Below, in pieces: positions 1-60,927 of a DNA stretch of 60,927 nucleotides. The notes below the pieces were generated by a model that searched no databases, was not told the origin of the DNA, and saw nothing but the letters and a program-made list of their open reading frames with translations. Source of the stretch: an uncultured Thomasclavelia sp. (GTDB taxonomy: Bacteria > Bacillota_I > Bacilli_A > Erysipelotrichales > Coprobacillaceae); NCBI RefSeq assembly GCF_944324745.1, contig NZ_CALUXO010000080.1, forward strand, positions 1 through 60,927. The letters run 5' to 3'. Each line of letters starts with the position of its first letter. The stretch's first letter is position 1. The position numbers and the translations under genes were made by a program.

Positions 1-2
1 TA

Positions 3-125
3 AAAGAGATAGATCAAAGGATAAGAGAAAGTGAAAATAGAGGATATATAGTAAAGAAAAAAGGAAGAGAGTATATCAAAGAAGACTGGAAAGGATTTAT
101 TATTCAAGGGAGAATTGATATTTAA
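3..125 (+). CDS. C-terminal end of an unidentified protein (cut by the window edge)
   Basis: An open frame runs in from the window edge and ends at a TAA at 123-125, giving the last 40 residues of a protein that starts outside the window. The tail is very rich in Lys, Arg and Glu and ends in a short hydrophobic strand (residues GFIIQGRIDI). I do not recognise the family. A perfect hairpin with a T-run overlaps the stop codon, which supports this being the real 3' end of a gene. Confidence 0.4.
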   Translation, partial: KEIDQRIRESENRGYIVKKKGREYIKEDWKGFIIQGRIDI

Positions 126-150
126 AGATCACGAAAGTGATCTTTTTTTT
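124..150 (+). terminator. Rho-independent terminator
   Basis: A perfect 9-bp stem (AAAGATCAC / GTGATCTTT) with a GAAA loop is followed by an unbroken T-run. It separates the preceding gene from the type VII secretion locus. Confidence 0.85.
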
Positions 151-160
151 TATCAAAAAA

Positions 161-188
161 TCGGGAAAAACGTTTAGCACTTATATTA
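161..188 (+). promoter_or_regulatory. Two-box type VII promoter, copy 1 (upstream tandem copy)
   Basis: Box 1 TCGGGAAAA at 161 and box 2 GCACTTATATTA at 177-188 have the same 16-nt register as three other copies in the locus. No gene follows directly; a second copy lies 64 nt downstream, so this is probably a tandem promoter or a second regulator site for the same unit. Confidence 0.55.
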
Positions 189-224
189 AGGGTAGAAAAA
201 AGATTAATTGTTTTTATCAAAAAA

Positions 225-252
225 CCGAGGAAAGTTACTTGCAGTTATATTA
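225..252 (+). promoter_or_regulatory. Two-box type VII promoter, copy 2 (unit A)
   Basis: CCGAGGAAA at 225 and GCAGTTATATTA at 241-252, 22 nt before the ATG at 275. The arrangement box 1, 7 nt, box 2, about 22 nt, start codon is repeated at about 5981 and 15197. The TATATT inside box 2 can serve as a -10 hexamer, but no TTGACA-like -35 is present. Box 1 sits where an alternative sigma factor or an activator would contact DNA. Confidence 0.65.
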
Positions 253-274
253 GTAGTAAAAGGAGGTGCATATA

Positions 275-967
275 ATGATGACTTATGAATTGAATTTTAT
301 TGAAAAAAAACTGATTCAAAGAAAGGCGCAGCAAGATGCAATTAACCAATGTTTTGTAGATGTACAAAATAAGCAAAATGAGACACTGTCTCCTTTTATA
401 TTAAGAGAAGTATCTGCTTTTACTTCTAAACGTGATAATTATTTAGCAAATCATCGTGTTATAGCTTTATTTCCTAACCGTAAAGGAAGATTGAGACGAC
501 AATATAAAAAAATGTCATATGCATTATCTACATTAAACTCACGTATTAATGGACTTGATTATGAAATATATTGTCAAAAACAAAAAATTGATCAAGAACA
601 TCATAAGTATGAAGAAATGGTCAATAAAGCTTATCAAAAGAATCTTTTTCATAAAGCAAAATTATATGAAAATAGATGGTTACTGATGAATGAACAGATG
701 ACGGAATTAATTAATCAAAAACAGACATTAAAGAAAGCATTATACGCTGAACAAAAGAGATTGATTGAGCAAGCTCGCTTTGTTTTACAGGCTAAAAGAT
801 CAAAAGTTTTATTGAAGATTAGATATTATTGCGAAAGTGCCAAGATGATCAACCCGGATATTTCTTTGATGCTTTTTGATGAAGAAGCGATCAATAAAAT
901 GGGGTTGGACTTTCATTTATTTAATAAAGATTGTTTTAAAGGAGATTATGAAAATGAAGTTGTTTAA
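275..967 (+). CDS. Coiled-coil protein, first gene of type VII unit A
   Basis: I chose the ATG at 275 because AGGAGGT at 261-267 lies 7 nt ahead of it; an in-frame GTG at 266 overlaps that site. The 230-residue product is almost wholly helical and charged, with long Gln/Lys/Glu heptad-like stretches (about residues 75-180) and no signal peptide or membrane segment. It probably forms an elongated cytosolic coiled coil. The 3' end overlaps the next gene by 14 nt, which indicates coupling. Long helical proteins are common in loci encoding WXG100/LXG substrates, but no family is recognised. Confidence 0.75.
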   Translation: MMTYELNFIEKKLIQRKAQQDAINQCFVDVQNKQNETLSPFILREVSAFTSKRDNYLANHRVIALFPNRKGRLRRQYKKMSYALSTLNSRINGLDYEIYCQKQKIDQEHHKYEEMVNKAYQKNLFHKAKLYENRWLLMNEQMTELINQKQTLKKALYAEQKRLIEQARFVLQAKRSKVLLKIRYYCESAKMINPDISLMLFDEEAINKMGLDFHLFNKDCFKGDYENEVV

Positions 968-1490
968 AAGAAAACAGAAAACCGATCAGGAGCTTTATGA
1001 CATCATTCATGATAAATTTTCTAAGATTACAAGACGAGAAATTGAAATGACAAGACAAAAGTTAGATGAAGAGTTTCAAAAATTGATTAGTCAAATTGAT
1101 GCAGATAGCGATCAAACATTATCGGTAGAACGAGCTGAAGAGCTGTTGATGAATTTGCTTTCTATCTGCGTTTCTAGAAGACAACAGCTTGCTGACTGTT
1201 TAAAAAGTAATGTCGAATCTGGGCATATCTTTGACTATTATGATGAGATGATTGAAGAGATTGATGTTTTACAGGTAGAAGTTTATAAAAAATTGCGAGA
1301 TAAGAGATATCTGCAAAAAGAATATGAATATGAAAATGGTATATATAACAGAGTTGTGGATCATACTTACCAATCTTCGTATGTTCCTGGGACTAATGAT
1401 TTATCATTTTATGATAGAGAAAAATCGGATTTTGAAGATGAGTTATTGAAAGCTCTATATGGTGGAATGGAGGGAGATGATTATGCTTAA
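954..1490 (+). CDS. Helical charged protein of type VII unit A
   Basis: The start is set at ATG 954 because AAAGGAG at 938-944 gives 9-nt spacing there and only 3 nt to ATG 948; upstream in-frame codons lie inside the preceding gene. The 178-residue product begins with a basic segment (MKLFKRKQK) followed by amphipathic helices rich in Glu, Arg and Gln, then a Tyr/Asp-rich tail. No membrane segment is visible. It overlaps both neighbours, so translation is probably coupled. The family is not recognised; a cytosolic partner of the next gene's membrane protein is a guess from position. Confidence 0.7.
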   Translation: MKLFKRKQKTDQELYDIIHDKFSKITRREIEMTRQKLDEEFQKLISQIDADSDQTLSVERAEELLMNLLSICVSRRQQLADCLKSNVESGHIFDYYDEMIEEIDVLQVEVYKKLRDKRYLQKEYEYENGIYNRVVDHTYQSSYVPGTNDLSFYDREKSDFEDELLKALYGGMEGDDYA

Positions 1491-2472
1491 AGAACATATG
1501 AATACAAAGACATTTGCATGGATCATGATTGGATTTTTAATAGTAGCTGATTTTTTTTCAATCTTTTTGATGTTTAGAGACAATGAAGCACAGACAGATT
1601 TTATCTCATCTTTTATATTTGCATGGACCTTTGCACTCTGTCTAGAGGGATTTCCAACTATCTGTGGTTCACTGCTTGGAAATATAATTACTAAAATAAA
1701 ACTTAAAGAAAATGACTTTAAATATAGCATTTTGGGATTTATTTTTGCATTTATTGGAACATTATTAGTCATTATCCTTGTGTTTGTTTTAAGAGGAATA
1801 CAGATAGAAAGTCGCGGTGGTTATGAAGCTTATATTGCTGGATCCATGCAGGATTTCTCTGTTGATCTTGGTAATGCTTATTATCTTACTAAGCCATCTC
1901 AATATATTCTTGACCGTTTTTTGCAAATGTCACCAATTTTAACATCGGTTTTAGCGCTATGTATTTCATGGAAATGGCTAAGAACGGATAAAATTGATGA
2001 ACAAAAAAATAAAAAGGATAGACTTCATCGACGTTTAGTACATCAAATTACTAAACAAGAAGATGCTTTACATAAGTTTGAAAATGCACGTGTTAAGTTG
2101 TGGACATTAGTGTGTAGTGATAAAAAGATGCCGGTAAACCCTAGTGTATATCGCTATGAAATCTTTAATCGCATTCGCGAGCATCTTTACCATAATTGTA
2201 TGGATATCTTAGATACAGAAATGACAACATACAATGCTGAAATGGAAGTATTATTGCAATCTTATATTACTGCGTTAAGTAAGCAATCTTCGATTCCAGA
2301 TGACATTTTATTATTGAAATTATCAGATGTTATCGAAAAGTATGATGCCAATAAAGATGATATGAATAAATGGGATTATAAAAAAGCTGGCCCAGTCATT
2401 CATGATCAAATCAATAATTCATTAAATCGTAATGCTGTCTATGTTGAAAAGAATTTAGATATGAAAAATTAG
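1483..2472 (+). CDS. Four-helix membrane protein with cytoplasmic helical domain
   Basis: ATG 1483 follows GGAGGGAG at 1470-1477 and overlaps the previous stop as ATGCTTAA. Of 329 residues, about the first 180 hold four hydrophobic segments (near residues 10-30, 40-65, 85-105 and 150-170). The last 150 residues are charged and helical and should be cytoplasmic. It directly precedes a lipoprotein with an OmpA-like domain, so the two may form a membrane-cell wall assembly. It does not resemble EsaA, EssA or EssB closely enough for me to name it. In position it could be a divergent membrane component of the secretion apparatus. Confidence 0.75.
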   Translation: MLKEHMNTKTFAWIMIGFLIVADFFSIFLMFRDNEAQTDFISSFIFAWTFALCLEGFPTICGSLLGNIITKIKLKENDFKYSILGFIFAFIGTLLVIILVFVLRGIQIESRGGYEAYIAGSMQDFSVDLGNAYYLTKPSQYILDRFLQMSPILTSVLALCISWKWLRTDKIDEQKNKKDRLHRRLVHQITKQEDALHKFENARVKLWTLVCSDKKMPVNPSVYRYEIFNRIREHLYHNCMDILDTEMTTYNAEMEVLLQSYITALSKQSSIPDDILLLKLSDVIEKYDANKDDMNKWDYKKAGPVIHDQINNSLNRNAVYVEKNLDMKN

Positions 2473-2484
2473 GAGAGTGATAAC

Positions 2485-3774
2485 ATGAAAAAAATAGTTT
2501 ATTTAATTTTAGCATTATTATTATGTATCCCTTTAACAGGGTGCGGTGGTAAATTAAATGAATCGCTGTTAAAAAGTGATTCTGTCCCTTTGATTATTAT
2601 TGCTGGTAAACATGCAAATATGAATTTTTTTACAGAAATACCAGAAACATTATCAAAACTAATCAATGATTCTATGACAGTTTCAGATACCGGCAATGGA
2701 TATCAATGCAAAGCAGATGTATCCATCATTATTAATGATGGTGCTCCCGCAACACTGGATTTGAATTTTGATCTTACTGAAACAACAAATGAATACAATG
2801 AAAATTATTTAAATGCTAATGTTGAAAGCATTAAAAATAATATTCAAAGAGTTCTTTTATCCAATAAAGTGATTGCTGATGATGAAGAATCAGATTTATT
2901 GACAGCTTTACATGAAGCTTCATTTATTGCAAAAGGTCAACCAGCAAATCTCTATATTTATGATAGTGGTTATACAACATCAGGTTATTTAAATATGAAT
3001 AGTAGTGCTTATGATATTGCCAACAATGATGTTGAATCAATAATCAGTCAGCTTTCTAGTAAAAATGCAATACCATCATTAGAAAATATTTCTGTTTATT
3101 TTGAAGGATTAGGAAATGTAGCAGGTGCTCAAAACTCTTATGAAGAATATAGCAGTAATTTAACAGATTTATGGAAAGGTATTTTATCATATGCTAATGC
3201 AGCTTTTGCTAATGTTCAATACTCTAATATTAATGGAACTGCCATGGTTTATGATGAAGATCAAAAAAGTGATGTCAACTATCCATATGTAACACCAATT
3301 AGTTTTCATGTTCCAAGTACTGAAGTATTAGCACATGTTTATAATTCTGCACAGTTAGGTTTTAAATCTAATTCTGCAGATTTTAAAGATGGTGTTGATC
3401 TTGCAAAAAAAGCAATTCAAGACACCCAATTAGAATCATTGCTAAAATTTGTTAATAGCGAAGATGGAACTATTTATGTTGTTGGAAGTATTGCTAAAAC
3501 TTCACCTGATAGTAATGAAAAGACAAGTCAAATTTCTGCCAATCGAGCTCAAGTGGTTAAAGAATTGCTTATTGAATTAGGAATTCCTTCAACAAGAATC
3601 CAAACAATTGATGCTGGAGTAACAACATTCACTTGGAGAAATAGTGATGAATTTCCTGACGGTAAAAAAAATACAACAAACCAGCAAAATAACCGTGTTG
3701 TAGCTATTATCCCAGATAGTGAAAGTTGTGCAAGTGAAGTTCAGGAATTAAAGAATGCTGGCTATATTGAATAA
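2485..3774 (+). CDS. Lipoprotein with C-terminal OmpA-like peptidoglycan-binding domain
   Basis: The protein starts with a lipoprotein signal (MKK, hydrophobic core, lipobox LTGC), so it should be anchored to the outer face of the membrane. The final ~110 residues carry the OmpA/MotB pattern: an N-R-A-x-x-V helix, then L-G-I-P-x-x-R-I, an acidic/glycine strand and a terminal N-N-R-V-V-A-I strand. That family binds the meso-DAP or equivalent peptide of peptidoglycan. The middle ~280 residues are mixed and unrecognised. Start ATG 2485 follows AGGAGAGTG. OmpA-like lipoproteins are unusual in a monoderm type VII locus. A role anchoring the apparatus to the wall is inferred from the domain and its neighbour. 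Confidence 0.8.
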   Translation: MKKIVYLILALLLCIPLTGCGGKLNESLLKSDSVPLIIIAGKHANMNFFTEIPETLSKLINDSMTVSDTGNGYQCKADVSIIINDGAPATLDLNFDLTETTNEYNENYLNANVESIKNNIQRVLLSNKVIADDEESDLLTALHEASFIAKGQPANLYIYDSGYTTSGYLNMNSSAYDIANNDVESIISQLSSKNAIPSLENISVYFEGLGNVAGAQNSYEEYSSNLTDLWKGILSYANAAFANVQYSNINGTAMVYDEDQKSDVNYPYVTPISFHVPSTEVLAHVYNSAQLGFKSNSADFKDGVDLAKKAIQDTQLESLLKFVNSEDGTIYVVGSIAKTSPDSNEKTSQISANRAQVVKELLIELGIPSTRIQTIDAGVTTFTWRNSDEFPDGKKNTTNQQNNRVVAIIPDSESCASEVQELKNAGYIE

Positions 3775-3786
3775 AGGGGTGAAAAT

Positions 3787-4347
3787 ATGAATGCTCAAGA
3801 AGCACAGTATTATATCAATCAATCAAAAAGAAAACAGAATGAACAAATGCAGTTAAAAGCCTCTTATCAAAAGAATTATAATGCGGCTTCTTACCAAAAA
3901 AATCAGAAAACAAAACAGGTTCAGGTATTAAAGAGTAATCAAAGAAGCTTAGAAAAGAGACTGGAAGATGTTAATAGTGTTATTAAAGATTATTCCAAGA
4001 TTTGTCAATCAGTATCTACATCTAATCAGTCTTTAAAAAAAGTACATGATTTATTACAAGAAAGTATACACTGTGATTCCATTGCAAGTGCAGATTTTTA
4101 CAGTACATTTCAATTAAAGGATATTTATCAAGATGCCTATTCAAATCAGTCTTTAACTGATTTGAATAGGGAAAAACAGCGACTGGAAACAGCAATTACA
4201 AATCTAAAAAAACAAATTGATAATATAGAAAATCAAATCACACAATTATCAAAAAATATGAGAAATTATGAATCTGTCATTTCTACTATTAATAAAAGTC
4301 TTAATACTTATGAATATGATATTAGTTTTTATAAAAAATACTTATAA
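3787..4347 (+). CDS. WXG100-like coiled-coil partner of the downstream toxin
   Basis: A 186-residue all-helical protein with no signal peptide: a Gln/Lys-rich N-terminal helix, a short break near residues 75-110, then a long heptad region (roughly residues 115-175). It lies 36 nt upstream of a toxin-like gene and precedes an immunity-like gene. This is the arrangement of Bacillus YwqH-YwqI-YwqJ type loci, where small helical DUF5082/DUF5344 proteins act as co-secreted chaperones. Assignment rests on architecture and position rather than a clear sequence motif. Confidence 0.65.
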   Translation: MNAQEAQYYINQSKRKQNEQMQLKASYQKNYNAASYQKNQKTKQVQVLKSNQRSLEKRLEDVNSVIKDYSKICQSVSTSNQSLKKVHDLLQESIHCDSIASADFYSTFQLKDIYQDAYSNQSLTDLNREKQRLETAITNLKKQIDNIENQITQLSKNMRNYESVISTINKSLNTYEYDISFYKKYL

Positions 4348-4383
4348 AAATTATAGATATATAAACAATAGGAGGTGCTTTTT

Positions 4384-5484
4384 TTGAGAATTGAGATTAG
4401 TCAATCTTCAATAGATGCATTATTAAAGAAAAGCAATTATATTGTTGAAGATATTAATGAGACAATCAATAGCATGAAAAAAAGAAAGGATGATATCGAT
4501 AATATCTCTGGTGGCTACAACAATGCTACAAAAAGTGCATCAGATAATTTATCAACACGAATCAACAAGGAAAATATTAAAAAGGTTCAGGTACAAGAAG
4601 TAGTTACAAAAATGAATGATTTTATAGATAATGTAGTCGCTATTGATCAAAGTGTTGCAAGTACAATTAAAACAAATCAAAAACAGTTTTACGCAGAATA
4701 TTCTTGGTTAAAACCAACAACCGAAGAAAAAGGTGGATGGCTTGAAAATTGTAAAAATTGGATCAAAGATAAGTGGAATTCAGCGAAAGAAAAGCTTTCT
4801 CAAGCATGGAATGCAGTTTGTGATTGGGTAAGTGAACACTGGGTTGAATTAGTTATTGGGACAATTGGTGTCGTTGTTGGTGTTGTATTATGTGTTTTAA
4901 CAGGTGGTACAGTTTTAGCCGCATTAGCTGTAGCTTTAAAAACAGTTGCTGTATCGATGATTACATCTGCAGTTATAAATGGAGGTCTTTCAGTTGTCTT
5001 TGGTGGAAATTTTTGGGAAGGCTTCTTAGATGGACTTGCAAGTGGGTATATGTTTGGTGGTCTCGCTTTTGGTTTAAACAGTATATTCAATGGAATCGAC
5101 TATTTCCGACAAAGTAGTCAATATTATAAACAATATGGTGGTAGTTATAAAGAGTTAAGAAAATTATCTAATTCACAAATTGAAGAAGTACATCATATGC
5201 CTGCAAAATCTAGTTACAAAGGTACTGATTTTAATCCAAGAAGAGGAACTTCTATCATTATTGATAAAGCAGATCATAAGTTAACATCTAGTTTTGATAA
5301 TAAAGCAGGTTCTAAGGCTTATAGATTAGAGCAGTCAGAGTTAATAAAAAATGGAGAAATTATGAAAGCTTTTGATATGGATGTTCAAAATATTCGAAAT
5401 ATATGCGGTCATAAATATGATGCAGCAATTAAACAAGCAAGAAAGTATTTAAAAACATTGATTAAGGAAGGAGTATTTAACTAA
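4384..5484 (+). CDS. Type VII polymorphic toxin with C-terminal HH-type nuclease domain
   Basis: The start is TTG 4384, 7 nt after GGAGGT at 4371-4376; GTG 4375 overlaps that site. The order of parts is: residues 1-100, helical WXG100/LXG-like export region; about 115-155, Trp-rich amphipathic segment; about 155-235, glycine-rich hydrophobic segments typical of toxin pre-domains; residues 265-366, toxin tip. The tip contains EVHHMP (His270-His271) and ADH (Asp297-His298), the layout of HNH/His-Me-finger toxin nucleases of the Tox-HH groups. It should act on nucleic acid of competitor cells after secretion. The immunity-like gene overlaps it by 1 nt. The nuclease class is inferred from few residues. 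Confidence 0.7.
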   Translation: MRIEISQSSIDALLKKSNYIVEDINETINSMKKRKDDIDNISGGYNNATKSASDNLSTRINKENIKKVQVQEVVTKMNDFIDNVVAIDQSVASTIKTNQKQFYAEYSWLKPTTEEKGGWLENCKNWIKDKWNSAKEKLSQAWNAVCDWVSEHWVELVIGTIGVVVGVVLCVLTGGTVLAALAVALKTVAVSMITSAVINGGLSVVFGGNFWEGFLDGLASGYMFGGLAFGLNSIFNGIDYFRQSSQYYKQYGGSYKELRKLSNSQIEEVHHMPAKSSYKGTDFNPRRGTSIIIDKADHKLTSSFDNKAGSKAYRLEQSELIKNGEIMKAFDMDVQNIRNICGHKYDAAIKQARKYLKTLIKEGVFN

Positions 5485-5942
5485 TGAAAACATATAAAAT
5501 TGTTCCCTATCAAAGTGTTGGTCAACTTATATTTGGGATGGAACGTCAAGAAGTAAGATATCTATGTGGTAGTTTTAAAAATTATCCAACCGGTTTTCCA
5601 GTAGAAAATCACTCTGTGGATGATTTTGGATATCAACATTGTTATTATACACCAGATCGAAAATTAGAAGCAGTGTCAGTCTTTCCGGAAGTTACTCTTC
5701 AATATCATGATCAATCTATTATTGTAAGTGAAGATATACAATTTTTGCTGAACCAGTTAAATAAGATAGTTGATGACTTGAAGTATTTAGAGTTTGATGA
5801 AAGTTATTATAGTCAAACATTAGGCTTAATGATTTATTGTCCTGAAGATTTAGTCGAAAATGTCTTAATTTTTTCAGAACATTATTACGATGAAGAAAAT
5901 GAATATTTAATGAAGCATTTTGGTGTTACCAAATTTGAATAA
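5484..5942 (+). CDS. Probable immunity protein for the preceding toxin
   Basis: The ATG overlaps the toxin stop by one base (TAATG), the tight coupling expected for toxin-immunity pairs. The 152-residue product is soluble, acidic and Tyr-rich and has no signal peptide. An N-terminal pattern (Q-L-I-F-G-M-x-R-Q-E-V-R, then C-G) recurs in small cytosolic immunity proteins. It should bind and neutralise the toxin tip in the producer's cytoplasm. I cannot place it in a named Imm family. Confidence 0.65.
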   Translation: MKTYKIVPYQSVGQLIFGMERQEVRYLCGSFKNYPTGFPVENHSVDDFGYQHCYYTPDRKLEAVSVFPEVTLQYHDQSIIVSEDIQFLLNQLNKIVDDLKYLEFDESYYSQTLGLMIYCPEDLVENVLIFSEHYYDEENEYLMKHFGVTKFE

Positions 5943-5945
5943 AAT

Positions 5946-5972
5946 AGCAATCACTTTTTTAAGGTGATTGCT
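5946..5972. terminator. Hairpin at the end of type VII unit A
   Basis: AGCAATCAC and GTGATTGCT form a 9-bp perfect stem just after the immunity gene. The T-run is in the loop and the downstream tail is only TC, so this is a weak terminator or attenuator rather than a textbook one. Confidence 0.55.
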
Positions 5973-5980
5973 TCAAAAAA

Positions 5981-6008
5981 CCGGGAAAAATGAAATGCAG
6001 TTATATTA
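5981..6008 (+). promoter_or_regulatory. Two-box type VII promoter, copy 3 (unit B)
   Basis: CCGGGAAAA at 5981 and GCAGTTATATTA at 5997-6008, 22 nt before the TTG start at 6031. Spacing and flanks (AATAAAAGGAGGTG after box 2) nearly match copy 2. Confidence 0.7.
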
Positions 6009-6030
6009 GAAATAAAAGGAGGTGAAGATA

Positions 6031-7320
6031 TTGACTAATCAATATGAGAATTTGTTATCAAAGGCAAGAGTCGCTTATGCTAATAAAAGATATGAAGAAG
6101 CAATCAAACTTGCTAAAACAATCATTCAATTTAATAAGACGAAAAGTGAAGCCTATATTATTGCTGGTAATGCTTATCTTTTACTAAATAATCTTGTAAA
6201 TGCAAAAGAAATGTATCAACAAGCTATTGTTTTAGATAATACAAATGGTGAATATTATTTCTTATTAGGAAATGTTTATCTTGGTGAAGCTGACTACACT
6301 TTGGTAATAGAAAGCTATGCAAAAGCAGAAGCATATGGAGTTAGTGATGATATTAAACAAAAGATTTATTACGTTCTTGGCAACATCAATCAAGTTCATG
6401 GTCAAGATCAAGAGGCATTACTAAATTATCAAAAGGCAGGTGAAATTAAAGGAAATAATGATCAAAGAATCGATATTCTTTTAAACCAATTAGAAATTTA
6501 TGTGAACCAGAATGATTTTATTGAAGCAGAAATTACTGCAAGATCATTGAAAATGATTGCTCCAGATGTCTACAATCATTATCATTTGTTATTTCAAATT
6601 TTGTTGCAATTAAACAAGATGGTTGATGCTTTAGAAATTTTAAATGAAGCTAAGGTTTTATTTAAGGAACATAAAGACATTATCGAAATTACTTTTGATG
6701 AGATTTTATTCAATGTTCATCAGGTAAGTTTAACGCACCAAGATAAATATTACTATCAAGCAATTGAGCTATTAGATAGTATTAAACCTTTAGATAATGA
6801 AAAAGATATATCTTATGAAAAAATGATTACTAAAGCAGAAATTTTACTGAGACTAAAGAAAATCGATGAAGCAATTGAAGTATTAGAAACTATCGCCGAT
6901 CTTGAAGATGAAGTGTTTGTAAATTATATTGAACGAGCACGACTTGACTTGATGAATGCCTATATTGAAGTAAAAAAATACAAAGGAGCTATCATTTATG
7001 CTATACAGCTGAAACGAAGTGATGATCTCAATATTCGGCACATTGCACATTACTATGAAGCCTATGCAACATTGGAAATTTCAAAAAAAGAGACTAGTTT
7101 TAAAAAAGATGTCGATAAGTTATATCGACAAGTAATCGCTTACTTTAGAAATGCATCAGCATCTGATCCTAATGATTTGGTTGCTTTGGTATATCGTGCT
7201 AAGGCATATTGTGATGTGGGACAATTTGAAAAAGCTGAAAAGTTAGGACATATTTTACCTGAAGAAGCTCAACGGTTAGTTGATGAATATATCTTAGAAA
7301 ATGGAGGTATTGTTTCATGA
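6031..7320 (+). CDS. TPR-repeat protein of type VII unit B
   Basis: The start is TTG 6031 with AAGGAGG at 6016-6022; GTG 6022 lies inside the ribosome binding site. The 429 residues are a run of tetratricopeptide-type helical pairs, for example N-x-x-Y-E-E-A-I-K-L-A near residue 18, then A-Y-I-I-A-G-N-A-Y and Y-Y-F-L-L-G-N-V-Y. These cover most of the length. TPR superhelices are protein-docking surfaces. As leader of the unit encoding the ATPase and the WXG100-like proteins it may act as a substrate or assembly adaptor. No signal peptide or membrane segment is visible. Confidence 0.8.
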   Translation: MTNQYENLLSKARVAYANKRYEEAIKLAKTIIQFNKTKSEAYIIAGNAYLLLNNLVNAKEMYQQAIVLDNTNGEYYFLLGNVYLGEADYTLVIESYAKAEAYGVSDDIKQKIYYVLGNINQVHGQDQEALLNYQKAGEIKGNNDQRIDILLNQLEIYVNQNDFIEAEITARSLKMIAPDVYNHYHLLFQILLQLNKMVDALEILNEAKVLFKEHKDIIEITFDEILFNVHQVSLTHQDKYYYQAIELLDSIKPLDNEKDISYEKMITKAEILLRLKKIDEAIEVLETIADLEDEVFVNYIERARLDLMNAYIEVKKYKGAIIYAIQLKRSDDLNIRHIAHYYEAYATLEISKKETSFKKDVDKLYRQVIAYFRNASASDPNDLVALVYRAKAYCDVGQFEKAEKLGHILPEEAQRLVDEYILENGGIVS

Positions 7321-7628
7321 ATATCTTAAATACAGATATTCTTTTAGATGAGGAGGCTTTTGAAACAGCATCTCAAAATTTTAAGAAACTTGCTGATGAT
7401 ATGGAAACACTTCGAAAAAATGTAAATCAGGGTTTAAAAGATCTAGAAACAGGTTTTCAAACACCTGCGGGCAAAAAGTATGTACAGACTTTTCAAAGCA
7501 AACTTTTAGATCCAGTAAAAAATCAGGTAATAGTTATTGAGCATGTTGCAGAAAATCTTATTCAAGCAAAAACTCAATACGAATCAGTTTTTGATGAATA
7601 CAAACAATTAAATAACAGTATTAAATAG
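7317..7628 (+). CDS. WXG100-family-like small helical protein (1 of 3 in tandem)
   Basis: ATG 7317 overlaps the TPR stop (ATGA) and follows GGAGGT. At 103 residues it has the size and helix-turn-helix plan of WXG100 proteins: helix 1 about 10-45, a turn at GFQTPAG, helix 2 about 55-100. The canonical W-x-G is missing; FQTPAG occupies the turn. A substrate or structural secreted partner of the EssC-like ATPase is the likely role, from size and position. Confidence 0.7.
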   Translation: MNILNTDILLDEEAFETASQNFKKLADDMETLRKNVNQGLKDLETGFQTPAGKKYVQTFQSKLLDPVKNQVIVIEHVAENLIQAKTQYESVFDEYKQLNNSIK

Positions 7629-7640
7629 GAGGAATAAATT

Positions 7641-7976
7641 ATGGCTGATACAAAAAATACAATTTTGACAGATGAAAATATTACTAATGCCTCAAGTGCA
7701 ATTCAAACATATATCGATACATGTTTAGGAGAAATACAGAAAATTACAACAGAGATTGATAGCTTAAGAGCTGCAGGATTTGTTGGTGATGCATCTGATG
7801 GGTATAACACTTTTATTACTCAGACAATGACAGATTTAAAAAACAATTTTTATGAAAATGAAGGGCTGATGCCATCGTTAAAAACATGGTTAGATTCTTA
7901 TTTAGAAAAGTTATTATCAGATGTTGATCCAAACTTAAAATCTCAAAATGAAAGTTTGAATACAGTAAATCAATAA
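7641..7976 (+). CDS. WXG100-family-like small helical protein (2 of 3 in tandem)
   Basis: 111 residues with an AGGAGG ribosome binding site 8 nt before ATG 7641. Two predicted helices flank a turn with GFVGDASDGY in place of W-x-G. The N-terminus is polar and Thr/Asn-rich, without a signal peptide, as expected for type VII substrates. The sequence has clearly diverged from its two neighbours, so the three could assemble as hetero-oligomers rather than being redundant copies. Confidence 0.7.
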   Translation: MADTKNTILTDENITNASSAIQTYIDTCLGEIQKITTEIDSLRAAGFVGDASDGYNTFITQTMTDLKNNFYENEGLMPSLKTWLDSYLEKLLSDVDPNLKSQNESLNTVNQ

Positions 7977-7990
7977 GGAGGAAATGAAAA

Positions 7991-8296
7991 ATGGCAAATA
8001 AAATCGTGTTTAATTATACAGATATTACTAATTCAGTTAATGCTATTAAAACAGGTGCTGAAGCAATAAGAGAAGCCGGAAATACATTGATTACTAATGT
8101 TGATGCGGCTATTGAAGGTGCTGATGGAGCTTCAATGAACAAATTCAAGACATTGATGGATGGCTCTGTCAGTAAATATGTAAAAACTAATATTCCAGAT
8201 ACGATTGATTCTATTGCTGAGGTTTTACAAAAAAATGCTGAGGCAATGCAGGAGTCTGATGAAGAAATTGCTAAAGGAATTCCGGATTCTATTTAA
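7991..8296 (+). CDS. WXG100-family-like small helical protein (3 of 3 in tandem)
   Basis: 101 residues preceded by AGGAGG. The two-helix plan has its turn at IEGADGASMNKF, again without tryptophan. The C-terminal helix has conserved-looking Glu/Gln spacing and ends in the polar tail EEIAKGIPDSI. It sits last in the trio, 21 nt before an unknown 438-residue protein. WXG100-like assignment comes from length, helical pattern and context. Confidence 0.7.
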   Translation: MANKIVFNYTDITNSVNAIKTGAEAIREAGNTLITNVDAAIEGADGASMNKFKTLMDGSVSKYVKTNIPDTIDSIAEVLQKNAEAMQESDEEIAKGIPDSI

Positions 8297-8317
8297 TATA
8301 AAAGGAGGCATGTGAGT

Positions 8318-9634
8318 GTGAAAAAAACATATGAAAGAGAAGAAACATTAGTATTGTTGTTGTATAACCAACAAGAGTTTTCTAAACGTGTTGAAGAGTC
8401 ATGCCCACATGATTTTCAAAACTATGAAAATATAAATCAGAAGATGTCTTTAGATGAGCTTTCCTTATCTAAGGACTCTTTTGGAATAGTAATGAACGGT
8501 AACAATGTTTCTTCTTTAAAACCATTATTAGAAAATATTGAGATAAATCCTTTGTCGTTGGATAGATCAAAAAATAATGTGTATATTAGAGGGCATACAA
8601 AAGAGGTTCAATTGAAGAAAAATGTCTTACAGAGAGTAAATTTTTCAATCTATCCACTTCAATATAAATATCCTATTGTTATGACAATATCTAAAATAGA
8701 TAGATATAATTTTTGTCAAGATGAGAGGAATATTAATATTGCACAAAATGCATTTAGTTTAGAAAAGATTGATGTCAGTGAAAAAGATATTGTTTATAAT
8801 CATATGCTTTCGTATGTATATTTACATGATGATATTAATATACAAACACCAATAATTAATGTTTCCCCAGGATCCATCACTGTGCGACAAAAGATTTCAA
8901 ATGATATCATCATTAATAATAAGTATGATAAGAATATTTATCAACCACTACATTTAAATGGACAATGTCAAGAAGTGGAAATCAATACTCCTGAAATAGT
9001 GATAAAGAAAGTAGATAAACTACATTATGATATTTCTCAAACGCAACCTTCTTTACAACAGCCATTAATAAATATTTCTCTTGCTCCATTTTATCAACCG
9101 TTTTTTGAAGCGATTGATGAAAGAAATGTAGCATTTGATCAATTACAATTTGATATTAAAGGTTATTATCAGGGATCAGAGCCAAATCTTCCAAAAGCTT
9201 ATCAAAGTAATTTTATGAAAAGTTATTCAAATAGCTATTTAAAAAGAGGGTTATTATTGACCTTAAAGGAGTATGATTTAAAAAAATATAGACAGTATCT
9301 AATATCTTTATCTAAAGTAGAAAAGCCTTTTGAGTTTATTGAACATGACTTTCAAATATCATTGAATCATATAAAAGTAACTACTAAAAGTATTGAAACT
9401 AAACAACTTCCAAAGTTTCAGATGTATTGTATTTCAGATGTTATTTATTCAGGTATTGACCTACAAAAACAATATAAAATACCGCAGATAGATACTTATC
9501 CTGAAGTCAAAGAATTTGTTGAAGCACTATATCAAAGCATTGAAATAATGAAAACAGACTCAGTAACTTATAGCTGTCCCCAAATAAATATAGATGAATC
9601 AAAGAAAATCATAGAAGAATTATTTAAAATTTAA
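8318..9634 (+). CDS. Unrecognised Asn/Ile-rich soluble protein of type VII unit B
   Basis: The start is GTG 8318, 9 nt after AAAGGAGG; GTG 8312 is too close to that site. The 438-residue product is rich in Ile, Asn, Gln and Tyr, looks mainly beta in the middle, and has no membrane segment, signal peptide or recognisable motif. Its place between the WXG100-like genes and the EssC-like ATPase is where EssB is found in many Firmicutes, but the membrane helix and pseudokinase features of EssB are not visible. Function unknown. Confidence 0.7.
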   Translation: MKKTYEREETLVLLLYNQQEFSKRVEESCPHDFQNYENINQKMSLDELSLSKDSFGIVMNGNNVSSLKPLLENIEINPLSLDRSKNNVYIRGHTKEVQLKKNVLQRVNFSIYPLQYKYPIVMTISKIDRYNFCQDERNINIAQNAFSLEKIDVSEKDIVYNHMLSYVYLHDDINIQTPIINVSPGSITVRQKISNDIIINNKYDKNIYQPLHLNGQCQEVEINTPEIVIKKVDKLHYDISQTQPSLQQPLINISLAPFYQPFFEAIDERNVAFDQLQFDIKGYYQGSEPNLPKAYQSNFMKSYSNSYLKRGLLLTLKEYDLKKYRQYLISLSKVEKPFEFIEHDFQISLNHIKVTTKSIETKQLPKFQMYCISDVIYSGIDLQKQYKIPQIDTYPEVKEFVEALYQSIEIMKTDSVTYSCPQINIDESKKIIEELFKI

Positions 9635-9648
9635 AGAGGTGAATGAAA

Positions 9649-12600
9649 ATGGCGGAAAACAAAAAAATTTTATCAATTCATGAAGAAAATACTATCTTTG
9701 TCACTGCGCACTTTATTGGAAGTGGTAAACAGCGTGGTACAGAAACAACGATAGAAGAAGAAAACTTCTATGATCTGGACTTGATTGTAAATAATGATAT
9801 TACATGCAATCAGTTGATGGATGCTATTCGGATTGGGTTAGAAAAGAAGTTTGAGGACAGTTCTAAACTGTCTTCAAGATCTTTCATAGAATACATCTTT
9901 GATTATTATCAGCCACATAATGATAAAGTCATTAATGACTTATTTAAGGATTCTAAAGATAATACAGAAGAAGATATCTATGCTTTATGTTTACAAATTT
10001 ATTTACTTTGTTATAACGAGTTCTATAGTTGTTATGTCCCTGAAGATACTATTGAAAATTATAAATATACGGTAACTAGAGGTTTTGTAAATTTAGATGC
10101 TAGTGATTTATCTTCAAAGTTCTATTTATCAAAAAAGATTCATGGTGAAAAAACTTTAAAAGAATTAGGCTTTGTTAGCTCATCACATATAAATTTTGGA
10201 TGGTCGAGAATCAAAAATCCGGGATTAATATTTGACGAAGATATTAGTGTAATAATCAAAGCTTTTCGTGAAAGAAAACCTAACTACAATATTAGTGATA
10301 CGCCACTTTATAAATTAGATGTTGAGCCAGTAAAGATTATTCCGGATACACCAGCGCCACAAAAAAGCAAGACTAATGTTGTGGTTGGAATTTTATCAAG
10401 TGTATTAATGGTAGCTACAATGCTGGTGGCTCGTGGTTTTAGTAATTCTAGCTCATTTATGTCTTATCTTCCTATGATGATTGCAATGCTAGTGGCAACC
10501 ATACTTACAGCCTTGATCAACAAATATTACACAAATAGGACTTATCGAGAAGATTTAAAGAAATGGAAGAAAGAATATCAGGATTATATTGTAAAAACAA
10601 TTAAAAGTATTGTTTCTAAACAGAAGTGGGATGTGGAGCAACTTAATTTAATGTATCCACCGGTTCTACCTAATATTAAAGAGTTAAAGCCTTATAAAGA
10701 TCAAAAATTTGAAAATGAGAGTTGTTTGATTAATAAAATTAGAGCGATTGATGGAGAAATTTATTCAAGAAATAGAGAACATCCAGATTTTATGAAAGTA
10801 AGATTAGGTGTTTCTGCACCAAAAAGTCAGCTTGTTAAATCTGTTTTTGAAATTAAAGGTGAAAAACAAGATGTTATCTTTTCATCTGCACGATATAACC
10901 AAATCAGTGATATGAATCAACCATTTAAGATCTCTATCGATGAAGGAAATGACTCTTGGCCATATTTGATTGATTTACCTTCAAATGTTGCTTCACAGTA
11001 TGCCTATTTACATGATGCTCCAGTATTATTAGATTTGTTAGATTGTGGGACCTTAGGACTTGTTTTCGATGAGAGTATTAACTTTCAACCTTTTTTAGAA
11101 AATATGATTCTTAATCTTTGTTTCTATCATTCACCGGAAGATATCCAGTTTGTTTACTTTGCTGAAACTTATGAAGATTATTGCGATAAACATCCAGATA
11201 TTAGTATTTCAAAATGGGATTATGAGCAAAGAAAAATTCAAAGATTCAAGCACTTACCACATTTTAGAGAACTATTAATGGATACTAATCAAAATAGAGA
11301 TCTCTCAAGTTTTGCTTTCCATAAGGATGGTGCATTTAAGATTTTAAATAAAATTTTAGATATTTTATCAAACAGGCAAGAACATAAGCCACATATTATT
11401 ATGATTTTTGAAAATGAATATGATTTTAAAAGACATCCTGTTTCAGAATATTTAAGAGAATATAAAAAAGATGAAAAATATGTTGATCATGGTATTAGCT
11501 TTATTTTTTGTAAAAGACACCTAGAATTGTTACCTAAATATTGTGGTCAAATTGTAAGAGCTACTGATAAAGGACAATGGTTTTTATTACCACATTCACA
11601 GCTATTATTAAGAAATAGTCAAAATGATAGTCATCATATTAATATGAATAACTATGAATTTATTTGTGATCGATTTGATCAAAATGATCTTGATTTTTCA
11701 GTTTTACATAAAAGATTTGAATATGCATTTAAAATCCTAAGTGCACTACATTATGATCGTATTGAACAGGCAGGGGATGTTCCATCATCGATACAGCTAT
11801 TTGATATCATTAATAAACTAATTCCTAAAGGGCAGGATCATCTAGAATGTCACACCTCTGAAGATTTAGATAAATTAAGACAAAAAGTTAAAATGTTATT
11901 AAAACGAGAATGGGGTATAAATCTTAAAGGCACTAGAAATATAATAGATTCATTGGCTGTTCCTATTGGTGTTAGATCAGAGCTTGATTCTGAAAACAGT
12001 CTTGTAATTTTAGATCTTCATGAAAAAGCTGATGGATCACATATGATTGTAGCAGGAACGACGGGTTCTGGAAAAACAGAAACCATCTTAACGTATTTGA
12101 TTATGTTGTGTCTATTATATACACCGCAACAGGTGAATTTATTGTTAATGGATATGAAAGGAGCTGGTTTTGTTAAAAGAATTGGCAGTTTACCACATGT
12201 TGTAGGTAAAGTAACTGATATTGATGGTGATGAAAATGGAACAAGTATGGAGTACATGCTTAGACGATTCCAAAAATCTATGGATGCCGAAGTCAAAAGA
12301 CGTAAAATGATGTTCTCTAAAATGGGTGTTGACAGTATCAATACTTATATCACAGCTAAAAAGTATTTAGATACTCATATTAAAGAAACGTTAAAGCTCG
12401 ATCCAGAAAATGCAAAAGATGAATATGAGCGTGCTGAGATTGAAAGACAAATTGAGGAAATCAAAAATCTTGAAGATATTCCACATCTATTCCTTGTAAT
12501 TGATGAATTTTCCGAATTAATGAGATATTCAGGAGAGAATAATGGAGTTAATTTCAAGGAAGAAATTACATCATTAGCACGTATTGGCCGTTCTTTAGGT

Positions 12601-13173
12601 TTTCATATTATCTTAATTTCACAAAATATTGAAGGTGCGATTACAAAAGATATTAGTGTAAATACAAATGCACGTTTATGTTTAAAAGTTGCCACAAATG
12701 AAGCTTCTAAAGAAATGATTGGACGTGATCTTGCGGCTTCACCTTTAATGCCTGGAAATGGGAGAGCATATTTGTTGATTGGTACAGGTAGTCGCTTTGA
12801 ATATTTCCAAAGTGCTTATTCAGGTGCTGGATGTGTAAAAAATAACCATAAACATGTGATTGTTACAGAAGTAAAGAAAAACGGAGAAAATAAATTATTT
12901 TACGATTCAAATAAATCCTATAGTGATGCTATTCAGTATGATTATATTTATAAAACAAATAAAAATTACGGTCAGTTATATCTGGATGTTTCTAAAAAAG
13001 AAACATTAAAAAATGAAATAAAAATGGATCAAACACAGCTTATGGTCTTAGCTGAAGAAATCACTAAATTAGGTCGCGATATTCATGTTCATACAGTATT
13101 TCAAAATCCATTACCTGAACAATGTTATTATGATTTTGATACGGGTGAGGTTATTGTTTTAAAGAGAAAGTGA
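9649..13173 (+). CDS. essC: EssC/EccCa-like FtsK/SpoIIIE ATPase, first half
   Basis: The motor of type VII secretion. ATG 9649 has AGAGGT 8 nt upstream; ATG 9643 is too close. Order over 1174 residues: about 1-235, N-terminal cytoplasmic region in the FHA position; two membrane helices at about 243-265 and 272-292; about 330-760, a degenerate ATPase-like (DUF/D0) domain; then an active FtsK/SpoIIIE domain with Walker A GTTGSGKT (residues 803-810) and Walker B LFLVIDEFSEL, followed by SLARIGRSLGFHIILISQ. It stops after this domain, whereas single-chain EssC continues with two more ATPase domains. Those are on the next gene, so the protein is split as in actinobacterial EccCa/EccCb. Confidence 0.9.
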   Translation: MAENKKILSIHEENTIFVTAHFIGSGKQRGTETTIEEENFYDLDLIVNNDITCNQLMDAIRIGLEKKFEDSSKLSSRSFIEYIFDYYQPHNDKVINDLFKDSKDNTEEDIYALCLQIYLLCYNEFYSCYVPEDTIENYKYTVTRGFVNLDASDLSSKFYLSKKIHGEKTLKELGFVSSSHINFGWSRIKNPGLIFDEDISVIIKAFRERKPNYNISDTPLYKLDVEPVKIIPDTPAPQKSKTNVVVGILSSVLMVATMLVARGFSNSSSFMSYLPMMIAMLVATILTALINKYYTNRTYREDLKKWKKEYQDYIVKTIKSIVSKQKWDVEQLNLMYPPVLPNIKELKPYKDQKFENESCLINKIRAIDGEIYSRNREHPDFMKVRLGVSAPKSQLVKSVFEIKGEKQDVIFSSARYNQISDMNQPFKISIDEGNDSWPYLIDLPSNVASQYAYLHDAPVLLDLLDCGTLGLVFDESINFQPFLENMILNLCFYHSPEDIQFVYFAETYEDYCDKHPDISISKWDYEQRKIQRFKHLPHFRELLMDTNQNRDLSSFAFHKDGAFKILNKILDILSNRQEHKPHIIMIFENEYDFKRHPVSEYLREYKKDEKYVDHGISFIFCKRHLELLPKYCGQIVRATDKGQWFLLPHSQLLLRNSQNDSHHINMNNYEFICDRFDQNDLDFSVLHKRFEYAFKILSALHYDRIEQAGDVPSSIQLFDIINKLIPKGQDHLECHTSEDLDKLRQKVKMLLKREWGINLKGTRNIIDSLAVPIGVRSELDSENSLVILDLHEKADGSHMIVAGTTGSGKTETILTYLIMLCLLYTPQQVNLLLMDMKGAGFVKRIGSLPHVVGKVTDIDGDENGTSMEYMLRRFQKSMDAEVKRRKMMFSKMGVDSINTYITAKKYLDTHIKETLKLDPENAKDEYERAEIERQIEEIKNLEDIPHLFLVIDEFSELMRYSGENNGVNFKEEITSLARIGRSLGFHIILISQNIEGAITKDISVNTNARLCLKVATNEASKEMIGRDLAASPLMPGNGRAYLLIGTGSRFEYFQSAYSGAGCVKNNHKHVIVTEVKKNGENKLFYDSNKSYSDAIQYDYIYKTNKNYGQLYLDVSKKETLKNEIKMDQTQLMVLAEEITKLGRDIHVHTVFQNPLPEQCYYDFDTGEVIVLKRK

Positions 13174-13183
13174 GGGAATAAAG

Positions 13184-14863
13184 TTGAAAAGTTTAAACCT
13201 AGCAATAGGATTATATGATGATCCAGATAATCAAATTCAGGATATTTATTCATTTGATTTATATACTTCTAATCTAGCTATTTTTGGACATACAATGAGT
13301 GGTAAAACAACATTGCTCAAAACACTTCTTATAAGAATGCATCAAAAAATCATAGGAGATGAAGAAGAAATCTATATCTTAGATTTTTCTAATAACTTAG
13401 AAAGTTATAAATCATTACCTTATGTTAGAGCTTATTTTGATTCCTATAATGAAGAAAATATTCGAAGAATCTTTAAACTTATCTTTGATAAATTAACCTA
13501 TAATATTAAAGAATTACCAGGAAAAAATTTTATTGAAAAATCTGCTCATTCTAAAGCAAAACATATTACATTAATTATTGATGGAGTGCATGCTCTTTTT
13601 GCAGATGATTGTTATGCAAGATATCAAAATGAATTAAAGAAACTTTCTACAGATGGTCTTTCTAAAGGAATATCAATCATTATAACAGCAAATGAGCCTT
13701 CTGTTGGATTAAAAAAATTACTATCATCTTATAATCATGTTATTGCTTTTGATTTAGATCAAGACCAATATAGTGAACTTTTTACTGATTTTACATCGAA
13801 ACCAGTTACCTTGAAAGGAAGAGGAATTGCTTTATTAGAAGATCATAGTTATGAGTTTCAGGCTTTCTTACCTTATAATAGCGATATTAAAAATAACAGT
13901 GAAGAACAAATGATCAATCAAATAATTGAATGTTTGATTCAAAATGGTGTTGATGTCAAGCAACTACAATCTGTACAATTAAAAAGTTTAACAGGCGATC
14001 TTACAGAAAAAAATTGGAAGATGTATACGCAAAAGCCACTCCATATTGAACAACATCTTGTAGCGGGTATTGATTATTATCAATATTTGCCAGCCACTAT
14101 TGATTTAATGACGGCAAAAACAATTGCTATTTATGGGAAAAGGCAATATGGAAAGACAAATTTGCTAAAATTAATTCTTAAAGGTTTGTCACTTAAGGAG
14201 CAAATGAGGGTTATCTGTTTTGATGATGTGAGAAGAGAATTAGATCAGGTCGAGGATGATCTTGTAGAGTTTGGTCAAAAGATTGAGATCGATTCATGTA
14301 GCCAATTGTTAAATTATTTATATCAACTTGATCATCATATTGAAGTCAATGAGATAGACTCTCTTGTATCAGCAGATTTTGTGGACTTGAATCGAAATAT
14401 TTATGATGATAATTATTTTGGTATAGATGGACCTGATGTTTTAAACGAGCCAGTTAAAGAAAAATCTATAACAGAGAGCAGTTTTCATCCGCTTATGAAT
14501 ATTTTCATTATTCAAAGTCGTCTTTTTTATTCCAAGAGTGAGCATGTAATTAATCAGTTGTCCGACTATATTGAAAGACATGAAAATACTTTAGTTATCT
14601 TCTCTGATGTTCAAAGAATTACAGATTTAAATAGTAGACAGATATTTAATAACTGTATTCATCATGCATTTTTATTAGATGATATCTTAAAATTTATTAA
14701 ATCTAGAGGTGCAACAAGTAAGTTTTCTGAATATGATGAATATGAGTTAAAAGAAAATTTTGGGAAAAGTAGTTTAGGTGATGGCTTTTATTATAATGTT
14801 GATTATGATGAAATACAAAAATTGAAAATGGTAAAGGTAGATGATGATTATGGCAGAATATAA
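13184..14863 (+). CDS. EssC/EccCb-like second half with two P-loop domains
   Basis: TTG 13184 follows GAGGGA and lies 10 nt after the previous stop. The 559 residues contain two tandem P-loop ATPase domains: Walker A GHTMSGKT (residues 35-42) with Walker B ITLIIDGVHALF, and a second P-loop GKRQYGKT (318-325) with LVIFSDVQ as its likely B strand. In EssC/EccC these D2 and D3 domains bind WXG100 substrates and tune the D1 motor; their nucleotide sites are often weakened. The reading frame is open with its own start and spacing, so this is a real gene split and not a recent frameshift. Confidence 0.85.
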   Translation: MKSLNLAIGLYDDPDNQIQDIYSFDLYTSNLAIFGHTMSGKTTLLKTLLIRMHQKIIGDEEEIYILDFSNNLESYKSLPYVRAYFDSYNEENIRRIFKLIFDKLTYNIKELPGKNFIEKSAHSKAKHITLIIDGVHALFADDCYARYQNELKKLSTDGLSKGISIIITANEPSVGLKKLLSSYNHVIAFDLDQDQYSELFTDFTSKPVTLKGRGIALLEDHSYEFQAFLPYNSDIKNNSEEQMINQIIECLIQNGVDVKQLQSVQLKSLTGDLTEKNWKMYTQKPLHIEQHLVAGIDYYQYLPATIDLMTAKTIAIYGKRQYGKTNLLKLILKGLSLKEQMRVICFDDVRRELDQVEDDLVEFGQKIEIDSCSQLLNYLYQLDHHIEVNEIDSLVSADFVDLNRNIYDDNYFGIDGPDVLNEPVKEKSITESSFHPLMNIFIIQSRLFYSKSEHVINQLSDYIERHENTLVIFSDVQRITDLNSRQIFNNCIHHAFLLDDILKFIKSRGATSKFSEYDEYELKENFGKSSLGDGFYYNVDYDEIQKLKMVKVDDDYGRI

Positions 14864-15155
14864 ATTATTGGATACAAGTAAGTTTGATATATTTATTGAA
14901 CAGTCAAATGAGTGGATTGAAGAATATGCAAGAATTCAAAAAGAATATGATCGTATTGTTAATACATTAGAAAATAACTGGAAAGGCAAAGGAGCAAAAG
15001 CATTCTTATTGGATGCAAAAGAAGTGAAAACTAATATTACAGGTATTGGTGATATCTTGAAAACAATGTGCGATATTTTGTACGACTGTAAAGATGTTTT
15101 TACTCAATCGGATACATCACTTGGGAATAATAACAGAAATCTATTATCTCAATAA
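14850..15155 (+). CDS. WXG100 protein (canonical)
   Basis: The ATG at 14850 is preferred over ATGs at 14841 and 14844; it overlaps the end of the ATPase gene by 14 nt. The 101-residue product has the full family plan: helix, the motif NNWKGKGAKAF (W-K-G) in the central turn, then a second helix with acidic and aromatic residues. It is the only clear W-x-G protein in the locus and the best candidate for the EsxA-like substrate. It is last in unit B and is followed by a hairpin terminator. Confidence 0.85.
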   Translation: MAEYKLLDTSKFDIFIEQSNEWIEEYARIQKEYDRIVNTLENNWKGKGAKAFLLDAKEVKTNITGIGDILKTMCDILYDCKDVFTQSDTSLGNNNRNLLSQ

Positions 15156-15161
15156 TGACTT

Positions 15162-15188
15162 AGACCACATAAAGTGGTCTTTATTTAT
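15162..15188 (+). terminator. Terminator of type VII unit B
   Basis: AGACCAC / GTGGTCT stem of 7 bp with a 5-nt loop and a T-rich tail (TTATTTAT). Confidence 0.75.
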
Positions 15189-15196
15189 ATCAATAA

Positions 15197-15224
15197 CCGG
15201 GAAAAAATGGATGCAGTTATATTA
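15197..15224 (+). promoter_or_regulatory. Two-box type VII promoter, copy 4 (unit C)
   Basis: CCGGGAAAA at 15197 and GCAGTTATATTA at 15213-15224, 23 nt before ATG 15248. Same register as copies 1 to 3, placing the single downstream gene in the same regulon as the secretion genes. Confidence 0.7.
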
Positions 15225-15247
15225 AGAGTAAAAGGAGTGTGAGATTT

Positions 15248-15682
15248 ATGTTAGTAAAAGTAGTTGATTTTTTAGAAGAATATGCAATTTGTAATTATAC
15301 AGATGAAGATGGTTACAATGCATATGGCTATTTGCATACATTAGAGATTGATGATATGAAATTACCTGTTCAAGAAAAGGTCAAGATTGGTGATGAAATA
15401 GATGCAGAAATAATGTATGTTTGTCGTGGTGATACAATGCTGACAGTAAATTCTTGTAACGAAAAAACCTTTGAGGAGCGTCTTAACGGTTTAAACAAAT
15501 TTGATTCTGTTGTATGTTGCATTGTTAAAGAAACAAAAAATGGAGGAATTGCAAATATTAATGGAGTACCAGGATACGTATCAGGAAATTTGAATATCGG
15601 AACACAGATTCTTGCTAGTATCAGTAAAATACTAACGGATAAACATATGTTGCTACTAAATTTAGAATCAGTATTTTATTAA
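15248..15682 (+). CDS. Small protein with two S1/OB-like domains
   Basis: ATG 15248 follows AAGGAG at 15232-15237; GTG 15239 is too close. The 144 residues look like two S1-type OB folds. Residues ~1-70 end in I-G-D-E-I-D-A-E-I and a TMLTVNS strand. Residues ~85-144 carry GGIANINGVPGYVS, I-G-T-Q-I-L-A-S-I and a closing LLLNLESV strand. S1 domains bind RNA or occasionally protein. It has its own copy of the type VII promoter, so it is co-controlled with the secretion genes. A regulatory RNA-binding role is possible but not shown. Confidence 0.65.
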   Translation: MLVKVVDFLEEYAICNYTDEDGYNAYGYLHTLEIDDMKLPVQEKVKIGDEIDAEIMYVCRGDTMLTVNSCNEKTFEERLNGLNKFDSVVCCIVKETKNGGIANINGVPGYVSGNLNIGTQILASISKILTDKHMLLLNLESVFY

Positions 15683-15774
15683 AAAAGAAAAGCAAGAAAA
15701 CAATAATGGATTATTATAAAAATAATTAGCTTTAAAAAGTACAAAGCTCAAGTTAGAAATTAATGATTCTATTA

Positions 15775-15817
15775 AAAATGGAAGAGTAATGTTTGAATTA
15801 TATTCTTCCATTTTAAT
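15775..15817 (+). terminator. Hairpin after type VII unit C
   Basis: An 11-bp perfect stem (AAAATGGAAGA / TCTTCCATTTT) with an 18-nt loop; the T-run is part of the 3' arm and is followed by AAT. Probable terminator. Confidence 0.5.
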
Positions 15818-15964
15818 AATTTCAATGTAGTTATAGTGATAGATGATATTAGATTAAAGAATATATTGACTGCAAATGGGTTTTAAAATTTTATAAGATA
15901 GTTTTATTAAGATTATTCATTTTCTAGTAATACTTAAATTCTATATCTACTTTTTATTGTTGTA

Positions 15965-16168
15965 GTGGATGAGTATAGTCTATCAGATTTGTATGTTTTA
16001 CGCAGCTTGATGTTAGATATTGAACAGACTATTAGAAACAAAAATATGACTATTTTAAATTATAATATGAAAGGAGAAAATTATGAGGAATATTGTAATT
16101 ATATATACTTTTATCTCAAAATATTATCTGGAGAAAGCAAAACTTCTCTTGAAGAATCAAAATTATGA
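15965..16168 (+). pseudogene. Possible N-terminal remnant, frameshifted relative to the next gene
   Basis: A 67-codon frame beginning at a GTG with no good ribosome binding site and running 86 nt into the next gene in another frame. Its end (around NYEEYCNYIYFYLKILSGES) has the same helical, Tyr/Leu-rich character as the start of the overlapping frame. One explanation is a single ancestral gene broken by a frameshift near 16120-16160. No known domain. Confidence 0.3.
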
Positions 16169-16625
16169 TGAACTCTGGAACTTGTATAATTGTTATGATA
16201 TTAATTTTAGGAAATTAGATTACGAAGAATTCTTTTCTATATTTGACTCTATTTTAAATTGTTTGTTTATTGTAAAACATATGTGTATTAAAATTTATCA
16301 GTATCTATTAAGAAGATTTTATAAATCGTATCCAGAAATACTAAAGAAATTCTGTAATGATAGTGAAGGATTAATAGAAATCAACGTATTATCTAAAAAA
16401 ACAAAAATCAAACAATATAAATTTGAATCTCAGAAATTAAAAAAAGATTTATTTTCCAATCTATTTTGTCAGTTAATTCATTATTTTCAATCACATACAA
16501 GATTTTATAAGAAAACTGATAGATGTAATCAAAAAATTTATAAACTGAAAGATGCAGATGATTTTTTACCTCTAAAGAAAATTAGAGTCTCATTCATGAA
16601 ATTAAGGTGGGTGTCTTATAAATGA
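16083..16625 (+). CDS. Unrecognised helical protein
   Basis: ATG 16083 has AAGGAG 7 nt upstream, so it could be translated as it stands. The 180 residues are rich in Lys, Phe, Tyr and Ile with no membrane segment, signal peptide or motif I recognise. Its stop overlaps the start of the following gene (ATGA at 16622-16625), which argues for a genuine two-gene unit. It may be the C-terminal part of a longer gene whose beginning is in another frame. Confidence 0.45.
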   Translation: MRNIVIIYTFISKYYLEKAKLLLKNQNYDELWNLYNCYDINFRKLDYEEFFSIFDSILNCLFIVKHMCIKIYQYLLRRFYKSYPEILKKFCNDSEGLIEINVLSKKTKIKQYKFESQKLKKDLFSNLFCQLIHYFQSHTRFYKKTDRCNQKIYKLKDADDFLPLKKIRVSFMKLRWVSYK

Positions 16626-17179
16626 AGGGGATATTGGACGATGAAATGGTTAAGGTTTATATTCAATATCTAACGTCATTTATACCAAGTCAAAAACAAC
16701 TTCAATATATAGAAGATCATAAACAGATCATAAACAATAATTCATATTGTCTTGCTATAGTTAGGCTTGCACTCCAGCAACAAAATGCATGTGAAAATTT
16801 TTATCGTGAAGCTGAAAAAAATAAAATTATTATAAAAGAAGCTTGTCATAACTTAGGATGGTTTAGAATTGTTAATCATCGAATATATACTCAAAGCAAG
16901 CTGTTTTATATATCTAATTATGATGTTGTTATATTAAGTGATGAAAATAATTATGATCAAGATAGATTGTTTCTTATCTATAATAGAAAAGAAAATGACC
17001 TATATCTTTATAGTAACCAAAAAAAAGATTACTATTTATTGGTCAAAGAATATTATGTTGCTCCAATATATAGAGAGTATAAGAAATCCGATGCAATATA
17101 TTTTTATTGTTTTGATAAACAGAAACTTCCTTTTAATGAGAAAATAGAAATCGTTTTTCAAGAGTTTCATGTCGATTAG
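16622..17179 (+). CDS. Unrecognised protein coupled to the preceding gene
   Basis: ATG 16622 overlaps the previous stop; AAGGTGGG lies about 11 nt upstream. The 185 residues split into a helical N-terminal half (~1-80) and a Tyr-rich, apparently beta-strand C-terminal half (~85-185), without transmembrane segments. No family recognised. Position downstream of the secretion genes would fit a cargo or accessory protein, but this is only positional. Confidence 0.5.
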   Translation: MKGILDDEMVKVYIQYLTSFIPSQKQLQYIEDHKQIINNNSYCLAIVRLALQQQNACENFYREAEKNKIIIKEACHNLGWFRIVNHRIYTQSKLFYISNYDVVILSDENNYDQDRLFLIYNRKENDLYLYSNQKKDYYLLVKEYYVAPIYREYKKSDAIYFYCFDKQKLPFNEKIEIVFQEFHVD

Positions 17180-17702
17180 TAAATTATATTAGATATTTCT
17201 CAGATTAAATACGTTATTAAAGAGTTTTTTCTTTGAAATTTCAAGATTACATGTAGTTTCTAATTTTAAATTTCTAGTCATTGATAAAATTAGATTAATT
17301 GAAAATTGAATATTATTTTACAGATATCGATACAAATATTAGTCGATGTTGACATATTCCATGATTTGATCACTTTTATTATCTTTTAATTGTAGCTGAT
17401 TTTATTTATTTTGTATCGGCTAACTATATAGGTGATACAAAATGATTTCATATAGCTTATATTATGAAGTTTAAATATATAAATGCTGAAAATATCGATT
17501 TAGCAAGATATCCAAAAGATACTTTCTTATGGTTTGTTAAAACTGTATCATAGTTAAAAAAGTTATATTGAGGATAAGAAAAGTAAAAATTTAATAAAAC
17601 TTAAATAAGTCGTCAATAATATCTTAAAGTATCACACATAAAATATTTATATAACTTTAGTAAGTAAAGAAAAATTTTTATTTGTGAAAAGAAAGGGATA
17701 TT
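17180..17702. other. AT-rich stretch without a convincing gene
   Basis: About 520 bp of very AT-rich sequence with frequent stops in all frames. The only open stretch of note is a 29-codon frame at 17464-17553 (MKFKYINAEN start) with no ribosome binding site. It looks like a gene remnant. I see no RNA gene or repeat here. Confidence 0.5.
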
Positions 17703-18344
17703 ATGAATTCAAAAGAAAAGAAACTGGTGAAAATCAGCTATATAATTTATTATTTGTTATTAATAACAGCAATGATTTATTGTTATTTAAATCATAATAA
17801 TAATGGAATGATGATGGGATTAATGGCCAGCTTTACTTGTTTTTTAGTACCTTTGATTTTAAAAATATTAGGATTTAAATCAGTTTTTGGAATATATATC
17901 ATTAATATTATTTTTGCAGCTATTGCAAGTATTTTAGGAAGCATGTTAGGCGCTTATTCAATTCCTTTTTTTGATAAAATCCTTCATTTTTCTAGCGGCT
18001 TATTTATTACTGAACTGGCATATATGATTTTTTGTTATTTCAAAAAGAAAATTGATTTTAAAACTAATGACGAGCGAAAACTGGCGATATTATTTATCAA
18101 TGCATGTAATATGTTAGTAGCAGTATATTGGGAATTTTTTGAATACTTTTGTTTGATTTTTTTGAATAATGATGCCATTAGACATTACACAACTGGAGTA
18201 CATGATACAATTACTGATATGTTAGTAGCCTGTTTAGGTGGTTTTATTATTACTAGTCGAGTTGTTCATTATTATAGAACCAATAAATCTAATTATTGGA
18301 TTAGGTTAGTTGATAATTTTTTTGAAAACAATAAATTTAAATAA
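17703..18344 (+). CDS. YjdF/DUF2238-like integral membrane protein
   Basis: 213 residues with about six hydrophobic helices. The polar motifs sit where YjdF-type (DUF2238) membrane proteins have theirs: FFDKILHFSSGL near the middle, a W-E-F-F-E-Y helix, and H-D-T-I-T-D-M at the start of the last helix. The biochemical role of the family is unknown. AGAAAGGG precedes ATG 17703. It stands alone between two intergenic gaps and appears unconnected to the large operon. Confidence 0.65.
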   Translation: MNSKEKKLVKISYIIYYLLLITAMIYCYLNHNNNGMMMGLMASFTCFLVPLILKILGFKSVFGIYIINIIFAAIASILGSMLGAYSIPFFDKILHFSSGLFITELAYMIFCYFKKKIDFKTNDERKLAILFINACNMLVAVYWEFFEYFCLIFLNNDAIRHYTTGVHDTITDMLVACLGGFIITSRVVHYYRTNKSNYWIRLVDNFFENNKFK

Positions 18345-18395
18345 AGAATTTTTAGTGTTTTAAGGATAAAAATAATCAGATATTAGCGTGATTGA

Positions 18396-18426
18396 TTGAC
18401 AACTTTTTTGTAAAAAATGTTATATT
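18396..18426 (+). promoter_or_regulatory. Candidate sigma-A promoter of the 32-kb operon
   Basis: TTGACA at 18396-18401 and TTATAT/TATATT at 18420-18426, with 18-19 nt between. About 180 nt of AT-rich leader separate it from the first start codon. It is the best promoter-like sequence ahead of the 26-gene run. Confidence 0.5.
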
Positions 18427-18609
18427 TTGGTTAAATTGAGAATTAGATGGGGAAATTTACCAAAATTTAAAACTATTTAGATAAATTAGATTTAATATTA
18501 TCCGTAATTTTGATACAATATCTAATAACAATACATTATTTTATAATTTGAAAAAAGTTATAAACCAAGGGTAAAATTGCAATATTAAAAAGTAAAGTGA
18601 GGGGATATT

Positions 18610-19236
18610 GTGAGTTTACATGATGATTTAAATAATGAAAATTTATTTGATGAAAACCAACCAGGGGATTATGAATATAGTGAAAACCAATATGGTAAAA
18701 CGGCAAAGGGACAGTTAACATTAGAAAATGGTCAACGTAATGCCTACGCTCAAAGAACTGTTGGTGGTAATGACCGCTTGGCAACTGATGATGGAGGTCA
18801 TTTGATTGCAACTAGATTTAATGGCTCTGGGGAAAAAGAAAATATGGATGCTCAAGATGCTAATTTAAATCGTGGCTCTTATAAAATTCATGAAAATGAA
18901 TTGGCTGATCAATTAAGTTCCGGCAATAAAGTTTATGAAAATGTTGAAACATTTAAATCAAACGGATCGCAACGTCCGGATGCTTATATGGGATATACGA
19001 TTACTGAAGACCAAAATGGAAATCGTGAATGGGATGCTTTTTCATATACTAATGCCAGTGCCAGTGAGCAACAGGAGTGGAACGATTTAACGGAAAATAA
19101 TGATTTAATGGATGAATACGATAATGCCATGGATTATCCTGATGATTATAATCCTGGAGACTATGAATCTAATGATTATGATTCCGGTGATTATGATGGC
19201 GATAATGATAATGACAGTGGCAGTGAAATGGATTAA
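18610..19236 (+). CDS. DNA/RNA non-specific endonuclease (NS_2 type) with acidic tail
   Basis: GTG 18610 follows GTGAGGGG. About residues 30-140 match the NUC/Endonuclease_NS_2 His-Me-finger family: G-Q-R-N-A-Y-A-Q-R, the catalytic motif DDGGHLIA (His64), then ENMDAQDANLNRGSYK supplying the metal-binding Asn, and a strand GNKVYENVETF. The family cuts DNA and RNA without sequence preference. No signal peptide. Residues ~160-208 are an extreme Asp/Tyr/Asn tail with repeated GDY units, also seen once near the N-terminus. The tail may mimic nucleic acid, hold the enzyme inactive or dock partners. First gene of the operon, probably its effector. Confidence 0.8.
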   Translation: MSLHDDLNNENLFDENQPGDYEYSENQYGKTAKGQLTLENGQRNAYAQRTVGGNDRLATDDGGHLIATRFNGSGEKENMDAQDANLNRGSYKIHENELADQLSSGNKVYENVETFKSNGSQRPDAYMGYTITEDQNGNREWDAFSYTNASASEQQEWNDLTENNDLMDEYDNAMDYPDDYNPGDYESNDYDSGDYDGDNDNDSGSEMD

Positions 19237-19256
19237 ATTCTGTGAGGGGATGAACA

Positions 19257-20618
19257 ATGATTAGAGATTTAACAAAATCAGTAATTGATGGTTCTATTGT
19301 CAAAGATAATCAAAATGAGTCTAAATATTTAAGTGATTATGTTGTTAGTTTTCCCAGTTATAATAATGATATTTATTTAAATTCTGAGTTGTTGTCGAAA
19401 CACTTGTTATTAATTGGGGCAATTGGAACCGGAAAGACTAATGTAATTCATAAAATCATGAAAGATATTAATAATTTAAATCGGGATTCATTTGCCATGA
19501 TCTTTGATACTAAAGGCGATTTTTATCGTTATTATAATAAAGAAAAAGATATTTTAATATCTACTGGTAAGAATTATCGATCAGTAACTAATTTTTATAA
19601 TGTTTTCAAAGAAATTAAAGCTTATTCAAATGATGTAGAGGAACAAAGAAGCTTTGCTAGAGAGATTGCTAAATCGTATTTTGTTGATCGTAAAAATGAA
19701 AGTCAGCCATTTTTTTCAAATGCTGCGCAGCAAATATTTGCTAATATCTTAATTGCTTTTAATGAGGGGTTAATTGGAACAAATGATCAAAAGGTGTTAA
19801 AAAGTAAGGAAGATATTTTCAATCTTAATACAACAAAAAAATCAGAGTTATCAAATGCAACTATTTGGAATTTTTTTCAAAATCATAGCGATAGTGAAAT
19901 TGCAATGATTTTGAAAGAATGTCATTTTAGAAATACCGAATCTGCGGTTGGTGATGCCAGAAGTAAACAGGCATTAGGAGTTTTTGGGGAACTTAGAAGT
20001 ATGATAGAAGATTATTTTACTGATGCTTTTGGTCAAAGTGATGTTAATAAAGATGTTTCAATAATTGAAACTGTTCGGAATAAAAATGGTGTCAAAATAT
20101 TTATTGAATATGATTTAACTAAAGGACAAGTATTGTCACCAGTATATTCACTGTTGTTTGATTTAGCTTTAAAAGAAGCGTTGGGGAGAAAGAAAAGCAG
20201 GGGCGAGTGTTATTTTATTATAGATGAATTAAAGCTATTACCTAAATTAAATCATTTAGAGGATGCTTTAAATTTTGGACGTTCATTAGGGGTAAAGTGT
20301 GTTTGTGGAATTCAAAATATTCATCAGCTTGAGGATGCTTATGGTGAATTTACCGCTAAGTCATTATTGAGTGGATTTATGAACGTTTTTTCTTTTTATG
20401 TTTTAGATTTTCAAACGCGTAAATATATTATTGATAATTTTGGTGAAAATTATGTAGATTTTTATTATTACAATGAAAAACAAAAGCCAATTAACGTTCA
20501 AAAAGAAGGACATATTGTCGAAGATTATGATATTTTATCACTTGGTCGTGGCCAGGCGATTATTAAACTAGATGGATTAAAACCATTTATTTATCAATTT
20601 GGCAAATATGATGATTAG
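19257..20618 (+). CDS. VirD4/TraD/HerA-like P-loop ATPase
   Basis: 453 residues. Walker A GAIGTGKT at residues 54-61, then the coupling-protein hallmark F-A-M-I-F-D-T-K-G-D-F, Walker B Y-F-I-I-D-E-L-K-L-L, and a sensor-like motif G-V-K-C-V-C-G-I-Q-N near residue 350. This is the plan of the TraD/TraG/VirD4 (type IV coupling protein) and HerA group of DNA- or protein-pumping hexameric motors. The usual N-terminal membrane helices are absent, so it is probably cytosolic or recruited by a small membrane protein two genes on. No relaxase or conjugation genes are nearby, so a role outside conjugation is likely. Confidence 0.8.
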   Translation: MIRDLTKSVIDGSIVKDNQNESKYLSDYVVSFPSYNNDIYLNSELLSKHLLLIGAIGTGKTNVIHKIMKDINNLNRDSFAMIFDTKGDFYRYYNKEKDILISTGKNYRSVTNFYNVFKEIKAYSNDVEEQRSFAREIAKSYFVDRKNESQPFFSNAAQQIFANILIAFNEGLIGTNDQKVLKSKEDIFNLNTTKKSELSNATIWNFFQNHSDSEIAMILKECHFRNTESAVGDARSKQALGVFGELRSMIEDYFTDAFGQSDVNKDVSIIETVRNKNGVKIFIEYDLTKGQVLSPVYSLLFDLALKEALGRKKSRGECYFIIDELKLLPKLNHLEDALNFGRSLGVKCVCGIQNIHQLEDAYGEFTAKSLLSGFMNVFSFYVLDFQTRKYIIDNFGENYVDFYYYNEKQKPINVQKEGHIVEDYDILSLGRGQAIIKLDGLKPFIYQFGKYDD

Positions 20619-20629
20619 GAGGAAAAATA

Positions 20630-21835
20630 ATGGATGATCGATATGGTGGCAGAATTAGTCGTCGTAAGATGCGACTAAATGATTTTTATGATACATGCAA
20701 TGAAAATATTTATGTTTTTGGCGGCAGTAATTTACAGTATCGATTAAAGCTGTTAGGAAGACATCTAGAAAAAATGTATCGAAATAATGTACCGACAATT
20801 GTTTTTTTTAGTGCCAGTAATAATAGTTTTACGCATCAAGAAATAACTAATACTATTTTATATACTAAAAAAAAGTTACATGATACCCAAAATAAATTAA
20901 TATTAATTGATAAAGATTATCCGTATTATCATCCATTACTAGGAGTTGAATTTAAGGATATTGTTAAAGTGGTTGATAGTAATGATGATTTATTGCGGGA
21001 TGATAGTGCCTATTTAGATAGTATTTTAACGATTATTAAAGCTGAAAAAATACCACTTAAATTACATTCGATTATGGAATATACTAACTTAAATTTAAAT
21101 GTTTTAATTGATAAATGTAATGATTTAATCAGTAGAGTTAATAGCAGTACATTAAAGCAAGATTTGATCGAAGCTAAAGAAATGTTTGAAGAAGATCAAC
21201 TGACAAAAATATCTTCAGCACCAGTAAGAAAATTACTGAAAAAGTTAGATTTTTCAATCACTGATTTAAATAATAAATATTGTCATTATAGTATTAGTAA
21301 TGCCGTTAAACAAAATCAAATAATTTGCATAAATTTAGCTAATGGAACTAAAGAATTAATGGACTATTTTCAAGCAGAATTATCTTATGTCGGAAGCAAT
21401 TATAATGTAATTTTATTTGATGTTAATTGTGCTTTGAATGACAAATTTGAAGATAAAATGATTGATACTGATGCATTATCAATTTATTCAAGTAATTTTA
21501 ATCGTGATTTCAGCACCATTAAGCAAGAAGCAATTTTAGGAAAGAAAAATGTAACATTACTATTTAAAATGCAACCTGGAACAGCTTCTTCAATTGTCGA
21601 TTATTATGGGGAACATGATTATATTTATAAATTAGAAGGACATGGACGTGGACATGGAGTATTAGATATTTTTCACTTGCGAGATACTCATTATAGTAAT
21701 TCACAAACACATCGAGAGCGAGTTAATAAACTTTCTGGTGAAAATGTTGCAGATTTATTAGAAAATTTTGAATGTTTTGAAATTAGGGGCAATGATATTA
21801 TTTATCATAATAATGTTAGTTATGAAGATTTATAA
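20630..21835 (+). CDS. Possible degenerate partner of the VirD4-like ATPase
   Basis: 401 residues, 11 nt after the ATPase gene, with AGGAGG. An N-terminal strand-loop (I-Y-V-F-G-G-S-N-L-Q) sits where a P-loop would be but lacks Gly-Lys-Thr. A later strand (Y-N-V-I-L-F-D-V-N) resembles a Walker B position. It could be an inactive paralogue that forms a mixed ring with its neighbour. This is a structural guess; no named family is recognised. The C-terminal part has GHGRGHGVLDIFHLRD and no membrane segment. Confidence 0.6.
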   Translation: MDDRYGGRISRRKMRLNDFYDTCNENIYVFGGSNLQYRLKLLGRHLEKMYRNNVPTIVFFSASNNSFTHQEITNTILYTKKKLHDTQNKLILIDKDYPYYHPLLGVEFKDIVKVVDSNDDLLRDDSAYLDSILTIIKAEKIPLKLHSIMEYTNLNLNVLIDKCNDLISRVNSSTLKQDLIEAKEMFEEDQLTKISSAPVRKLLKKLDFSITDLNNKYCHYSISNAVKQNQIICINLANGTKELMDYFQAELSYVGSNYNVILFDVNCALNDKFEDKMIDTDALSIYSSNFNRDFSTIKQEAILGKKNVTLLFKMQPGTASSIVDYYGEHDYIYKLEGHGRGHGVLDIFHLRDTHYSNSQTHRERVNKLSGENVADLLENFECFEIRGNDIIYHNNVSYEDL

Positions 21836-21868
21836 TAGTCTTGTTTTATTAGAAAGAAGGGGTTAATA

Positions 21869-22312
21869 ATGCCGATAAATGACCAAGAAATGGCTCAGAT
21901 CATAAAAAAATTTATGGAAAAAAATTCACCAGAGAAAAAGCAAGAAAAGAATAAAAAAGAGCAGGAAGAACAAAAGCACGAACAAGAGGATAAAAAAGAA
22001 AAGAAAAAACAACAAATATTTATTTATAATGATCCTCAAAAAGATAATTTAGAAGTAAAGTATAATCAAACTAATTATCAACCTCCGCTTTTGCAAGTTC
22101 AAAGAGATCAAATAGTTCATACTTCCAATACTGTTTTAAACAGTGCTGTTTCTGGTATTGCTGGATTATTTCGGTTACTTTTAGCAATTCCTTGGAAATG
22201 GGTAATTGGAATTATTGTTTTTATAGCTGTTATTATTAATTTCCAAACTATTATAACTTACGGTCTTATTCTTCTGGTTGGTGGGATTTTGTTATATTCT
22301 TTTTTGAGTTGA
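21869..22312 (+). CDS. Small membrane protein with charged N-terminal region
   Basis: 147 residues. Residues ~15-50 are almost entirely Lys, Glu and Gln (single helix or coiled coil). About 50-85 is a polar linker, and the last ~50 residues form two hydrophobic helices (IGIIVFIAVII and LILLVGGILLYSFL). It should sit in the membrane with its long charged arm in the cytoplasm, and might tether the soluble components of the operon. No family recognised. AGAAGGGG precedes ATG 21869. Confidence 0.7.
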   Translation: MPINDQEMAQIIKKFMEKNSPEKKQEKNKKEQEEQKHEQEDKKEKKKQQIFIYNDPQKDNLEVKYNQTNYQPPLLQVQRDQIVHTSNTVLNSAVSGIAGLFRLLLAIPWKWVIGIIVFIAVIINFQTIITYGLILLVGGILLYSFLS

Positions 22313-22315
22313 TAT

Positions 22316-22924
22316 ATGAAATTATATTTAATGCACTTTCAACCTTCATCTACGGTTTTAGGACCATATTTAAGAAGTATTATTTGGGTTCAAGGTTGTC
22401 TAAAAAATTGTCCTGGTTGTATTGCCACAGAGAGTCATGAAATCAAAAAAGATGGCGGAGTGGAAGTTAATACAGTATTAAATTGGCTCAATGAGTATCC
22501 TGATAATGAAGGAATAACAATTTCTGGTGGTGAACCTTTTTTACAGGCAAAGGCCTTAGTGGAGCTTGCTAGCGAAGTAAAAAGACAAGCTAAGGGAGTA
22601 ATTATTTATAGTGGCTATACTTATGATGAATTAGTTAATAAACATGATCAAGATATTAATAATTTATTAAAGCTGACTGATTTATTAATTGATGGACCCT
22701 TTATTGAACAACTAGATAATAATGAAGCTGGACGCGGTTCCACTAATCAAAATTTTATATTTCTAACCTCAAGATATAAAAAAGATAAAGCTTATTTTTT
22801 TCAAGAACGCCAAGCTAATATTTATATTGATGGTAATAAATATATTATGGAAGGGATCCCTAGTGAAGAAGATAAAATATTATATGAAGCAATTATAGGA
22901 GATTTAAACAATGGAAACAAATAG
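22316..22924 (+). CDS. Radical-SAM activating enzyme, NrdG-like
   Basis: 202 residues with the compact radical-SAM plan of glycyl-radical activases: WVQGCLKNCPGC supplies the CxxxCxxC 4Fe-4S ligands, ISGGEPF the SAM-binding segment, and LIDGPF with GRGSTNQNF the NrdG-like C-terminal signature. Such enzymes cleave S-adenosylmethionine to install a glycyl radical on a partner, normally anaerobic ribonucleotide reductase NrdD. No NrdD or other glycyl-radical enzyme lies in the window, so the target is unknown. It may be a distant chromosomal NrdD or a protein of this operon. It overlaps the next gene by 14 nt. Confidence 0.85.
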   Translation: MKLYLMHFQPSSTVLGPYLRSIIWVQGCLKNCPGCIATESHEIKKDGGVEVNTVLNWLNEYPDNEGITISGGEPFLQAKALVELASEVKRQAKGVIIYSGYTYDELVNKHDQDINNLLKLTDLLIDGPFIEQLDNNEAGRGSTNQNFIFLTSRYKKDKAYFFQERQANIYIDGNKYIMEGIPSEEDKILYEAIIGDLNNGNK

Positions 22925-23744
22925 AGTGCTAGATCGGGGAAGTCATCTATTGATTCCTTATCAAGAAACAACCAATATAACTATTTCATCAAAAGGTTTT
23001 GATGATTTTGATCTTGCCGGATTAGAAAATAATCGAACCGGTAAATATGGTGGTTGTCTTAATATTATTAAATATTTAAGTGGTGGTAATTTAAGAATTA
23101 GAGCGATTAGAAGCAGCAATGATAGCTTTATTATCACATATAAAAATAATGGAATTAAAGATAAAGTAGTTATTAATGGGGAAGAGATAGAAATAAATTT
23201 AGATGATACGACGATTACTTTAAACATCAATGATGACATGAAAATGCAAATTCATATTATTTCTAATGAAGAAGTAATCAATCAAGAAGCAATTAAAGAA
23301 GAGGAATCTAAAAAGGAAGACTTGGAAAAACAACATACTTCATTAAAAGAACAGTATGAGAAAATAAAACAAGAAAATGAATTGTTAGTCAAAGATAATG
23401 AACAATTAAAACAAAATTATCAAACACTCCAAAAACAAAATGAAGCAATCATTAAAGAAATTGATAATTACAAAAAAGATATTAAAGAATTAAATGAGAC
23501 ATTTAGCCAAAATAAAAATCAAAATGATTTACTGCAAAAACAATTCGATGGTACTTTAAGACACTATGGGATTACTAAAGATGTTTTCAATGAATATAAA
23601 GAAGAAAATAATAGTCAGAAAATTAAAGAAATTTTAAGTGATATTCAAACGGAATTAAAAGAGGCTGAAGAGTTATTAAAAGAATATATCGAAAATAAGC
23701 AAAAGAGAGTTGATCAAATCCGTCAGATGATAAAACCTGAATAA
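22911..23744 (+). CDS. Beta-rich domain plus long coiled coil
   Basis: 277 residues. About 1-118 are strand-rich with Gly/Asn turns (an FHA-like or other small beta sandwich cannot be excluded, but I see no diagnostic FHA motif). About 120-210 is a continuous Glu/Gln/Lys/Asn coiled coil, and a second helix covers the last 50 residues. No enzyme motif. It overlaps the radical-SAM gene by 14 nt. A scaffold role within a complex is inferred from architecture. Confidence 0.65.
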   Translation: METNRVLDRGSHLLIPYQETTNITISSKGFDDFDLAGLENNRTGKYGGCLNIIKYLSGGNLRIRAIRSSNDSFIITYKNNGIKDKVVINGEEIEINLDDTTITLNINDDMKMQIHIISNEEVINQEAIKEEESKKEDLEKQHTSLKEQYEKIKQENELLVKDNEQLKQNYQTLQKQNEAIIKEIDNYKKDIKELNETFSQNKNQNDLLQKQFDGTLRHYGITKDVFNEYKEENNSQKIKEILSDIQTELKEAEELLKEYIENKQKRVDQIRQMIKPE

Positions 23745-23760
23745 AAAGGAGGCGTTGATG

Positions 23761-25257
23761 ATGAATGGTTATCAGGGACAAATTAACTTGTTAAAACGTC
23801 GAATTAATCAACTTGAAGATGAACGAAGAGCGGCAATAGAAAAAGAAAGAAGAAGATTTGAAGTAGAATTGCAGCGTTTAGAACAAAGAATGTTACGTCA
23901 AAACGCAGCTGATCGAAAAAAGCTGGAACAAGAATACCAACGTAAAATTAAAGAATACGAACGATTTATTCGTGGTGAAATTACCAGTTTAGATAAAGAG
24001 TTGCAAGAAGAAATTCGCCAGAAGAATCGTGAAATCTCATCTTTAAAAAGACAAATGAAAGAGATTGAAAAAAGTCTTAGGGATAGCGTTGAAGGTTTGA
24101 AGAAAAATATCCAGGAAGATTTAAAAAGAAAACGAGAAATTGCCAGTCGCTATGTTAAGGAGTTTAGAGATGTAGTAGCATCTTTTGTTAAGATACCCCA
24201 TCAAAAATTCACACCTAATAAGCTGGATACGATTAAAGAAGTAGAAAAAGAATTTAATGTTCTTGATGACGGGGAAATGTATGAAGCTAAAACGGCTGTT
24301 GCTATTTCATCAACATCAGCTTTACACCGTTTAGAAATTGAAGTTGCTGAATTGTCTAGTCAATGGGTAAATGAGTATCAATTATATAAGCAATATACCA
24401 GTCATTTGTTTTATAGTATCTATGATCATATGGCTAACTGGAAATCCGATTATGCGACAAAAATTAACGAAATTGAAGTAGCGGATAATTTTTATTTAAA
24501 TGATTTTGATGAAAATAAAATTAATATAATTAAAGAAATCGACTTTTGGTCTTTTGGAAAATATTTAGAATATTTTAAACAGTTAGAAAAAGAATTAGAA
24601 TTAATAAAAGAAATTGAACATCGAGGAATCGATAATTATTTGTTAGATGAAGATAGTATCAGTGTAATCGCTTTAATTGAAAAAAGCCGGGCTTTAAATG
24701 AAACACTAAATCAAATCTTTGAGATTTATACTAAAGCAAAAGACAATCAAGAAAAATATCATTTACGTACAGAAATAATGGATGAACTCATTAAACAATT
24801 TGAAATAAAACGTAATGTCCAAAAAAGCCAAATTAAAGTTGAAAAAGCACAAGATGATAGTGCCTTGGATTATGTTAATTATAAATTATTAGCTAAAAAG
24901 TTAGTTGGGGATCCACGAAGAAGTTTACATGGCATTTTAATTAGTACCGGTGATTTAGAAATTCACATTTATATTCGACCTGAAGATTTAGGTAATCGTT
25001 ATCGTAATATTATTTTATTATATGATGATTTTGGTGATCAGGGCTACTTATCTTCAGCTGAATATGATGATTATCAAATGCTGCTTAGAATTTTAAGACA
25101 ATTGGGTCTTAAGATTGATAATAACGGTTATGAAGAAAATGATATCTGGTATATACCGTTTGCCGATTTACAGGCGGTATCCAATTTACAAGCTAGTAGA
25201 GATATAAATATTCAAAAATTTGCCGGAAAATTAAATCGGGCAATTAGAAGTAGATAA
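23761..25257 (+). CDS. Coiled-coil protein with mixed C-terminal domain (I)
   Basis: AAAAGGAGG at 23746-23752 serves either ATG 23758 or ATG 23761; I give the latter. Residues ~1-140 are a long Arg/Glu/Gln coiled coil. About 145-370 is helical. The final ~120 residues are alpha/beta (HGILISTGDLEIHIYIRPEDLG, later IWYIPFADLQ). The next gene has the same plan and similar length, so the two may pair. No known domain; probably a structural element of the complex. Confidence 0.65.
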   Translation: MNGYQGQINLLKRRINQLEDERRAAIEKERRRFEVELQRLEQRMLRQNAADRKKLEQEYQRKIKEYERFIRGEITSLDKELQEEIRQKNREISSLKRQMKEIEKSLRDSVEGLKKNIQEDLKRKREIASRYVKEFRDVVASFVKIPHQKFTPNKLDTIKEVEKEFNVLDDGEMYEAKTAVAISSTSALHRLEIEVAELSSQWVNEYQLYKQYTSHLFYSIYDHMANWKSDYATKINEIEVADNFYLNDFDENKINIIKEIDFWSFGKYLEYFKQLEKELELIKEIEHRGIDNYLLDEDSISVIALIEKSRALNETLNQIFEIYTKAKDNQEKYHLRTEIMDELIKQFEIKRNVQKSQIKVEKAQDDSALDYVNYKLLAKKLVGDPRRSLHGILISTGDLEIHIYIRPEDLGNRYRNIILLYDDFGDQGYLSSAEYDDYQMLLRILRQLGLKIDNNGYEENDIWYIPFADLQAVSNLQASRDINIQKFAGKLNRAIRSR

Positions 25258-25269
25258 AGGAGATAAAAA

Positions 25270-26757
25270 ATGAGTAGTAAAGTTATAATTAGTGCTGAAG
25301 ATTTTCAATATTTAGAAGCGTATCAAAAACTTAATGCCACTGCAGTCTATGATACTTTTGGAAAGCTTAAAGGTTATTATGTATATGACCATTATGCTAG
25401 ACAAGCAAAAGCTAAAAAAATGGCAGCTTACAAAGCCTTTGAAAATGAAATTAATGATATTAAAAATAAAATTAATAAAATTAGTAATGAAAAGATAATA
25501 TTGGATACTGAAATAGCTCATCAAATCAATAATACTATGAATGATTATGAAAAAAAGTTAAAAAACACTCAAAATTTAAATCAAGTTTCTCAAATATTTA
25601 ATGAAGCAACTAGTAAAACAGCCAAAACAATAAAAAGTTTTCATGACAAATTAATAGCGAATTATCATAATGAAATTAATGCGATGACCAAGTCATATAA
25701 AAATACGCTTAATGCCATGTATACTAATAATATCAATGAGTTAAAAGCATTAGAACATGATTTAGCTAGTAAAAAAAATAAAGCCAATAATTATGCTTTA
25801 GCTTATCTAAATAAAGCTCAAGCAGCTTTACAGACATTAGAAGATGTATATGATGAACACTACAACAACAATAATGTTATCAACAATTTAAAGAACACTT
25901 TAGAAACTTGTAGTACTAATATTAAAAATGGTCTTTATGAAGCCGCAATGGCAGTAGCAATCGATGTTAATACACAGTGTTATCAAGAAATTCTTAACTT
26001 CGATTTACAACGGCAAGAATACAATAATTTATTAAAAGAAGCGACATATTATGTTGATTATTTACTTAAATATAGTGAAGAAAGAATGAAATTAAATCCG
26101 GATGTTTTAGATACAGTTAATCAGATGACAGATGGAAAACGAATTTCTAAAACAATGACTAAAAAAGAGCTAAGCTATTTTTCACCGGAAAAGAAAATAG
26201 ATTTAAATCTAGAATTACTAAAAACATATAAAGCTAAATTAGAGGATGAAACTAATGCTTATACTTTAGACCAGTTAAAAAAAGAAGTCGAAGAAATTAA
26301 ATGTTTATATCCTCAAGTTGATAAAGCTTTTAATGATGCTGTAGCATATTTTGGTAATTATTTAGAAAGAGAATCATTTATGAATAGTATTATTGATAAA
26401 TTTGAAGAACATGGTCGTATTTTTAAAAGCATGCGCTTGGGTGAAAAAGAAAATGAAGATGATTTTACTAAACCAATCTTTGTCCTATTTGAAGATGAAA
26501 GTACTAAATCTGAATTCATGATTGAAATTAATTATACCGGTTCACCAGATACCCGACTACAATCAGAATTTCATGTTCATCGAATCAAAGGTGATCCATA
26601 TAATCAACATGAAAATGATATGACGGAAAAATTAGTTCATCAAGCCATTGATGAAGATAATAAAGATGCTATCCATGGGGGAATTGGTTGTAATCGTTCA
26701 TCAATTGGAAAGCTATCTGATGATCAAAGAATTTTAAATGTCCGTCGCTTAATGTAA
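25270..26757 (+). CDS. Coiled-coil protein with mixed C-terminal domain (II)
   Basis: 495 residues, 12 nt after its neighbour, with AAGGAG. It opens with a short beta/alpha region (residues 1-45), continues as a long Asn/Lys/Glu helical region to about 370, and ends in an alpha/beta domain (P-I-F-V-L-F-E-D-E, then F-M-I-E-I-N-Y) and a His/Asp-rich tail (HVHRIKGDPYNQHEND). No membrane segment and no recognised family. Similar size and order to the previous gene suggest two related subunits, though I see little direct sequence identity. Confidence 0.65.
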   Translation: MSSKVIISAEDFQYLEAYQKLNATAVYDTFGKLKGYYVYDHYARQAKAKKMAAYKAFENEINDIKNKINKISNEKIILDTEIAHQINNTMNDYEKKLKNTQNLNQVSQIFNEATSKTAKTIKSFHDKLIANYHNEINAMTKSYKNTLNAMYTNNINELKALEHDLASKKNKANNYALAYLNKAQAALQTLEDVYDEHYNNNNVINNLKNTLETCSTNIKNGLYEAAMAVAIDVNTQCYQEILNFDLQRQEYNNLLKEATYYVDYLLKYSEERMKLNPDVLDTVNQMTDGKRISKTMTKKELSYFSPEKKIDLNLELLKTYKAKLEDETNAYTLDQLKKEVEEIKCLYPQVDKAFNDAVAYFGNYLERESFMNSIIDKFEEHGRIFKSMRLGEKENEDDFTKPIFVLFEDESTKSEFMIEINYTGSPDTRLQSEFHVHRIKGDPYNQHENDMTEKLVHQAIDEDNKDAIHGGIGCNRSSIGKLSDDQRILNVRRLM

Positions 26758-26781
26758 TTTATCTTGAAGGGAGGAATACTG

Positions 26782-29700
26782 ATGGCTAGATCAATTTTAG
26801 ATAAGAATGCTCGCTATCATATTCGTTTGATTGCCGGAAATAATGATAATGTCTTTATTTGTGATGATTTAGTAAGTCGTAATTTTGATGAATATCTGCA
26901 TTACCACTTACAAAAAAAGGGGTATGAAAAAATTATCTTTTTCGATGGGGCTGGAAATTTAGGAGAATATTATTTAGATGAACATAGCGCTAGTCTAGTA
27001 CGACCTCAAGCTGCTAAAAAGAAAAAAAGAAAAAGAAGAAGTCTTTTAGATGACGATGATGAAGAAGTAATTGAAGAAAAAGAAGCAGAAAACACTGATA
27101 TCCGATTAAAATATCCGGAAATTACTACTAGTGAGTTTTTTGATACTTATAAAAAACAAATTAATGATCGGGAACATAAAACAGCTGTGGTTTTTTCAAA
27201 TGTTGTTAATTACACTAATTCACCAGCTGATGCTTTTGATCGCTATTATGATTTATTACAACAGGGAAAAGATTATGATGACGAGAATTTAACTATTTTT
27301 GTAGCTAAGGAACAAAGCATCAATACTATTTTAACAGAATTTAAAAACCCAAATAATAATTATTTTTTCGATTTATTCAAAGATAATTTAAATCATGAAG
27401 TCGGATCACCAGATACTTTAGAAATTCAATTGTTTTTAAGAAAATTAAAAATCACAGGTATCGAAACTACTAATGGTAAACGAAAGATTGATTTTGATGA
27501 AGATAATATTGATATGATTGCGGAAATTATCAGAATGGCAATGTTAGATAAAATAAGGGATGAAAATCTAGATGAGATCAAAAATAGCTATTCTAATGCC
27601 GGCAGCCAGGAAAATCCGCATGTTTGTTTAAAATACCTATCTATGGGTGAAATTTTTTCTAAGTTTGAAGAATATCTAACCAAGACAGATGAAACTATAA
27701 CATATATAGATGAACCAACAATAAAAGATATTTTTAATTATCATGAAGAACTAGAAGAAGATCCTTATGATGTATTAATGAATACTAAGGGATGGGAAAG
27801 TGTTGCAGCAGTAATAGATAAAGAATTGAAAAATTTTGCCAAAGAAAGTCAAAAGAAAAAGTTTGAAGTAGCTGATGCTAAAAATAGACTAGAAATCAGC
27901 GATGCTAAAAAATCTTATCAATGTCCTAATTATATGATTATCGGTAATCCTGGGGTTGGAAAAACAACAGTCGCTAAATTAATTGGACGAATTTTTAAAG
28001 ATCGTGGCATTTTAAAAAACGGAAATGTTATTTTAGTAAATTCCTCAGCTTTAATTGGTGAATACGTTGGACAAACGCCAAGTAAAACTAATCGAGTAAT
28101 TGACAGTGCTCGTGGTGGTGTTTTAATCATTGATGAAGCTTATTCTTTATATGCCGACCCTAATCGAAGCAATGAAGACAATAGTGGTGCTTATCGTCAA
28201 GAGGCTATTGATACTATTGTTGCCAGGGCTTTAGATCATGATGTTTGTATTATTCTAGCTGGCTATCAAAAAACTAGAAAATTATATGAAATGAACGAAG
28301 GTTTACCACGTCGTTTTACTGAAATTGTAATTGATGATTATCCAAGTGATTTATTAGAAGATATTTTTTATAAACTATGTGAAAAGAACCAGATTAAAGT
28401 AAATGAAGCAATTGATACGACCAGGTTTTTTAAAAATCTGAAAAAATTTTCACCGAAAAGATCATTTGGTAATGCCGGTACCGTTAACAATGTTTTTGAT
28501 AATGTTGTTAAAAATATGAATGATCGTAATCATTACACCAATGAATTAATTATGGAAGATTTTAAAGATTATCAGCGCTATTTTATTGATGTTGGAAGTC
28601 GTAAAATAGTTGATCAAATTTTTGCGGAAATTGATCAAAATTATGTTGGAATGAGTAATTTAAAAGAATTTATTGAAGAATTGAGATTTGATGTTTTAAG
28701 AGAAAAAGATGCTGAATCCAAAGGTATTGCGGTCAATAAAACTAAACGTAATATTTTATTAATCGGAAATCCGGGTACCGGTAAAACAACTACAGCTAAA
28801 TTATTAGCTAGATTCTTTTTTGAAATGGGTGTTTTAGCTTCTGAAACGATGATCAGTTTAAAAGCTAATGCCACTTCTTCACGTGAGTTAGCAATTCAAA
28901 TTGAAGAAGCCAATGATAAAGGAGCATTGTTATTTATTGATGAAGCTAATTATTATTGTAATATTGGTAATGCTGGGAAAGAAATGATCTCGCCAATTTT
29001 AAATCCGTCTGAAGATTTTGAAAATTATCCGGATTTACGAATTGTAATGGCTATCTATCCTGAAAATAAAGGAAAGTTTTATGATTTAGATAGTGGGATT
29101 GAAAGAAGATTTAGGGAGTTTACTTTACATAACTATACAGCTGATGAGTTGTATCAAATTTTTGAAATCTTAAGAAAAAAAGAGCAATTAGTTTTTGCAA
29201 CCGAAACTAATGAATTTGGTTATAGTTTAAATGATTATCTTAAAGGTTATTTTATTTATCAAGAAAGAACTGGTAATGTTGATCGTAAAAACGCCAGTCT
29301 AGCAGTAGATTTAGTTTCGCAACTTACAAATAATTATTATAAAAGAAAAGATAATGATGAAAATAGTGAAAACTTGATAACTTTAGCCGATTTTCCATCG
29401 TTATATCTAAAATCAGTTACTAATATTTTACATAACTTAAATAATCCTGATTATGCGCTTAAAGAAGTCTATGATATCTTAGATAATTATGAAGGATTTG
29501 ATAATGTCAAAAAACATTTTGAAGATATTAAAACTAAAATTGATATTAATCATGAAAACCAAAAACGGGGTATCAAGTCAATGCGGATGAACCGGCATCT
29601 TTTATTTGTTGGAAATGCCGGAACTGGGAAAAGTACGATGTTAAAACTGGCAGCTAAATTTTTAACTAACTTAGGAGTTTTATCTTCAGAAAACCCAATT

Positions 29701-30270
29701 TATTTTGATGCTAAGCAGACGGCCAATATTGAAAGTGATGGTGAAAGTAGCTTTATTAAAAAGCTTAAAGAAGCTAATCGAACCGGTAGATTACTATGTA
29801 TTGATGAAGGTAATTTCTTTGTTGAAACAACAGCAGGTTCGTTGATGATGCATGATTTTATTCAGGCGGCTGAAGATCAAGAGCAGTTCCCTAATCTAAT
29901 TGTGGCAATTTGTATTTATCCTAGAAACAAAACTAGATTTTTGAATTTGGATGATGGAATGGAGCGTCGTTTTGAAATCATTGAATTGCATAATTATAGT
30001 GGTCAAGAGTTATATCATATTTTTGAAAAGATAGCTAAAAATAATCAAATTGAAATTGCCGTTGATGTTCAAGATGAATTATTAAATATGTTCAATGATT
30101 TAGTTAGCAGTGGGAAAGCTCAAAATTATAATGCCTCATTACCACAAAAAGTTTTTGAAGCTTTACGGATCATTAATCATCGTCGCGGTAAAGAAACTAA
30201 TCAGGACCAGTTTACTTTTATTAAAGAAGATATTGCTTTATATAAACAAGAAGAATTAAAGAAAATTTAA
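26782..30270 (+). CDS. Triple AAA+ ATPase of the CbbX/CfxQ type
   Basis: ATG 26782 follows AAGGGAGG. The 1162-residue chain has an N-terminal region (~1-330, with a Lys/Arg stretch at about 75-90 followed by an acidic run) and three AAA+ modules of the CbbX/Clp-like class. Module 1: Walker A GNPGVGKT (388-395), Walker B VLIIDEAYSLY, Arg finger GLPRRF. Module 2: GNPGTGKT (662-669), LLFIDEANYY, GIERRF. Module 3: GNAGTGKS (944-951), LLCIDEGNFF, GMERRF. All three keep the key residues, so all could hydrolyse ATP. CbbX relatives remodel protein complexes by pulling on polypeptides. Three fused active copies are unusual. It probably unfolds or disassembles a partner of the operon. Confidence 0.85.
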   Translation: MARSILDKNARYHIRLIAGNNDNVFICDDLVSRNFDEYLHYHLQKKGYEKIIFFDGAGNLGEYYLDEHSASLVRPQAAKKKKRKRRSLLDDDDEEVIEEKEAENTDIRLKYPEITTSEFFDTYKKQINDREHKTAVVFSNVVNYTNSPADAFDRYYDLLQQGKDYDDENLTIFVAKEQSINTILTEFKNPNNNYFFDLFKDNLNHEVGSPDTLEIQLFLRKLKITGIETTNGKRKIDFDEDNIDMIAEIIRMAMLDKIRDENLDEIKNSYSNAGSQENPHVCLKYLSMGEIFSKFEEYLTKTDETITYIDEPTIKDIFNYHEELEEDPYDVLMNTKGWESVAAVIDKELKNFAKESQKKKFEVADAKNRLEISDAKKSYQCPNYMIIGNPGVGKTTVAKLIGRIFKDRGILKNGNVILVNSSALIGEYVGQTPSKTNRVIDSARGGVLIIDEAYSLYADPNRSNEDNSGAYRQEAIDTIVARALDHDVCIILAGYQKTRKLYEMNEGLPRRFTEIVIDDYPSDLLEDIFYKLCEKNQIKVNEAIDTTRFFKNLKKFSPKRSFGNAGTVNNVFDNVVKNMNDRNHYTNELIMEDFKDYQRYFIDVGSRKIVDQIFAEIDQNYVGMSNLKEFIEELRFDVLREKDAESKGIAVNKTKRNILLIGNPGTGKTTTAKLLARFFFEMGVLASETMISLKANATSSRELAIQIEEANDKGALLFIDEANYYCNIGNAGKEMISPILNPSEDFENYPDLRIVMAIYPENKGKFYDLDSGIERRFREFTLHNYTADELYQIFEILRKKEQLVFATETNEFGYSLNDYLKGYFIYQERTGNVDRKNASLAVDLVSQLTNNYYKRKDNDENSENLITLADFPSLYLKSVTNILHNLNNPDYALKEVYDILDNYEGFDNVKKHFEDIKTKIDINHENQKRGIKSMRMNRHLLFVGNAGTGKSTMLKLAAKFLTNLGVLSSENPIYFDAKQTANIESDGESSFIKKLKEANRTGRLLCIDEGNFFVETTAGSLMMHDFIQAAEDQEQFPNLIVAICIYPRNKTRFLNLDDGMERRFEIIELHNYSGQELYHIFEKIAKNNQIEIAVDVQDELLNMFNDLVSSGKAQNYNASLPQKVFEALRIINHRRGKETNQDQFTFIKEDIALYKQEELKKI

Positions 30271-30281
30271 GAGATTTAAAA

Positions 30282-31649
30282 ATGATACGATTAGAAACTT
30301 ATTTAAATGAATTTAAAGAACAATATCTTTCTTCAAAAGAAAACCAATTAATTGTTATTTCTGGTCCAAAACAAAGTGGAAAAACAACTTTATCAATGAT
30401 GATAATTGATTACTTAAATCAAAATAATTCATTAACGGTAGTTAAGGCTACTATTAATGAAATCAAAGAAAATCTAACAGGTTTAAAAACCGAAAATATT
30501 TATTTAGTTGAACATCGTGAAAAACTTGCGCTTGATGATTTAAATATCATCACTGCTTATTGTAAAGAACATCAGGTAATTGTCATTATTAATACGTATA
30601 CAAATATTATAGATGATAGTGTTATAAGTATTAATTTAAAGAATATGAATGAAACTGACTTAAAACAAATATTTATGGAGTTATTGGCTGATAATAACGA
30701 AATGATTGATGAGCAAACATTAGATTATGTAAACAAGTATATAATGCTGGTCTATCATCAAGAAGATGTTACTGGTAGCATCATTGAAGAATTATTTAAA
30801 AAAATGCAAATAAAACGAATGGATAAGCAAAAAAATATTTTTGATGTAACTTGTCTACCAATAGAAGTTAAAGAAAAAGTGGATAGTTATCTTGAAAAAG
30901 AACGTAATAAATCTCAATTATTAAAACAAGTCTTAAAGGAAGTTAGCACAATGGTCAGAAATGAGCCATTACAAGAATATTTAGATAGCTTTTTGTTAAG
31001 AAAAAAAATTTCTCAGGAAATGAAACAACATAATTTAAATGATGGGATCGATCCAATTTTAGTGATTGCTGGTAATGTGTGCAGTGGTAGAAAAGAAGCA
31101 ATTAATATTATTGCCAAGGTGTATTATGCCATTAATTTGATTTTTGATGAGGATTTTATTAAAGCTGATTATCAGCATCTTGAAAGTGATTGTTATCGTG
31201 GCTATACTCTAAATAAATTAGTCGTTTTAGATTGCTCAAATATTATTGTTGATAATAAAATTATACAAATACTATTAAAATATTACGAGCGTGGATTAAA
31301 AATAATCTTAAAAATGACACCTGAAAGATTAGTCACCTGGTCAAGTTTTGATGCTGGTTTCACTAGACGATGCAAGATCATTAATTTGCCAGATTACGAT
31401 AGTAAACAGTTATATCAGGTATTTGAAAAAATTTGTAATCAAAATCGAATTATTATTTCATCAAATGCTGGAGCAGCAATTCAAACAATTTTTGCCTTAG
31501 ATGAAAAAGAAGACAAAATTAAAGAGGGTAATGAATTAATCGCTCGAAACTGGTTTGAAAAAATCAATTTACAACGGTATCGACGCAATAATATTCCATA
31601 TTATGAAATTTTATTGGAAGATGTCTTAAAGGCGATCAAAACAATGTAA
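30282..31649 (+). CDS. Two-domain AAA protein, second site degenerate
   Basis: 455 residues. Domain 1 has an intact P-loop ISGPKQSGKTT at residues ~22-32 but its later motifs are weak. Domain 2 has GNVCSGRKEA where Gly-Lys-Thr is expected, so nucleotide binding is doubtful, yet it keeps an arginine-finger-like region (AGFTRRCKIINL) and a D-S-K-Q-L-Y-Q-V-F helix that matches the triple-AAA neighbour (G-Q-E-L-Y-H-I-F). It therefore looks like a decayed relative of that protein and may cap or regulate its ring. The ribosome binding site is weak, consistent with coupling 12 nt after the larger gene. Confidence 0.7.
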   Translation: MIRLETYLNEFKEQYLSSKENQLIVISGPKQSGKTTLSMMIIDYLNQNNSLTVVKATINEIKENLTGLKTENIYLVEHREKLALDDLNIITAYCKEHQVIVIINTYTNIIDDSVISINLKNMNETDLKQIFMELLADNNEMIDEQTLDYVNKYIMLVYHQEDVTGSIIEELFKKMQIKRMDKQKNIFDVTCLPIEVKEKVDSYLEKERNKSQLLKQVLKEVSTMVRNEPLQEYLDSFLLRKKISQEMKQHNLNDGIDPILVIAGNVCSGRKEAINIIAKVYYAINLIFDEDFIKADYQHLESDCYRGYTLNKLVVLDCSNIIVDNKIIQILLKYYERGLKIILKMTPERLVTWSSFDAGFTRRCKIINLPDYDSKQLYQVFEKICNQNRIIISSNAGAAIQTIFALDEKEDKIKEGNELIARNWFEKINLQRYRRNNIPYYEILLEDVLKAIKTM

Positions 31650-31666
31650 TTAATGGAGGAGAAAAG

Positions 31667-32686
31667 ATGTTTAAAGCAGGATATAAGTTTTTTAAAACAA
31701 GATTGAAAGATAGAACAGAAAAAGATTTCTATGACCAGGTTTATGATGCTTTAACAGCCTATATTCCTTATATTACTTTCGATTATCATATTATCTCTGC
31801 CAAGCGTGCCAAAGAAATAATTAGATATGTTTATGAAGATAATCCCAGTTTTTTCTACTTTTCTCCTTATAGAATTACTTATCGAGCTGGTAATCCGGCC
31901 GCTATTAATTTTAATTATCTCTATGATAGAAAAACTAGTGAAGAACATGAATATCAAATTAAAAAAATAATCATGAATTTTTTTGATCAATATCAAGTTT
32001 TAAAATTACCTAAATATAATCGAATTCAAATCTTTCATAATTTAATTTCTAGCATCTGCACCTATGATCCCGAGGTATCCAGCGGTGGTGATGGAGTAAA
32101 CGAAGATTATAATATTATCGGTGTTTTTAAAGGTAAAATGGCTGTCTGTTATGGTTTTTCTCAAGTATTTAAGCTGTTATGTGATTATGGTGGTATCAGC
32201 TGTTTGATTGCAACTGGACGTTGTTATGGAATGACTAATGGTTTACATGCCTGGAATATGGTTGAATATGATGGAGATTTTTATCATATTGATGCAACCT
32301 GGGATTTAAGTAAGGATAAAAATAAAGGCTTACTAGGGGCTTATACATATTTTATGGTTGATGATGATTGGATGAAAAAATCGCGGGAATTAAATATTTA
32401 TGATGTTTTCCCTAAAAGTTGTGGATTGCAGTATACTTTTTTTGGATACAATGGCTATATGATTACTAACTACCATCAATTATCAGATTATATTTATCAG
32501 CGATTGAAAGAATATCCTAAAGAGGTAATTGTTTATATTGAAGATCATCAGCTTAGTTATGATATCTTAAATACTGCTTATTTAAATGCAATCAATAGAC
32601 TTGATATTAAAGATAAACTTATCAAAGAAAAAGTTTATTATGATATTGATGTCAAATATGGAATTGCTCGAATTATTATTGAATAA
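31667..32686 (+). CDS. Transglutaminase-like cysteine enzyme (copy 1)
   Basis: 339 residues with a transglutaminase-core papain-like fold. The triad is Cys161 in AVCYGFS, His194 in LHAWN and Asp209 in HIDATWDL. Such cytosolic bacterial proteins act as proteases, amidases or cross-linkers. No signal peptide. The N-terminal ~120 residues (with the YVYEDNPSFFYFSPY segment) are shared with the next gene. AGGAGG-like site 6-10 nt ahead of ATG 31667. It sits between the AAA+ genes and the kinase, so its activity or substrate supply may be controlled by those. Substrate unknown. Confidence 0.8.
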   Translation: MFKAGYKFFKTRLKDRTEKDFYDQVYDALTAYIPYITFDYHIISAKRAKEIIRYVYEDNPSFFYFSPYRITYRAGNPAAINFNYLYDRKTSEEHEYQIKKIIMNFFDQYQVLKLPKYNRIQIFHNLISSICTYDPEVSSGGDGVNEDYNIIGVFKGKMAVCYGFSQVFKLLCDYGGISCLIATGRCYGMTNGLHAWNMVEYDGDFYHIDATWDLSKDKNKGLLGAYTYFMVDDDWMKKSRELNIYDVFPKSCGLQYTFFGYNGYMITNYHQLSDYIYQRLKEYPKEVIVYIEDHQLSYDILNTAYLNAINRLDIKDKLIKEKVYYDIDVKYGIARIIIE

Positions 32687-32700
32687 ATAAGAGGTTAGAT

Positions 32701-33699
32701 ATGTTTAAAGAGGGATATAAGTTTTTTGAACAAAGTTTGAAAAATGAAGAGTTAACATTTTATCAGCGATGTTATAGGGCAATCAAAAATCGTCAGATGT
32801 CAATTATAGTTGATTTTAAGCAAATCAATATTAATCGAGCAAGGGAAATTATTAAATATGTTTATGAAGATAATCCTAGTTTTTTCTATTTATCACCGTA
32901 TAAATTAAGTTACAATGATAATGGCTGCATTTATTTTAATTATATTTATGATAAAACAACAACTATAAATTATGAAAATCAGATCAAAAAAATATTGATG
33001 CATTTTTTTGATGATTATCAAATTTTAAAATTACCTAAGTACAATCAGATATTAATCTTTCATAATTGTATTTCTAGTCTAGCCAATTATGATCAGATAG
33101 TATCTTCAGGTGGTAGTGGTGTTGATGAAGATTATAATATTATTGGTTTTTTTCAAGGAAAAGTAGCGGTCTGTTACGGCTTTTCTTTAGTATTTAAATT
33201 ACTTTGTGATTATAGTGGAATCAATTGTTTAGTTATTAGAGGAAAAACTAAAGGAAATCACGCCTGGAATATGGTTGAGTACAACGGGAAGTTTTATCAT
33301 ATTGATACTACTTGGGATTTACTTGAAGATAACAATAATGTAGGCATTTACAAATTTTTTATGGTCGATGATTTATGGATCAAAAAATCACGAACAATCA
33401 ACGCTATTGGCAATTATCCTAAAAGCTACGGTTTGCAATATACATATTATGTAAAAAATAAGTATATGGTCAATGATATTAATAATTTAAGTCAATATTT
33501 TTACGAACGTTTGAAGGAATATCCTAATGAAATCTTTGCTTATGTCACCGATAAACGTCTTAGCTGGGAAGTTATTAATCGTAGTTATAGAGAAGCCAGT
33601 GATAAATTTAGACAGTTAAATAATCATAATTTCAAAAGTAAATGTGACAAATATTGGAACAGCAAATACGGAATTGTCAGAATTATTTTAGGAGGGTAA
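32701..33699 (+). CDS. Transglutaminase-like cysteine enzyme (copy 2)
   Basis: 332 residues, clearly a tandem paralogue of the preceding gene: the same N-terminal motif (YVYEDNPSFFYLSPY), the SSGGSGVDEDYNIIGFF stretch and the triad Cys158 (VCYGFS), His187 (NHAWN), Asp202 (HIDTTWDL). All catalytic residues are kept, so both copies should be active. The sequences have drifted across the whole length, so the duplication is old and the two may have different substrates or form a heterodimer. Confidence 0.8.
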   Translation: MFKEGYKFFEQSLKNEELTFYQRCYRAIKNRQMSIIVDFKQININRAREIIKYVYEDNPSFFYLSPYKLSYNDNGCIYFNYIYDKTTTINYENQIKKILMHFFDDYQILKLPKYNQILIFHNCISSLANYDQIVSSGGSGVDEDYNIIGFFQGKVAVCYGFSLVFKLLCDYSGINCLVIRGKTKGNHAWNMVEYNGKFYHIDTTWDLLEDNNNVGIYKFFMVDDLWIKKSRTINAIGNYPKSYGLQYTYYVKNKYMVNDINNLSQYFYERLKEYPNEIFAYVTDKRLSWEVINRSYREASDKFRQLNNHNFKSKCDKYWNSKYGIVRIILGG

Positions 33700-33701
33700 A
33701 A

Positions 33702-34904
33702 ATGGGAACATTAAATTATTTAGAAAAAGTACCACTGCAATCTGGTGGTGAGTGTGAAATTATTGATTATGTAAGTGAAGGTGGGCAGGGATATATTTAT
33801 GCCACAACTAATCGAAAAATGTTGAAGTGGTATAAAGAAGACTTCAAAAGTAGTCAAATAAAAAAGAATATTAAACAATTAGCAAGTGTTAAGTCCCCGT
33901 ACCCTAATCTTACTTGGCCCTTAATGATGACTCAAGATTATAAAGGTAGCTTTGGTTATATAATGAATCGGATTCCCAGTGGCTATGTACCACTAAATTA
34001 CTTTATTTTTGATGATAAATATAATTTAAATGTTGAAGAAATATTACAGGTTGGTTATGCCATAGCGGCTAGTTTTAATGCAATTCATAAACAAGGCTAT
34101 GTTTATCAAGATATTAATCCTGGTGGTATTTTTATTAATAAGCAATTAAAAAGTGTAATTATTTGTGATTTGGATAATTGCAATAAAGAAGGCGAGGAGT
34201 TTGTTGTAGGAACACCGATGTATATGGCACCTGAGCTGGTAACCAAGATGTCTAATGTCAACATAGATACGGATTATTATTCTTTAGCAGTTGTTTTATT
34301 TAGATTGTTTTATATTAATCACCCTCTAGAAGGGGAAAAGACCTGGTCAAAACCATTAGATGCTCAAGATGAAATTGAATATTTTGGCAAAAATCCAGTA
34401 TTTGTTTGTGATCCAATTAATCACTCTAATGGATTCTATCGGGATTGTACATTAGCCCTTGAAAAGCGGTGGCGTTGGTTTCCACCGATATTAAAAGACA
34501 CTTTTACTAAAGCGTTTACAACCGGTTTGAAAAATCCGAAACGAAGAATTGATGATGAAAAGTGGATGGAAGTAATTAAACAAAGCTATGATTGTTTTGT
34601 TAAAAAGAAATTTGATATGCAAATTAAAGAAGGATTCTTTTCACTAGAAACAATTAGCTATTTAAAAATCAATATTAATGGTCAAAAGACTTTGATTAGT
34701 GATTATAAAAAAATTTATGGTTATATTTTTGATCGTAATGAAATATTTACAACAGTTTTGTTTGAAAGTCATGAAAATAATGTAATTACTATCTGTAATG
34801 ATGAAGTAATTATTAATAATAGAAGAATGCAGAAAGGAGATAAACTAACTCTTAGGCGTGGTGATATCATTGAATATCATCAAATCAAAGGGATAGTTGA
34901 ATAG
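33702..34904 (+). CDS. Ser/Thr protein kinase of the TerY-P type
   Basis: ATG 33702 follows GGAGGG; an earlier in-frame ATG at 33654 lies inside the previous gene. Kinase features over residues ~15-290: glycine loop SEGGQGYIY, ATP Lys42 in MLKWY, catalytic loop YQDINPGG (Asp137, HRD changed to YQD, with Gly for the usual Asn), metal-binding Asp156 in CDLDN (in place of DFG), and GTPMYMAPE. The last ~90 residues are a strand-rich FHA-like region. Kinases with YQDIN loops are typical of the TerY kinase-phosphatase triads described in tellurite-resistance-type loci. The vWA protein and PP2C follow immediately. Confidence 0.85.
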   Translation: MGTLNYLEKVPLQSGGECEIIDYVSEGGQGYIYATTNRKMLKWYKEDFKSSQIKKNIKQLASVKSPYPNLTWPLMMTQDYKGSFGYIMNRIPSGYVPLNYFIFDDKYNLNVEEILQVGYAIAASFNAIHKQGYVYQDINPGGIFINKQLKSVIICDLDNCNKEGEEFVVGTPMYMAPELVTKMSNVNIDTDYYSLAVVLFRLFYINHPLEGEKTWSKPLDAQDEIEYFGKNPVFVCDPINHSNGFYRDCTLALEKRWRWFPPILKDTFTKAFTTGLKNPKRRIDDEKWMEVIKQSYDCFVKKKFDMQIKEGFFSLETISYLKININGQKTLISDYKKIYGYIFDRNEIFTTVLFESHENNVITICNDEVIINNRRMQKGDKLTLRRGDIIEYHQIKGIVE

Positions 34905-34908
34905 AAAA

Positions 34909-35649
34909 ATGGATGATAAATTTATCGATAATAATGATTTTATTAATAGTGCTAAGAAAAAAAGAATGTTGTTTATTTTAGTAGTGGATACATCAGCTTC
35001 AATGAAAAATAAAATTGAAATTGTCAATGATGCTATGAAAAGAAATATTACTAAAATGAAAGAACTTGATTTATCACATAATATTGCTAAGGTGGCAATC
35101 ACTATTTTAGAATTTGATAAAGATGTTCGCTGGATTCCTGAAAAACCACAAGAAATCAACAATTTTAATTTTATTGATATTGAGTGTAGTAATACCGGAC
35201 AAAGTAATTACAGCAAATTATACCAATCTTTAAATAATAAATTAAATAAAGAAGATTTATTAGAAAATGCCAGTGATTATCATCCAATAATCTTATTGAT
35301 CAGTGATGGTAAGCCAACCGATGAGTACGAAGACTATCTAAGTGAATGTGAAGAAAATGAATGGTTTCATCGGGCTACTAGAATTGCTTTGCCAATCATT
35401 ACCGAAAAAAACATGAACGAAGAGGAATATCGTGACTCAATTGATTATGAGTGTATTATGGATTTTACTGGTCAAAAAGAAGAAATGATTTTTATGATTT
35501 CTAATTTGGATAAATTAGCGGATATATTAGATATTGTTACTATTACAACAATTAAACATGAAAATAAAGAAAATGAAAATGATGATGATTTGAATTTGGA
35601 CGATCCATTTAATGATATAAGAAATAAAATTCTCAAAATTGAAATATGA
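34909..35649 (+). CDS. TerY-like von Willebrand factor A protein
   Basis: About 246 residues. The MIDAS metal site is present: D27-T-S-A-S31 after a hydrophobic strand (FILVVDTSAS), and ISDGKPTDEY near residue 130 supplying the later Asp/Thr. vWA domains bind a protein partner through the bound metal; in TerY-P triads this is the adaptor between kinase and phosphatase. The C-terminal tail is strongly acidic and contains DDDLNLDD. ATG 34909 lacks an ideal ribosome binding site; the TTG at 34897, overlapping the kinase gene, is an alternative. It overlaps the PP2C start (ATGA). Confidence 0.8.
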   Translation: MDDKFIDNNDFINSAKKKRMLFILVVDTSASMKNKIEIVNDAMKRNITKMKELDLSHNIAKVAITILEFDKDVRWIPEKPQEINNFNFIDIECSNTGQSNYSKLYQSLNNKLNKEDLLENASDYHPIILLISDGKPTDEYEDYLSECEENEWFHRATRIALPIITEKNMNEEEYRDSIDYECIMDFTGQKEEMIFMISNLDKLADILDIVTITTIKHENKENENDDDLNLDDPFNDIRNKILKIEI

Positions 35650-36374
35650 TGATTGATGTTTTTAGCTATCTTCACATAAAAAAGAAAAAATTACAACAAA
35701 AATTACCATGTGAAGATTATAGTATTACATATCAAGACGATGATAAAACCATTGCCATTATTAGTGATGGTCATGGAGATCGACGCTGTTTTAGAGCAAA
35801 TTATGGATCGAAGTTTGCTTGTTATGCCGCTTTAGAAATTTTAAAACCAATAAGTGATTTTTCTGATGATAATTTAAGAAATCTTTCCAATCAAATCTTA
35901 GATAGATGGCGCTACCAAGTAATGAAACACTATCATACTCAATCAAAGACAGATTATGATGACAACATTTATTTGATTTATGGAGCAACACTTTCAATTA
36001 TCATCTTAACCAATAATAAAATGATTTTAATGAATATTGGTGATAGCAAATGTATGGCTTTGTTTGAAAATAATCAGTTTGTATCTATGATAAAAAACAA
36101 ATCAATTACACCAAAATCATTAAGTGATCCTAAAATTAAAATGGATATTTATTTGGTTAGACAATTACCTAAAGCAATAATGTTTACTAGCGATGGTGGT
36201 AGTAGCTTTGAAGATGAAGGTGAATTTGTCAAAAAAGTAGAAAATTTGTATTTAACTGATCGTATTAAATTTCATAACAATATGTTAGGTTTAGTAGATT
36301 ATTTTTCTAGTGATGATGATGTTTCAATGATTTGGATTTATCGACAACCAGGGGGTGAAAATAGTGAAGGTTAA
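35646..36374 (+). CDS. PP2C-family Ser/Thr phosphatase
   Basis: 242 residues with all PP2C metal ligands in order: CED (Cys22-Glu23-Asp24), SDGHGD (Asp41), Y-G-A-T-L-S-I-I-I-L, MNIGDSK, MFTSDG and the terminal SSDDDVSMIWI. The domain fills the protein, and no signal or membrane segment is present. It should reverse phosphorylation by the kinase two genes upstream. The start overlaps the vWA stop by 4 nt and the end overlaps the next gene by 11 nt, so the three are translationally coupled. Confidence 0.9.
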   Translation: MMIDVFSYLHIKKKKLQQKLPCEDYSITYQDDDKTIAIISDGHGDRRCFRANYGSKFACYAALEILKPISDFSDDNLRNLSNQILDRWRYQVMKHYHTQSKTDYDDNIYLIYGATLSIIILTNNKMILMNIGDSKCMALFENNQFVSMIKNKSITPKSLSDPKIKMDIYLVRQLPKAIMFTSDGGSSFEDEGEFVKKVENLYLTDRIKFHNNMLGLVDYFSSDDDVSMIWIYRQPGGENSEG

Positions 36375-38118
36375 TCATAGTATTGAAGGATTAAATAAAT
36401 TGCAAGATAATATTAATACTTGTAGTAAAAAAGCTAACGAACAGTTACAAACAGAAATCGAGATTCGTAATGAAGTTGTTAGTACCATTAGAAAACAATA
36501 TCAACACTCTTATCAACAACTTGAAAAGCAATTGGAGTTAGAAGAAAAAGATTTCGATTCCCTTAAACGAACTTATGAAGAAATTGAAAAGCAGATGGAT
36601 GCCATATTGAAAGAAAAGTTTGAACAGGAAGAAATGAATGCAGTCAAAACGCAATGCATTGAAGAGTATAAACAAGAATTGTTAAAATATTATGATTTAA
36701 ATAACAAAAAAGATAAATTATATTATCAAAAAACAATTGATAGTTATTCTAAACGAATTAAACAGGCTCAAAAGCCATTTGAATGTGATAAAAATTTAAA
36801 GGTTATCCAAGAATGTCGTCGAGCTTTACAAATTAGTGATGAAGATAGTTATATTGAAAATAACGAAGATATCAAAAAAGCTCAGGCAATTTTAAAAAAT
36901 CGCATAGAACAAATTGGAATGGATTTAAAACAATCATTGCAATTGGAAAATGATGTAAAAATTCCCGGACTAACAATTGGAAAAATATTTGTTAGTAATG
37001 AATATTTAAAAGAATGGTATTATCAAGATATTTTATTAGAAGTATTAAATGGTAAATATGAAAAGAATTGTTTGAAAATGATGTTTAATGATGAATTAAA
37101 TGATTACGTTATAATTGCTGGCAGTAAACACGGACAGGCAATGTTACAGCTATTAGAATTTAGTACGATGTTAGATAGTACGAAAGAGGCTATTCATATT
37201 TATTATGACTATCAAACAATGCCAACTTTATTTACGGTTCCTGGATATGATAATTGTCAACCAGTTACTATTAATGATGATTTTGTTTTACAGTTACAAA
37301 AAGAAATTAATGAATATCCTGATCAGATGATTTCGATATTTATAGAAAATGGTCGTAATTTAACACCTGCTTTTAAACAATTTATGGTAGATAAACCCGA
37401 TAATATTCAAATAGTAGTTTGTCAGCCTAATCCAGATGATACAAAATTATATGAAAATTATATTCGATTAAAACATTATCAACCAAATGGGGGAATTGAA
37501 TGTTTTGTGATTAATGGAAAATATGATTTGTATTTAAATCGGATCAATGAAAAGGGAATCAATAGATTACAAAATAGTCACCCTGTACCGATTGTTAAGG
37601 TTAATAATTTTGAACAATTCTATCAAGATAATTTAAATCAAAATAAATATTTAATCAATAATGAGTATAGTATATCTTTTGATGATAATTTAATTGTTGT
37701 GTCTAAAGATGAAGCTAAAAGAAGATTATATTTAGCGCAGTTGTTGTTACCAAGATTAAACCAGCAGGAAATAAAATATGTTTATTATGAAGATTACAGT
37801 GATACAATATTAAGAAGAATTATTGATCAAAATAATTTTGAAGAAATCATGCCTGATATGATTGAATCAATGATGGATGATTTATTAAAAGATGATAGTT
37901 TAGTAGTTTTATTTGATCCTACGCAAGAAGTATTAGGATTTATCGAAACAATCTTGGATATGGGCCATATAATTATGACTAGTGAAGAAGTTATTGAGGG
38001 TTATAAAAACTTAATTTTGGATGATAATGCGATTGAAGAAAACGGACAAAAACAACAAGTAGAATATAAGTTTTTATCAAGTGAGTGTTTAAATAAGCTG
38101 ATGGAAAATAAAGAGTAA
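36364..38118 (+). CDS. Coiled coil fused to degenerate ATPase-like domains
   Basis: GTG 36364 follows GGGGGTG by 7 nt. Residues ~1-205 are coiled coil. The remaining ~380 residues are alpha/beta, with a strand and loop Y-V-I-I-A-G-S-K-H-G-Q-A at about residue 250 in the place of a P-loop but without Lys-Thr, and a second set of strands (NLIVVSKDEAKRR) near 435. This resembles the EssC D2/D3 or FtsK fold with lost nucleotide sites, but the similarity is structural guesswork. Probably a scaffold or regulator associated with the kinase triad. Confidence 0.6.
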   Translation: MKVNHSIEGLNKLQDNINTCSKKANEQLQTEIEIRNEVVSTIRKQYQHSYQQLEKQLELEEKDFDSLKRTYEEIEKQMDAILKEKFEQEEMNAVKTQCIEEYKQELLKYYDLNNKKDKLYYQKTIDSYSKRIKQAQKPFECDKNLKVIQECRRALQISDEDSYIENNEDIKKAQAILKNRIEQIGMDLKQSLQLENDVKIPGLTIGKIFVSNEYLKEWYYQDILLEVLNGKYEKNCLKMMFNDELNDYVIIAGSKHGQAMLQLLEFSTMLDSTKEAIHIYYDYQTMPTLFTVPGYDNCQPVTINDDFVLQLQKEINEYPDQMISIFIENGRNLTPAFKQFMVDKPDNIQIVVCQPNPDDTKLYENYIRLKHYQPNGGIECFVINGKYDLYLNRINEKGINRLQNSHPVPIVKVNNFEQFYQDNLNQNKYLINNEYSISFDDNLIVVSKDEAKRRLYLAQLLLPRLNQQEIKYVYYEDYSDTILRRIIDQNNFEEIMPDMIESMMDDLLKDDSLVVLFDPTQEVLGFIETILDMGHIIMTSEEVIEGYKNLILDDNAIEENGQKQQVEYKFLSSECLNKLMENKE

Positions 38119-38133
38119 AAGGGGGAAAAGCTA

Positions 38134-40683
38134 ATGGCATTTTTAGTTGGAATCAATATGAAAAGCGATAATACTATCTGTCTAGTACATTCAAAAGTTT
38201 ATAGCTTTAAGCATCCTGAAATATTATCATCATTTTTACATGATAAGGATGCAAAAATATTATGGTATAGTAATGATTTATCTGCTTATCAAAAAAATCT
38301 GATCGATAAAAATTATCATTATTCAATTAAAAATAGCCAGCTAAGTCCTTTGGATATTACGACGATAATATTAAGTGATATTTATAAAAAAATAAAAAGT
38401 ATATTGGTAACTAAAGATGCTATTAATGCTGTTATCGCAGTTCCAGCAATTTTTCCAACGCAAGCTACTAAAATCTTAGTCGACAGTGCTAAACGAGCCG
38501 GATTTAAAGAGGTAAAAACAATTAAAGAGCCGATGGCAATTTTGATTCAATATTTTAATCGTGTGGCATTTTATAAACAAAATGGAGTTTTTGTCACTGT
38601 ATCTCTTAGTGATAACTATTTAGATATTGGAGTTATTGAAGTAACTGATAATAAGTATCAAACATTATATGTTGGTGGTGCACTGTCATTAGGTGGTAGT
38701 GATTTTACTAATGTTATTATCAAAATGATTGAAGATGAAATCTTAAATAATGAGTTATATGGTTGTTTAGATTTATCATGTCAAAAAATTGAAGAAAATA
38801 GTAGTTTAAAAAAAGTGTTTTTATCTAATGAAAGATATCAGTTAGTAAAACAACAAATAATGTGGGCGGCCAAACGGACTTTAATTAATCTGTATCAAAA
38901 TTCTAAAGCTACGATTAGTTTGCCAGATTTATATCAACTGGCAGAAAAATCAATTGATTTAAAGATGGAAATCACACTTGAAGATTTTAAAATGAACGCT
39001 GGACCTATGTTATATCGCTATAAACAAGTATTGCTTCAGGCTTGTCAGGCTATTGATGAGAAAAAGAAAATTGTTAGAGTGATTGCTTCAGGTGACTCAA
39101 TAATTCTTTCAATGCTAAAAAATATTATCTATGATGTTTTTAAGCAAGAGCCTTATTCTTATAGCTATATGCAAGAAATAGCTAATGGAGCGCTTCTTTG
39201 GGCTGAACAAGCTAATGTGATTAGGCTTATTAATAAATTACCGTATCATATTGGAATAGATTATGGAGATACTATGCGCCCATTAATTGAAAAAGGAAGT
39301 ACTTATCCTCCCAAAATAAGCGAAACTAGATATTATGCTAAATTAAATCAAGAACAAACGAGCATCTCCTTTAGTATTTATGAAGGAAATATTTTAAATA
39401 ATTTAAGTGACAGTCGCAATTATCTGCTAGATAGCTTTAAAATTAGTGATTTGCAGCCTTTATCAAGTGATCAAGCAGCAGTTAGCTTAACGCTTAGTAT
39501 TGATGAGGATGGAATTTTACATATTGATGCTCAAGATTTATATGATAATACTAATGCATATCATAATATTAAAGAAAAAGTTGAAATTAACAATACCTAT
39601 GTTATGACTTTTGGAATGAACCGTAATTTAATTGGAAAGATTGAAAATAATCAATTTAAACCAGTAAGGTACAATAGTTTAATTAATTATGGTGATCATT
39701 CAGCGGAGTTTTATAGTCGAATCAAAATTACTACTCATAGTGTTGTTGTCGGTAATGGGGCTAAAAACACTGATGAGGGAATCTATATTGATGATGTAGG
39801 AGATGTTTTTAAAAATTATAATTATTGTCTATATAACTTAAATAATGGAATATATCGGGTTCATGATGTTATTAAACAGTATTTTGCATATATTAAAAAG
39901 GAGCTTGTTGTTCATCAAGATGTTGATAAACCAATGGTACTAGTAGTACCATATAATTATACAGTAAAAGAGAAAAAAGAGTTATTGGATATTTTATTAT
40001 CACTTTCATATCAAGTAAGGCAATTAGTTGAAGAACCAGTAGCGGGCTATTTAGGCTATTTAAACCAGATAAATCAGGATATTAAAGATCAAGACTATAT
40101 TATGTTTATTAAGATTGAAGATAAATTAGTTCAAGTTAGTATCTTTAATGTATCTTATCAAAATTCAACAGTAGTGTTTAATCTTATAAATAAGGTGGAA
40201 AAAAAGGATTTTGATTTTGTTAATTTATTAAGAACCTATTTTGTAAATGTGATGAATATTGCGGATTATTCTAAACTGTCTAATGCAGATAAGGAATCAT
40301 TAGATAATGCAATTAATGATTTGATTATTGATTTTAAAAATAGAAAAAATAATCGTTCGACATTGTATATTGGTCTATTAGATGCTGAAGTAGAATATGA
40401 AGCGGAGTTTTCTAAAGTAGAGTTTAATAAGCTATTGGAAGATATGGGAATTTTTAAAGATATTGATAATATTATTATGGATATTTTAAAGCAAAGCTCT
40501 CAAGTACCACAAATTGATCATTTGATTTATGTTGGTAATGTTAGCACAGTATTTGGTATTCAAGAAAAAATAAATAGTTATTTAAATATTGATCAAAAAA
40601 TCATGATCAATGTAAATGAAATGCTTTGTTTAGGTGGTGCTTTAGGAAGTACGATTGAATATAAAATCAATAGCAGCGAATAA
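38134..40683 (+). CDS. Head-to-tail double Hsp70-like protein with lost ATP motifs
   Basis: 849 residues in two actin/Hsp70-like halves. Half 1 (~1-480): NBD-like, with VPAIFPTQA and KRAGFKEVKTIKEP matching the operon's active Hsp70s, followed by an Hsp70-type beta substrate domain (IGIDYGDTMRPLIEKGSTYPP). Its phosphate loops are degraded: GINMKSDNT for DLGTTNS, SLSDNYLDIG for DLGGGTTDIS, and ASGDSIIL for GGSMNLP. Half 2 (~490-849) is closely similar to the gene at 42998 (YVMTFGMNRNLIGKI, FYSRIKIT, YVGNVSTVFGIQEKIN) and also lacks canonical loops. It probably binds partners rather than cycling with ATP. Confidence 0.8.
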   Translation: MAFLVGINMKSDNTICLVHSKVYSFKHPEILSSFLHDKDAKILWYSNDLSAYQKNLIDKNYHYSIKNSQLSPLDITTIILSDIYKKIKSILVTKDAINAVIAVPAIFPTQATKILVDSAKRAGFKEVKTIKEPMAILIQYFNRVAFYKQNGVFVTVSLSDNYLDIGVIEVTDNKYQTLYVGGALSLGGSDFTNVIIKMIEDEILNNELYGCLDLSCQKIEENSSLKKVFLSNERYQLVKQQIMWAAKRTLINLYQNSKATISLPDLYQLAEKSIDLKMEITLEDFKMNAGPMLYRYKQVLLQACQAIDEKKKIVRVIASGDSIILSMLKNIIYDVFKQEPYSYSYMQEIANGALLWAEQANVIRLINKLPYHIGIDYGDTMRPLIEKGSTYPPKISETRYYAKLNQEQTSISFSIYEGNILNNLSDSRNYLLDSFKISDLQPLSSDQAAVSLTLSIDEDGILHIDAQDLYDNTNAYHNIKEKVEINNTYVMTFGMNRNLIGKIENNQFKPVRYNSLINYGDHSAEFYSRIKITTHSVVVGNGAKNTDEGIYIDDVGDVFKNYNYCLYNLNNGIYRVHDVIKQYFAYIKKELVVHQDVDKPMVLVVPYNYTVKEKKELLDILLSLSYQVRQLVEEPVAGYLGYLNQINQDIKDQDYIMFIKIEDKLVQVSIFNVSYQNSTVVFNLINKVEKKDFDFVNLLRTYFVNVMNIADYSKLSNADKESLDNAINDLIIDFKNRKNNRSTLYIGLLDAEVEYEAEFSKVEFNKLLEDMGIFKDIDNIIMDILKQSSQVPQIDHLIYVGNVSTVFGIQEKINSYLNIDQKIMINVNEMLCLGGALGSTIEYKINSSE

Positions 40684-40725
40684 ACTTATTGATAAATGGT
40701 AATTAAAAATAAGGAGGGAGAGTAA

Positions 40726-42309
40726 ATGTGTTTTTTTGAAGAAGAGGGTAATGAGGCAATTGGAATTGATTTAGGAACAAGAAATTCGGTTGTCGTAAAA
40801 TTTAATAGTAAAGGGGATTATACGTTTCTAGAAGAACATGGTCGACAGGTAATAAAGTCGGCACTATATTTTAATTCACCAAATGATATCTTGTTTGGAG
40901 AACGCGCTGAAGCTAGGGGACTATTACATCCTAAATCATTGCTAAGATGTTTTAAAAGAGGCTTGACAGGTGATACTGGGAAATTGGTTGCTGGGCGTTA
41001 TCAAATTGAATGTGCCGATGGAACAAAATTATTATTGACTCCTAAAGAAGTCAGCAGTAATTTTTTAAGAAATTTAATTGATCGTTTCAATGACCAAAAT
41101 GGTTGTAATGTTCGTAAACTAGTATTAACAGTTCCAGCAAAATTTGGGTATTCTTTATGTGCTGCTTTACGTCAAGCAGGAATTCTAGATGTGGGAATGG
41201 ATGATGTTTTAATCGTTCAAGAGCCTGTAGCAGCAGCTATTTGTTATGACTTTGAAGTAGAAACAATTCCTAATAATTCGTCACTATTAGTTTATGATTT
41301 AGGGGCTGGTACATTTGATGTTTCCTTGTTGAAAAGAAAAGAAGATGGTACTTTAGAGTTTACCGATACTAATGGTGATGTTCATTTAGGTGGTGAAGAT
41401 TTTACTGAAAAGGTATTTATTGATGGAAAGAATTATTTCTTTGATAATGAATTCTTTGATCTAGATGATAAAAACAATTTTGATAGTGAAGAAGAGTATG
41501 CTAAAAATATTGAGGTTTTAAGAGATGTTGCTGAAAAGGCAAAAGAGGAATTATCATTATATACTCAATGTGATAAACCAGTAACTTTCAGACAACATGG
41601 AAATAAAGTCGATTATAATTGGATTATTACCAAAAATCAATTTGATGCGATGATTGTTAGTTATATTAATCGTTCTATTGAAAAAATCGATGTGTTGTTG
41701 AAACGAAATAATATGACAAAAGATGATGTAGATCGTATTTTGGTTGTTGGTGGGAGTTCATTAATTCCACTGGTTGATAAAAAACTGAAGGATTATTTTG
41801 GCGGTGATGATAAAATCGTCAAGAATTCCGATAAGGAATTAATGATTGGTAAAGGAGCAGCCATTATCGCAAATCAAATTTTTCAAGAGGAATCGGATAC
41901 TTTAAGAGATGCGATTAGTTTTTCTGGGATGATTCAAAAAATTTCCGATACAATTGGTGTCGCAGTTGGAAGTTCAAGCAATGTCAAAGAAATAATTCCT
42001 CGTGGGTCAAAAGTTCCTCTCAGTATTACTTTAAATTATGAGTTAAGTCAGTTAGTCAATAACGATAATTGTATTGATATTTCATTTCATAGTTATGATG
42101 ATATTGAAATGAAAAATAAGATCGTTGTTGCTCATGATTCTAATGTTGAATACATTGGAAAATATATTAGCTCTAATGTTGCTGGTTATCATGAAAATGA
42201 TCCGGTTAAAATCAAAGTTTCAATCAATAATGAATTTATAATTAAAGTAGATGTAGAGGTGGCTGGCAATCAATTAAATAGTGGTACAGTAAGAAGGGAT
42301 GGTATGTAA
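40726..42309 (+). CDS. Hsp70/DnaK-family chaperone (divergent)
   Basis: 527 residues. Hsp70 nucleotide motifs: GIDLGTRNS (Arg for the usual Thr), YDLGAGTFDVS, and VVGGSSLIPLV as the adenosine loop, so ATP binding is likely kept. It then has a beta-type substrate-binding region with IIPRGSKVP, and ends without the helical lid of DnaK. The N-terminus has an extra acidic patch (MCFFEEEGNE). The stop overlaps the start of the next, possibly GrpE-like, gene by one base. AAGGAGGGAG precedes ATG 40726. A 42-nt gap separates it from the double Hsp70. Confidence 0.85.
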   Translation: MCFFEEEGNEAIGIDLGTRNSVVVKFNSKGDYTFLEEHGRQVIKSALYFNSPNDILFGERAEARGLLHPKSLLRCFKRGLTGDTGKLVAGRYQIECADGTKLLLTPKEVSSNFLRNLIDRFNDQNGCNVRKLVLTVPAKFGYSLCAALRQAGILDVGMDDVLIVQEPVAAAICYDFEVETIPNNSSLLVYDLGAGTFDVSLLKRKEDGTLEFTDTNGDVHLGGEDFTEKVFIDGKNYFFDNEFFDLDDKNNFDSEEEYAKNIEVLRDVAEKAKEELSLYTQCDKPVTFRQHGNKVDYNWIITKNQFDAMIVSYINRSIEKIDVLLKRNNMTKDDVDRILVVGGSSLIPLVDKKLKDYFGGDDKIVKNSDKELMIGKGAAIIANQIFQEESDTLRDAISFSGMIQKISDTIGVAVGSSSNVKEIIPRGSKVPLSITLNYELSQLVNNDNCIDISFHSYDDIEMKNKIVVAHDSNVEYIGKYISSNVAGYHENDPVKIKVSINNEFIIKVDVEVAGNQLNSGTVRRDGM

Positions 42310-42995
42310 TGTTATTGGAACATGAAAAAATTAAAAAGATAATTAATGAAGGTAATGAGTTATATAAACAGTATCTATCGTTAAATACATATCAATTTAA
42401 AGAAAATTCTTTAGAGTATTTTTTCATCCCGAAAAATAAGGATATTTTAAATGGTGATATTGAAACAGTTAAAAATTATCATCAATATACATTAACACTG
42501 CTTCAGGATTTAATTAAAGAATTGGATAAGATTAATGATAAAGAAGGAATTGCCAATCGGGTAAAAGAGCGGATGCAAAGGGTTTATGATAAAATTGCAA
42601 CAAAGAAAATTGTTAAGCCGACTTTTAGTAAGTTTGATATTCAAAAATATTTTAACGAGGTCACCAAAGAGATTATTGAAGCCTATATTGATTATCTTGA
42701 TTATTTGCAATCACAAATTGAACAGAAAAATAAAACAGCAGTTAATATTGTTGAAATGTTAAATTCTTTTTTACAAAGAATTAATATTTACTCAGTTACA
42801 TGCAATGATGGTGATGATTGGGATGAATTAAAATTTGAACCAGAAATTAATGTAATTGATAATATTACCGATGATAAAAATAAAATCGATACTATTCATA
42901 AAGTATATCGATATTGTTATTTGATTGATTATAATTCTTTGGGAAATTCATTCGTTTTATACCCAGGTAAAACTAGTATTTGGAAAGGAAGGTAA
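42309..42995 (+). CDS. Helical protein, possible GrpE-like exchange factor
   Basis: 228 residues. About 1-155 are amphipathic helices. The last ~75 have the order of a GrpE beta domain: LNSFLQRINIYSV, an acidic stretch with F-E-P, then I-H-K-V-Y-R-Y-C-Y-L and a final strand FVLYPGKTSIW. These sit where GrpE has the 'FDP', 'V-x-Q-x-G-Y' and 'R-P-A-x-V' segments. It overlaps the upstream Hsp70 gene by one base, the expected position for a dedicated nucleotide-exchange factor. The match is weak in sequence; a purely structural role is equally possible. Confidence 0.5.
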   Translation: MLLEHEKIKKIINEGNELYKQYLSLNTYQFKENSLEYFFIPKNKDILNGDIETVKNYHQYTLTLLQDLIKELDKINDKEGIANRVKERMQRVYDKIATKKIVKPTFSKFDIQKYFNEVTKEIIEAYIDYLDYLQSQIEQKNKTAVNIVEMLNSFLQRINIYSVTCNDGDDWDELKFEPEINVIDNITDDKNKIDTIHKVYRYCYLIDYNSLGNSFVLYPGKTSIWKGR

Positions 42996-42997
42996 AT

Positions 42998-44431
42998 ATG
43001 GGAAAATATGCAATGACTTTCGGAAGCGCTTTTAATTTAATTGGTGAGTTAGATGGGAATCAATTTAAACCTAAAAAGTATAATACTCTAATTAAATACG
43101 GTGATGCTTCTGCTAGATTCTATAGTCGAATTAAAATTACTGATAAAGATACTGTAGTAGGTAATAGTGCTACTGGTAATAGTCAAGATGAAATATATAT
43201 CAATAATGTTGGACAAGCTTTTAAAGATGATATTGATAAAACTTACCAAATTAATAATAAAAAATATACTATGAAAGATATTGTAAAAGAATATTTTATG
43301 TATATCAAAAAAGAATTAGATAATCATCAACAAAATGATCCAATAGATTCAATGACACTAATTGTGCCTTATGAATATTCGGAAACGCGAAAACAAGAAT
43401 TAAAAAATATTCTTAAATCCATTTCATTTAGAGTTGATCAAATATTAGAAGAACCAATTGCCAGTTATTTAGGTTATCTAAAACATACGAATCAAGAAAT
43501 AAAACATAAAGATAGTTTTATGTTGATTGGAATTGAAGATGATAATATTAAAGTTAAAATTTTTGATATTGAGTATAAAAAATCACAATTGATCTTTAAA
43601 TTAGATGGAAGTTCTTTTGACACCTCTTTTAGCTTCTTTGATACTTTAAGAAAATATTTTTTAGAAGTTATGGATGTTGATGTCAGCTATGATAAATTGA
43701 CAGCCACTGACCAAGATTTATTGGATACGGGAATTAATGATTTACTTAAAGATTTTGATAGTCGAAAAAATGATAGTGCTAATTTATATATTGGTTTGTC
43801 AGATATTGGAGCTGAATATGATAATGATTTTTCTAAAGATATGATCATTGAATTATTTGAAAAAACTGGAATCATAAAAAGTATTTATCAAACAATTGAT
43901 GAATGTATTGATCAAAGTCGTAAAACTAGAAGTGATATCAATAAAATTATTTATACTGGTAATATTAGTACTATTTTTGGAATTCAGGAAAAAATTAATC
44001 GGGACTTTAATTTAAACCAGGACTTGATGTTAGATATTGATGAATTAACTTGTTTAGGTGGTGTCAGCAACAATAACTTAACTTACAAAATTGAAGATCA
44101 CTTAAAACAAATTGGAATTGGGGTATCTAAAAAAGTTAGATTTTTACGAACTGTTACTACTTTTAAAACCATGATTCCATCATATTCAAGTATTAAAGCC
44201 CAAAGTTTAAAAATTAAAATACCTGCATCTTTTAAAGGAAAGCTAGGAATATATGAAGGTTATAATGGAGCAATGATTGGAGATTGTACGTTACTAAAAA
44301 ATATCGATCTTTCTGGATATAATGATGGTAATCATTTGTTTGCATTAGAAAGAAAAGCTAGTGGCGGTAGTGTTACATTACTCATTTATAATAAAGAAGG
44401 TTCGATAGTAAAAGAATTCAATATCTTATAG
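42998..44431 (+). CDS. Hsp70/actin-like protein with degenerate nucleotide site and C-terminal beta domain
   Basis: ATG 42998 has AAAGGAAGG just upstream; TTG 42980 overlaps the previous gene. Residues ~1-365 match the second half of the 849-residue protein at 38134 (same openings YAMTFG, FYSRIKIT, and TGNISTIFGIQEKIN near the end). Phosphate-binding loops are not canonical. Residues ~370-477 form an extra strand-rich domain (SLKIKIPASF, LGIYEGYNGAMIGD), comparable in position to an Hsp70 substrate domain. It is probably a non-cycling chaperone-like subunit that pairs with the active Hsp70s. Confidence 0.7.
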   Translation: MGKYAMTFGSAFNLIGELDGNQFKPKKYNTLIKYGDASARFYSRIKITDKDTVVGNSATGNSQDEIYINNVGQAFKDDIDKTYQINNKKYTMKDIVKEYFMYIKKELDNHQQNDPIDSMTLIVPYEYSETRKQELKNILKSISFRVDQILEEPIASYLGYLKHTNQEIKHKDSFMLIGIEDDNIKVKIFDIEYKKSQLIFKLDGSSFDTSFSFFDTLRKYFLEVMDVDVSYDKLTATDQDLLDTGINDLLKDFDSRKNDSANLYIGLSDIGAEYDNDFSKDMIIELFEKTGIIKSIYQTIDECIDQSRKTRSDINKIIYTGNISTIFGIQEKINRDFNLNQDLMLDIDELTCLGGVSNNNLTYKIEDHLKQIGIGVSKKVRFLRTVTTFKTMIPSYSSIKAQSLKIKIPASFKGKLGIYEGYNGAMIGDCTLLKNIDLSGYNDGNHLFALERKASGGSVTLLIYNKEGSIVKEFNIL

Positions 44432-44442
44432 GAGGGGAAAAG

Positions 44443-45444
44443 ATGCAATTTTATGAATTAGAAGTAAATGATGTTAATGAAATTATGCGCATAGTAAATA
44501 ATATAATTTCTAAACCTCAGGCAATAACATATTTAGAAGGAAATTTTTCAAATAACACTATTAATTATATAATAAAGCGTTTCAATCAGTGTTTAGCAGT
44601 GACTGAAAATAATATTTGGATATATTATAATGGGCCGTACTTTTATTATTGTGGGGAAAAAACCATTAGACAAGTAATAAAAAAATTAAGTGATAATAAT
44701 ACAAGTCAAAACAGTTCTCATGAAATTGAGAATAAATTAAATGCTATTGAGCAAAAATTAGAAAATATTCAAACTAAGCATGAAACAACTAATTATAATG
44801 GGTTGTTATCAAATATTTTGAAACCATCAAATGAATCATTAAAAAATATTTCAAAAAAAATTGATTCTTTAAATAATATGATTACTTTTCAATTTAATAG
44901 AAGTAATAATAATGATGTAACCAAAGATTTATCTGATATTATTGATAAGATTACAGATTTAAATAAACAATTAGGTTTTATTGAAGATGATTTAAAAGCC
45001 CAAAAAGATTTATTACGATCAATTCGTAATCAAGGTGAAGATGATATTGATAGCAGTAAACAAATAACTAGAAGTATTAATAATATTTTAGGAACGGTTA
45101 CGTTATTAAAAAATGATATTGAAAATATCAAAGTTAGTCCAGAAGAAGTTTCAAAAGATACAAAAGAGGAAGAAGTGGAAATTATAAATCCAGATGTTGC
45201 ATTGTTAAAAGAAATGCATCAAACAGCAACTAAATTAAATGATCTAATTTTAAAAACTGCCTTAATGGTTGCTAAAAAAGGGGAAGCAACTGATGACGTT
45301 GAAGATAGTCGTGAAAATTTAAATGATCAATCAGATGAAAATACTGAATCAAAAGATAATCAAGATAAAACTAATCAAGAGACGATTAATGATGATATGG
45401 AAGATGCCAATAATCGAATTATTATTGAGGAATTAAAAGATTAG
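44443..45444 (+). CDS. Coiled-coil protein with acidic tail
   Basis: 333 residues. About 1-85 form a small alpha/beta domain (YLEGNFSNNTINYIIKRF, IWIYYNGPYFYYCGE). About 95-245 is a long heptad coiled coil. The last ~55 residues are strongly acidic (Glu, Asp, Asn and Gln). Acidic ends also occur on the nuclease, the vWA protein and the microprotein that follows. No recognised family. AGGAGGGG ahead of ATG 44443. Confidence 0.65.
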   Translation: MQFYELEVNDVNEIMRIVNNIISKPQAITYLEGNFSNNTINYIIKRFNQCLAVTENNIWIYYNGPYFYYCGEKTIRQVIKKLSDNNTSQNSSHEIENKLNAIEQKLENIQTKHETTNYNGLLSNILKPSNESLKNISKKIDSLNNMITFQFNRSNNNDVTKDLSDIIDKITDLNKQLGFIEDDLKAQKDLLRSIRNQGEDDIDSSKQITRSINNILGTVTLLKNDIENIKVSPEEVSKDTKEEEVEIINPDVALLKEMHQTATKLNDLILKTALMVAKKGEATDDVEDSRENLNDQSDENTESKDNQDKTNQETINDDMEDANNRIIIEELKD

Positions 45445-45459
45445 TTAAAGAGGAATAAT

Positions 45460-45564
45460 ATGGATGAATTTAGTGATGATATGATGGCAGCTGAACAAAC
45501 GGAGCAACGTGGCAACATGGAAGATGATTTGAATTTAGAAACTGATAACGAATATGGAATGTAA
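45460..45564 (+). CDS. 34-residue acidic microprotein
   Basis: A short frame with its own AAAGAGGA 5 nt before ATG 45460, filling the gap between two larger genes and ending one base before the next in-frame ATG. The product is very acidic, Met-rich and almost without hydrophobic residues (begins MDEFSDDMMAAEQ). It contains EDDLNLE, similar to DDDLNLDD in the tail of the vWA protein. Size, coupling and good spacing support a real gene. It could be a docking or inhibitor peptide for one of the chaperones or enzymes. Confidence 0.55.
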   Translation: MDEFSDDMMAAEQTEQRGNMEDDLNLETDNEYGM

Positions 45565-45579
45565 ATGGAGGGGAAGATT

Positions 45580-47145
45580 ATGTCAATTTTAGTCGGAATT
45601 GATTTAGGGACAACTAATAGTGCCTGTGCAATTTATGAAAATAAACAATTACAATATATTAATTTTGATGGGTCAGAAATATTACCATCTTGTTTATATG
45701 AAGATGATAAAGTTTTATTGATTGGAAAAAAGGCAAAATCAAGAGGATTGTTGCATCCAGAAAATTATGTCGCTTCAGCTAAACGATATATGGATGATCG
45801 AAATTATCGTTTTAATGTAAATGGTAAAACTTACAGTCCTGAAGATGTAGCAACTGAAGTTTTGAAAAGAATTTATAATGAAATTAAGGAACAAACTGGA
45901 GAAAGTGATATTAGTGCTGTAATTACGATACCGGCTATTTTTAGGGACTATGCTATTGAAGCGACGATCAGAGCAGGACGTCGAGCTGGATTTAAAGATG
46001 TAAAAACTTTAAAAGAACCTATTTCATCTGTTATTGCTAATGGAATTGAAGAAAAAGCCGATGGTAATTATATGGTTATTGATTTAGGTGGGGGAACAAC
46101 AGATATTTCAATTGTTACTGTAAAAGGTAATGATTATTATACTGCTAGTGTTGGTGGTGATGATAAATTAGGTGGTGATGATTTTACTAATGTCATCGTT
46201 AAGATGATTGAAGATGAAATCCTAAATGAAGAAAGATATGGTCATTTAGATGTTTCTTATGATAGTATTGCTCAAAATCCACTTTTACAAAGTATTTTTC
46301 CATCTAATGAAAAATATCGACAAATGAAACAAAAGATACTTAATGCTGCTGAAAAAGCAAAGCAAGCTTTGAGTTACGAATCCCAAACAGTAATTGATTT
46401 ACCAGATATTTATAAAATTAATGGTGATACAATTTCTTTGTCGATGACAATTACGAGATCAGATTTTGAAAAAAGTGCTAGCCGATTATTCAATCGTTTC
46501 CAGGAAACAATTGAAGATGCGCTAAAAAGCGTAAAAAGAGAAGAAAATATTGATAAAAAGGATATTAATAGAATTGTTTTTGCCGGAGGCTCAATGAATT
46601 TGCCAAAGGCCAAAGAAATTATAAAAAAAATGTTTACACAAGAGCCATTAGATAAAGATTTAGATAAAATTGTGGCCGCTGGTGCTGCAATTTGGGCTGT
46701 TGTTGCCTTTGATGAAAATAAAAAAGGTACGGGAACTAAAGAGGTTGATATCAATCTAAAAAATAAACTTCCTTACAATTTAGGTGTTGATTTATTTGAT
46801 GGCAGCTTTAGTCCTATTATTGAACAAGGAACTACATACCCACCAGAAGTCAAGAAAACAAGACCATATACAACAATTCGTGATGATCAAACAACGATTG
46901 TTTTTAATGTTTATGAGGGAAATGAATTATCTAATGCTAAAGATCCTGCTAATAAAAAAATATACCATTTTGAAATAAGTGGATTAAGACCAATGCCAGC
47001 AGGTAAAGCGAAAGTTGATGTCACATTTACTTTAAATGAAGAAGGTATGTTGTATATTCATGCTGAGGATTTAGATGGTGTTGCGCCACCATACGACAAT
47101 CGTGATAATCCAGTTAATTGGAATGCTGAAAGGAAAACAAAGTAA
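45580..47145 (+). CDS. Hsp70-family chaperone without lid (A)
   Basis: ATG 45580 follows GGAGGGGAAG; an in-frame ATG at 45565 is part of that site's surroundings. 521 residues with intact Hsp70 motifs: GIDLGTTNS, IDLGGGTTDIS and FAGGSMNLP. A beta substrate-binding domain begins at about residue 395 (YNLGVDLFDGSFSPIIEQGTTYPP). The chain stops soon after (PVNWNAERKTK), so the helical lid of DnaK is missing. It should bind ATP and clients with fast exchange. Part of a tandem of three similar Hsp70 genes and closest to the third. Confidence 0.9.
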   Translation: MSILVGIDLGTTNSACAIYENKQLQYINFDGSEILPSCLYEDDKVLLIGKKAKSRGLLHPENYVASAKRYMDDRNYRFNVNGKTYSPEDVATEVLKRIYNEIKEQTGESDISAVITIPAIFRDYAIEATIRAGRRAGFKDVKTLKEPISSVIANGIEEKADGNYMVIDLGGGTTDISIVTVKGNDYYTASVGGDDKLGGDDFTNVIVKMIEDEILNEERYGHLDVSYDSIAQNPLLQSIFPSNEKYRQMKQKILNAAEKAKQALSYESQTVIDLPDIYKINGDTISLSMTITRSDFEKSASRLFNRFQETIEDALKSVKREENIDKKDINRIVFAGGSMNLPKAKEIIKKMFTQEPLDKDLDKIVAAGAAIWAVVAFDENKKGTGTKEVDINLKNKLPYNLGVDLFDGSFSPIIEQGTTYPPEVKKTRPYTTIRDDQTTIVFNVYEGNELSNAKDPANKKIYHFEISGLRPMPAGKAKVDVTFTLNEEGMLYIHAEDLDGVAPPYDNRDNPVNWNAERKTK

Positions 47146-47147
47146 AA

Positions 47148-48653
47148 ATGAAAAAGATAGGAATTGATTTAGGAACAACTAATACAGTTGTAACTATTAA
47201 TGATAATGATCAAATCAAAATTGTACCAATTGATAACGATAACTTATTACCATCAGTTTTTTACTATAATGAAAAAAGAAAAATCAAACTAGTAGGTAAA
47301 CGGGCCAAAAATCGCGGTTTAATGGATCCAGATAATTATATTAAATCTACCAAGCGTTCAATAGATTCACCAGAAAAAAAATTTACAGCTTCTAATAAAA
47401 CATTTAGCAGTGAAGATGTTGCGGTTGAAATTCTATTAAAAGTTAAAGAAGCTATCTATCAATACTTAGGACATGAAGAGGAATTAGAAGCAGTAATTAC
47501 AGTACCTAATAACTTTACAACTAGTGCCGTCGAAAACACTAAAAGTGCTGGTATTCGAGCAGGCTTTTCTAAGGTTGAAACTTTAAAAGAACCGATAGCA
47601 TCAGTTTTAGCTTATGGTGAAGAGATTAGACCCGATAATCATGCCATCTATTTTGTCTGTGATTTTGGTGGTGGAACCCTAGATATTGCTGTAATTAGAT
47701 ATGATGGTAATGAATATGAAGTTATTGCTACTGGAGGTAATGAAAAACTTGGTGGTGATGATTTTACTAATGCCATGATTAATTATCTTAATAATCAAAT
47801 AATGGAAAAAGAAGCCTTAGATTATTCACTAGATTCAATTGAAGATAATGTTTTATTAAAAACAGTTTATGATAGTAATGTAACTTATCAAAGAACGAAA
47901 GCCAAAATTGCCCAAAAAGCTGAGGCAGCTAAGGTAGCTTTAAGCTATGAAACAAGTGTTAATGTGGCTATAGGCGAATTATGTGTTAAAAATGATCAAT
48001 CAGTTACTTTCGAATGTGCTGTTACAAGTGAAGATTTTAACCAGTATTCTGAAGTGAAACGGTTATGGCGTGATTATAAAGAAGCAATCGAAGAAGTAAT
48101 TGAAAAATTGAAAAGAGAAGATATTGAAGTTAGTGATATTAATCATGTTATTTTTGTTGGAGGTTCAATGAATTTACCTGAGGCTAAAAGAATTGTTCAA
48201 GAATTAATACCAGCCAATATTTTAGAAGATAATTTAGATACGATCGTTGCTATTGGAGCAAGTAGTAAAATGACCACTACTAAACAAATTACTCCAAGAG
48301 TAAATTTCAATTTGGGATTAAAAGTAGAGGGGGATAAAATCTCGGTAATTATTCCAGAACAATCAAAATATCCTATTGAGGCTTCTAAAATATATACTAC
48401 GCTTGAAGATAATCAAACGATGATTTCTTTTGAAGTATATGAAGGAAATATTGTAGATGATGTATATGATAAAAAGAATCATTGGTTAGGTAAATTAGAT
48501 TTAAGTGGTATTGAAATGAAAGAAGCAGGAGAGCCACAAATTAAAGTTACTTTTTCTTTAAATCAGGAAGGTATTTTGAAAATTACTGCTTTAGATTTAT
48601 CTAATAATCACCAAGTTGATACCGAATTGAATTGGCAAGAATTAAAATATTAA
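47148..48653 (+). CDS. Hsp70-family chaperone without lid (B)
   Basis: 501 residues, starting 2 nt after the previous stop with no strong ribosome binding site, so translation is probably coupled. Nucleotide motifs are GIDLGTTNT, CDFGGGTLDIA and FVGGSMNLP; all functional residues look intact. The substrate domain is shorter and more divergent than in its two neighbours (NLGLKVEGDKISVIIPEQSKYP), and the C-terminus ends in LNWQELKY without a lid. It probably shares the machinery with copies A and C but binds different clients. Confidence 0.9.
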   Translation: MKKIGIDLGTTNTVVTINDNDQIKIVPIDNDNLLPSVFYYNEKRKIKLVGKRAKNRGLMDPDNYIKSTKRSIDSPEKKFTASNKTFSSEDVAVEILLKVKEAIYQYLGHEEELEAVITVPNNFTTSAVENTKSAGIRAGFSKVETLKEPIASVLAYGEEIRPDNHAIYFVCDFGGGTLDIAVIRYDGNEYEVIATGGNEKLGGDDFTNAMINYLNNQIMEKEALDYSLDSIEDNVLLKTVYDSNVTYQRTKAKIAQKAEAAKVALSYETSVNVAIGELCVKNDQSVTFECAVTSEDFNQYSEVKRLWRDYKEAIEEVIEKLKREDIEVSDINHVIFVGGSMNLPEAKRIVQELIPANILEDNLDTIVAIGASSKMTTTKQITPRVNFNLGLKVEGDKISVIIPEQSKYPIEASKIYTTLEDNQTMISFEVYEGNIVDDVYDKKNHWLGKLDLSGIEMKEAGEPQIKVTFSLNQEGILKITALDLSNNHQVDTELNWQELKY

Positions 48654-48669
48654 ATTGGAGGAATAATTT

Positions 48670-50229
48670 ATGGCCATTACAGTAGGAATTGATTTAGGGA
48701 CAACTAATAGTGCGTGTGCTATTTATAAAGATCGCCAATTACAATATATTAAATTTGATCATCTAGAAATACTACCATCATGTTTATATGACGATGGTAA
48801 AAGTTTATTGATTGGTAAAAGAGCTAAAGCCCGGGGATTAATTCATCCCGAATATTATATAGCATCAGCTAAACGAAAAATGGGAGAAAGTAATTATTAT
48901 TTTAAAGCTGGTAATAAAGAATATAGCCCCGAAGATGTCGCAACTGAAGTTTTAAAAAGAATTTATAATGAAATTAAGGAACAAACTGGAGAAAGTGATA
49001 TTAGCGCTATAGTTACAATTCCCGCTAATTTTAGAGATTATGCCTTAAATGCAACTAAACGAGCTGGCAGAAGAGCTGGTTTTAAAAATGTTAGAACATT
49101 AAAAGAACCCATTTCTTCCGCTATTGCTAATGGTATTGGTGATAATGAAACTAATGGAAAATATATAGTTATTGACTTAGGTGGTGGTACATTAGATCTT
49201 TCAGTTGTTTCTGTCAATAAATATAAATTTAGAGTACTGTATACTGGTGGTAATCCAGACTTAGGCGGTGATGATTTTACCGATGTCATTATTAAAATAA
49301 TCGAAGATGAAATCTTAAATAATGAACAATACGGTTATTTGGATGTATCTTATGATAATATTGATGCTAGTCCAGTTTTACAAAATATATTTAAAAGTAA
49401 TGAAGAGTATTTAAAATTAAAATCAAAAATTGCAGATCATGCTGAAAAAGCTAAGATTGCTTTAAGTTATGAACAAACTACTTACATCGATATTCCAAAG
49501 CTATACAATAGAAATGGAAATGATATCAGTTTTTCGATGGAATTATCAAGACAGCGATTTGAACAAAAAGCGCAAAGATTATTTAATCATTTTCAAGATA
49601 GTATAGAGGATGCATTAAAAGCTATTCAAAGAACTGAAAATTTGACGATTGATGATATTGATAAAGTGATTTTTGCCGGTGGATCAATGAATCTTCCTAA
49701 AGTAAAGGAAATAGTCTATAATTTTTTAAAAAAAGAACCTTTGGATAAAGATTTAGATAAAATTGTGGCCGCTGGTGCCGCTATCTTTGCCTATTCAAAA
49801 TTTGAGGATGAAGGAGATTTTGATAAAACCGGGACAAAAGAAAAATTAGAAGTTTCTGATATGCTATACTATAATTTAGGAATTCTTGTTAATAGTGGTG
49901 AATTAAGTCCGATTATTGAAAAAGGAAGCATGCATCCACCAGCTATCGAAAAAACACGTGCTTATTATACACCAACCGATTATTGTACTAGTCTTCATAT
50001 TGCAATTTATGAAGGAAATGTTTTATCAAACGCTAAAGATCCTGCTAATAAATTACTTTATGAGTTTAATATTAATGGCTTAGCAAGTAAACCGGCTGGT
50101 AAAGTAAGAGTTGATGTAACCTTTAGGTTAGATGAAGAAGGAATTTTACATGTTCGTGCTGAAGATGTTGATGGCATAGCTAAACCGTATGATAGTGATG
50201 TTAATTGGAATGAATTAAAAAAACAGTAG
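48670..50229 (+). CDS. Hsp70-family chaperone without lid (C)
   Basis: 519 residues with TGGAGG ahead of ATG 48670. Motifs: GIDLGTTNS, IDLGGGTLDLS, FAGGSMNLP, and a substrate domain from about 400 (YNLGILVNSGELSPIIEKGSMHPP). It ends VNWNELKKQ with no lid. It is closely related to copy A: 50 bp at 48955-49004 are identical to 45865-45914, and 35 bp at 49744-49778 to 46651-46685. This indicates recent duplication or gene conversion. Confidence 0.9.
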   Translation: MAITVGIDLGTTNSACAIYKDRQLQYIKFDHLEILPSCLYDDGKSLLIGKRAKARGLIHPEYYIASAKRKMGESNYYFKAGNKEYSPEDVATEVLKRIYNEIKEQTGESDISAIVTIPANFRDYALNATKRAGRRAGFKNVRTLKEPISSAIANGIGDNETNGKYIVIDLGGGTLDLSVVSVNKYKFRVLYTGGNPDLGGDDFTDVIIKIIEDEILNNEQYGYLDVSYDNIDASPVLQNIFKSNEEYLKLKSKIADHAEKAKIALSYEQTTYIDIPKLYNRNGNDISFSMELSRQRFEQKAQRLFNHFQDSIEDALKAIQRTENLTIDDIDKVIFAGGSMNLPKVKEIVYNFLKKEPLDKDLDKIVAAGAAIFAYSKFEDEGDFDKTGTKEKLEVSDMLYYNLGILVNSGELSPIIEKGSMHPPAIEKTRAYYTPTDYCTSLHIAIYEGNVLSNAKDPANKLLYEFNINGLASKPAGKVRVDVTFRLDEEGILHVRAEDVDGIAKPYDSDVNWNELKKQ

Positions 50230-50250
50230 ATTAAAAAGGGGTTGATCCTT

Positions 50251-50493
50251 ATGGAAAATACATTACTTGCAAAGATTGAAAAACTACATACGACTAAAAT
50301 GGGTGTTGATCGCATAAAAAAGAATCTTAATTTAAAAAATGATGATGTCGTGACTTATTGTAAAGATAAAATTTTAAAAGAAAATGCTATTATTTATAAA
50401 CAAGGTAAGAATTGGTATGTTGAAGTTGATAAGATTAGAATTACAATCAATTCATCTAGTTATACGATAATTACCGCGCATATTATTAAATAA
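50251..50493 (+). CDS. DUF3781 family small protein
   Basis: ATG 50251 follows AAAAAGGGG; TTG 50242 overlaps it. The 80 residues match the DUF3781 pattern closely: G-V-D-R-I-K-K-N-L, D-D-V-V-x-Y-C-K, I-Y-K-Q-G-K-N-W-Y and a terminal SSSYTIITAH. DUF3781 proteins are small, cytosolic, of unknown function, and widespread in Firmicutes. It is last in the 32-kb run, 21 nt after the Hsp70 gene and followed by a strong terminator; it may be an independent gene caught by readthrough. Confidence 0.8.
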   Translation: MENTLLAKIEKLHTTKMGVDRIKKNLNLKNDDVVTYCKDKILKENAIIYKQGKNWYVEVDKIRITINSSSYTIITAHIIK

Positions 50494-50509
50494 TATACTA
50501 ATAATAAAT

Positions 50510-50552
50510 CCTGCTAAAGCACATTAATGGTGTTTGAAAAGCAGGCTTTTTT
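50510..50552 (+). terminator. Terminator of the 32-kb operon
   Basis: CCTGCT / AGCAGG outer stem with further inner pairing (AGCAC / GGTGTT) and a CTTTTTTC tail. Confidence 0.8.
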
Positions 50553-50610
50553 CTTTGGAATAATTAAAAAATTATTTTTAAAATATGAAAAATATTTTAA
50601 GTTCTGTCTA

Positions 50611-50638
50611 TTGAGATTTATGAGTAATGGAGTATAAT
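50611..50638 (+). promoter_or_regulatory. Sigma-A promoter of the dehydrogenase-transporter pair
   Basis: TTGAGA at 50611-50616 and TATAAT at 50633-50638 with a 16-nt spacer. Confidence 0.75.
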
Positions 50639-50648
50639 AAAATTAACA

Positions 50649-50660
50649 GTGCACGTGCAC
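50649..50660 (+). promoter_or_regulatory. LacI-type operator
   Basis: A perfect 12-bp palindrome GTGCACGTGCAC with the central CG usual for LacI-family sites. It begins 11 nt after the TATAAT, across the expected transcription start. Binding here would block initiation. The LacI-family gene at 52767-53780 is the obvious candidate regulator. Confidence 0.75.
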
Positions 50661-50696
50661 GGAAAAACATTTATATATGAGAGGAGAGATAAAATT

Positions 50697-51719
50697 ATGA
50701 AAGCTGTTGTATTTGAAGATGTTGGACGTTTTGCAGTTAAAGATGTTGCAAAACCAACAATAAAAAAGGGAACTGATATGTTGGTTAGAGTAGATGCCTG
50801 TTCTATTTGTGGAACGGATGTGCATATCTTAGCTACACCACCAGGAGTTAATGCGACAAAAGGGATTATTTTAGGACATGAAATGGTAGGAACAATTGAA
50901 GAAATTGGTGAAGATGTCAAAGGATATCAACCAGGTGACCGTATTGTAATTGATAATAATATTCCATGTGGATATTGTGAGGAATGTCAAACTGGACATT
51001 ATAACACTTGTTTGAACATGAATGCTAAAGGTGTAGATAGTGATGGGGTATTTGCTCAATATGTAGTTGTACCAGATAGTGCAGCTACTAAAGTACCAGC
51101 TTCATTACCTGATGACTTAGCTGTTTTCGCCGAACCAGTAAACTGTTGTATGGGTGGTATTCAAAAATTAGGAAATATGATGCCTGGTCAAAGTGCTGTT
51201 GTTTTAGGGGCTGGACCAATAGGTCTTTATTATTTGAAGTTATTACAATTAAAAGGAGCAGGAAAAGTTTTTGTTTCTGAGGTTTCTGAATATCGCTCAA
51301 AATATGCTCGGGATATGGGAGCAACAAGAGTAATTAATCCAACTAAAGAAAATTTAGCAGAAATTATTAAAGCTGAAACCAATGGTTATGGTGCTGATAT
51401 TGTAATTGATGCAGTTGGTACATTATTGAATGATGCTTTATCATGTGTTCGAGCTTCTGGAACTATATTGTTATTTGGATTAAATGGTAATGCGACACAA
51501 ACAATTTGTCAAAGTGATATTGCAACTAGAAATATTTCTATTTTAGGTAGCTATATTGGACACTTTACTTTCGAACCAACAATTCAATTGTTAAGTAGTG
51601 GTATTGTTGATTTTAGAAATATGATTACTCATCGTCTAACATTAGATGAATTTGGAATTGGGTTAGATGCAATGCGTAAAGGTGAAGCGTTAGAAGTTGT
51701 ATTATATCCAAATAAATAA
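50697..51719 (+). CDS. Zinc-dependent medium-chain alcohol/polyol dehydrogenase
   Basis: ATG 50697 follows GAGGAGAG. 340 residues. N-terminal GroES-like domain with catalytic zinc ligands (CSICGTDVH, then GHEMVG) and the four-cysteine structural zinc loop (CGYCEECQTGHYNTC). Rossmann domain with VLGAGPIGLYYL and an acidic residue after the second strand (VSEVSEYR), suggesting NAD use. It belongs to the sorbitol/threonine/butanediol dehydrogenase group and oxidises a secondary alcohol or polyol. It shares a LacI-controlled promoter with a sugar transporter, so the substrate is probably a sugar alcohol or sugar. Confidence 0.85.
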   Translation: MKAVVFEDVGRFAVKDVAKPTIKKGTDMLVRVDACSICGTDVHILATPPGVNATKGIILGHEMVGTIEEIGEDVKGYQPGDRIVIDNNIPCGYCEECQTGHYNTCLNMNAKGVDSDGVFAQYVVVPDSAATKVPASLPDDLAVFAEPVNCCMGGIQKLGNMMPGQSAVVLGAGPIGLYYLKLLQLKGAGKVFVSEVSEYRSKYARDMGATRVINPTKENLAEIIKAETNGYGADIVIDAVGTLLNDALSCVRASGTILLFGLNGNATQTICQSDIATRNISILGSYIGHFTFEPTIQLLSSGIVDFRNMITHRLTLDEFGIGLDAMRKGEALEVVLYPNK

Positions 51720-51736
51720 AAAGGAGATAAGAAAAA

Positions 51737-52591
51737 ATGGATTTATTAATCGCTTTAATCCCAGCTTTAATGTGGGGAATCAATCCAACAGTGATTGGCA
51801 AAATTGGTGGTAAACCAATTCAACAGCAATTAGGAACAGCTTTTGGAGCAATGATTTTTGCAATAGTTGTGTTTATAGTAATGCAGCCACAAGTTACTAT
51901 GGCAGTTGCTTTGGGTAGTGCTATTTCAGGACTATTTTGGAGTGTAGGGCAATTATTACAATATAAATCTTATCAGTTATTAGGAACTTCCAAAGCATTT
52001 GCAATTTCTACAGGGTTTAATTTAGTACTTAATTCTTTATTCGGTGTAATTGTTTTTAATGAATGGGATACTACTACTAAATTAACTTTAGGTTTTGTAG
52101 CATTGGCAATTATTATTTTGGGAGCAGTTTGTACTTCTTATAGTGATAATAAAGAAGAATCTAATACTAAAGCAGGGGTTATTATTTTAATAATTGCAGC
52201 AATAGGATTTACAGCATACTCATGTGCACCACGTTTTGTTAATGCTGGTGGGATTGAAGCAGTATTCCCTCAAGCAGTTGGAATGGTCATTGGTTCTTTG
52301 ATCTTATGTTTATTTGAACCTAAAGATATTAAGAAATTTGATGTGATAACTTTTAAAAATATGTTACCAGGTTTGATTTGGTCAGTAGCTAATATTGCTT
52401 TGATTTATGCTAATTTATTAAATGGAGTGGCAATTGGATTTACATTATCACAAATGTGTGTTGTTGTTTCTACAATTTGTTCATTAGTGTTCTTAAATGA
52501 AAATAAATCTAAAAAAGAATTGAAATATACTATTATCGGTGTTGTATTGGTAACAATTGGATGTATATTAGTTGGATGTACTAAAATTTAA
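51737..52591 (+). CDS. GRP-family sugar transporter (GlcU/RbsU-like)
   Basis: 284 residues with ten hydrophobic helices. It opens with MDLLIALIPALMWGINPTVIGKIGGKP and has GLFWSVGQLLQYKSYQLLGTSKAFAISTGFNLV, both hallmarks of the glucose/ribose porter family in the drug/metabolite superfamily. These carriers import sugars by proton symport. AAAAGGAG ahead of ATG 51737, 17 nt after the dehydrogenase, so the two form an uptake-and-oxidation unit. The exact sugar cannot be read from sequence. Confidence 0.85.
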   Translation: MDLLIALIPALMWGINPTVIGKIGGKPIQQQLGTAFGAMIFAIVVFIVMQPQVTMAVALGSAISGLFWSVGQLLQYKSYQLLGTSKAFAISTGFNLVLNSLFGVIVFNEWDTTTKLTLGFVALAIIILGAVCTSYSDNKEESNTKAGVIILIIAAIGFTAYSCAPRFVNAGGIEAVFPQAVGMVIGSLILCLFEPKDIKKFDVITFKNMLPGLIWSVANIALIYANLLNGVAIGFTLSQMCVVVSTICSLVFLNENKSKKELKYTIIGVVLVTIGCILVGCTKI

Positions 52592-52736
52592 AAAAGAGGA
52601 TTTAGTGTAAACAGAGTATTAAAAGTAGAAGTTACTTATAGACAAAGAATCTATTAAAAGAGTGTAAATATATTTATCAAATAAGTTCTACTATGATATT
52701 TAAGAAAAATATGCACACTAACGGATGAAGTAAATT

Positions 52737-52768
52737 AAGGGAGCTTTCAAGATGTAAAGCTCCCTTTT
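52737..52768. terminator. Bidirectional terminator between converging genes
   Basis: AAGGGAGCTTT / AAAGCTCCCTT forms an 11-bp stem with an 8-nt loop, T-tailed in both directions. It ends the transporter unit (+) and the LacI gene (-); the minus-strand stop codon touches the stem. Confidence 0.8.
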
Positions 52769-53780
52769 AAATATTATATTGATTATAGATATGAATCGGT
52801 AAATACTGAGGCCCTTGTGGCAATTGTTTTTTATGAATCAAATATTCGCATAAACATGTGATAGTCTGATACCCCTGTAAAAAAGCATTTTGATCAACAA
52901 TGTAATCAATTTCCCCATTAGCTAAAGCATCATGATATTCAGGCATTAAATCAAAGCCTAAAATATAGGGCTTATTAGATAAATTAAGATCTTTTATGGC
53001 TTTAACGATCATATCGACATGAGAACCCATGGAAACAATTGCATCATAAGATTTTTTTGATAAAGTATCATAAATATAACGATAAACTTCATTGATTTTG
53101 TCATGAGTATAAAAAACATCGGAAAGATAAATGCTAGGATAAGATTTTAAAACTTGTTTAAAGCCTTCAAGTCGTGATTGTTGCGATCTAATAATAGAAT
53201 CACCACTTAATAGTAGAATCGTACTGTTTTCTTTTAATATATCTTTAATTAAACCACCAATACACATCCCTCCTTTATAATCATCGATTCCAATAAAACC
53301 GGTTCGTAAACTATTTGATAAATCAGTATTCATTGTCATGATTGGTATTTTTTGTTGTACCAGTGAATTAACTTTTTCTAAAACTATTTCATTATCTAAA
53401 CCAACTAATGCCAAGGCATCAACGATAGGTTCTAATTCATTTAAAGCTTTGATATAGTCTTTAACCTCCAGGTAAGGGATATGTCGGATTTCTAATTCAA
53501 TGTGATAATCTTTATATGTTTTAACTGCCTCTAAAGCACCATTTTTTATTATTTGAAAAAAAGAATTATGTTTTTCTAATAAAATTACGCCAATTTTATA
53601 ACTTTTTTTTCTAGCTAAAGCACTTCCAATAGCGTTAGGTTGATAGTCATATTTTTCTATAATACTAAGAATTTTTTGCTTAGTTTCTTTAGAAACGTTA
53701 CCGCGATGATGTAGTACCCGATCGACGGTTCCTCGAGAAACACCAGCCATTTTTGCAATTTGAGAAATTGTGAGTTTCAC
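52767..53780 (-). CDS. LacI-family transcriptional regulator
   Basis: The start is the GTG at 53780, since AGAGGT lies 7 nt ahead; another GTG at 53789 is too close. The 337-residue protein begins with the LacI helix-turn-helix (TISQIAKMAGVSRGTVDRVL), then the hinge helix region with N-A-I-G-S-A-L-A-R-K, and a type-4 periplasmic-binding-protein sensor domain (Y-K-I-G-V-I-L-L, later ILGFDLMPEYHDALANG). Regulators with TVDRVL recognition helices commonly sense pentoses or polyols. It probably represses the dehydrogenase and transporter through the palindrome at 50649. Confidence 0.85.
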   Translation of the reverse strand: MKLTISQIAKMAGVSRGTVDRVLHHRGNVSKETKQKILSIIEKYDYQPNAIGSALARKKSYKIGVILLEKHNSFFQIIKNGALEAVKTYKDYHIELEIRHIPYLEVKDYIKALNELEPIVDALALVGLDNEIVLEKVNSLVQQKIPIMTMNTDLSNSLRTGFIGIDDYKGGMCIGGLIKDILKENSTILLLSGDSIIRSQQSRLEGFKQVLKSYPSIYLSDVFYTHDKINEVYRYIYDTLSKKSYDAIVSMGSHVDMIVKAIKDLNLSNKPYILGFDLMPEYHDALANGEIDYIVDQNAFLQGYQTITCLCEYLIHKKQLPQGPQYLPIHIYNQYNI

Positions 53781-53801
53781 AAATACCACCTCTATTTAAT
53801 T

Positions 53802-53830
53802 ATTATAATAGCACGATAAAGTTTAGTAAA
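53802..53830 (-). promoter_or_regulatory. Promoter of the LacI-family gene
   Basis: On the minus strand, TTTACT (53830-53825) and TATAAT (53807-53802) with a 17-nt spacer. Confidence 0.6.
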
Positions 53831-53855
53831 GGTTATTAATTTTTATAATATTTAA

Positions 53856-53894
53856 ATTTCGTTGAATAAATTCATTAACTTTATTCAACGAAAT
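53856..53894. promoter_or_regulatory. TetR operator, 15-bp inverted repeat
   Basis: Perfect arms ATTTCGTTGAATAAA (53856-53870) and TTTATTCAACGAAAT (53880-53894) with a 9-nt loop. It lies just after a TATAAT (53844-53849) and before the TetR start. Expected to be the regulator's own operator. Confidence 0.75.
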
Positions 53895-53922
53895 GGCAAA
53901 ATATAGTCGAGGAGGGCATATG

Positions 53923-54522
53923 ATGGGTAAAAGACAGGAGGCCAAATTAGAAACCAGAAGAAAAATTATTGAAGCAGTAAGAGAGTTGCTTAATGAAAAA
54001 AAAGCCGAAGATATCAATATTGAAGAAATTACGACTAAAGCACAGATCGCTAAAGGAAGTTTTTATACTCATTTTAAAAGAAAAGAAGATGCGATTTCAG
54101 CCATTGCTTTATCAGAATATGAGGTTATTAAAGATTTAGCAGCAAATTTATCAGGCAGTGTCTATGATCAAATCAGTTATTATTTAAAACAATCAGTTAT
54201 GATCATTGAAAAAAATACATTACAGGTGGCTCAACAATGGATGAAAAGTGTTACGGCTCCATTAGAAAATGAAGATACAGGAACTACTAAATATCACTAT
54301 GACCAAGAAGCTATCAAAGAGATTTTGATGGAGGCTATTAATTCTAAGGAGTTAAAAGATACTCTTCCAGTTAATATAATTATTAATATCATTATTGATA
54401 ATTATTATGGAGCAGTAGCTACCTGGTGTATTAATGGCGGTCAAGAGCGAAGCTTGATTGCTAGTATTGAAAATTATTGTGAATATAGTTTAAAACCATT
54501 AATAGATATTTATAAAAATTAA
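53923..54522 (+). CDS. TetR-family transcriptional regulator
   Basis: ATG 53923 is 6 nt after GGAGGG; ATG 53920 is too close. 199 residues. The TetR DNA-binding domain is clear: T-R-R-K-I-I-E-A-V, E-I-T-T-K-A-Q-I-A-K-G-S-F-Y-T-H-F-K-R-K-E-D. The C-terminal ligand domain is helical and family-specific. It heads a unit with two aldo/keto reductases 11 nt downstream and probably represses them together with itself until a reactive carbonyl or similar ligand binds. Confidence 0.85.
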   Translation: MGKRQEAKLETRRKIIEAVRELLNEKKAEDINIEEITTKAQIAKGSFYTHFKRKEDAISAIALSEYEVIKDLAANLSGSVYDQISYYLKQSVMIIEKNTLQVAQQWMKSVTAPLENEDTGTTKYHYDQEAIKEILMEAINSKELKDTLPVNIIINIIIDNYYGAVATWCINGGQERSLIASIENYCEYSLKPLIDIYKN

Positions 54523-54533
54523 GGAGTGAGATT

Positions 54534-55391
54534 ATGGAATATGTTACATTAAATAATGGAATCAAAATGCCAATGGAAGGCTATGGTGTATATCAGGTGC
54601 CTGATTTAGATCAATGTGAAGAAGTTGTTTATCAGGCTATTAAAACTGGATATCGTTTGATTGATACTGCAGCAGCATATATGAACGAAGCGGCTGTAGG
54701 GGCTGCGATAAAAAAAGCTATTAATGAAGAAATTGTTACTAGAGAAGAATTATTTATAACGACTAAATTATGGGTTCAAGATTATAATGATGTTCAAAGC
54801 GCTATTGATCGATCATTAGATTTATTAGGATTAGATTATATTGATTTATATTTATTCCATCAACCAATGGGAAACTATCTAGCTGCTTATCAAGTCATGG
54901 AAGAAAATTATCGTGCTGGTAAATTTAAAGCGATTGGTGTATGTAATTGTTATCCTCATGTTTTAGCTGATATTTGTGAAACAGTTGAAGTAATACCAGC
55001 TGTCAATCAAATTGAATTACATCCATTTTTTCAACAACCATTAGCTTTAAAAACTGCTAGTGAATATGGAGTGGTTTTAGAAGCCTGGGGACCATTTGCG
55101 GAAGGAAAATATGGGATTTTTAGTCATCCTGTTTTAATAGAAATCGGAAATAAATATCATAAAACACCAGCTCAAGTAGCTTTGCGTTGGAATCTTGATC
55201 GTGGAGTTGTTGTAATTCCTAAATCTGTTCATCAAGATAGAATTGAACAAAATTTTGATGTTTGGGATTTTAAACTTGATGAAAGTGATATAGAAGCAAT
55301 TTCAAAATTAGATACTGGTAAAAGTAATATTGTAAATCATTTTGATCCAGAATTTGTGAAAATGATTCATTCAGTAAAAGTACATGATTAA
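54534..55391 (+). CDS. Aldo/keto reductase (1)
   Basis: 285 residues. AKR family features: G-Y-R-L-I-D-T-A-A-A-Y with the catalytic Asp and Tyr, the catalytic Lys in TTKLWVQD, the His in LYLFHQP, and the nucleotide-binding VIPKSVH...RIEQNFDVWDF near the end. It reduces aldehydes or ketones with NADPH. AAGGAG precedes ATG 54534. The active-site Y-M-N-E-A-A-V-G differs little from the copy at 59870, to which it is more similar than to its direct neighbour. Confidence 0.9.
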   Translation: MEYVTLNNGIKMPMEGYGVYQVPDLDQCEEVVYQAIKTGYRLIDTAAAYMNEAAVGAAIKKAINEEIVTREELFITTKLWVQDYNDVQSAIDRSLDLLGLDYIDLYLFHQPMGNYLAAYQVMEENYRAGKFKAIGVCNCYPHVLADICETVEVIPAVNQIELHPFFQQPLALKTASEYGVVLEAWGPFAEGKYGIFSHPVLIEIGNKYHKTPAQVALRWNLDRGVVVIPKSVHQDRIEQNFDVWDFKLDESDIEAISKLDTGKSNIVNHFDPEFVKMIHSVKVHD

Positions 55392-55409
55392 AAAAGGAAG
55401 TGTATAAAG

Positions 55410-56261
55410 ATGGAAATGATTACTTTAAATGATGGAAATAAAATTCCAATTGTTGGTTTTGGAGTTTTTACAATTCCTAATGATGGACCAACTTATGATG
55501 CTGTGCTACAGGCTTTAAAAGATGGATATCGTCATATCGATACTGCGGCTGCTTATTTTAATGAAGAAGATGTCGGAAAAGCTATTCGTGATAGTGGGAT
55601 TCCACGTGAAGAAATCTTTATTACCAGTAAGTTATGGTTACAAGATCATGGGTATCAACAAGCTAAAGTGGGAATTGCCAGATCACTTAGAAAACTAAAT
55701 GTTGATTATATTGATTTATATTTGATTCATCAACCTTATGGTGATGTCGTTGGTGCCTGGAAAGCTCTTGAAGAAGCCAAAGAAGCCGGTAAGTTAAAAT
55801 CAATTGGTGTAAGTAATATGACACCTAAAATATACAATCAATTTGTCCCAGAATTTAAAATCAAACCTGCAGTTAATCAAGTAGAGTGTAATCCTTTTTG
55901 CCAACAAAAAGAACTTCGTGAAATCATGGCTCAAGATGATGTAAAATTAGAATGTTATTATCCTTTAGGTCATGGAAATCCTGAATTATTAGGTAATGAA
56001 GTTGTAACTAAATTGGCTAAAAAGTATGGTAAAAATGCAGGTCAAATCTTATTGCGTTTTGAAACTCAAGATGGCTTGATTGTTTTACCGAAATCAACTA
56101 ATCCTGAAAGAATCAAAAGTAATATTGATATTTTTGATTTTGTCTTGACTGAAGAAGAAATGACTGAAATGAAAGCATTAGATACTGGTAAGACTAGTCA
56201 CGATCCTGAAGCTCCAGGAGTTGAAGAAATGCTAAGAAGTGCTTTTGTAATTGAAGATTAA
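55410..56261 (+). CDS. Aldo/keto reductase (2)
   Basis: 283 residues with G-Y-R-H-I-D-T-A-A-A-Y-F-N-E-E, TSKLWLQD, LYLIHQPYGD, and VLPKSTNPERIKSNIDIFDF. The full Asp-Tyr-Lys-His tetrad is visible. It is in the 2,5-didehydrogluconate/glyoxal reductase-like group by overall pattern. It is 18 nt after the first reductase and followed by a terminator, closing the TetR-led unit. Confidence 0.9.
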   Translation: MEMITLNDGNKIPIVGFGVFTIPNDGPTYDAVLQALKDGYRHIDTAAAYFNEEDVGKAIRDSGIPREEIFITSKLWLQDHGYQQAKVGIARSLRKLNVDYIDLYLIHQPYGDVVGAWKALEEAKEAGKLKSIGVSNMTPKIYNQFVPEFKIKPAVNQVECNPFCQQKELREIMAQDDVKLECYYPLGHGNPELLGNEVVTKLAKKYGKNAGQILLRFETQDGLIVLPKSTNPERIKSNIDIFDFVLTEEEMTEMKALDTGKTSHDPEAPGVEEMLRSAFVIED

Positions 56262-56280
56262 AGAAAAAGAAGATTAGATA

Positions 56281-56314
56281 GGTTCTTAAAAATTATGATA
56301 AGGACCCTTTTTTT
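56281..56314 (+). terminator. Terminator of the TetR-reductase unit
   Basis: GGTTCTTA / TAAGGACC stem (one G-T pair) followed by CTTTTTTTTC. Confidence 0.75.
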
Positions 56315-56439
56315 CATTAACTTTTATTAATTTTGATTTTGCTATCTTAACAATCTCCTTTCGTTTTACATTTGTTAGTTTATACTTGAAGTATTTTAAT
56401 CTTATTGAATTTGTGTTAATGAAATATTAAAAAAAATAG

Positions 56440-56460
56440 ATGTAACTATTGACATTACAT
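56440..56460 (+). promoter_or_regulatory. Operator 1, ATGTAA-N9-TTACAT, over the -35 box
   Basis: A perfect 6+6 inverted repeat with 9 nt between arms that contains the TTGACA at 56449-56454. A related site lies 42 bp downstream. Confidence 0.65.
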
Positions 56461-56477
56461 TAAAGCGGTGTTATATT
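56449..56477 (+). promoter_or_regulatory. Sigma-A promoter of the NAD(P)-binding oxidoreductase
   Basis: TTGACA at 56449-56454, 17-nt spacer, TATATT at 56472-56477. Near-consensus. Confidence 0.8.
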
Positions 56478-56481
56478 TTAG

Positions 56482-56501
56482 ATGTAATCAATAGAGTTAC
56501 A
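56482..56501 (+). promoter_or_regulatory. Operator 2, ATGTAA-N9-TTACA, after the -10 box
   Basis: Same half-sites and same 9-nt spacing as operator 1, placed across the transcription start. The pair is spaced at 42 bp, about four helical turns, so two dimers could bind on one face. Confidence 0.65.
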
Positions 56502-56529
56502 ACAAATCAAGAAATGGAGGAAATAGATT

Positions 56530-57159
56530 ATGAAAATTGCAGTAGTATGTGCCAATGGTAAAGCTGGTAAATTAATTGTTAAAGAAGCAGTCGCAAGAGG
56601 ATTAGAGGTAACTGCGGTAGTTAGAGGAGAAAACCAAACAGAAGCTAAAAATGTTATCGTAAAAGATTTATATGATTTAACTAGTGAAGATTTAAAAGAT
56701 TTTGATGTTGTAGTTGATGCTTTTGGTGCCTGGGTAGAAGAAGACCTACCACAACATAGCACTTCTCTTAAACATTTATGTGATATTTTATCAGGAAGCA
56801 ATACAAGATTATTAATTGTTGGAGGAGCTGGAAGTTTATATGTTAATCCAGAACATACAGTATGTGTGGCTGATGGTCCAGATTTTCCTGATGCTTTTAA
56901 ACCATTAGCTGCTGCTATGGCTAAAGCTTTAAATGAATTAAGAAATCGTAATGATGTTAAATGGACATATATTTCACCAGCTGGAGATTTTCAGGCTGAA
57001 GGTGAAAGAACTGGGGCCTATATTCTAGGTGGCGAAGAATTGACATTGAATGATAAAGGTGAAAGCATTATTTCATATGCTGATTATGCCATTGCTATGG
57101 TTGATGAAATTGTTAGTGGAAATCATCTTCAACAAAGAATTAGTGTTGTAAGAAAATAA
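56530..57159 (+). CDS. NAD(P)-binding oxidoreductase, YwnB-like atypical short-chain dehydrogenase
   Basis: 209 residues. N-terminal Rossmann motif VVCANGKAGK (a GxxGxxG variant), strands DVVVDAFGAW and LLIVGGAGSLYV, and a late TYISPAGDF. These are typical of NmrA/YwnB-type NAD(P)-binding proteins, which act as quinone or flavin reductases or redox sensors. Single gene between two terminators, controlled by a strong promoter with paired operators, as for redox-stress genes under MarR, HxlR or PadR-type regulators. No such regulator is in the window. Confidence 0.85.
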   Translation: MKIAVVCANGKAGKLIVKEAVARGLEVTAVVRGENQTEAKNVIVKDLYDLTSEDLKDFDVVVDAFGAWVEEDLPQHSTSLKHLCDILSGSNTRLLIVGGAGSLYVNPEHTVCVADGPDFPDAFKPLAAAMAKALNELRNRNDVKWTYISPAGDFQAEGERTGAYILGGEELTLNDKGESIISYADYAIAMVDEIVSGNHLQQRISVVRK

Positions 57160-57172
57160 TAGTTTGTGAAAT

Positions 57173-57213
57173 TAACCAATAGTTAAAGATTTAATATCTT
57201 TTAGCTATTGGTT
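57173..57213. terminator. Terminator after the oxidoreductase
   Basis: TAACCAATAG / CTATTGGTTA outer stem with an inner AAAGAT / ATCTTT stem, followed by TATATTAC. Confidence 0.6.
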
Positions 57214-57242
57214 ATATTACAATAAAAGATGAGGTGGTAAGA

Positions 57243-58106
57243 ATGTTTTTTGAACAAGATTATAGTGATTCAGTAGCTAAACTGGCAAATAAAATTAAAG
57301 AAGCTGATTGTCTTGTTATTGGGGCTGGTTCCGGTTTATCAACTTCGGCAGGATTGACTTATACTGGTGAAAGATTTCAAAAATATTTTGCAGATTTTAT
57401 TGATAAGTATCATCTACCAGATATGTATTCGGCTGGTTTTTATCCTTATGAAACATTAGAAGAGTATTGGGCATATTGGTCACGACATATATATTATAAT
57501 CGTTATATTGAGGCACCTAAAAATACTTATCAAAAATTATTGAAGCTAGTTAAAGATAAAGATTATTTTGTCTTAACGACAAATGTTGATCATCAATTTC
57601 AAAAAGCTGGATTTGATAAAAAACGCTTGTTTTATACTCAAGGTGATTATGGATTATGGCAGTGCAGTAAACCATGTCATCAGCAGACGTATGATAATGA
57701 AGCTACAGTTAAATTAATGATTAAAAAACAAAAGGATATGAAAATACCATCTGATCTTATACCATATTGTCCTAAATGTGGGGCACCAATGACAATGAAT
57801 TTACGATGTGATGATACTTTTGTCCAAGATGAGGGTTGGAATCAGGCTTATTTACGTTATGAAGATTTTATTAGAAGACACCAAAATTTAAAAACTGTTT
57901 ATTTAGAACTTGGGGTTGGAAATAATACACCAGTAATTATCAAATATCCTTTTTGGAAATATACTAATCAAAATAAAAAAGCTATTTATGCATGTATTAA
58001 TCTTGGAAATAATTTTTGCCCAAACGAAATAAAAAAACAAGCAATTTTAATAGATAATGATATTGATTTAGTGATAAATGATTTATTAGCATTAATGGAG
58101 GGATGA
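57243..58106 (+). CDS. SirTM-class sirtuin (protein ADP-ribosyltransferase)
   Basis: ATG 57243 follows GAGGTGG; GTG 57234 overlaps that site. 287 residues. NAD-binding GAGSGLSTSAG, then TTNVDHQF (Asn114, Asp116) and TQGDYG with Gln133 in the position of the deacetylase His, and two Cys pairs (CSKPC and CPKC) for zinc. The Gln replacement and the 19-residue spacing to Asn are the mark of class M sirtuins (SirTM), which ADP-ribosylate a lipoylated carrier protein rather than deacetylate. Immediately followed by the matching macrodomain. Confidence 0.9.
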   Translation: MFFEQDYSDSVAKLANKIKEADCLVIGAGSGLSTSAGLTYTGERFQKYFADFIDKYHLPDMYSAGFYPYETLEEYWAYWSRHIYYNRYIEAPKNTYQKLLKLVKDKDYFVLTTNVDHQFQKAGFDKKRLFYTQGDYGLWQCSKPCHQQTYDNEATVKLMIKKQKDMKIPSDLIPYCPKCGAPMTMNLRCDDTFVQDEGWNQAYLRYEDFIRRHQNLKTVYLELGVGNNTPVIIKYPFWKYTNQNKKAIYACINLGNNFCPNEIKKQAILIDNDIDLVINDLLALMEG

Positions 58107-58108
58107 TC

Positions 58109-58867
58109 ATGGATCAAATTGAAAGATTAAAGTATCTAATTACATACTTAAGTGAAGAAGCAAAAATCGAAATAGATATATCAACGAATCATGATGATCT
58201 TTTTAATTTATATCGGGCACTAGTAAATATTCGCGAGGCCAAAGCAATAGATTCAGAATTTTTAAAAGTACAAGATGCGATGTTACAAGTTGAAAATACT
58301 AATAAAGGGATTGTTTCATTTGAGGATAATGATGATCAATTATTGGTATGGAAAGGTGATATTACTAGATTAAAGGTTGATGCGATTGTCAATGCTGCTA
58401 ATAATCGAATGGAAGGCTGTTTTGTACCAGGACACCATTGTATTGACAATGCCATTCACAGTTATGCTGGGATTCAACTTAGAAATAAGTGTCATGAAAT
58501 AATGAATAAACAAAAGTATTTAGAACCAACTGGCAAAGCTAAAATTACTAAAGGCTATAATTTGCCATGCAAATATATTTTACATACAGTTGGACCTATT
58601 ATCACTGGAAAAGTTAGTAAAAAAGACGAGGATTTATTAGCATCATGCTATCAAAGTTGTTTACGTCTGGCTGAGGCGTATGGTTTAAAAACAGTCGCTT
58701 TTTGTTGTATTTCCACCGGAGTTTTCCATTTTCCTCAAAAATTGGCTGCTAAAATTGCTATTGAAACGGTAAGAGATTATTTAAAGAATTCTAGCATTGA
58801 AAAAGTTATTTTTAATGTTTTTAAAGATGAGGATGAAAAAATATATCAAAGTTTATTAAAGAATTGA
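58109..58867 (+). CDS. Zinc-containing macrodomain ADP-ribosyl hydrolase
   Basis: ATG 58109 is 6 nt after GGAGGG; ATG 58103 overlaps the sirtuin stop. 252 residues: a helical N-terminal extension (~1-70), then a macrodomain with KGDITRLKVDAIVNAANN, the zinc-macro signature GCFVPGHHCIDNAIH, YILHTVGP and AFCCISTGVFHFP. It removes ADP-ribose added by SirTM. In streptococci and staphylococci the pair is normally next to GcvH-L and a lipoate ligase; neither is present here. Confidence 0.9.
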   Translation: MDQIERLKYLITYLSEEAKIEIDISTNHDDLFNLYRALVNIREAKAIDSEFLKVQDAMLQVENTNKGIVSFEDNDDQLLVWKGDITRLKVDAIVNAANNRMEGCFVPGHHCIDNAIHSYAGIQLRNKCHEIMNKQKYLEPTGKAKITKGYNLPCKYILHTVGPIITGKVSKKDEDLLASCYQSCLRLAEAYGLKTVAFCCISTGVFHFPQKLAAKIAIETVRDYLKNSSIEKVIFNVFKDEDEKIYQSLLKN

Positions 58868-58892
58868 TGATTTATTCACAATTCTTTTTTTT
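58858..58892 (+). terminator. Terminator overlapping the macrodomain stop codon
   Basis: AAAGAATTG / CAATTCTTT 9-bp stem, 12-nt loop, then a T-run. Confidence 0.75.
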
Positions 58893-58927
58893 GCTATGCA
58901 ATATTGTTATACTTCTATTCAGTTTTT

Positions 58928-58962
58928 ATATTGTACATCTTTATAAAATAGAATTACAATAT
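58928..58962 (+). promoter_or_regulatory. Promoter with inverted repeat before the third reductase
   Basis: TTGTAC (58931-58936), 18-nt spacer, TACAAT (58955-58960). The flanks make the two boxes arms of an inverted repeat (ATATTGTA / TACAATAT), so a dimeric regulator could cover the whole promoter. Confidence 0.45.
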
Positions 58963-59015
58963 GGTTAAAGATAATAAAAAGTACCTGGATATAAAAATTA
59001 GATGAGGTGATGAAA

Positions 59016-59855
59016 ATGGAATATATTACTTTAAATAATGGATTAAAATTACCAAAACTTGGTTTTGGAACAATTGGTCAATCAGGTAATCAAATTACTG
59101 AAAATGTTAGTTTTGCTTTAAATAACGGATATCAACTAATTGATACCGCTAATCGTTATGGCAATGAAGTTGAAGTTGGAAAAGGTTTAAAAAAATCCGG
59201 AAAGAAACGCGAAAAATATTTTCTAGAAACTAAACTAGGACCAACTCTTTATGAAAATGATCAGGCAATCGATGATACTTTGAAAAGATTAGATGTTGAT
59301 TATGTTGATGTAATGTTATTGCATCATCCAGTTAATAATTATATTTATGCCTATAAGATGTTAGAAAAAGCTTATAAAGCAGGTAAAATCAAAGCGATTG
59401 GGGTATCTAATTTCCCAGTTGAAAAATTACAAGAATTATTTGATCAATGTGAAATTGTACCTGCTTTAATGCAAGTAGAATGCCATCCGTACTATCCAGC
59501 TGAAGCCGTAAAAGAATTTTGTGACCAGCATCATATTGCCTTACAATCATGGTATCCATTAGGACATGGTAATACCGGTATGATCAATGATCCAGTTTTC
59601 GTAGATTTAGGAAAAAAATATCATAAAACTTCAGTTCAGATAATTTTAAGATGGCATACCCAAATGGGATTTGGATTAGTGCCTGGCAGCAAGTCATTAA
59701 ATCACATTAAAGAAAATGCTGAAATTTTTGATTTTACTTTAACTGATGAAGAAATGGCATTGATTGCAACAGTAAATAAACATGAACCATTCTATAAAGT
59801 TACTAAAGAATCTTTACAAAAACTAGCAACAACTAAATGTAATTTTGAAGAATAA
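59016..59855 (+). CDS. Aldo/keto reductase (3)
   Basis: The start is ATG 59016, 7 nt after GAGGT; GTG 59007 and ATG 59010 overlap that site. 279 residues. It has LIDTANRYGNEVEVG, ETKLGP for the Lys segment (TSKLW in the others), MLLHHP for the His, and LVPGSKSLNHIKENAEIFDF for cofactor binding. The tetrad is complete but the surrounding loops differ from the other three, and the C-terminus lacks their HDPE/HFDPE motif. It may use a different substrate. Confidence 0.9.
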   Translation: MEYITLNNGLKLPKLGFGTIGQSGNQITENVSFALNNGYQLIDTANRYGNEVEVGKGLKKSGKKREKYFLETKLGPTLYENDQAIDDTLKRLDVDYVDVMLLHHPVNNYIYAYKMLEKAYKAGKIKAIGVSNFPVEKLQELFDQCEIVPALMQVECHPYYPAEAVKEFCDQHHIALQSWYPLGHGNTGMINDPVFVDLGKKYHKTSVQIILRWHTQMGFGLVPGSKSLNHIKENAEIFDFTLTDEEMALIATVNKHEPFYKVTKESLQKLATTKCNFEE

Positions 59856-59869
59856 AGGAGAAAGAAACT

Positions 59870-60739
59870 ATGGAATATGTAACATTAAGCAATGGCTTAA
59901 AAATGCCTATGGTTGGATTTGGAGTATTTAGAGTTCCTGATAAAAAAGAATGTCAAGAATCAGTTTATCAAGCTATTAAAGCTGGTTATCGGTTAATTGA
60001 TACAGCTGCTTCATATACTAATGAAGATGCTGTAGGTGCTGCCGTAAAGCAGGCAATTGCTGAAGGAATTTGTAAGCGTGAAGACTTATTTATTACTTCA
60101 AAATTATGGGTTCAAGATATGAAAAACTATGATACAGCTCGGTATGGAATCGAAGCATCACTTAAAAAAAGTGGTTTAGAGTATATTGATTTATATTTGC
60201 AACATCAATCTATGGGTGATTATTTTGCAGCTTGGCGAGCTATGGAAGATGCTTATAAAGAAGGTAAATTAAAAGCAATTGGGGTCTCTAATTTCTATCC
60301 AAATGTTTTAATTAATTTTTGTGAAACAGTTGAAATTAAACCAATGGTAAATCAAGTTGAATTACATCCATACTTTACCCAAGAAGAAGCATTGGAAATA
60401 ATGAAATATTATGATGTCATTCCTGAAGCTTGGGCTCCATTAGGTGGTGGTCGTTATAATCCATTTGAAAATGAAATGCTTAAAGCAATTGCTGCTAAAT
60501 ATCAAAAATCAGTGGGACAAGTAATTTTAAGATGGAATGTTCAAAGAGGAGTTGTTGTTATTCCAAAATCAACTCACATAGAAAGAATTAAAGAAAATAT
60601 TGATATTTTTGATTTTGAATTGAATGAAGAAGAAATGAAACAAATTGCTTCATTAGATATGGGTTGTTCTGGATCACGAGCAAAACATTTTGATCCAGAG
60701 TTTATTAGAGGCGTATTAGCAAGAAAAATCCATGATTAA
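59870..60739 (+). CDS. Aldo/keto reductase (4)
   Basis: 289 residues, 14 nt after the previous gene with AAAGGAG. It has YRLIDTAASYTNEDAVG, TSKLWVQDM, LYLQHQS and VIPKSTHIERIKENIDIFDFEL. It is most similar to the first reductase at 54534: both open MEYVTL, both have C-E-T-V-E in the middle and both end around KHFDPEF / NHFDPEF. A duplication separated by other genes is the likely origin. His and Lys of the active site are present. Confidence 0.9.
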   Translation: MEYVTLSNGLKMPMVGFGVFRVPDKKECQESVYQAIKAGYRLIDTAASYTNEDAVGAAVKQAIAEGICKREDLFITSKLWVQDMKNYDTARYGIEASLKKSGLEYIDLYLQHQSMGDYFAAWRAMEDAYKEGKLKAIGVSNFYPNVLINFCETVEIKPMVNQVELHPYFTQEEALEIMKYYDVIPEAWAPLGGGRYNPFENEMLKAIAAKYQKSVGQVILRWNVQRGVVVIPKSTHIERIKENIDIFDFELNEEEMKQIASLDMGCSGSRAKHFDPEFIRGVLARKIHD

Positions 60740-60766
60740 AAGTACAGTTTAGGCTGTACTTTTTTT
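60739..60766 (+). terminator. Terminator of the reductase pair
   Basis: AAGTACAG / CTGTACTT perfect 8-bp stem, TTTAGG loop, T-run. Confidence 0.85.
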
Positions 60767-60785
60767 AGGAATATAAAATCTTTGA

Positions 60786-60927
60786 AATAAAAAAGATGGC
60801 AAAAACACTTTTAAATATATCTTCTTTGATAATTACGACTATATTATCTATTTACATGAAAAAGGCAAACTAAGAGATGTTGCTTTTGATAATCTTCAAA
60901 AGACCATCCTCTGTTCCTCTATCCATC
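60786..60927 (+). pseudogene. Possible transposase remnant running off the window
   Basis: An open frame without a start codon runs from 60786 to the window edge. Its residues (IFFDNYDYIIYLHEKG...LRDVAFDNLQKTILC) resemble the N-terminal part of the IS91-like transposases, which have an I-R-x-x-V-x-x-x-V-x-K-x-x-x-C helix. The similarity is weak and the fragment short. Confidence 0.25.

Follow-up and report, generated by a model that had tools for sequence, protein, structure and literature searches.

To our knowledge, most described pairings of an active with a dead Hsp70 are eukaryotic, as in Ssz1/Ssb and Hsp110/Hsp70. Ssz1 of yeast is a lidless Hsp70 that has little or no hydrolysis and binds an active Hsp70 (PMC8476630). 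Truncated and degenerate Hsp70s have also been described in conflict operons and related systems. Some of the GAP1-N2/DO-GTPase conflict operons reported by Kaur et al. (2020) encode an Hsp70 together with a second, truncated Hsp70, and in others the Hsp70 is accompanied by kinase, PP2C and vWA genes (PMC7159879). CoCoNuT systems include CnuD, an Hsp70 with degenerate ATP motifs, as well as a kinase/VWA/PP2C triad and EssC/WXG100 extensions (PMC11090510). The operon described here shares features with all of these and combines several active Hsp70s with several dead ones.

The window, by which we mean the whole stretch of 60,927 nucleotides that was analyzed, corresponds to contig C80 in the 2.76 Mb genome of a gut-type bacterium, an uncultured Thomasclavelia sp. 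It contains a co-directional gene run from 18610 to 50493 (~32 kb), closed by a DUF3781 gene, in which intergenic gaps are at most 42 nt with a single exception of 135 nt; this gap, the sole one above 100 nt, is filled by a 34-aa ORF. An earlier note, made from the sequence alone, had pointed to six Hsp70-fold genes in this run, beginning at 38134, 40726, 42998, 45580, 47148 and 48670. All are present as placed and intact, and all six match Pfam HSP70 (PF00012) at 25-280 bits, above the curated cut-off of 20.6, with E-values of 3.6e-83 (45580), 2.5e-76 (48670), 7.1e-71 (47148) and 2.8e-55 (40726) and, for the two dead proteins, 4.1e-34 (38134) and 5.4e-06 (42998). The features on which the argument draws, named below by their first coordinate, are as follows.

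18610..19236, + strand: candidate effector slot, NS endonuclease with a strongly acidic tail (Endonuclea_NS_2, 9.1e-19)
19257..20618, + strand: VirD4/TrwB-like coupling ATPase (TrwB_AAD_bind, 8.9e-42)
26764..30270, + strand: triple AAA+ (CbxX/SpoVK-like) ATPase with three Walker A motifs (AAA, 4.4e-27)
33702..34904, + strand: Ser/Thr protein kinase, start placed after the preceding gene (Pkinase, 6.8e-15)
34897..35649, + strand: TerY-like VWA protein (VWA_2, 5.1e-06)
35646..36374, + strand: PP2C phosphatase (PP2C_2, 6.9e-18)
36355..38118, + strand: 587-aa protein with a helical N-terminus, conserved in genome G021
38134..39585, + strand: N-terminal unit of 38134, a degenerate Hsp70 (NBD and SBD-beta) of the 45580/48670 clade that has lost its ATP motifs; 39% amino acid identity to 45580
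39586..40683, + strand: C-terminal unit of 38134, a second dead NBD with neither SBD nor ATP motifs; 47% amino acid identity to 42998
40726..42309, + strand: lidless Hsp70 with intact catalytic residues, divergent (T12R, GAG in phosphate-2, divergent SBD-beta)
42309..42995, + strand: 228-aa helical protein with a beta-rich C-terminus, its start overlapping the stop of 40726
42998..44431, + strand: dead Hsp70, an NBD without ATP motifs and an SBD-beta-like tail
44443..45444, + strand: coiled-coil protein with an acidic tail; positional counterpart L038:5013-5879
45460..45564, + strand: 34-aa acidic ORF with a ribosome-binding-site-like sequence in front
45580..47145, + strand: lidless Hsp70 with intact catalytic residues
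47148..48653, + strand: lidless Hsp70 with intact catalytic residues
48670..50229, + strand: lidless Hsp70 with intact catalytic residues, 62% identical to 45580

The adjoining kinase, TerY-like VWA protein and PP2C phosphatase at 33702-36374 make up a TerY-P triad, and the kinase gave no Pfam match to the zinc-ribbon or OB tail described in PMC11090510. The operon's place in this VirD4-like/AAA+/kinase module, which seems separable from the neighboring T7SS genes, was also missed by the earlier note. The 42309 protein has no family match in profile searches. The appearance of its C-terminus had suggested a GrpE-like exchange factor, but neither hhalign nor an unfiltered GrpE profile returned anything, and Foldseek also gave no match with its low-confidence AF2 model (mean pLDDT 56). 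Similarly, the idea that 36355 and 20630 are degenerate P-loop proteins found no profile support with two-sequence profiles.

Comparison of NBD motifs with DnaK, whose E. coli numbering is used throughout, bears out the claim that four of the proteins retain intact ATP motifs in the absence of a lid. D8, T11, K70, E171, D194, T199 and D201 are all kept in 40726, 45580, 47148 and 48670, as are E267, K270 and GG of the adenosine site; this complete catalytic set of a canonical DnaK is found in neither 38134 nor 42998. The most divergent of the four is 40726, in which T12 is replaced by R and GGG by GAG and the SBD-beta has drifted further than in the other three. Those three end about 20-30 aa past SBD-beta (45580 and 48670 with a short tail such as PYD..VNWNE.K), whereas the genome's own DnaK runs on for about 140 aa from the same point. 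In DnaK, R151, R167, N170 and the interdomain linker serve J docking and allosteric coupling. All DnaKs in the comparison, the two from this genome among them, keep the three residues and the linker aspartate, and the linker itself with minor changes. In the four lidless proteins, by contrast, the proline-switch arginine R151 and the J-docking N170 are missing throughout, R167 is missing from all but 48670 (which also retains D393), and the VLLLD linker is not recognizable in any, an aspartate at its end being alignable in 40726 and 48670 in one of two alignments only. The loss of J-docking residues, switch arginine and linker is an addition to what had been observed before.

No J domain is encoded among the genes of the window, in agreement with the earlier note. 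Genome-wide, PF00226 finds two, one beside DnaK on contig C37 and one beside a second DnaK on C46, and GrpE is found in the genome solely on C37. The four active proteins thus share the NBD catalytic residues and SBD-beta with the DnaK/DnaJ/GrpE system and differ from it in the missing lid, VLLLD linker and proline switch, in an eroded J-docking site and in the lack of a linked J protein or GrpE. Since the J-docking residues, the proline-switch arginine and the linker are largely lost, J-driven folding is unlikely, which supports the earlier suggestion that these are not general folding chaperones.

The remaining two proteins, 38134 and 42998, had been assigned the same fold without the ATP motifs, and profile alignment, PDB relatives and residue comparison all agree with this. 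In hhalign, 366 columns of the dead family could be aligned with the active set (probability 97.3, E 1.8e-11), and among PDB sequences the dead family has Hsp70s as its strongest relatives. Both proteins are, judged by their residues, ATP-dead. What the count of two dead proteins overlooked is that 38134 is a fusion of two dead Hsp70 units (residues 1-484 and 485-849), bringing the total to seven Hsp70-type NBDs, three of them dead. The first unit carries D8N, T12D, K70Q, D194S and T199Y, has lost the GGG loop, keeps D201 in addition to E171 and groups with the 45580/48670 clade (tree support 95/97) on a long branch. In the second unit and in 42998, E171 alone remains of the catalytic residues listed. 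SBD-beta is present in all units but the C-terminal half of 38134. The AF2 model of 42998 is of low confidence (mean pLDDT 53.5); Foldseek searches with it returned Hsp70s as all top matches (E 3e-13), and a TM of 0.28 means that this result supports local agreement only. With the models of 42998 and 42309 both of low confidence, our statements on nucleotide pockets rest on residues and not on models.

The Hsp70 set, dead members included, recurs at 37-63% identity in G021, a fragmented MAG of another Erysipelotrichaceae genus and the only one among 43 genomes of the family in which the dead family was found. G021 holds two dead and three lidless members with kinase, VWA, PP2C, AAA+ and VirD4-like neighbors and a counterpart of the 587-aa protein. 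Read across contigs C9, C155, C151, C70 and C19, with the contig joins inferred, its genes run VirD4-like, radical-SAM, coiled coils, triple AAA+, transglutaminase-like, kinase, VWA, PP2C, 574-aa protein, 40726 orthologue, 42309 counterpart, dead NBD with SBD-beta, standalone dead NBD, coiled coil, a 109-aa deletion remnant of an Hsp70 and finally two lidless Hsp70s, which is the order of the window wherever it is readable. The orthologues of 40726 and 47148 are 55% and 59% identical, and the VirD4-like ATPase, at 76%, shows the highest conservation among the module proteins that were compared. A standalone 371-aa protein corresponds to the C-terminal unit of 38134. The dead versions in G021 have also lost their ATP motifs, with isolated residues still aligning as kept, D8 in one protein and D194 in a second. 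That active and inactive members are retained together in a second genus is as expected of a functional assembly. No further member was found in class- and phylum-level samples of 316-392 genomes, and contig, viral and sampled-genome searches (up to 400 per rank) and a plasmid search with 42998 returned G021 only; plasmid relatives of the VirD4-like ATPase had no annotated Hsp70 in their neighborhoods. Two of the searched genomes carry the set, and one of these is a fragmented MAG; the set is likely to be rare, the genome collections searched being samples.

Set against the described systems, the locus is closest in principle to the fungal Ssz1-Ssb-Zuo1 (RAC) Hsp70 triad, in which a lidless Hsp70 that hydrolyzes little or no ATP serves as a platform for an active Hsp70. 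However, Ssz1 still binds ATP and has a J partner, whereas the dead proteins of this operon have lost the ATP motifs, the lid is missing from its active members as well and no J protein is encoded alongside. GrpE is part of the GAP1-N2/DO-GTPase systems, frequently together with a DnaJ fusion; this operon has six Hsp70-fold genes. No match to DO-GTPase or GAP1 was found in the window genes scanned, and the same library detects a DO-GTPase/GAP1 locus in another genome (G022) that encodes three short Hsp70s, one fused to VWA, together with an NS endonuclease next to a HerA-like ATPase and transglutaminase-like genes. CoCoNuTs resemble the window in the Hsp70 NBD/SBD, the VWA/PP2C/kinase triad, EssC and WXG100. 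They differ in that CnuD is encoded by one gene or within a fusion, where the window has a multi-paralogue set, and the window genes scanned gave no family match to a McrB-type GTPase, McrC/CnuC or HEPN. By gene content, the operon context fits both NTP-dependent conflict systems (PMC7159879) and TerY-P-bearing CoCoNuTs (PMC11090510), although the defining parts of either were not found among the genes scanned.

We envision the six genes as supplying the chaperone layer to a dedicated machine for conflict or effector handling, with the dead Hsp70s as fixed platforms, a reading that we favor tentatively and put somewhat short of an even chance. Several other explanations deserve consideration. 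The least probable, in our estimate, is that the dead members are duplicates that have lost their function and are decaying: they sit on long branches and diverge faster than the actives, but their ORFs are intact with purine-rich sequences ahead of the starts, their counterparts persist in a second genus, and third-codon-position differences from G021 are 1.5-2.2 times those at second positions in the dead genes (2.1-2.4 times in the actives), an excess that fits retained dead proteins. It is scarcely more probable that ordinary chaperones are served in trans by the housekeeping J proteins and GrpE. The genome does supply DnaJ, a second J protein and GrpE, and the catalytic residues are intact; an arrangement of this kind would nonetheless have to work with the lid absent and with J-docking residues, switch arginine and linker largely gone in all four actives. 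Altogether, the eroded J site, the missing lid and the conservation of dead members are easier to reconcile with a fixed assembly of chaperone type than with folding. Such an assembly could instead be a mixed actin-like filament or ring, its ATP-bound subunits capped or seeded by dead NBDs, since Hsp70 NBDs share the actin fold, weak MreB-type profile matches occur and the operon holds many paralogues with coiled-coil partners. The retention of SBD-beta in all but one unit and PDB relatives that are Hsp70s and not filament actins make this unlikely.

The two remaining alternatives draw on the genomic neighborhood. The Hsp70s could be RNA-binding adaptors like CnuD, targeting an RNA or DNA restriction effector: CnuD proteins have degenerate ATP motifs, and CoCoNuTs share the kinase/VWA/PP2C triad and the EssC/WXG100 extensions (PMC11090510); the actives here carry full catalytic motifs, however, and with McrB/McrC and HEPN unmatched in the genes scanned we judge this decidedly unlikely. 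The Hsp70s could also be secretion chaperones of the neighboring T7SS that pass substrates to the EssC-like ATPase. Upstream, and in the same orientation, are an EssC-like gene (9643), small WXG100-like genes (7317, 7991 and others) and a gene for a candidate T7SS-like toxin, but the association with EssC and WXG100 is one of adjacency in the window and does not extend across genomes. In G021, also a fragmented assembly, the Hsp70/AAA+/VirD4 module has a different upstream gene and no EssC match was found. Conversely, G004, which belongs to another genus, has a contig that matches the T7SS part at 99.97% identity across 11,602 bases, and neither the dead-Hsp70 nor the AAA+ proteins had a match in that genome (its assembly is fragmented and the T7SS contig could be misbinned). 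Each module having been found without the other, the Hsp70 set seems not to be tied to the T7SS, whose genes look like a separable module. A published survey of T7SS variants makes no mention of Hsp70 (PMC11217815), and we regard a role in secretion as no likelier than a filament.

Under the platform model that we favor, the four lidless Hsp70s would act as slow, J-independent ATP switches, each holding, in its open beta groove, a peptide from a fixed partner. The dead pair, with three dead NBDs locked in one conformation, would be docking platforms, as Ssz1 is for Ssb, and the kinase/VWA/PP2C triad and the triple AAA+ ATPase may set and reset the complex. The machine would be located in the cytoplasm. 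Associated with the VirD4-like ATPase, it would most likely hold or present the putative effector encoded at 18610, much as other NTP-dependent conflict systems do. The position before the VirD4-like gene is occupied by the NS endonuclease in the window and by an unrelated, HExxH-containing protein in G021, both acidic-tailed with net charges of -20 and -24, respectively, over 50 residues. From gene order in these two genomes, 18610 is a candidate variable effector slot. The unrelated acidic-tailed proteins that share it and the published Hsp70-bearing conflict systems are the grounds on which we infer an effector or conflict role; complex formation, J-independence and a client are likewise proposed. 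A hetero-oligomer of active and dead Hsp70s, which the earlier note had also proposed, would be the core of such a machine. In its most specific form, as a J-free, effector-gating Hsp70 hetero-complex that combines several lidless ATPases with obligate pseudo-ATPase subunits, among them a double-headed dead Hsp70, the model is possible but more doubtful.

If the model is correct, bacterial Hsp70, represented by four active and three dead NBDs without lid, linker or most of the J site, would have been reused as a dedicated assembly switch. The compact operon would then offer a test bed for what a pseudo-Hsp70 contributes.

Within the co-directional run that holds the lidless and dead Hsp70 genes, positions 22316-22924 of the window carry a radical-SAM activase-like gene (NrdG/PFL-activase family) that is kept, at 65%, in G021, a genome of another genus with the same Hsp70 module. 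Also in G021, L038:4669-4998 is an Hsp70 gene remnant of 109 aa with its middle deleted, the N-terminus being joined to the C-terminal tail. The DO-GTPase/GAP1 locus of genome G022 (L040:4969-8824; L086:10213-11886) encodes short Hsp70s (n = 3), one of which carries a fused C-terminal VWA domain.

The slot preceding the VirD4/HerA-like ATPase varies across three loci (window 18610-19236; L121:1231-2271 in G021; L040:10356-10862 in G022), holding either an NS endonuclease or a HExxH-containing protein, and two of the three slot proteins have strongly acidic tails.

Window 4375-5942 contains a candidate T7SS-type toxin, with a helical N-terminus, a hydrophobic middle and a C-terminus with HH, followed by a possible immunity gene. 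The T7SS segment (window 6341-17942) is 99.97% identical across 11.6 kb to L088, an entire contig from the genome of a different genus within the family, and this near-identity reflects either recent transfer or misbinning.
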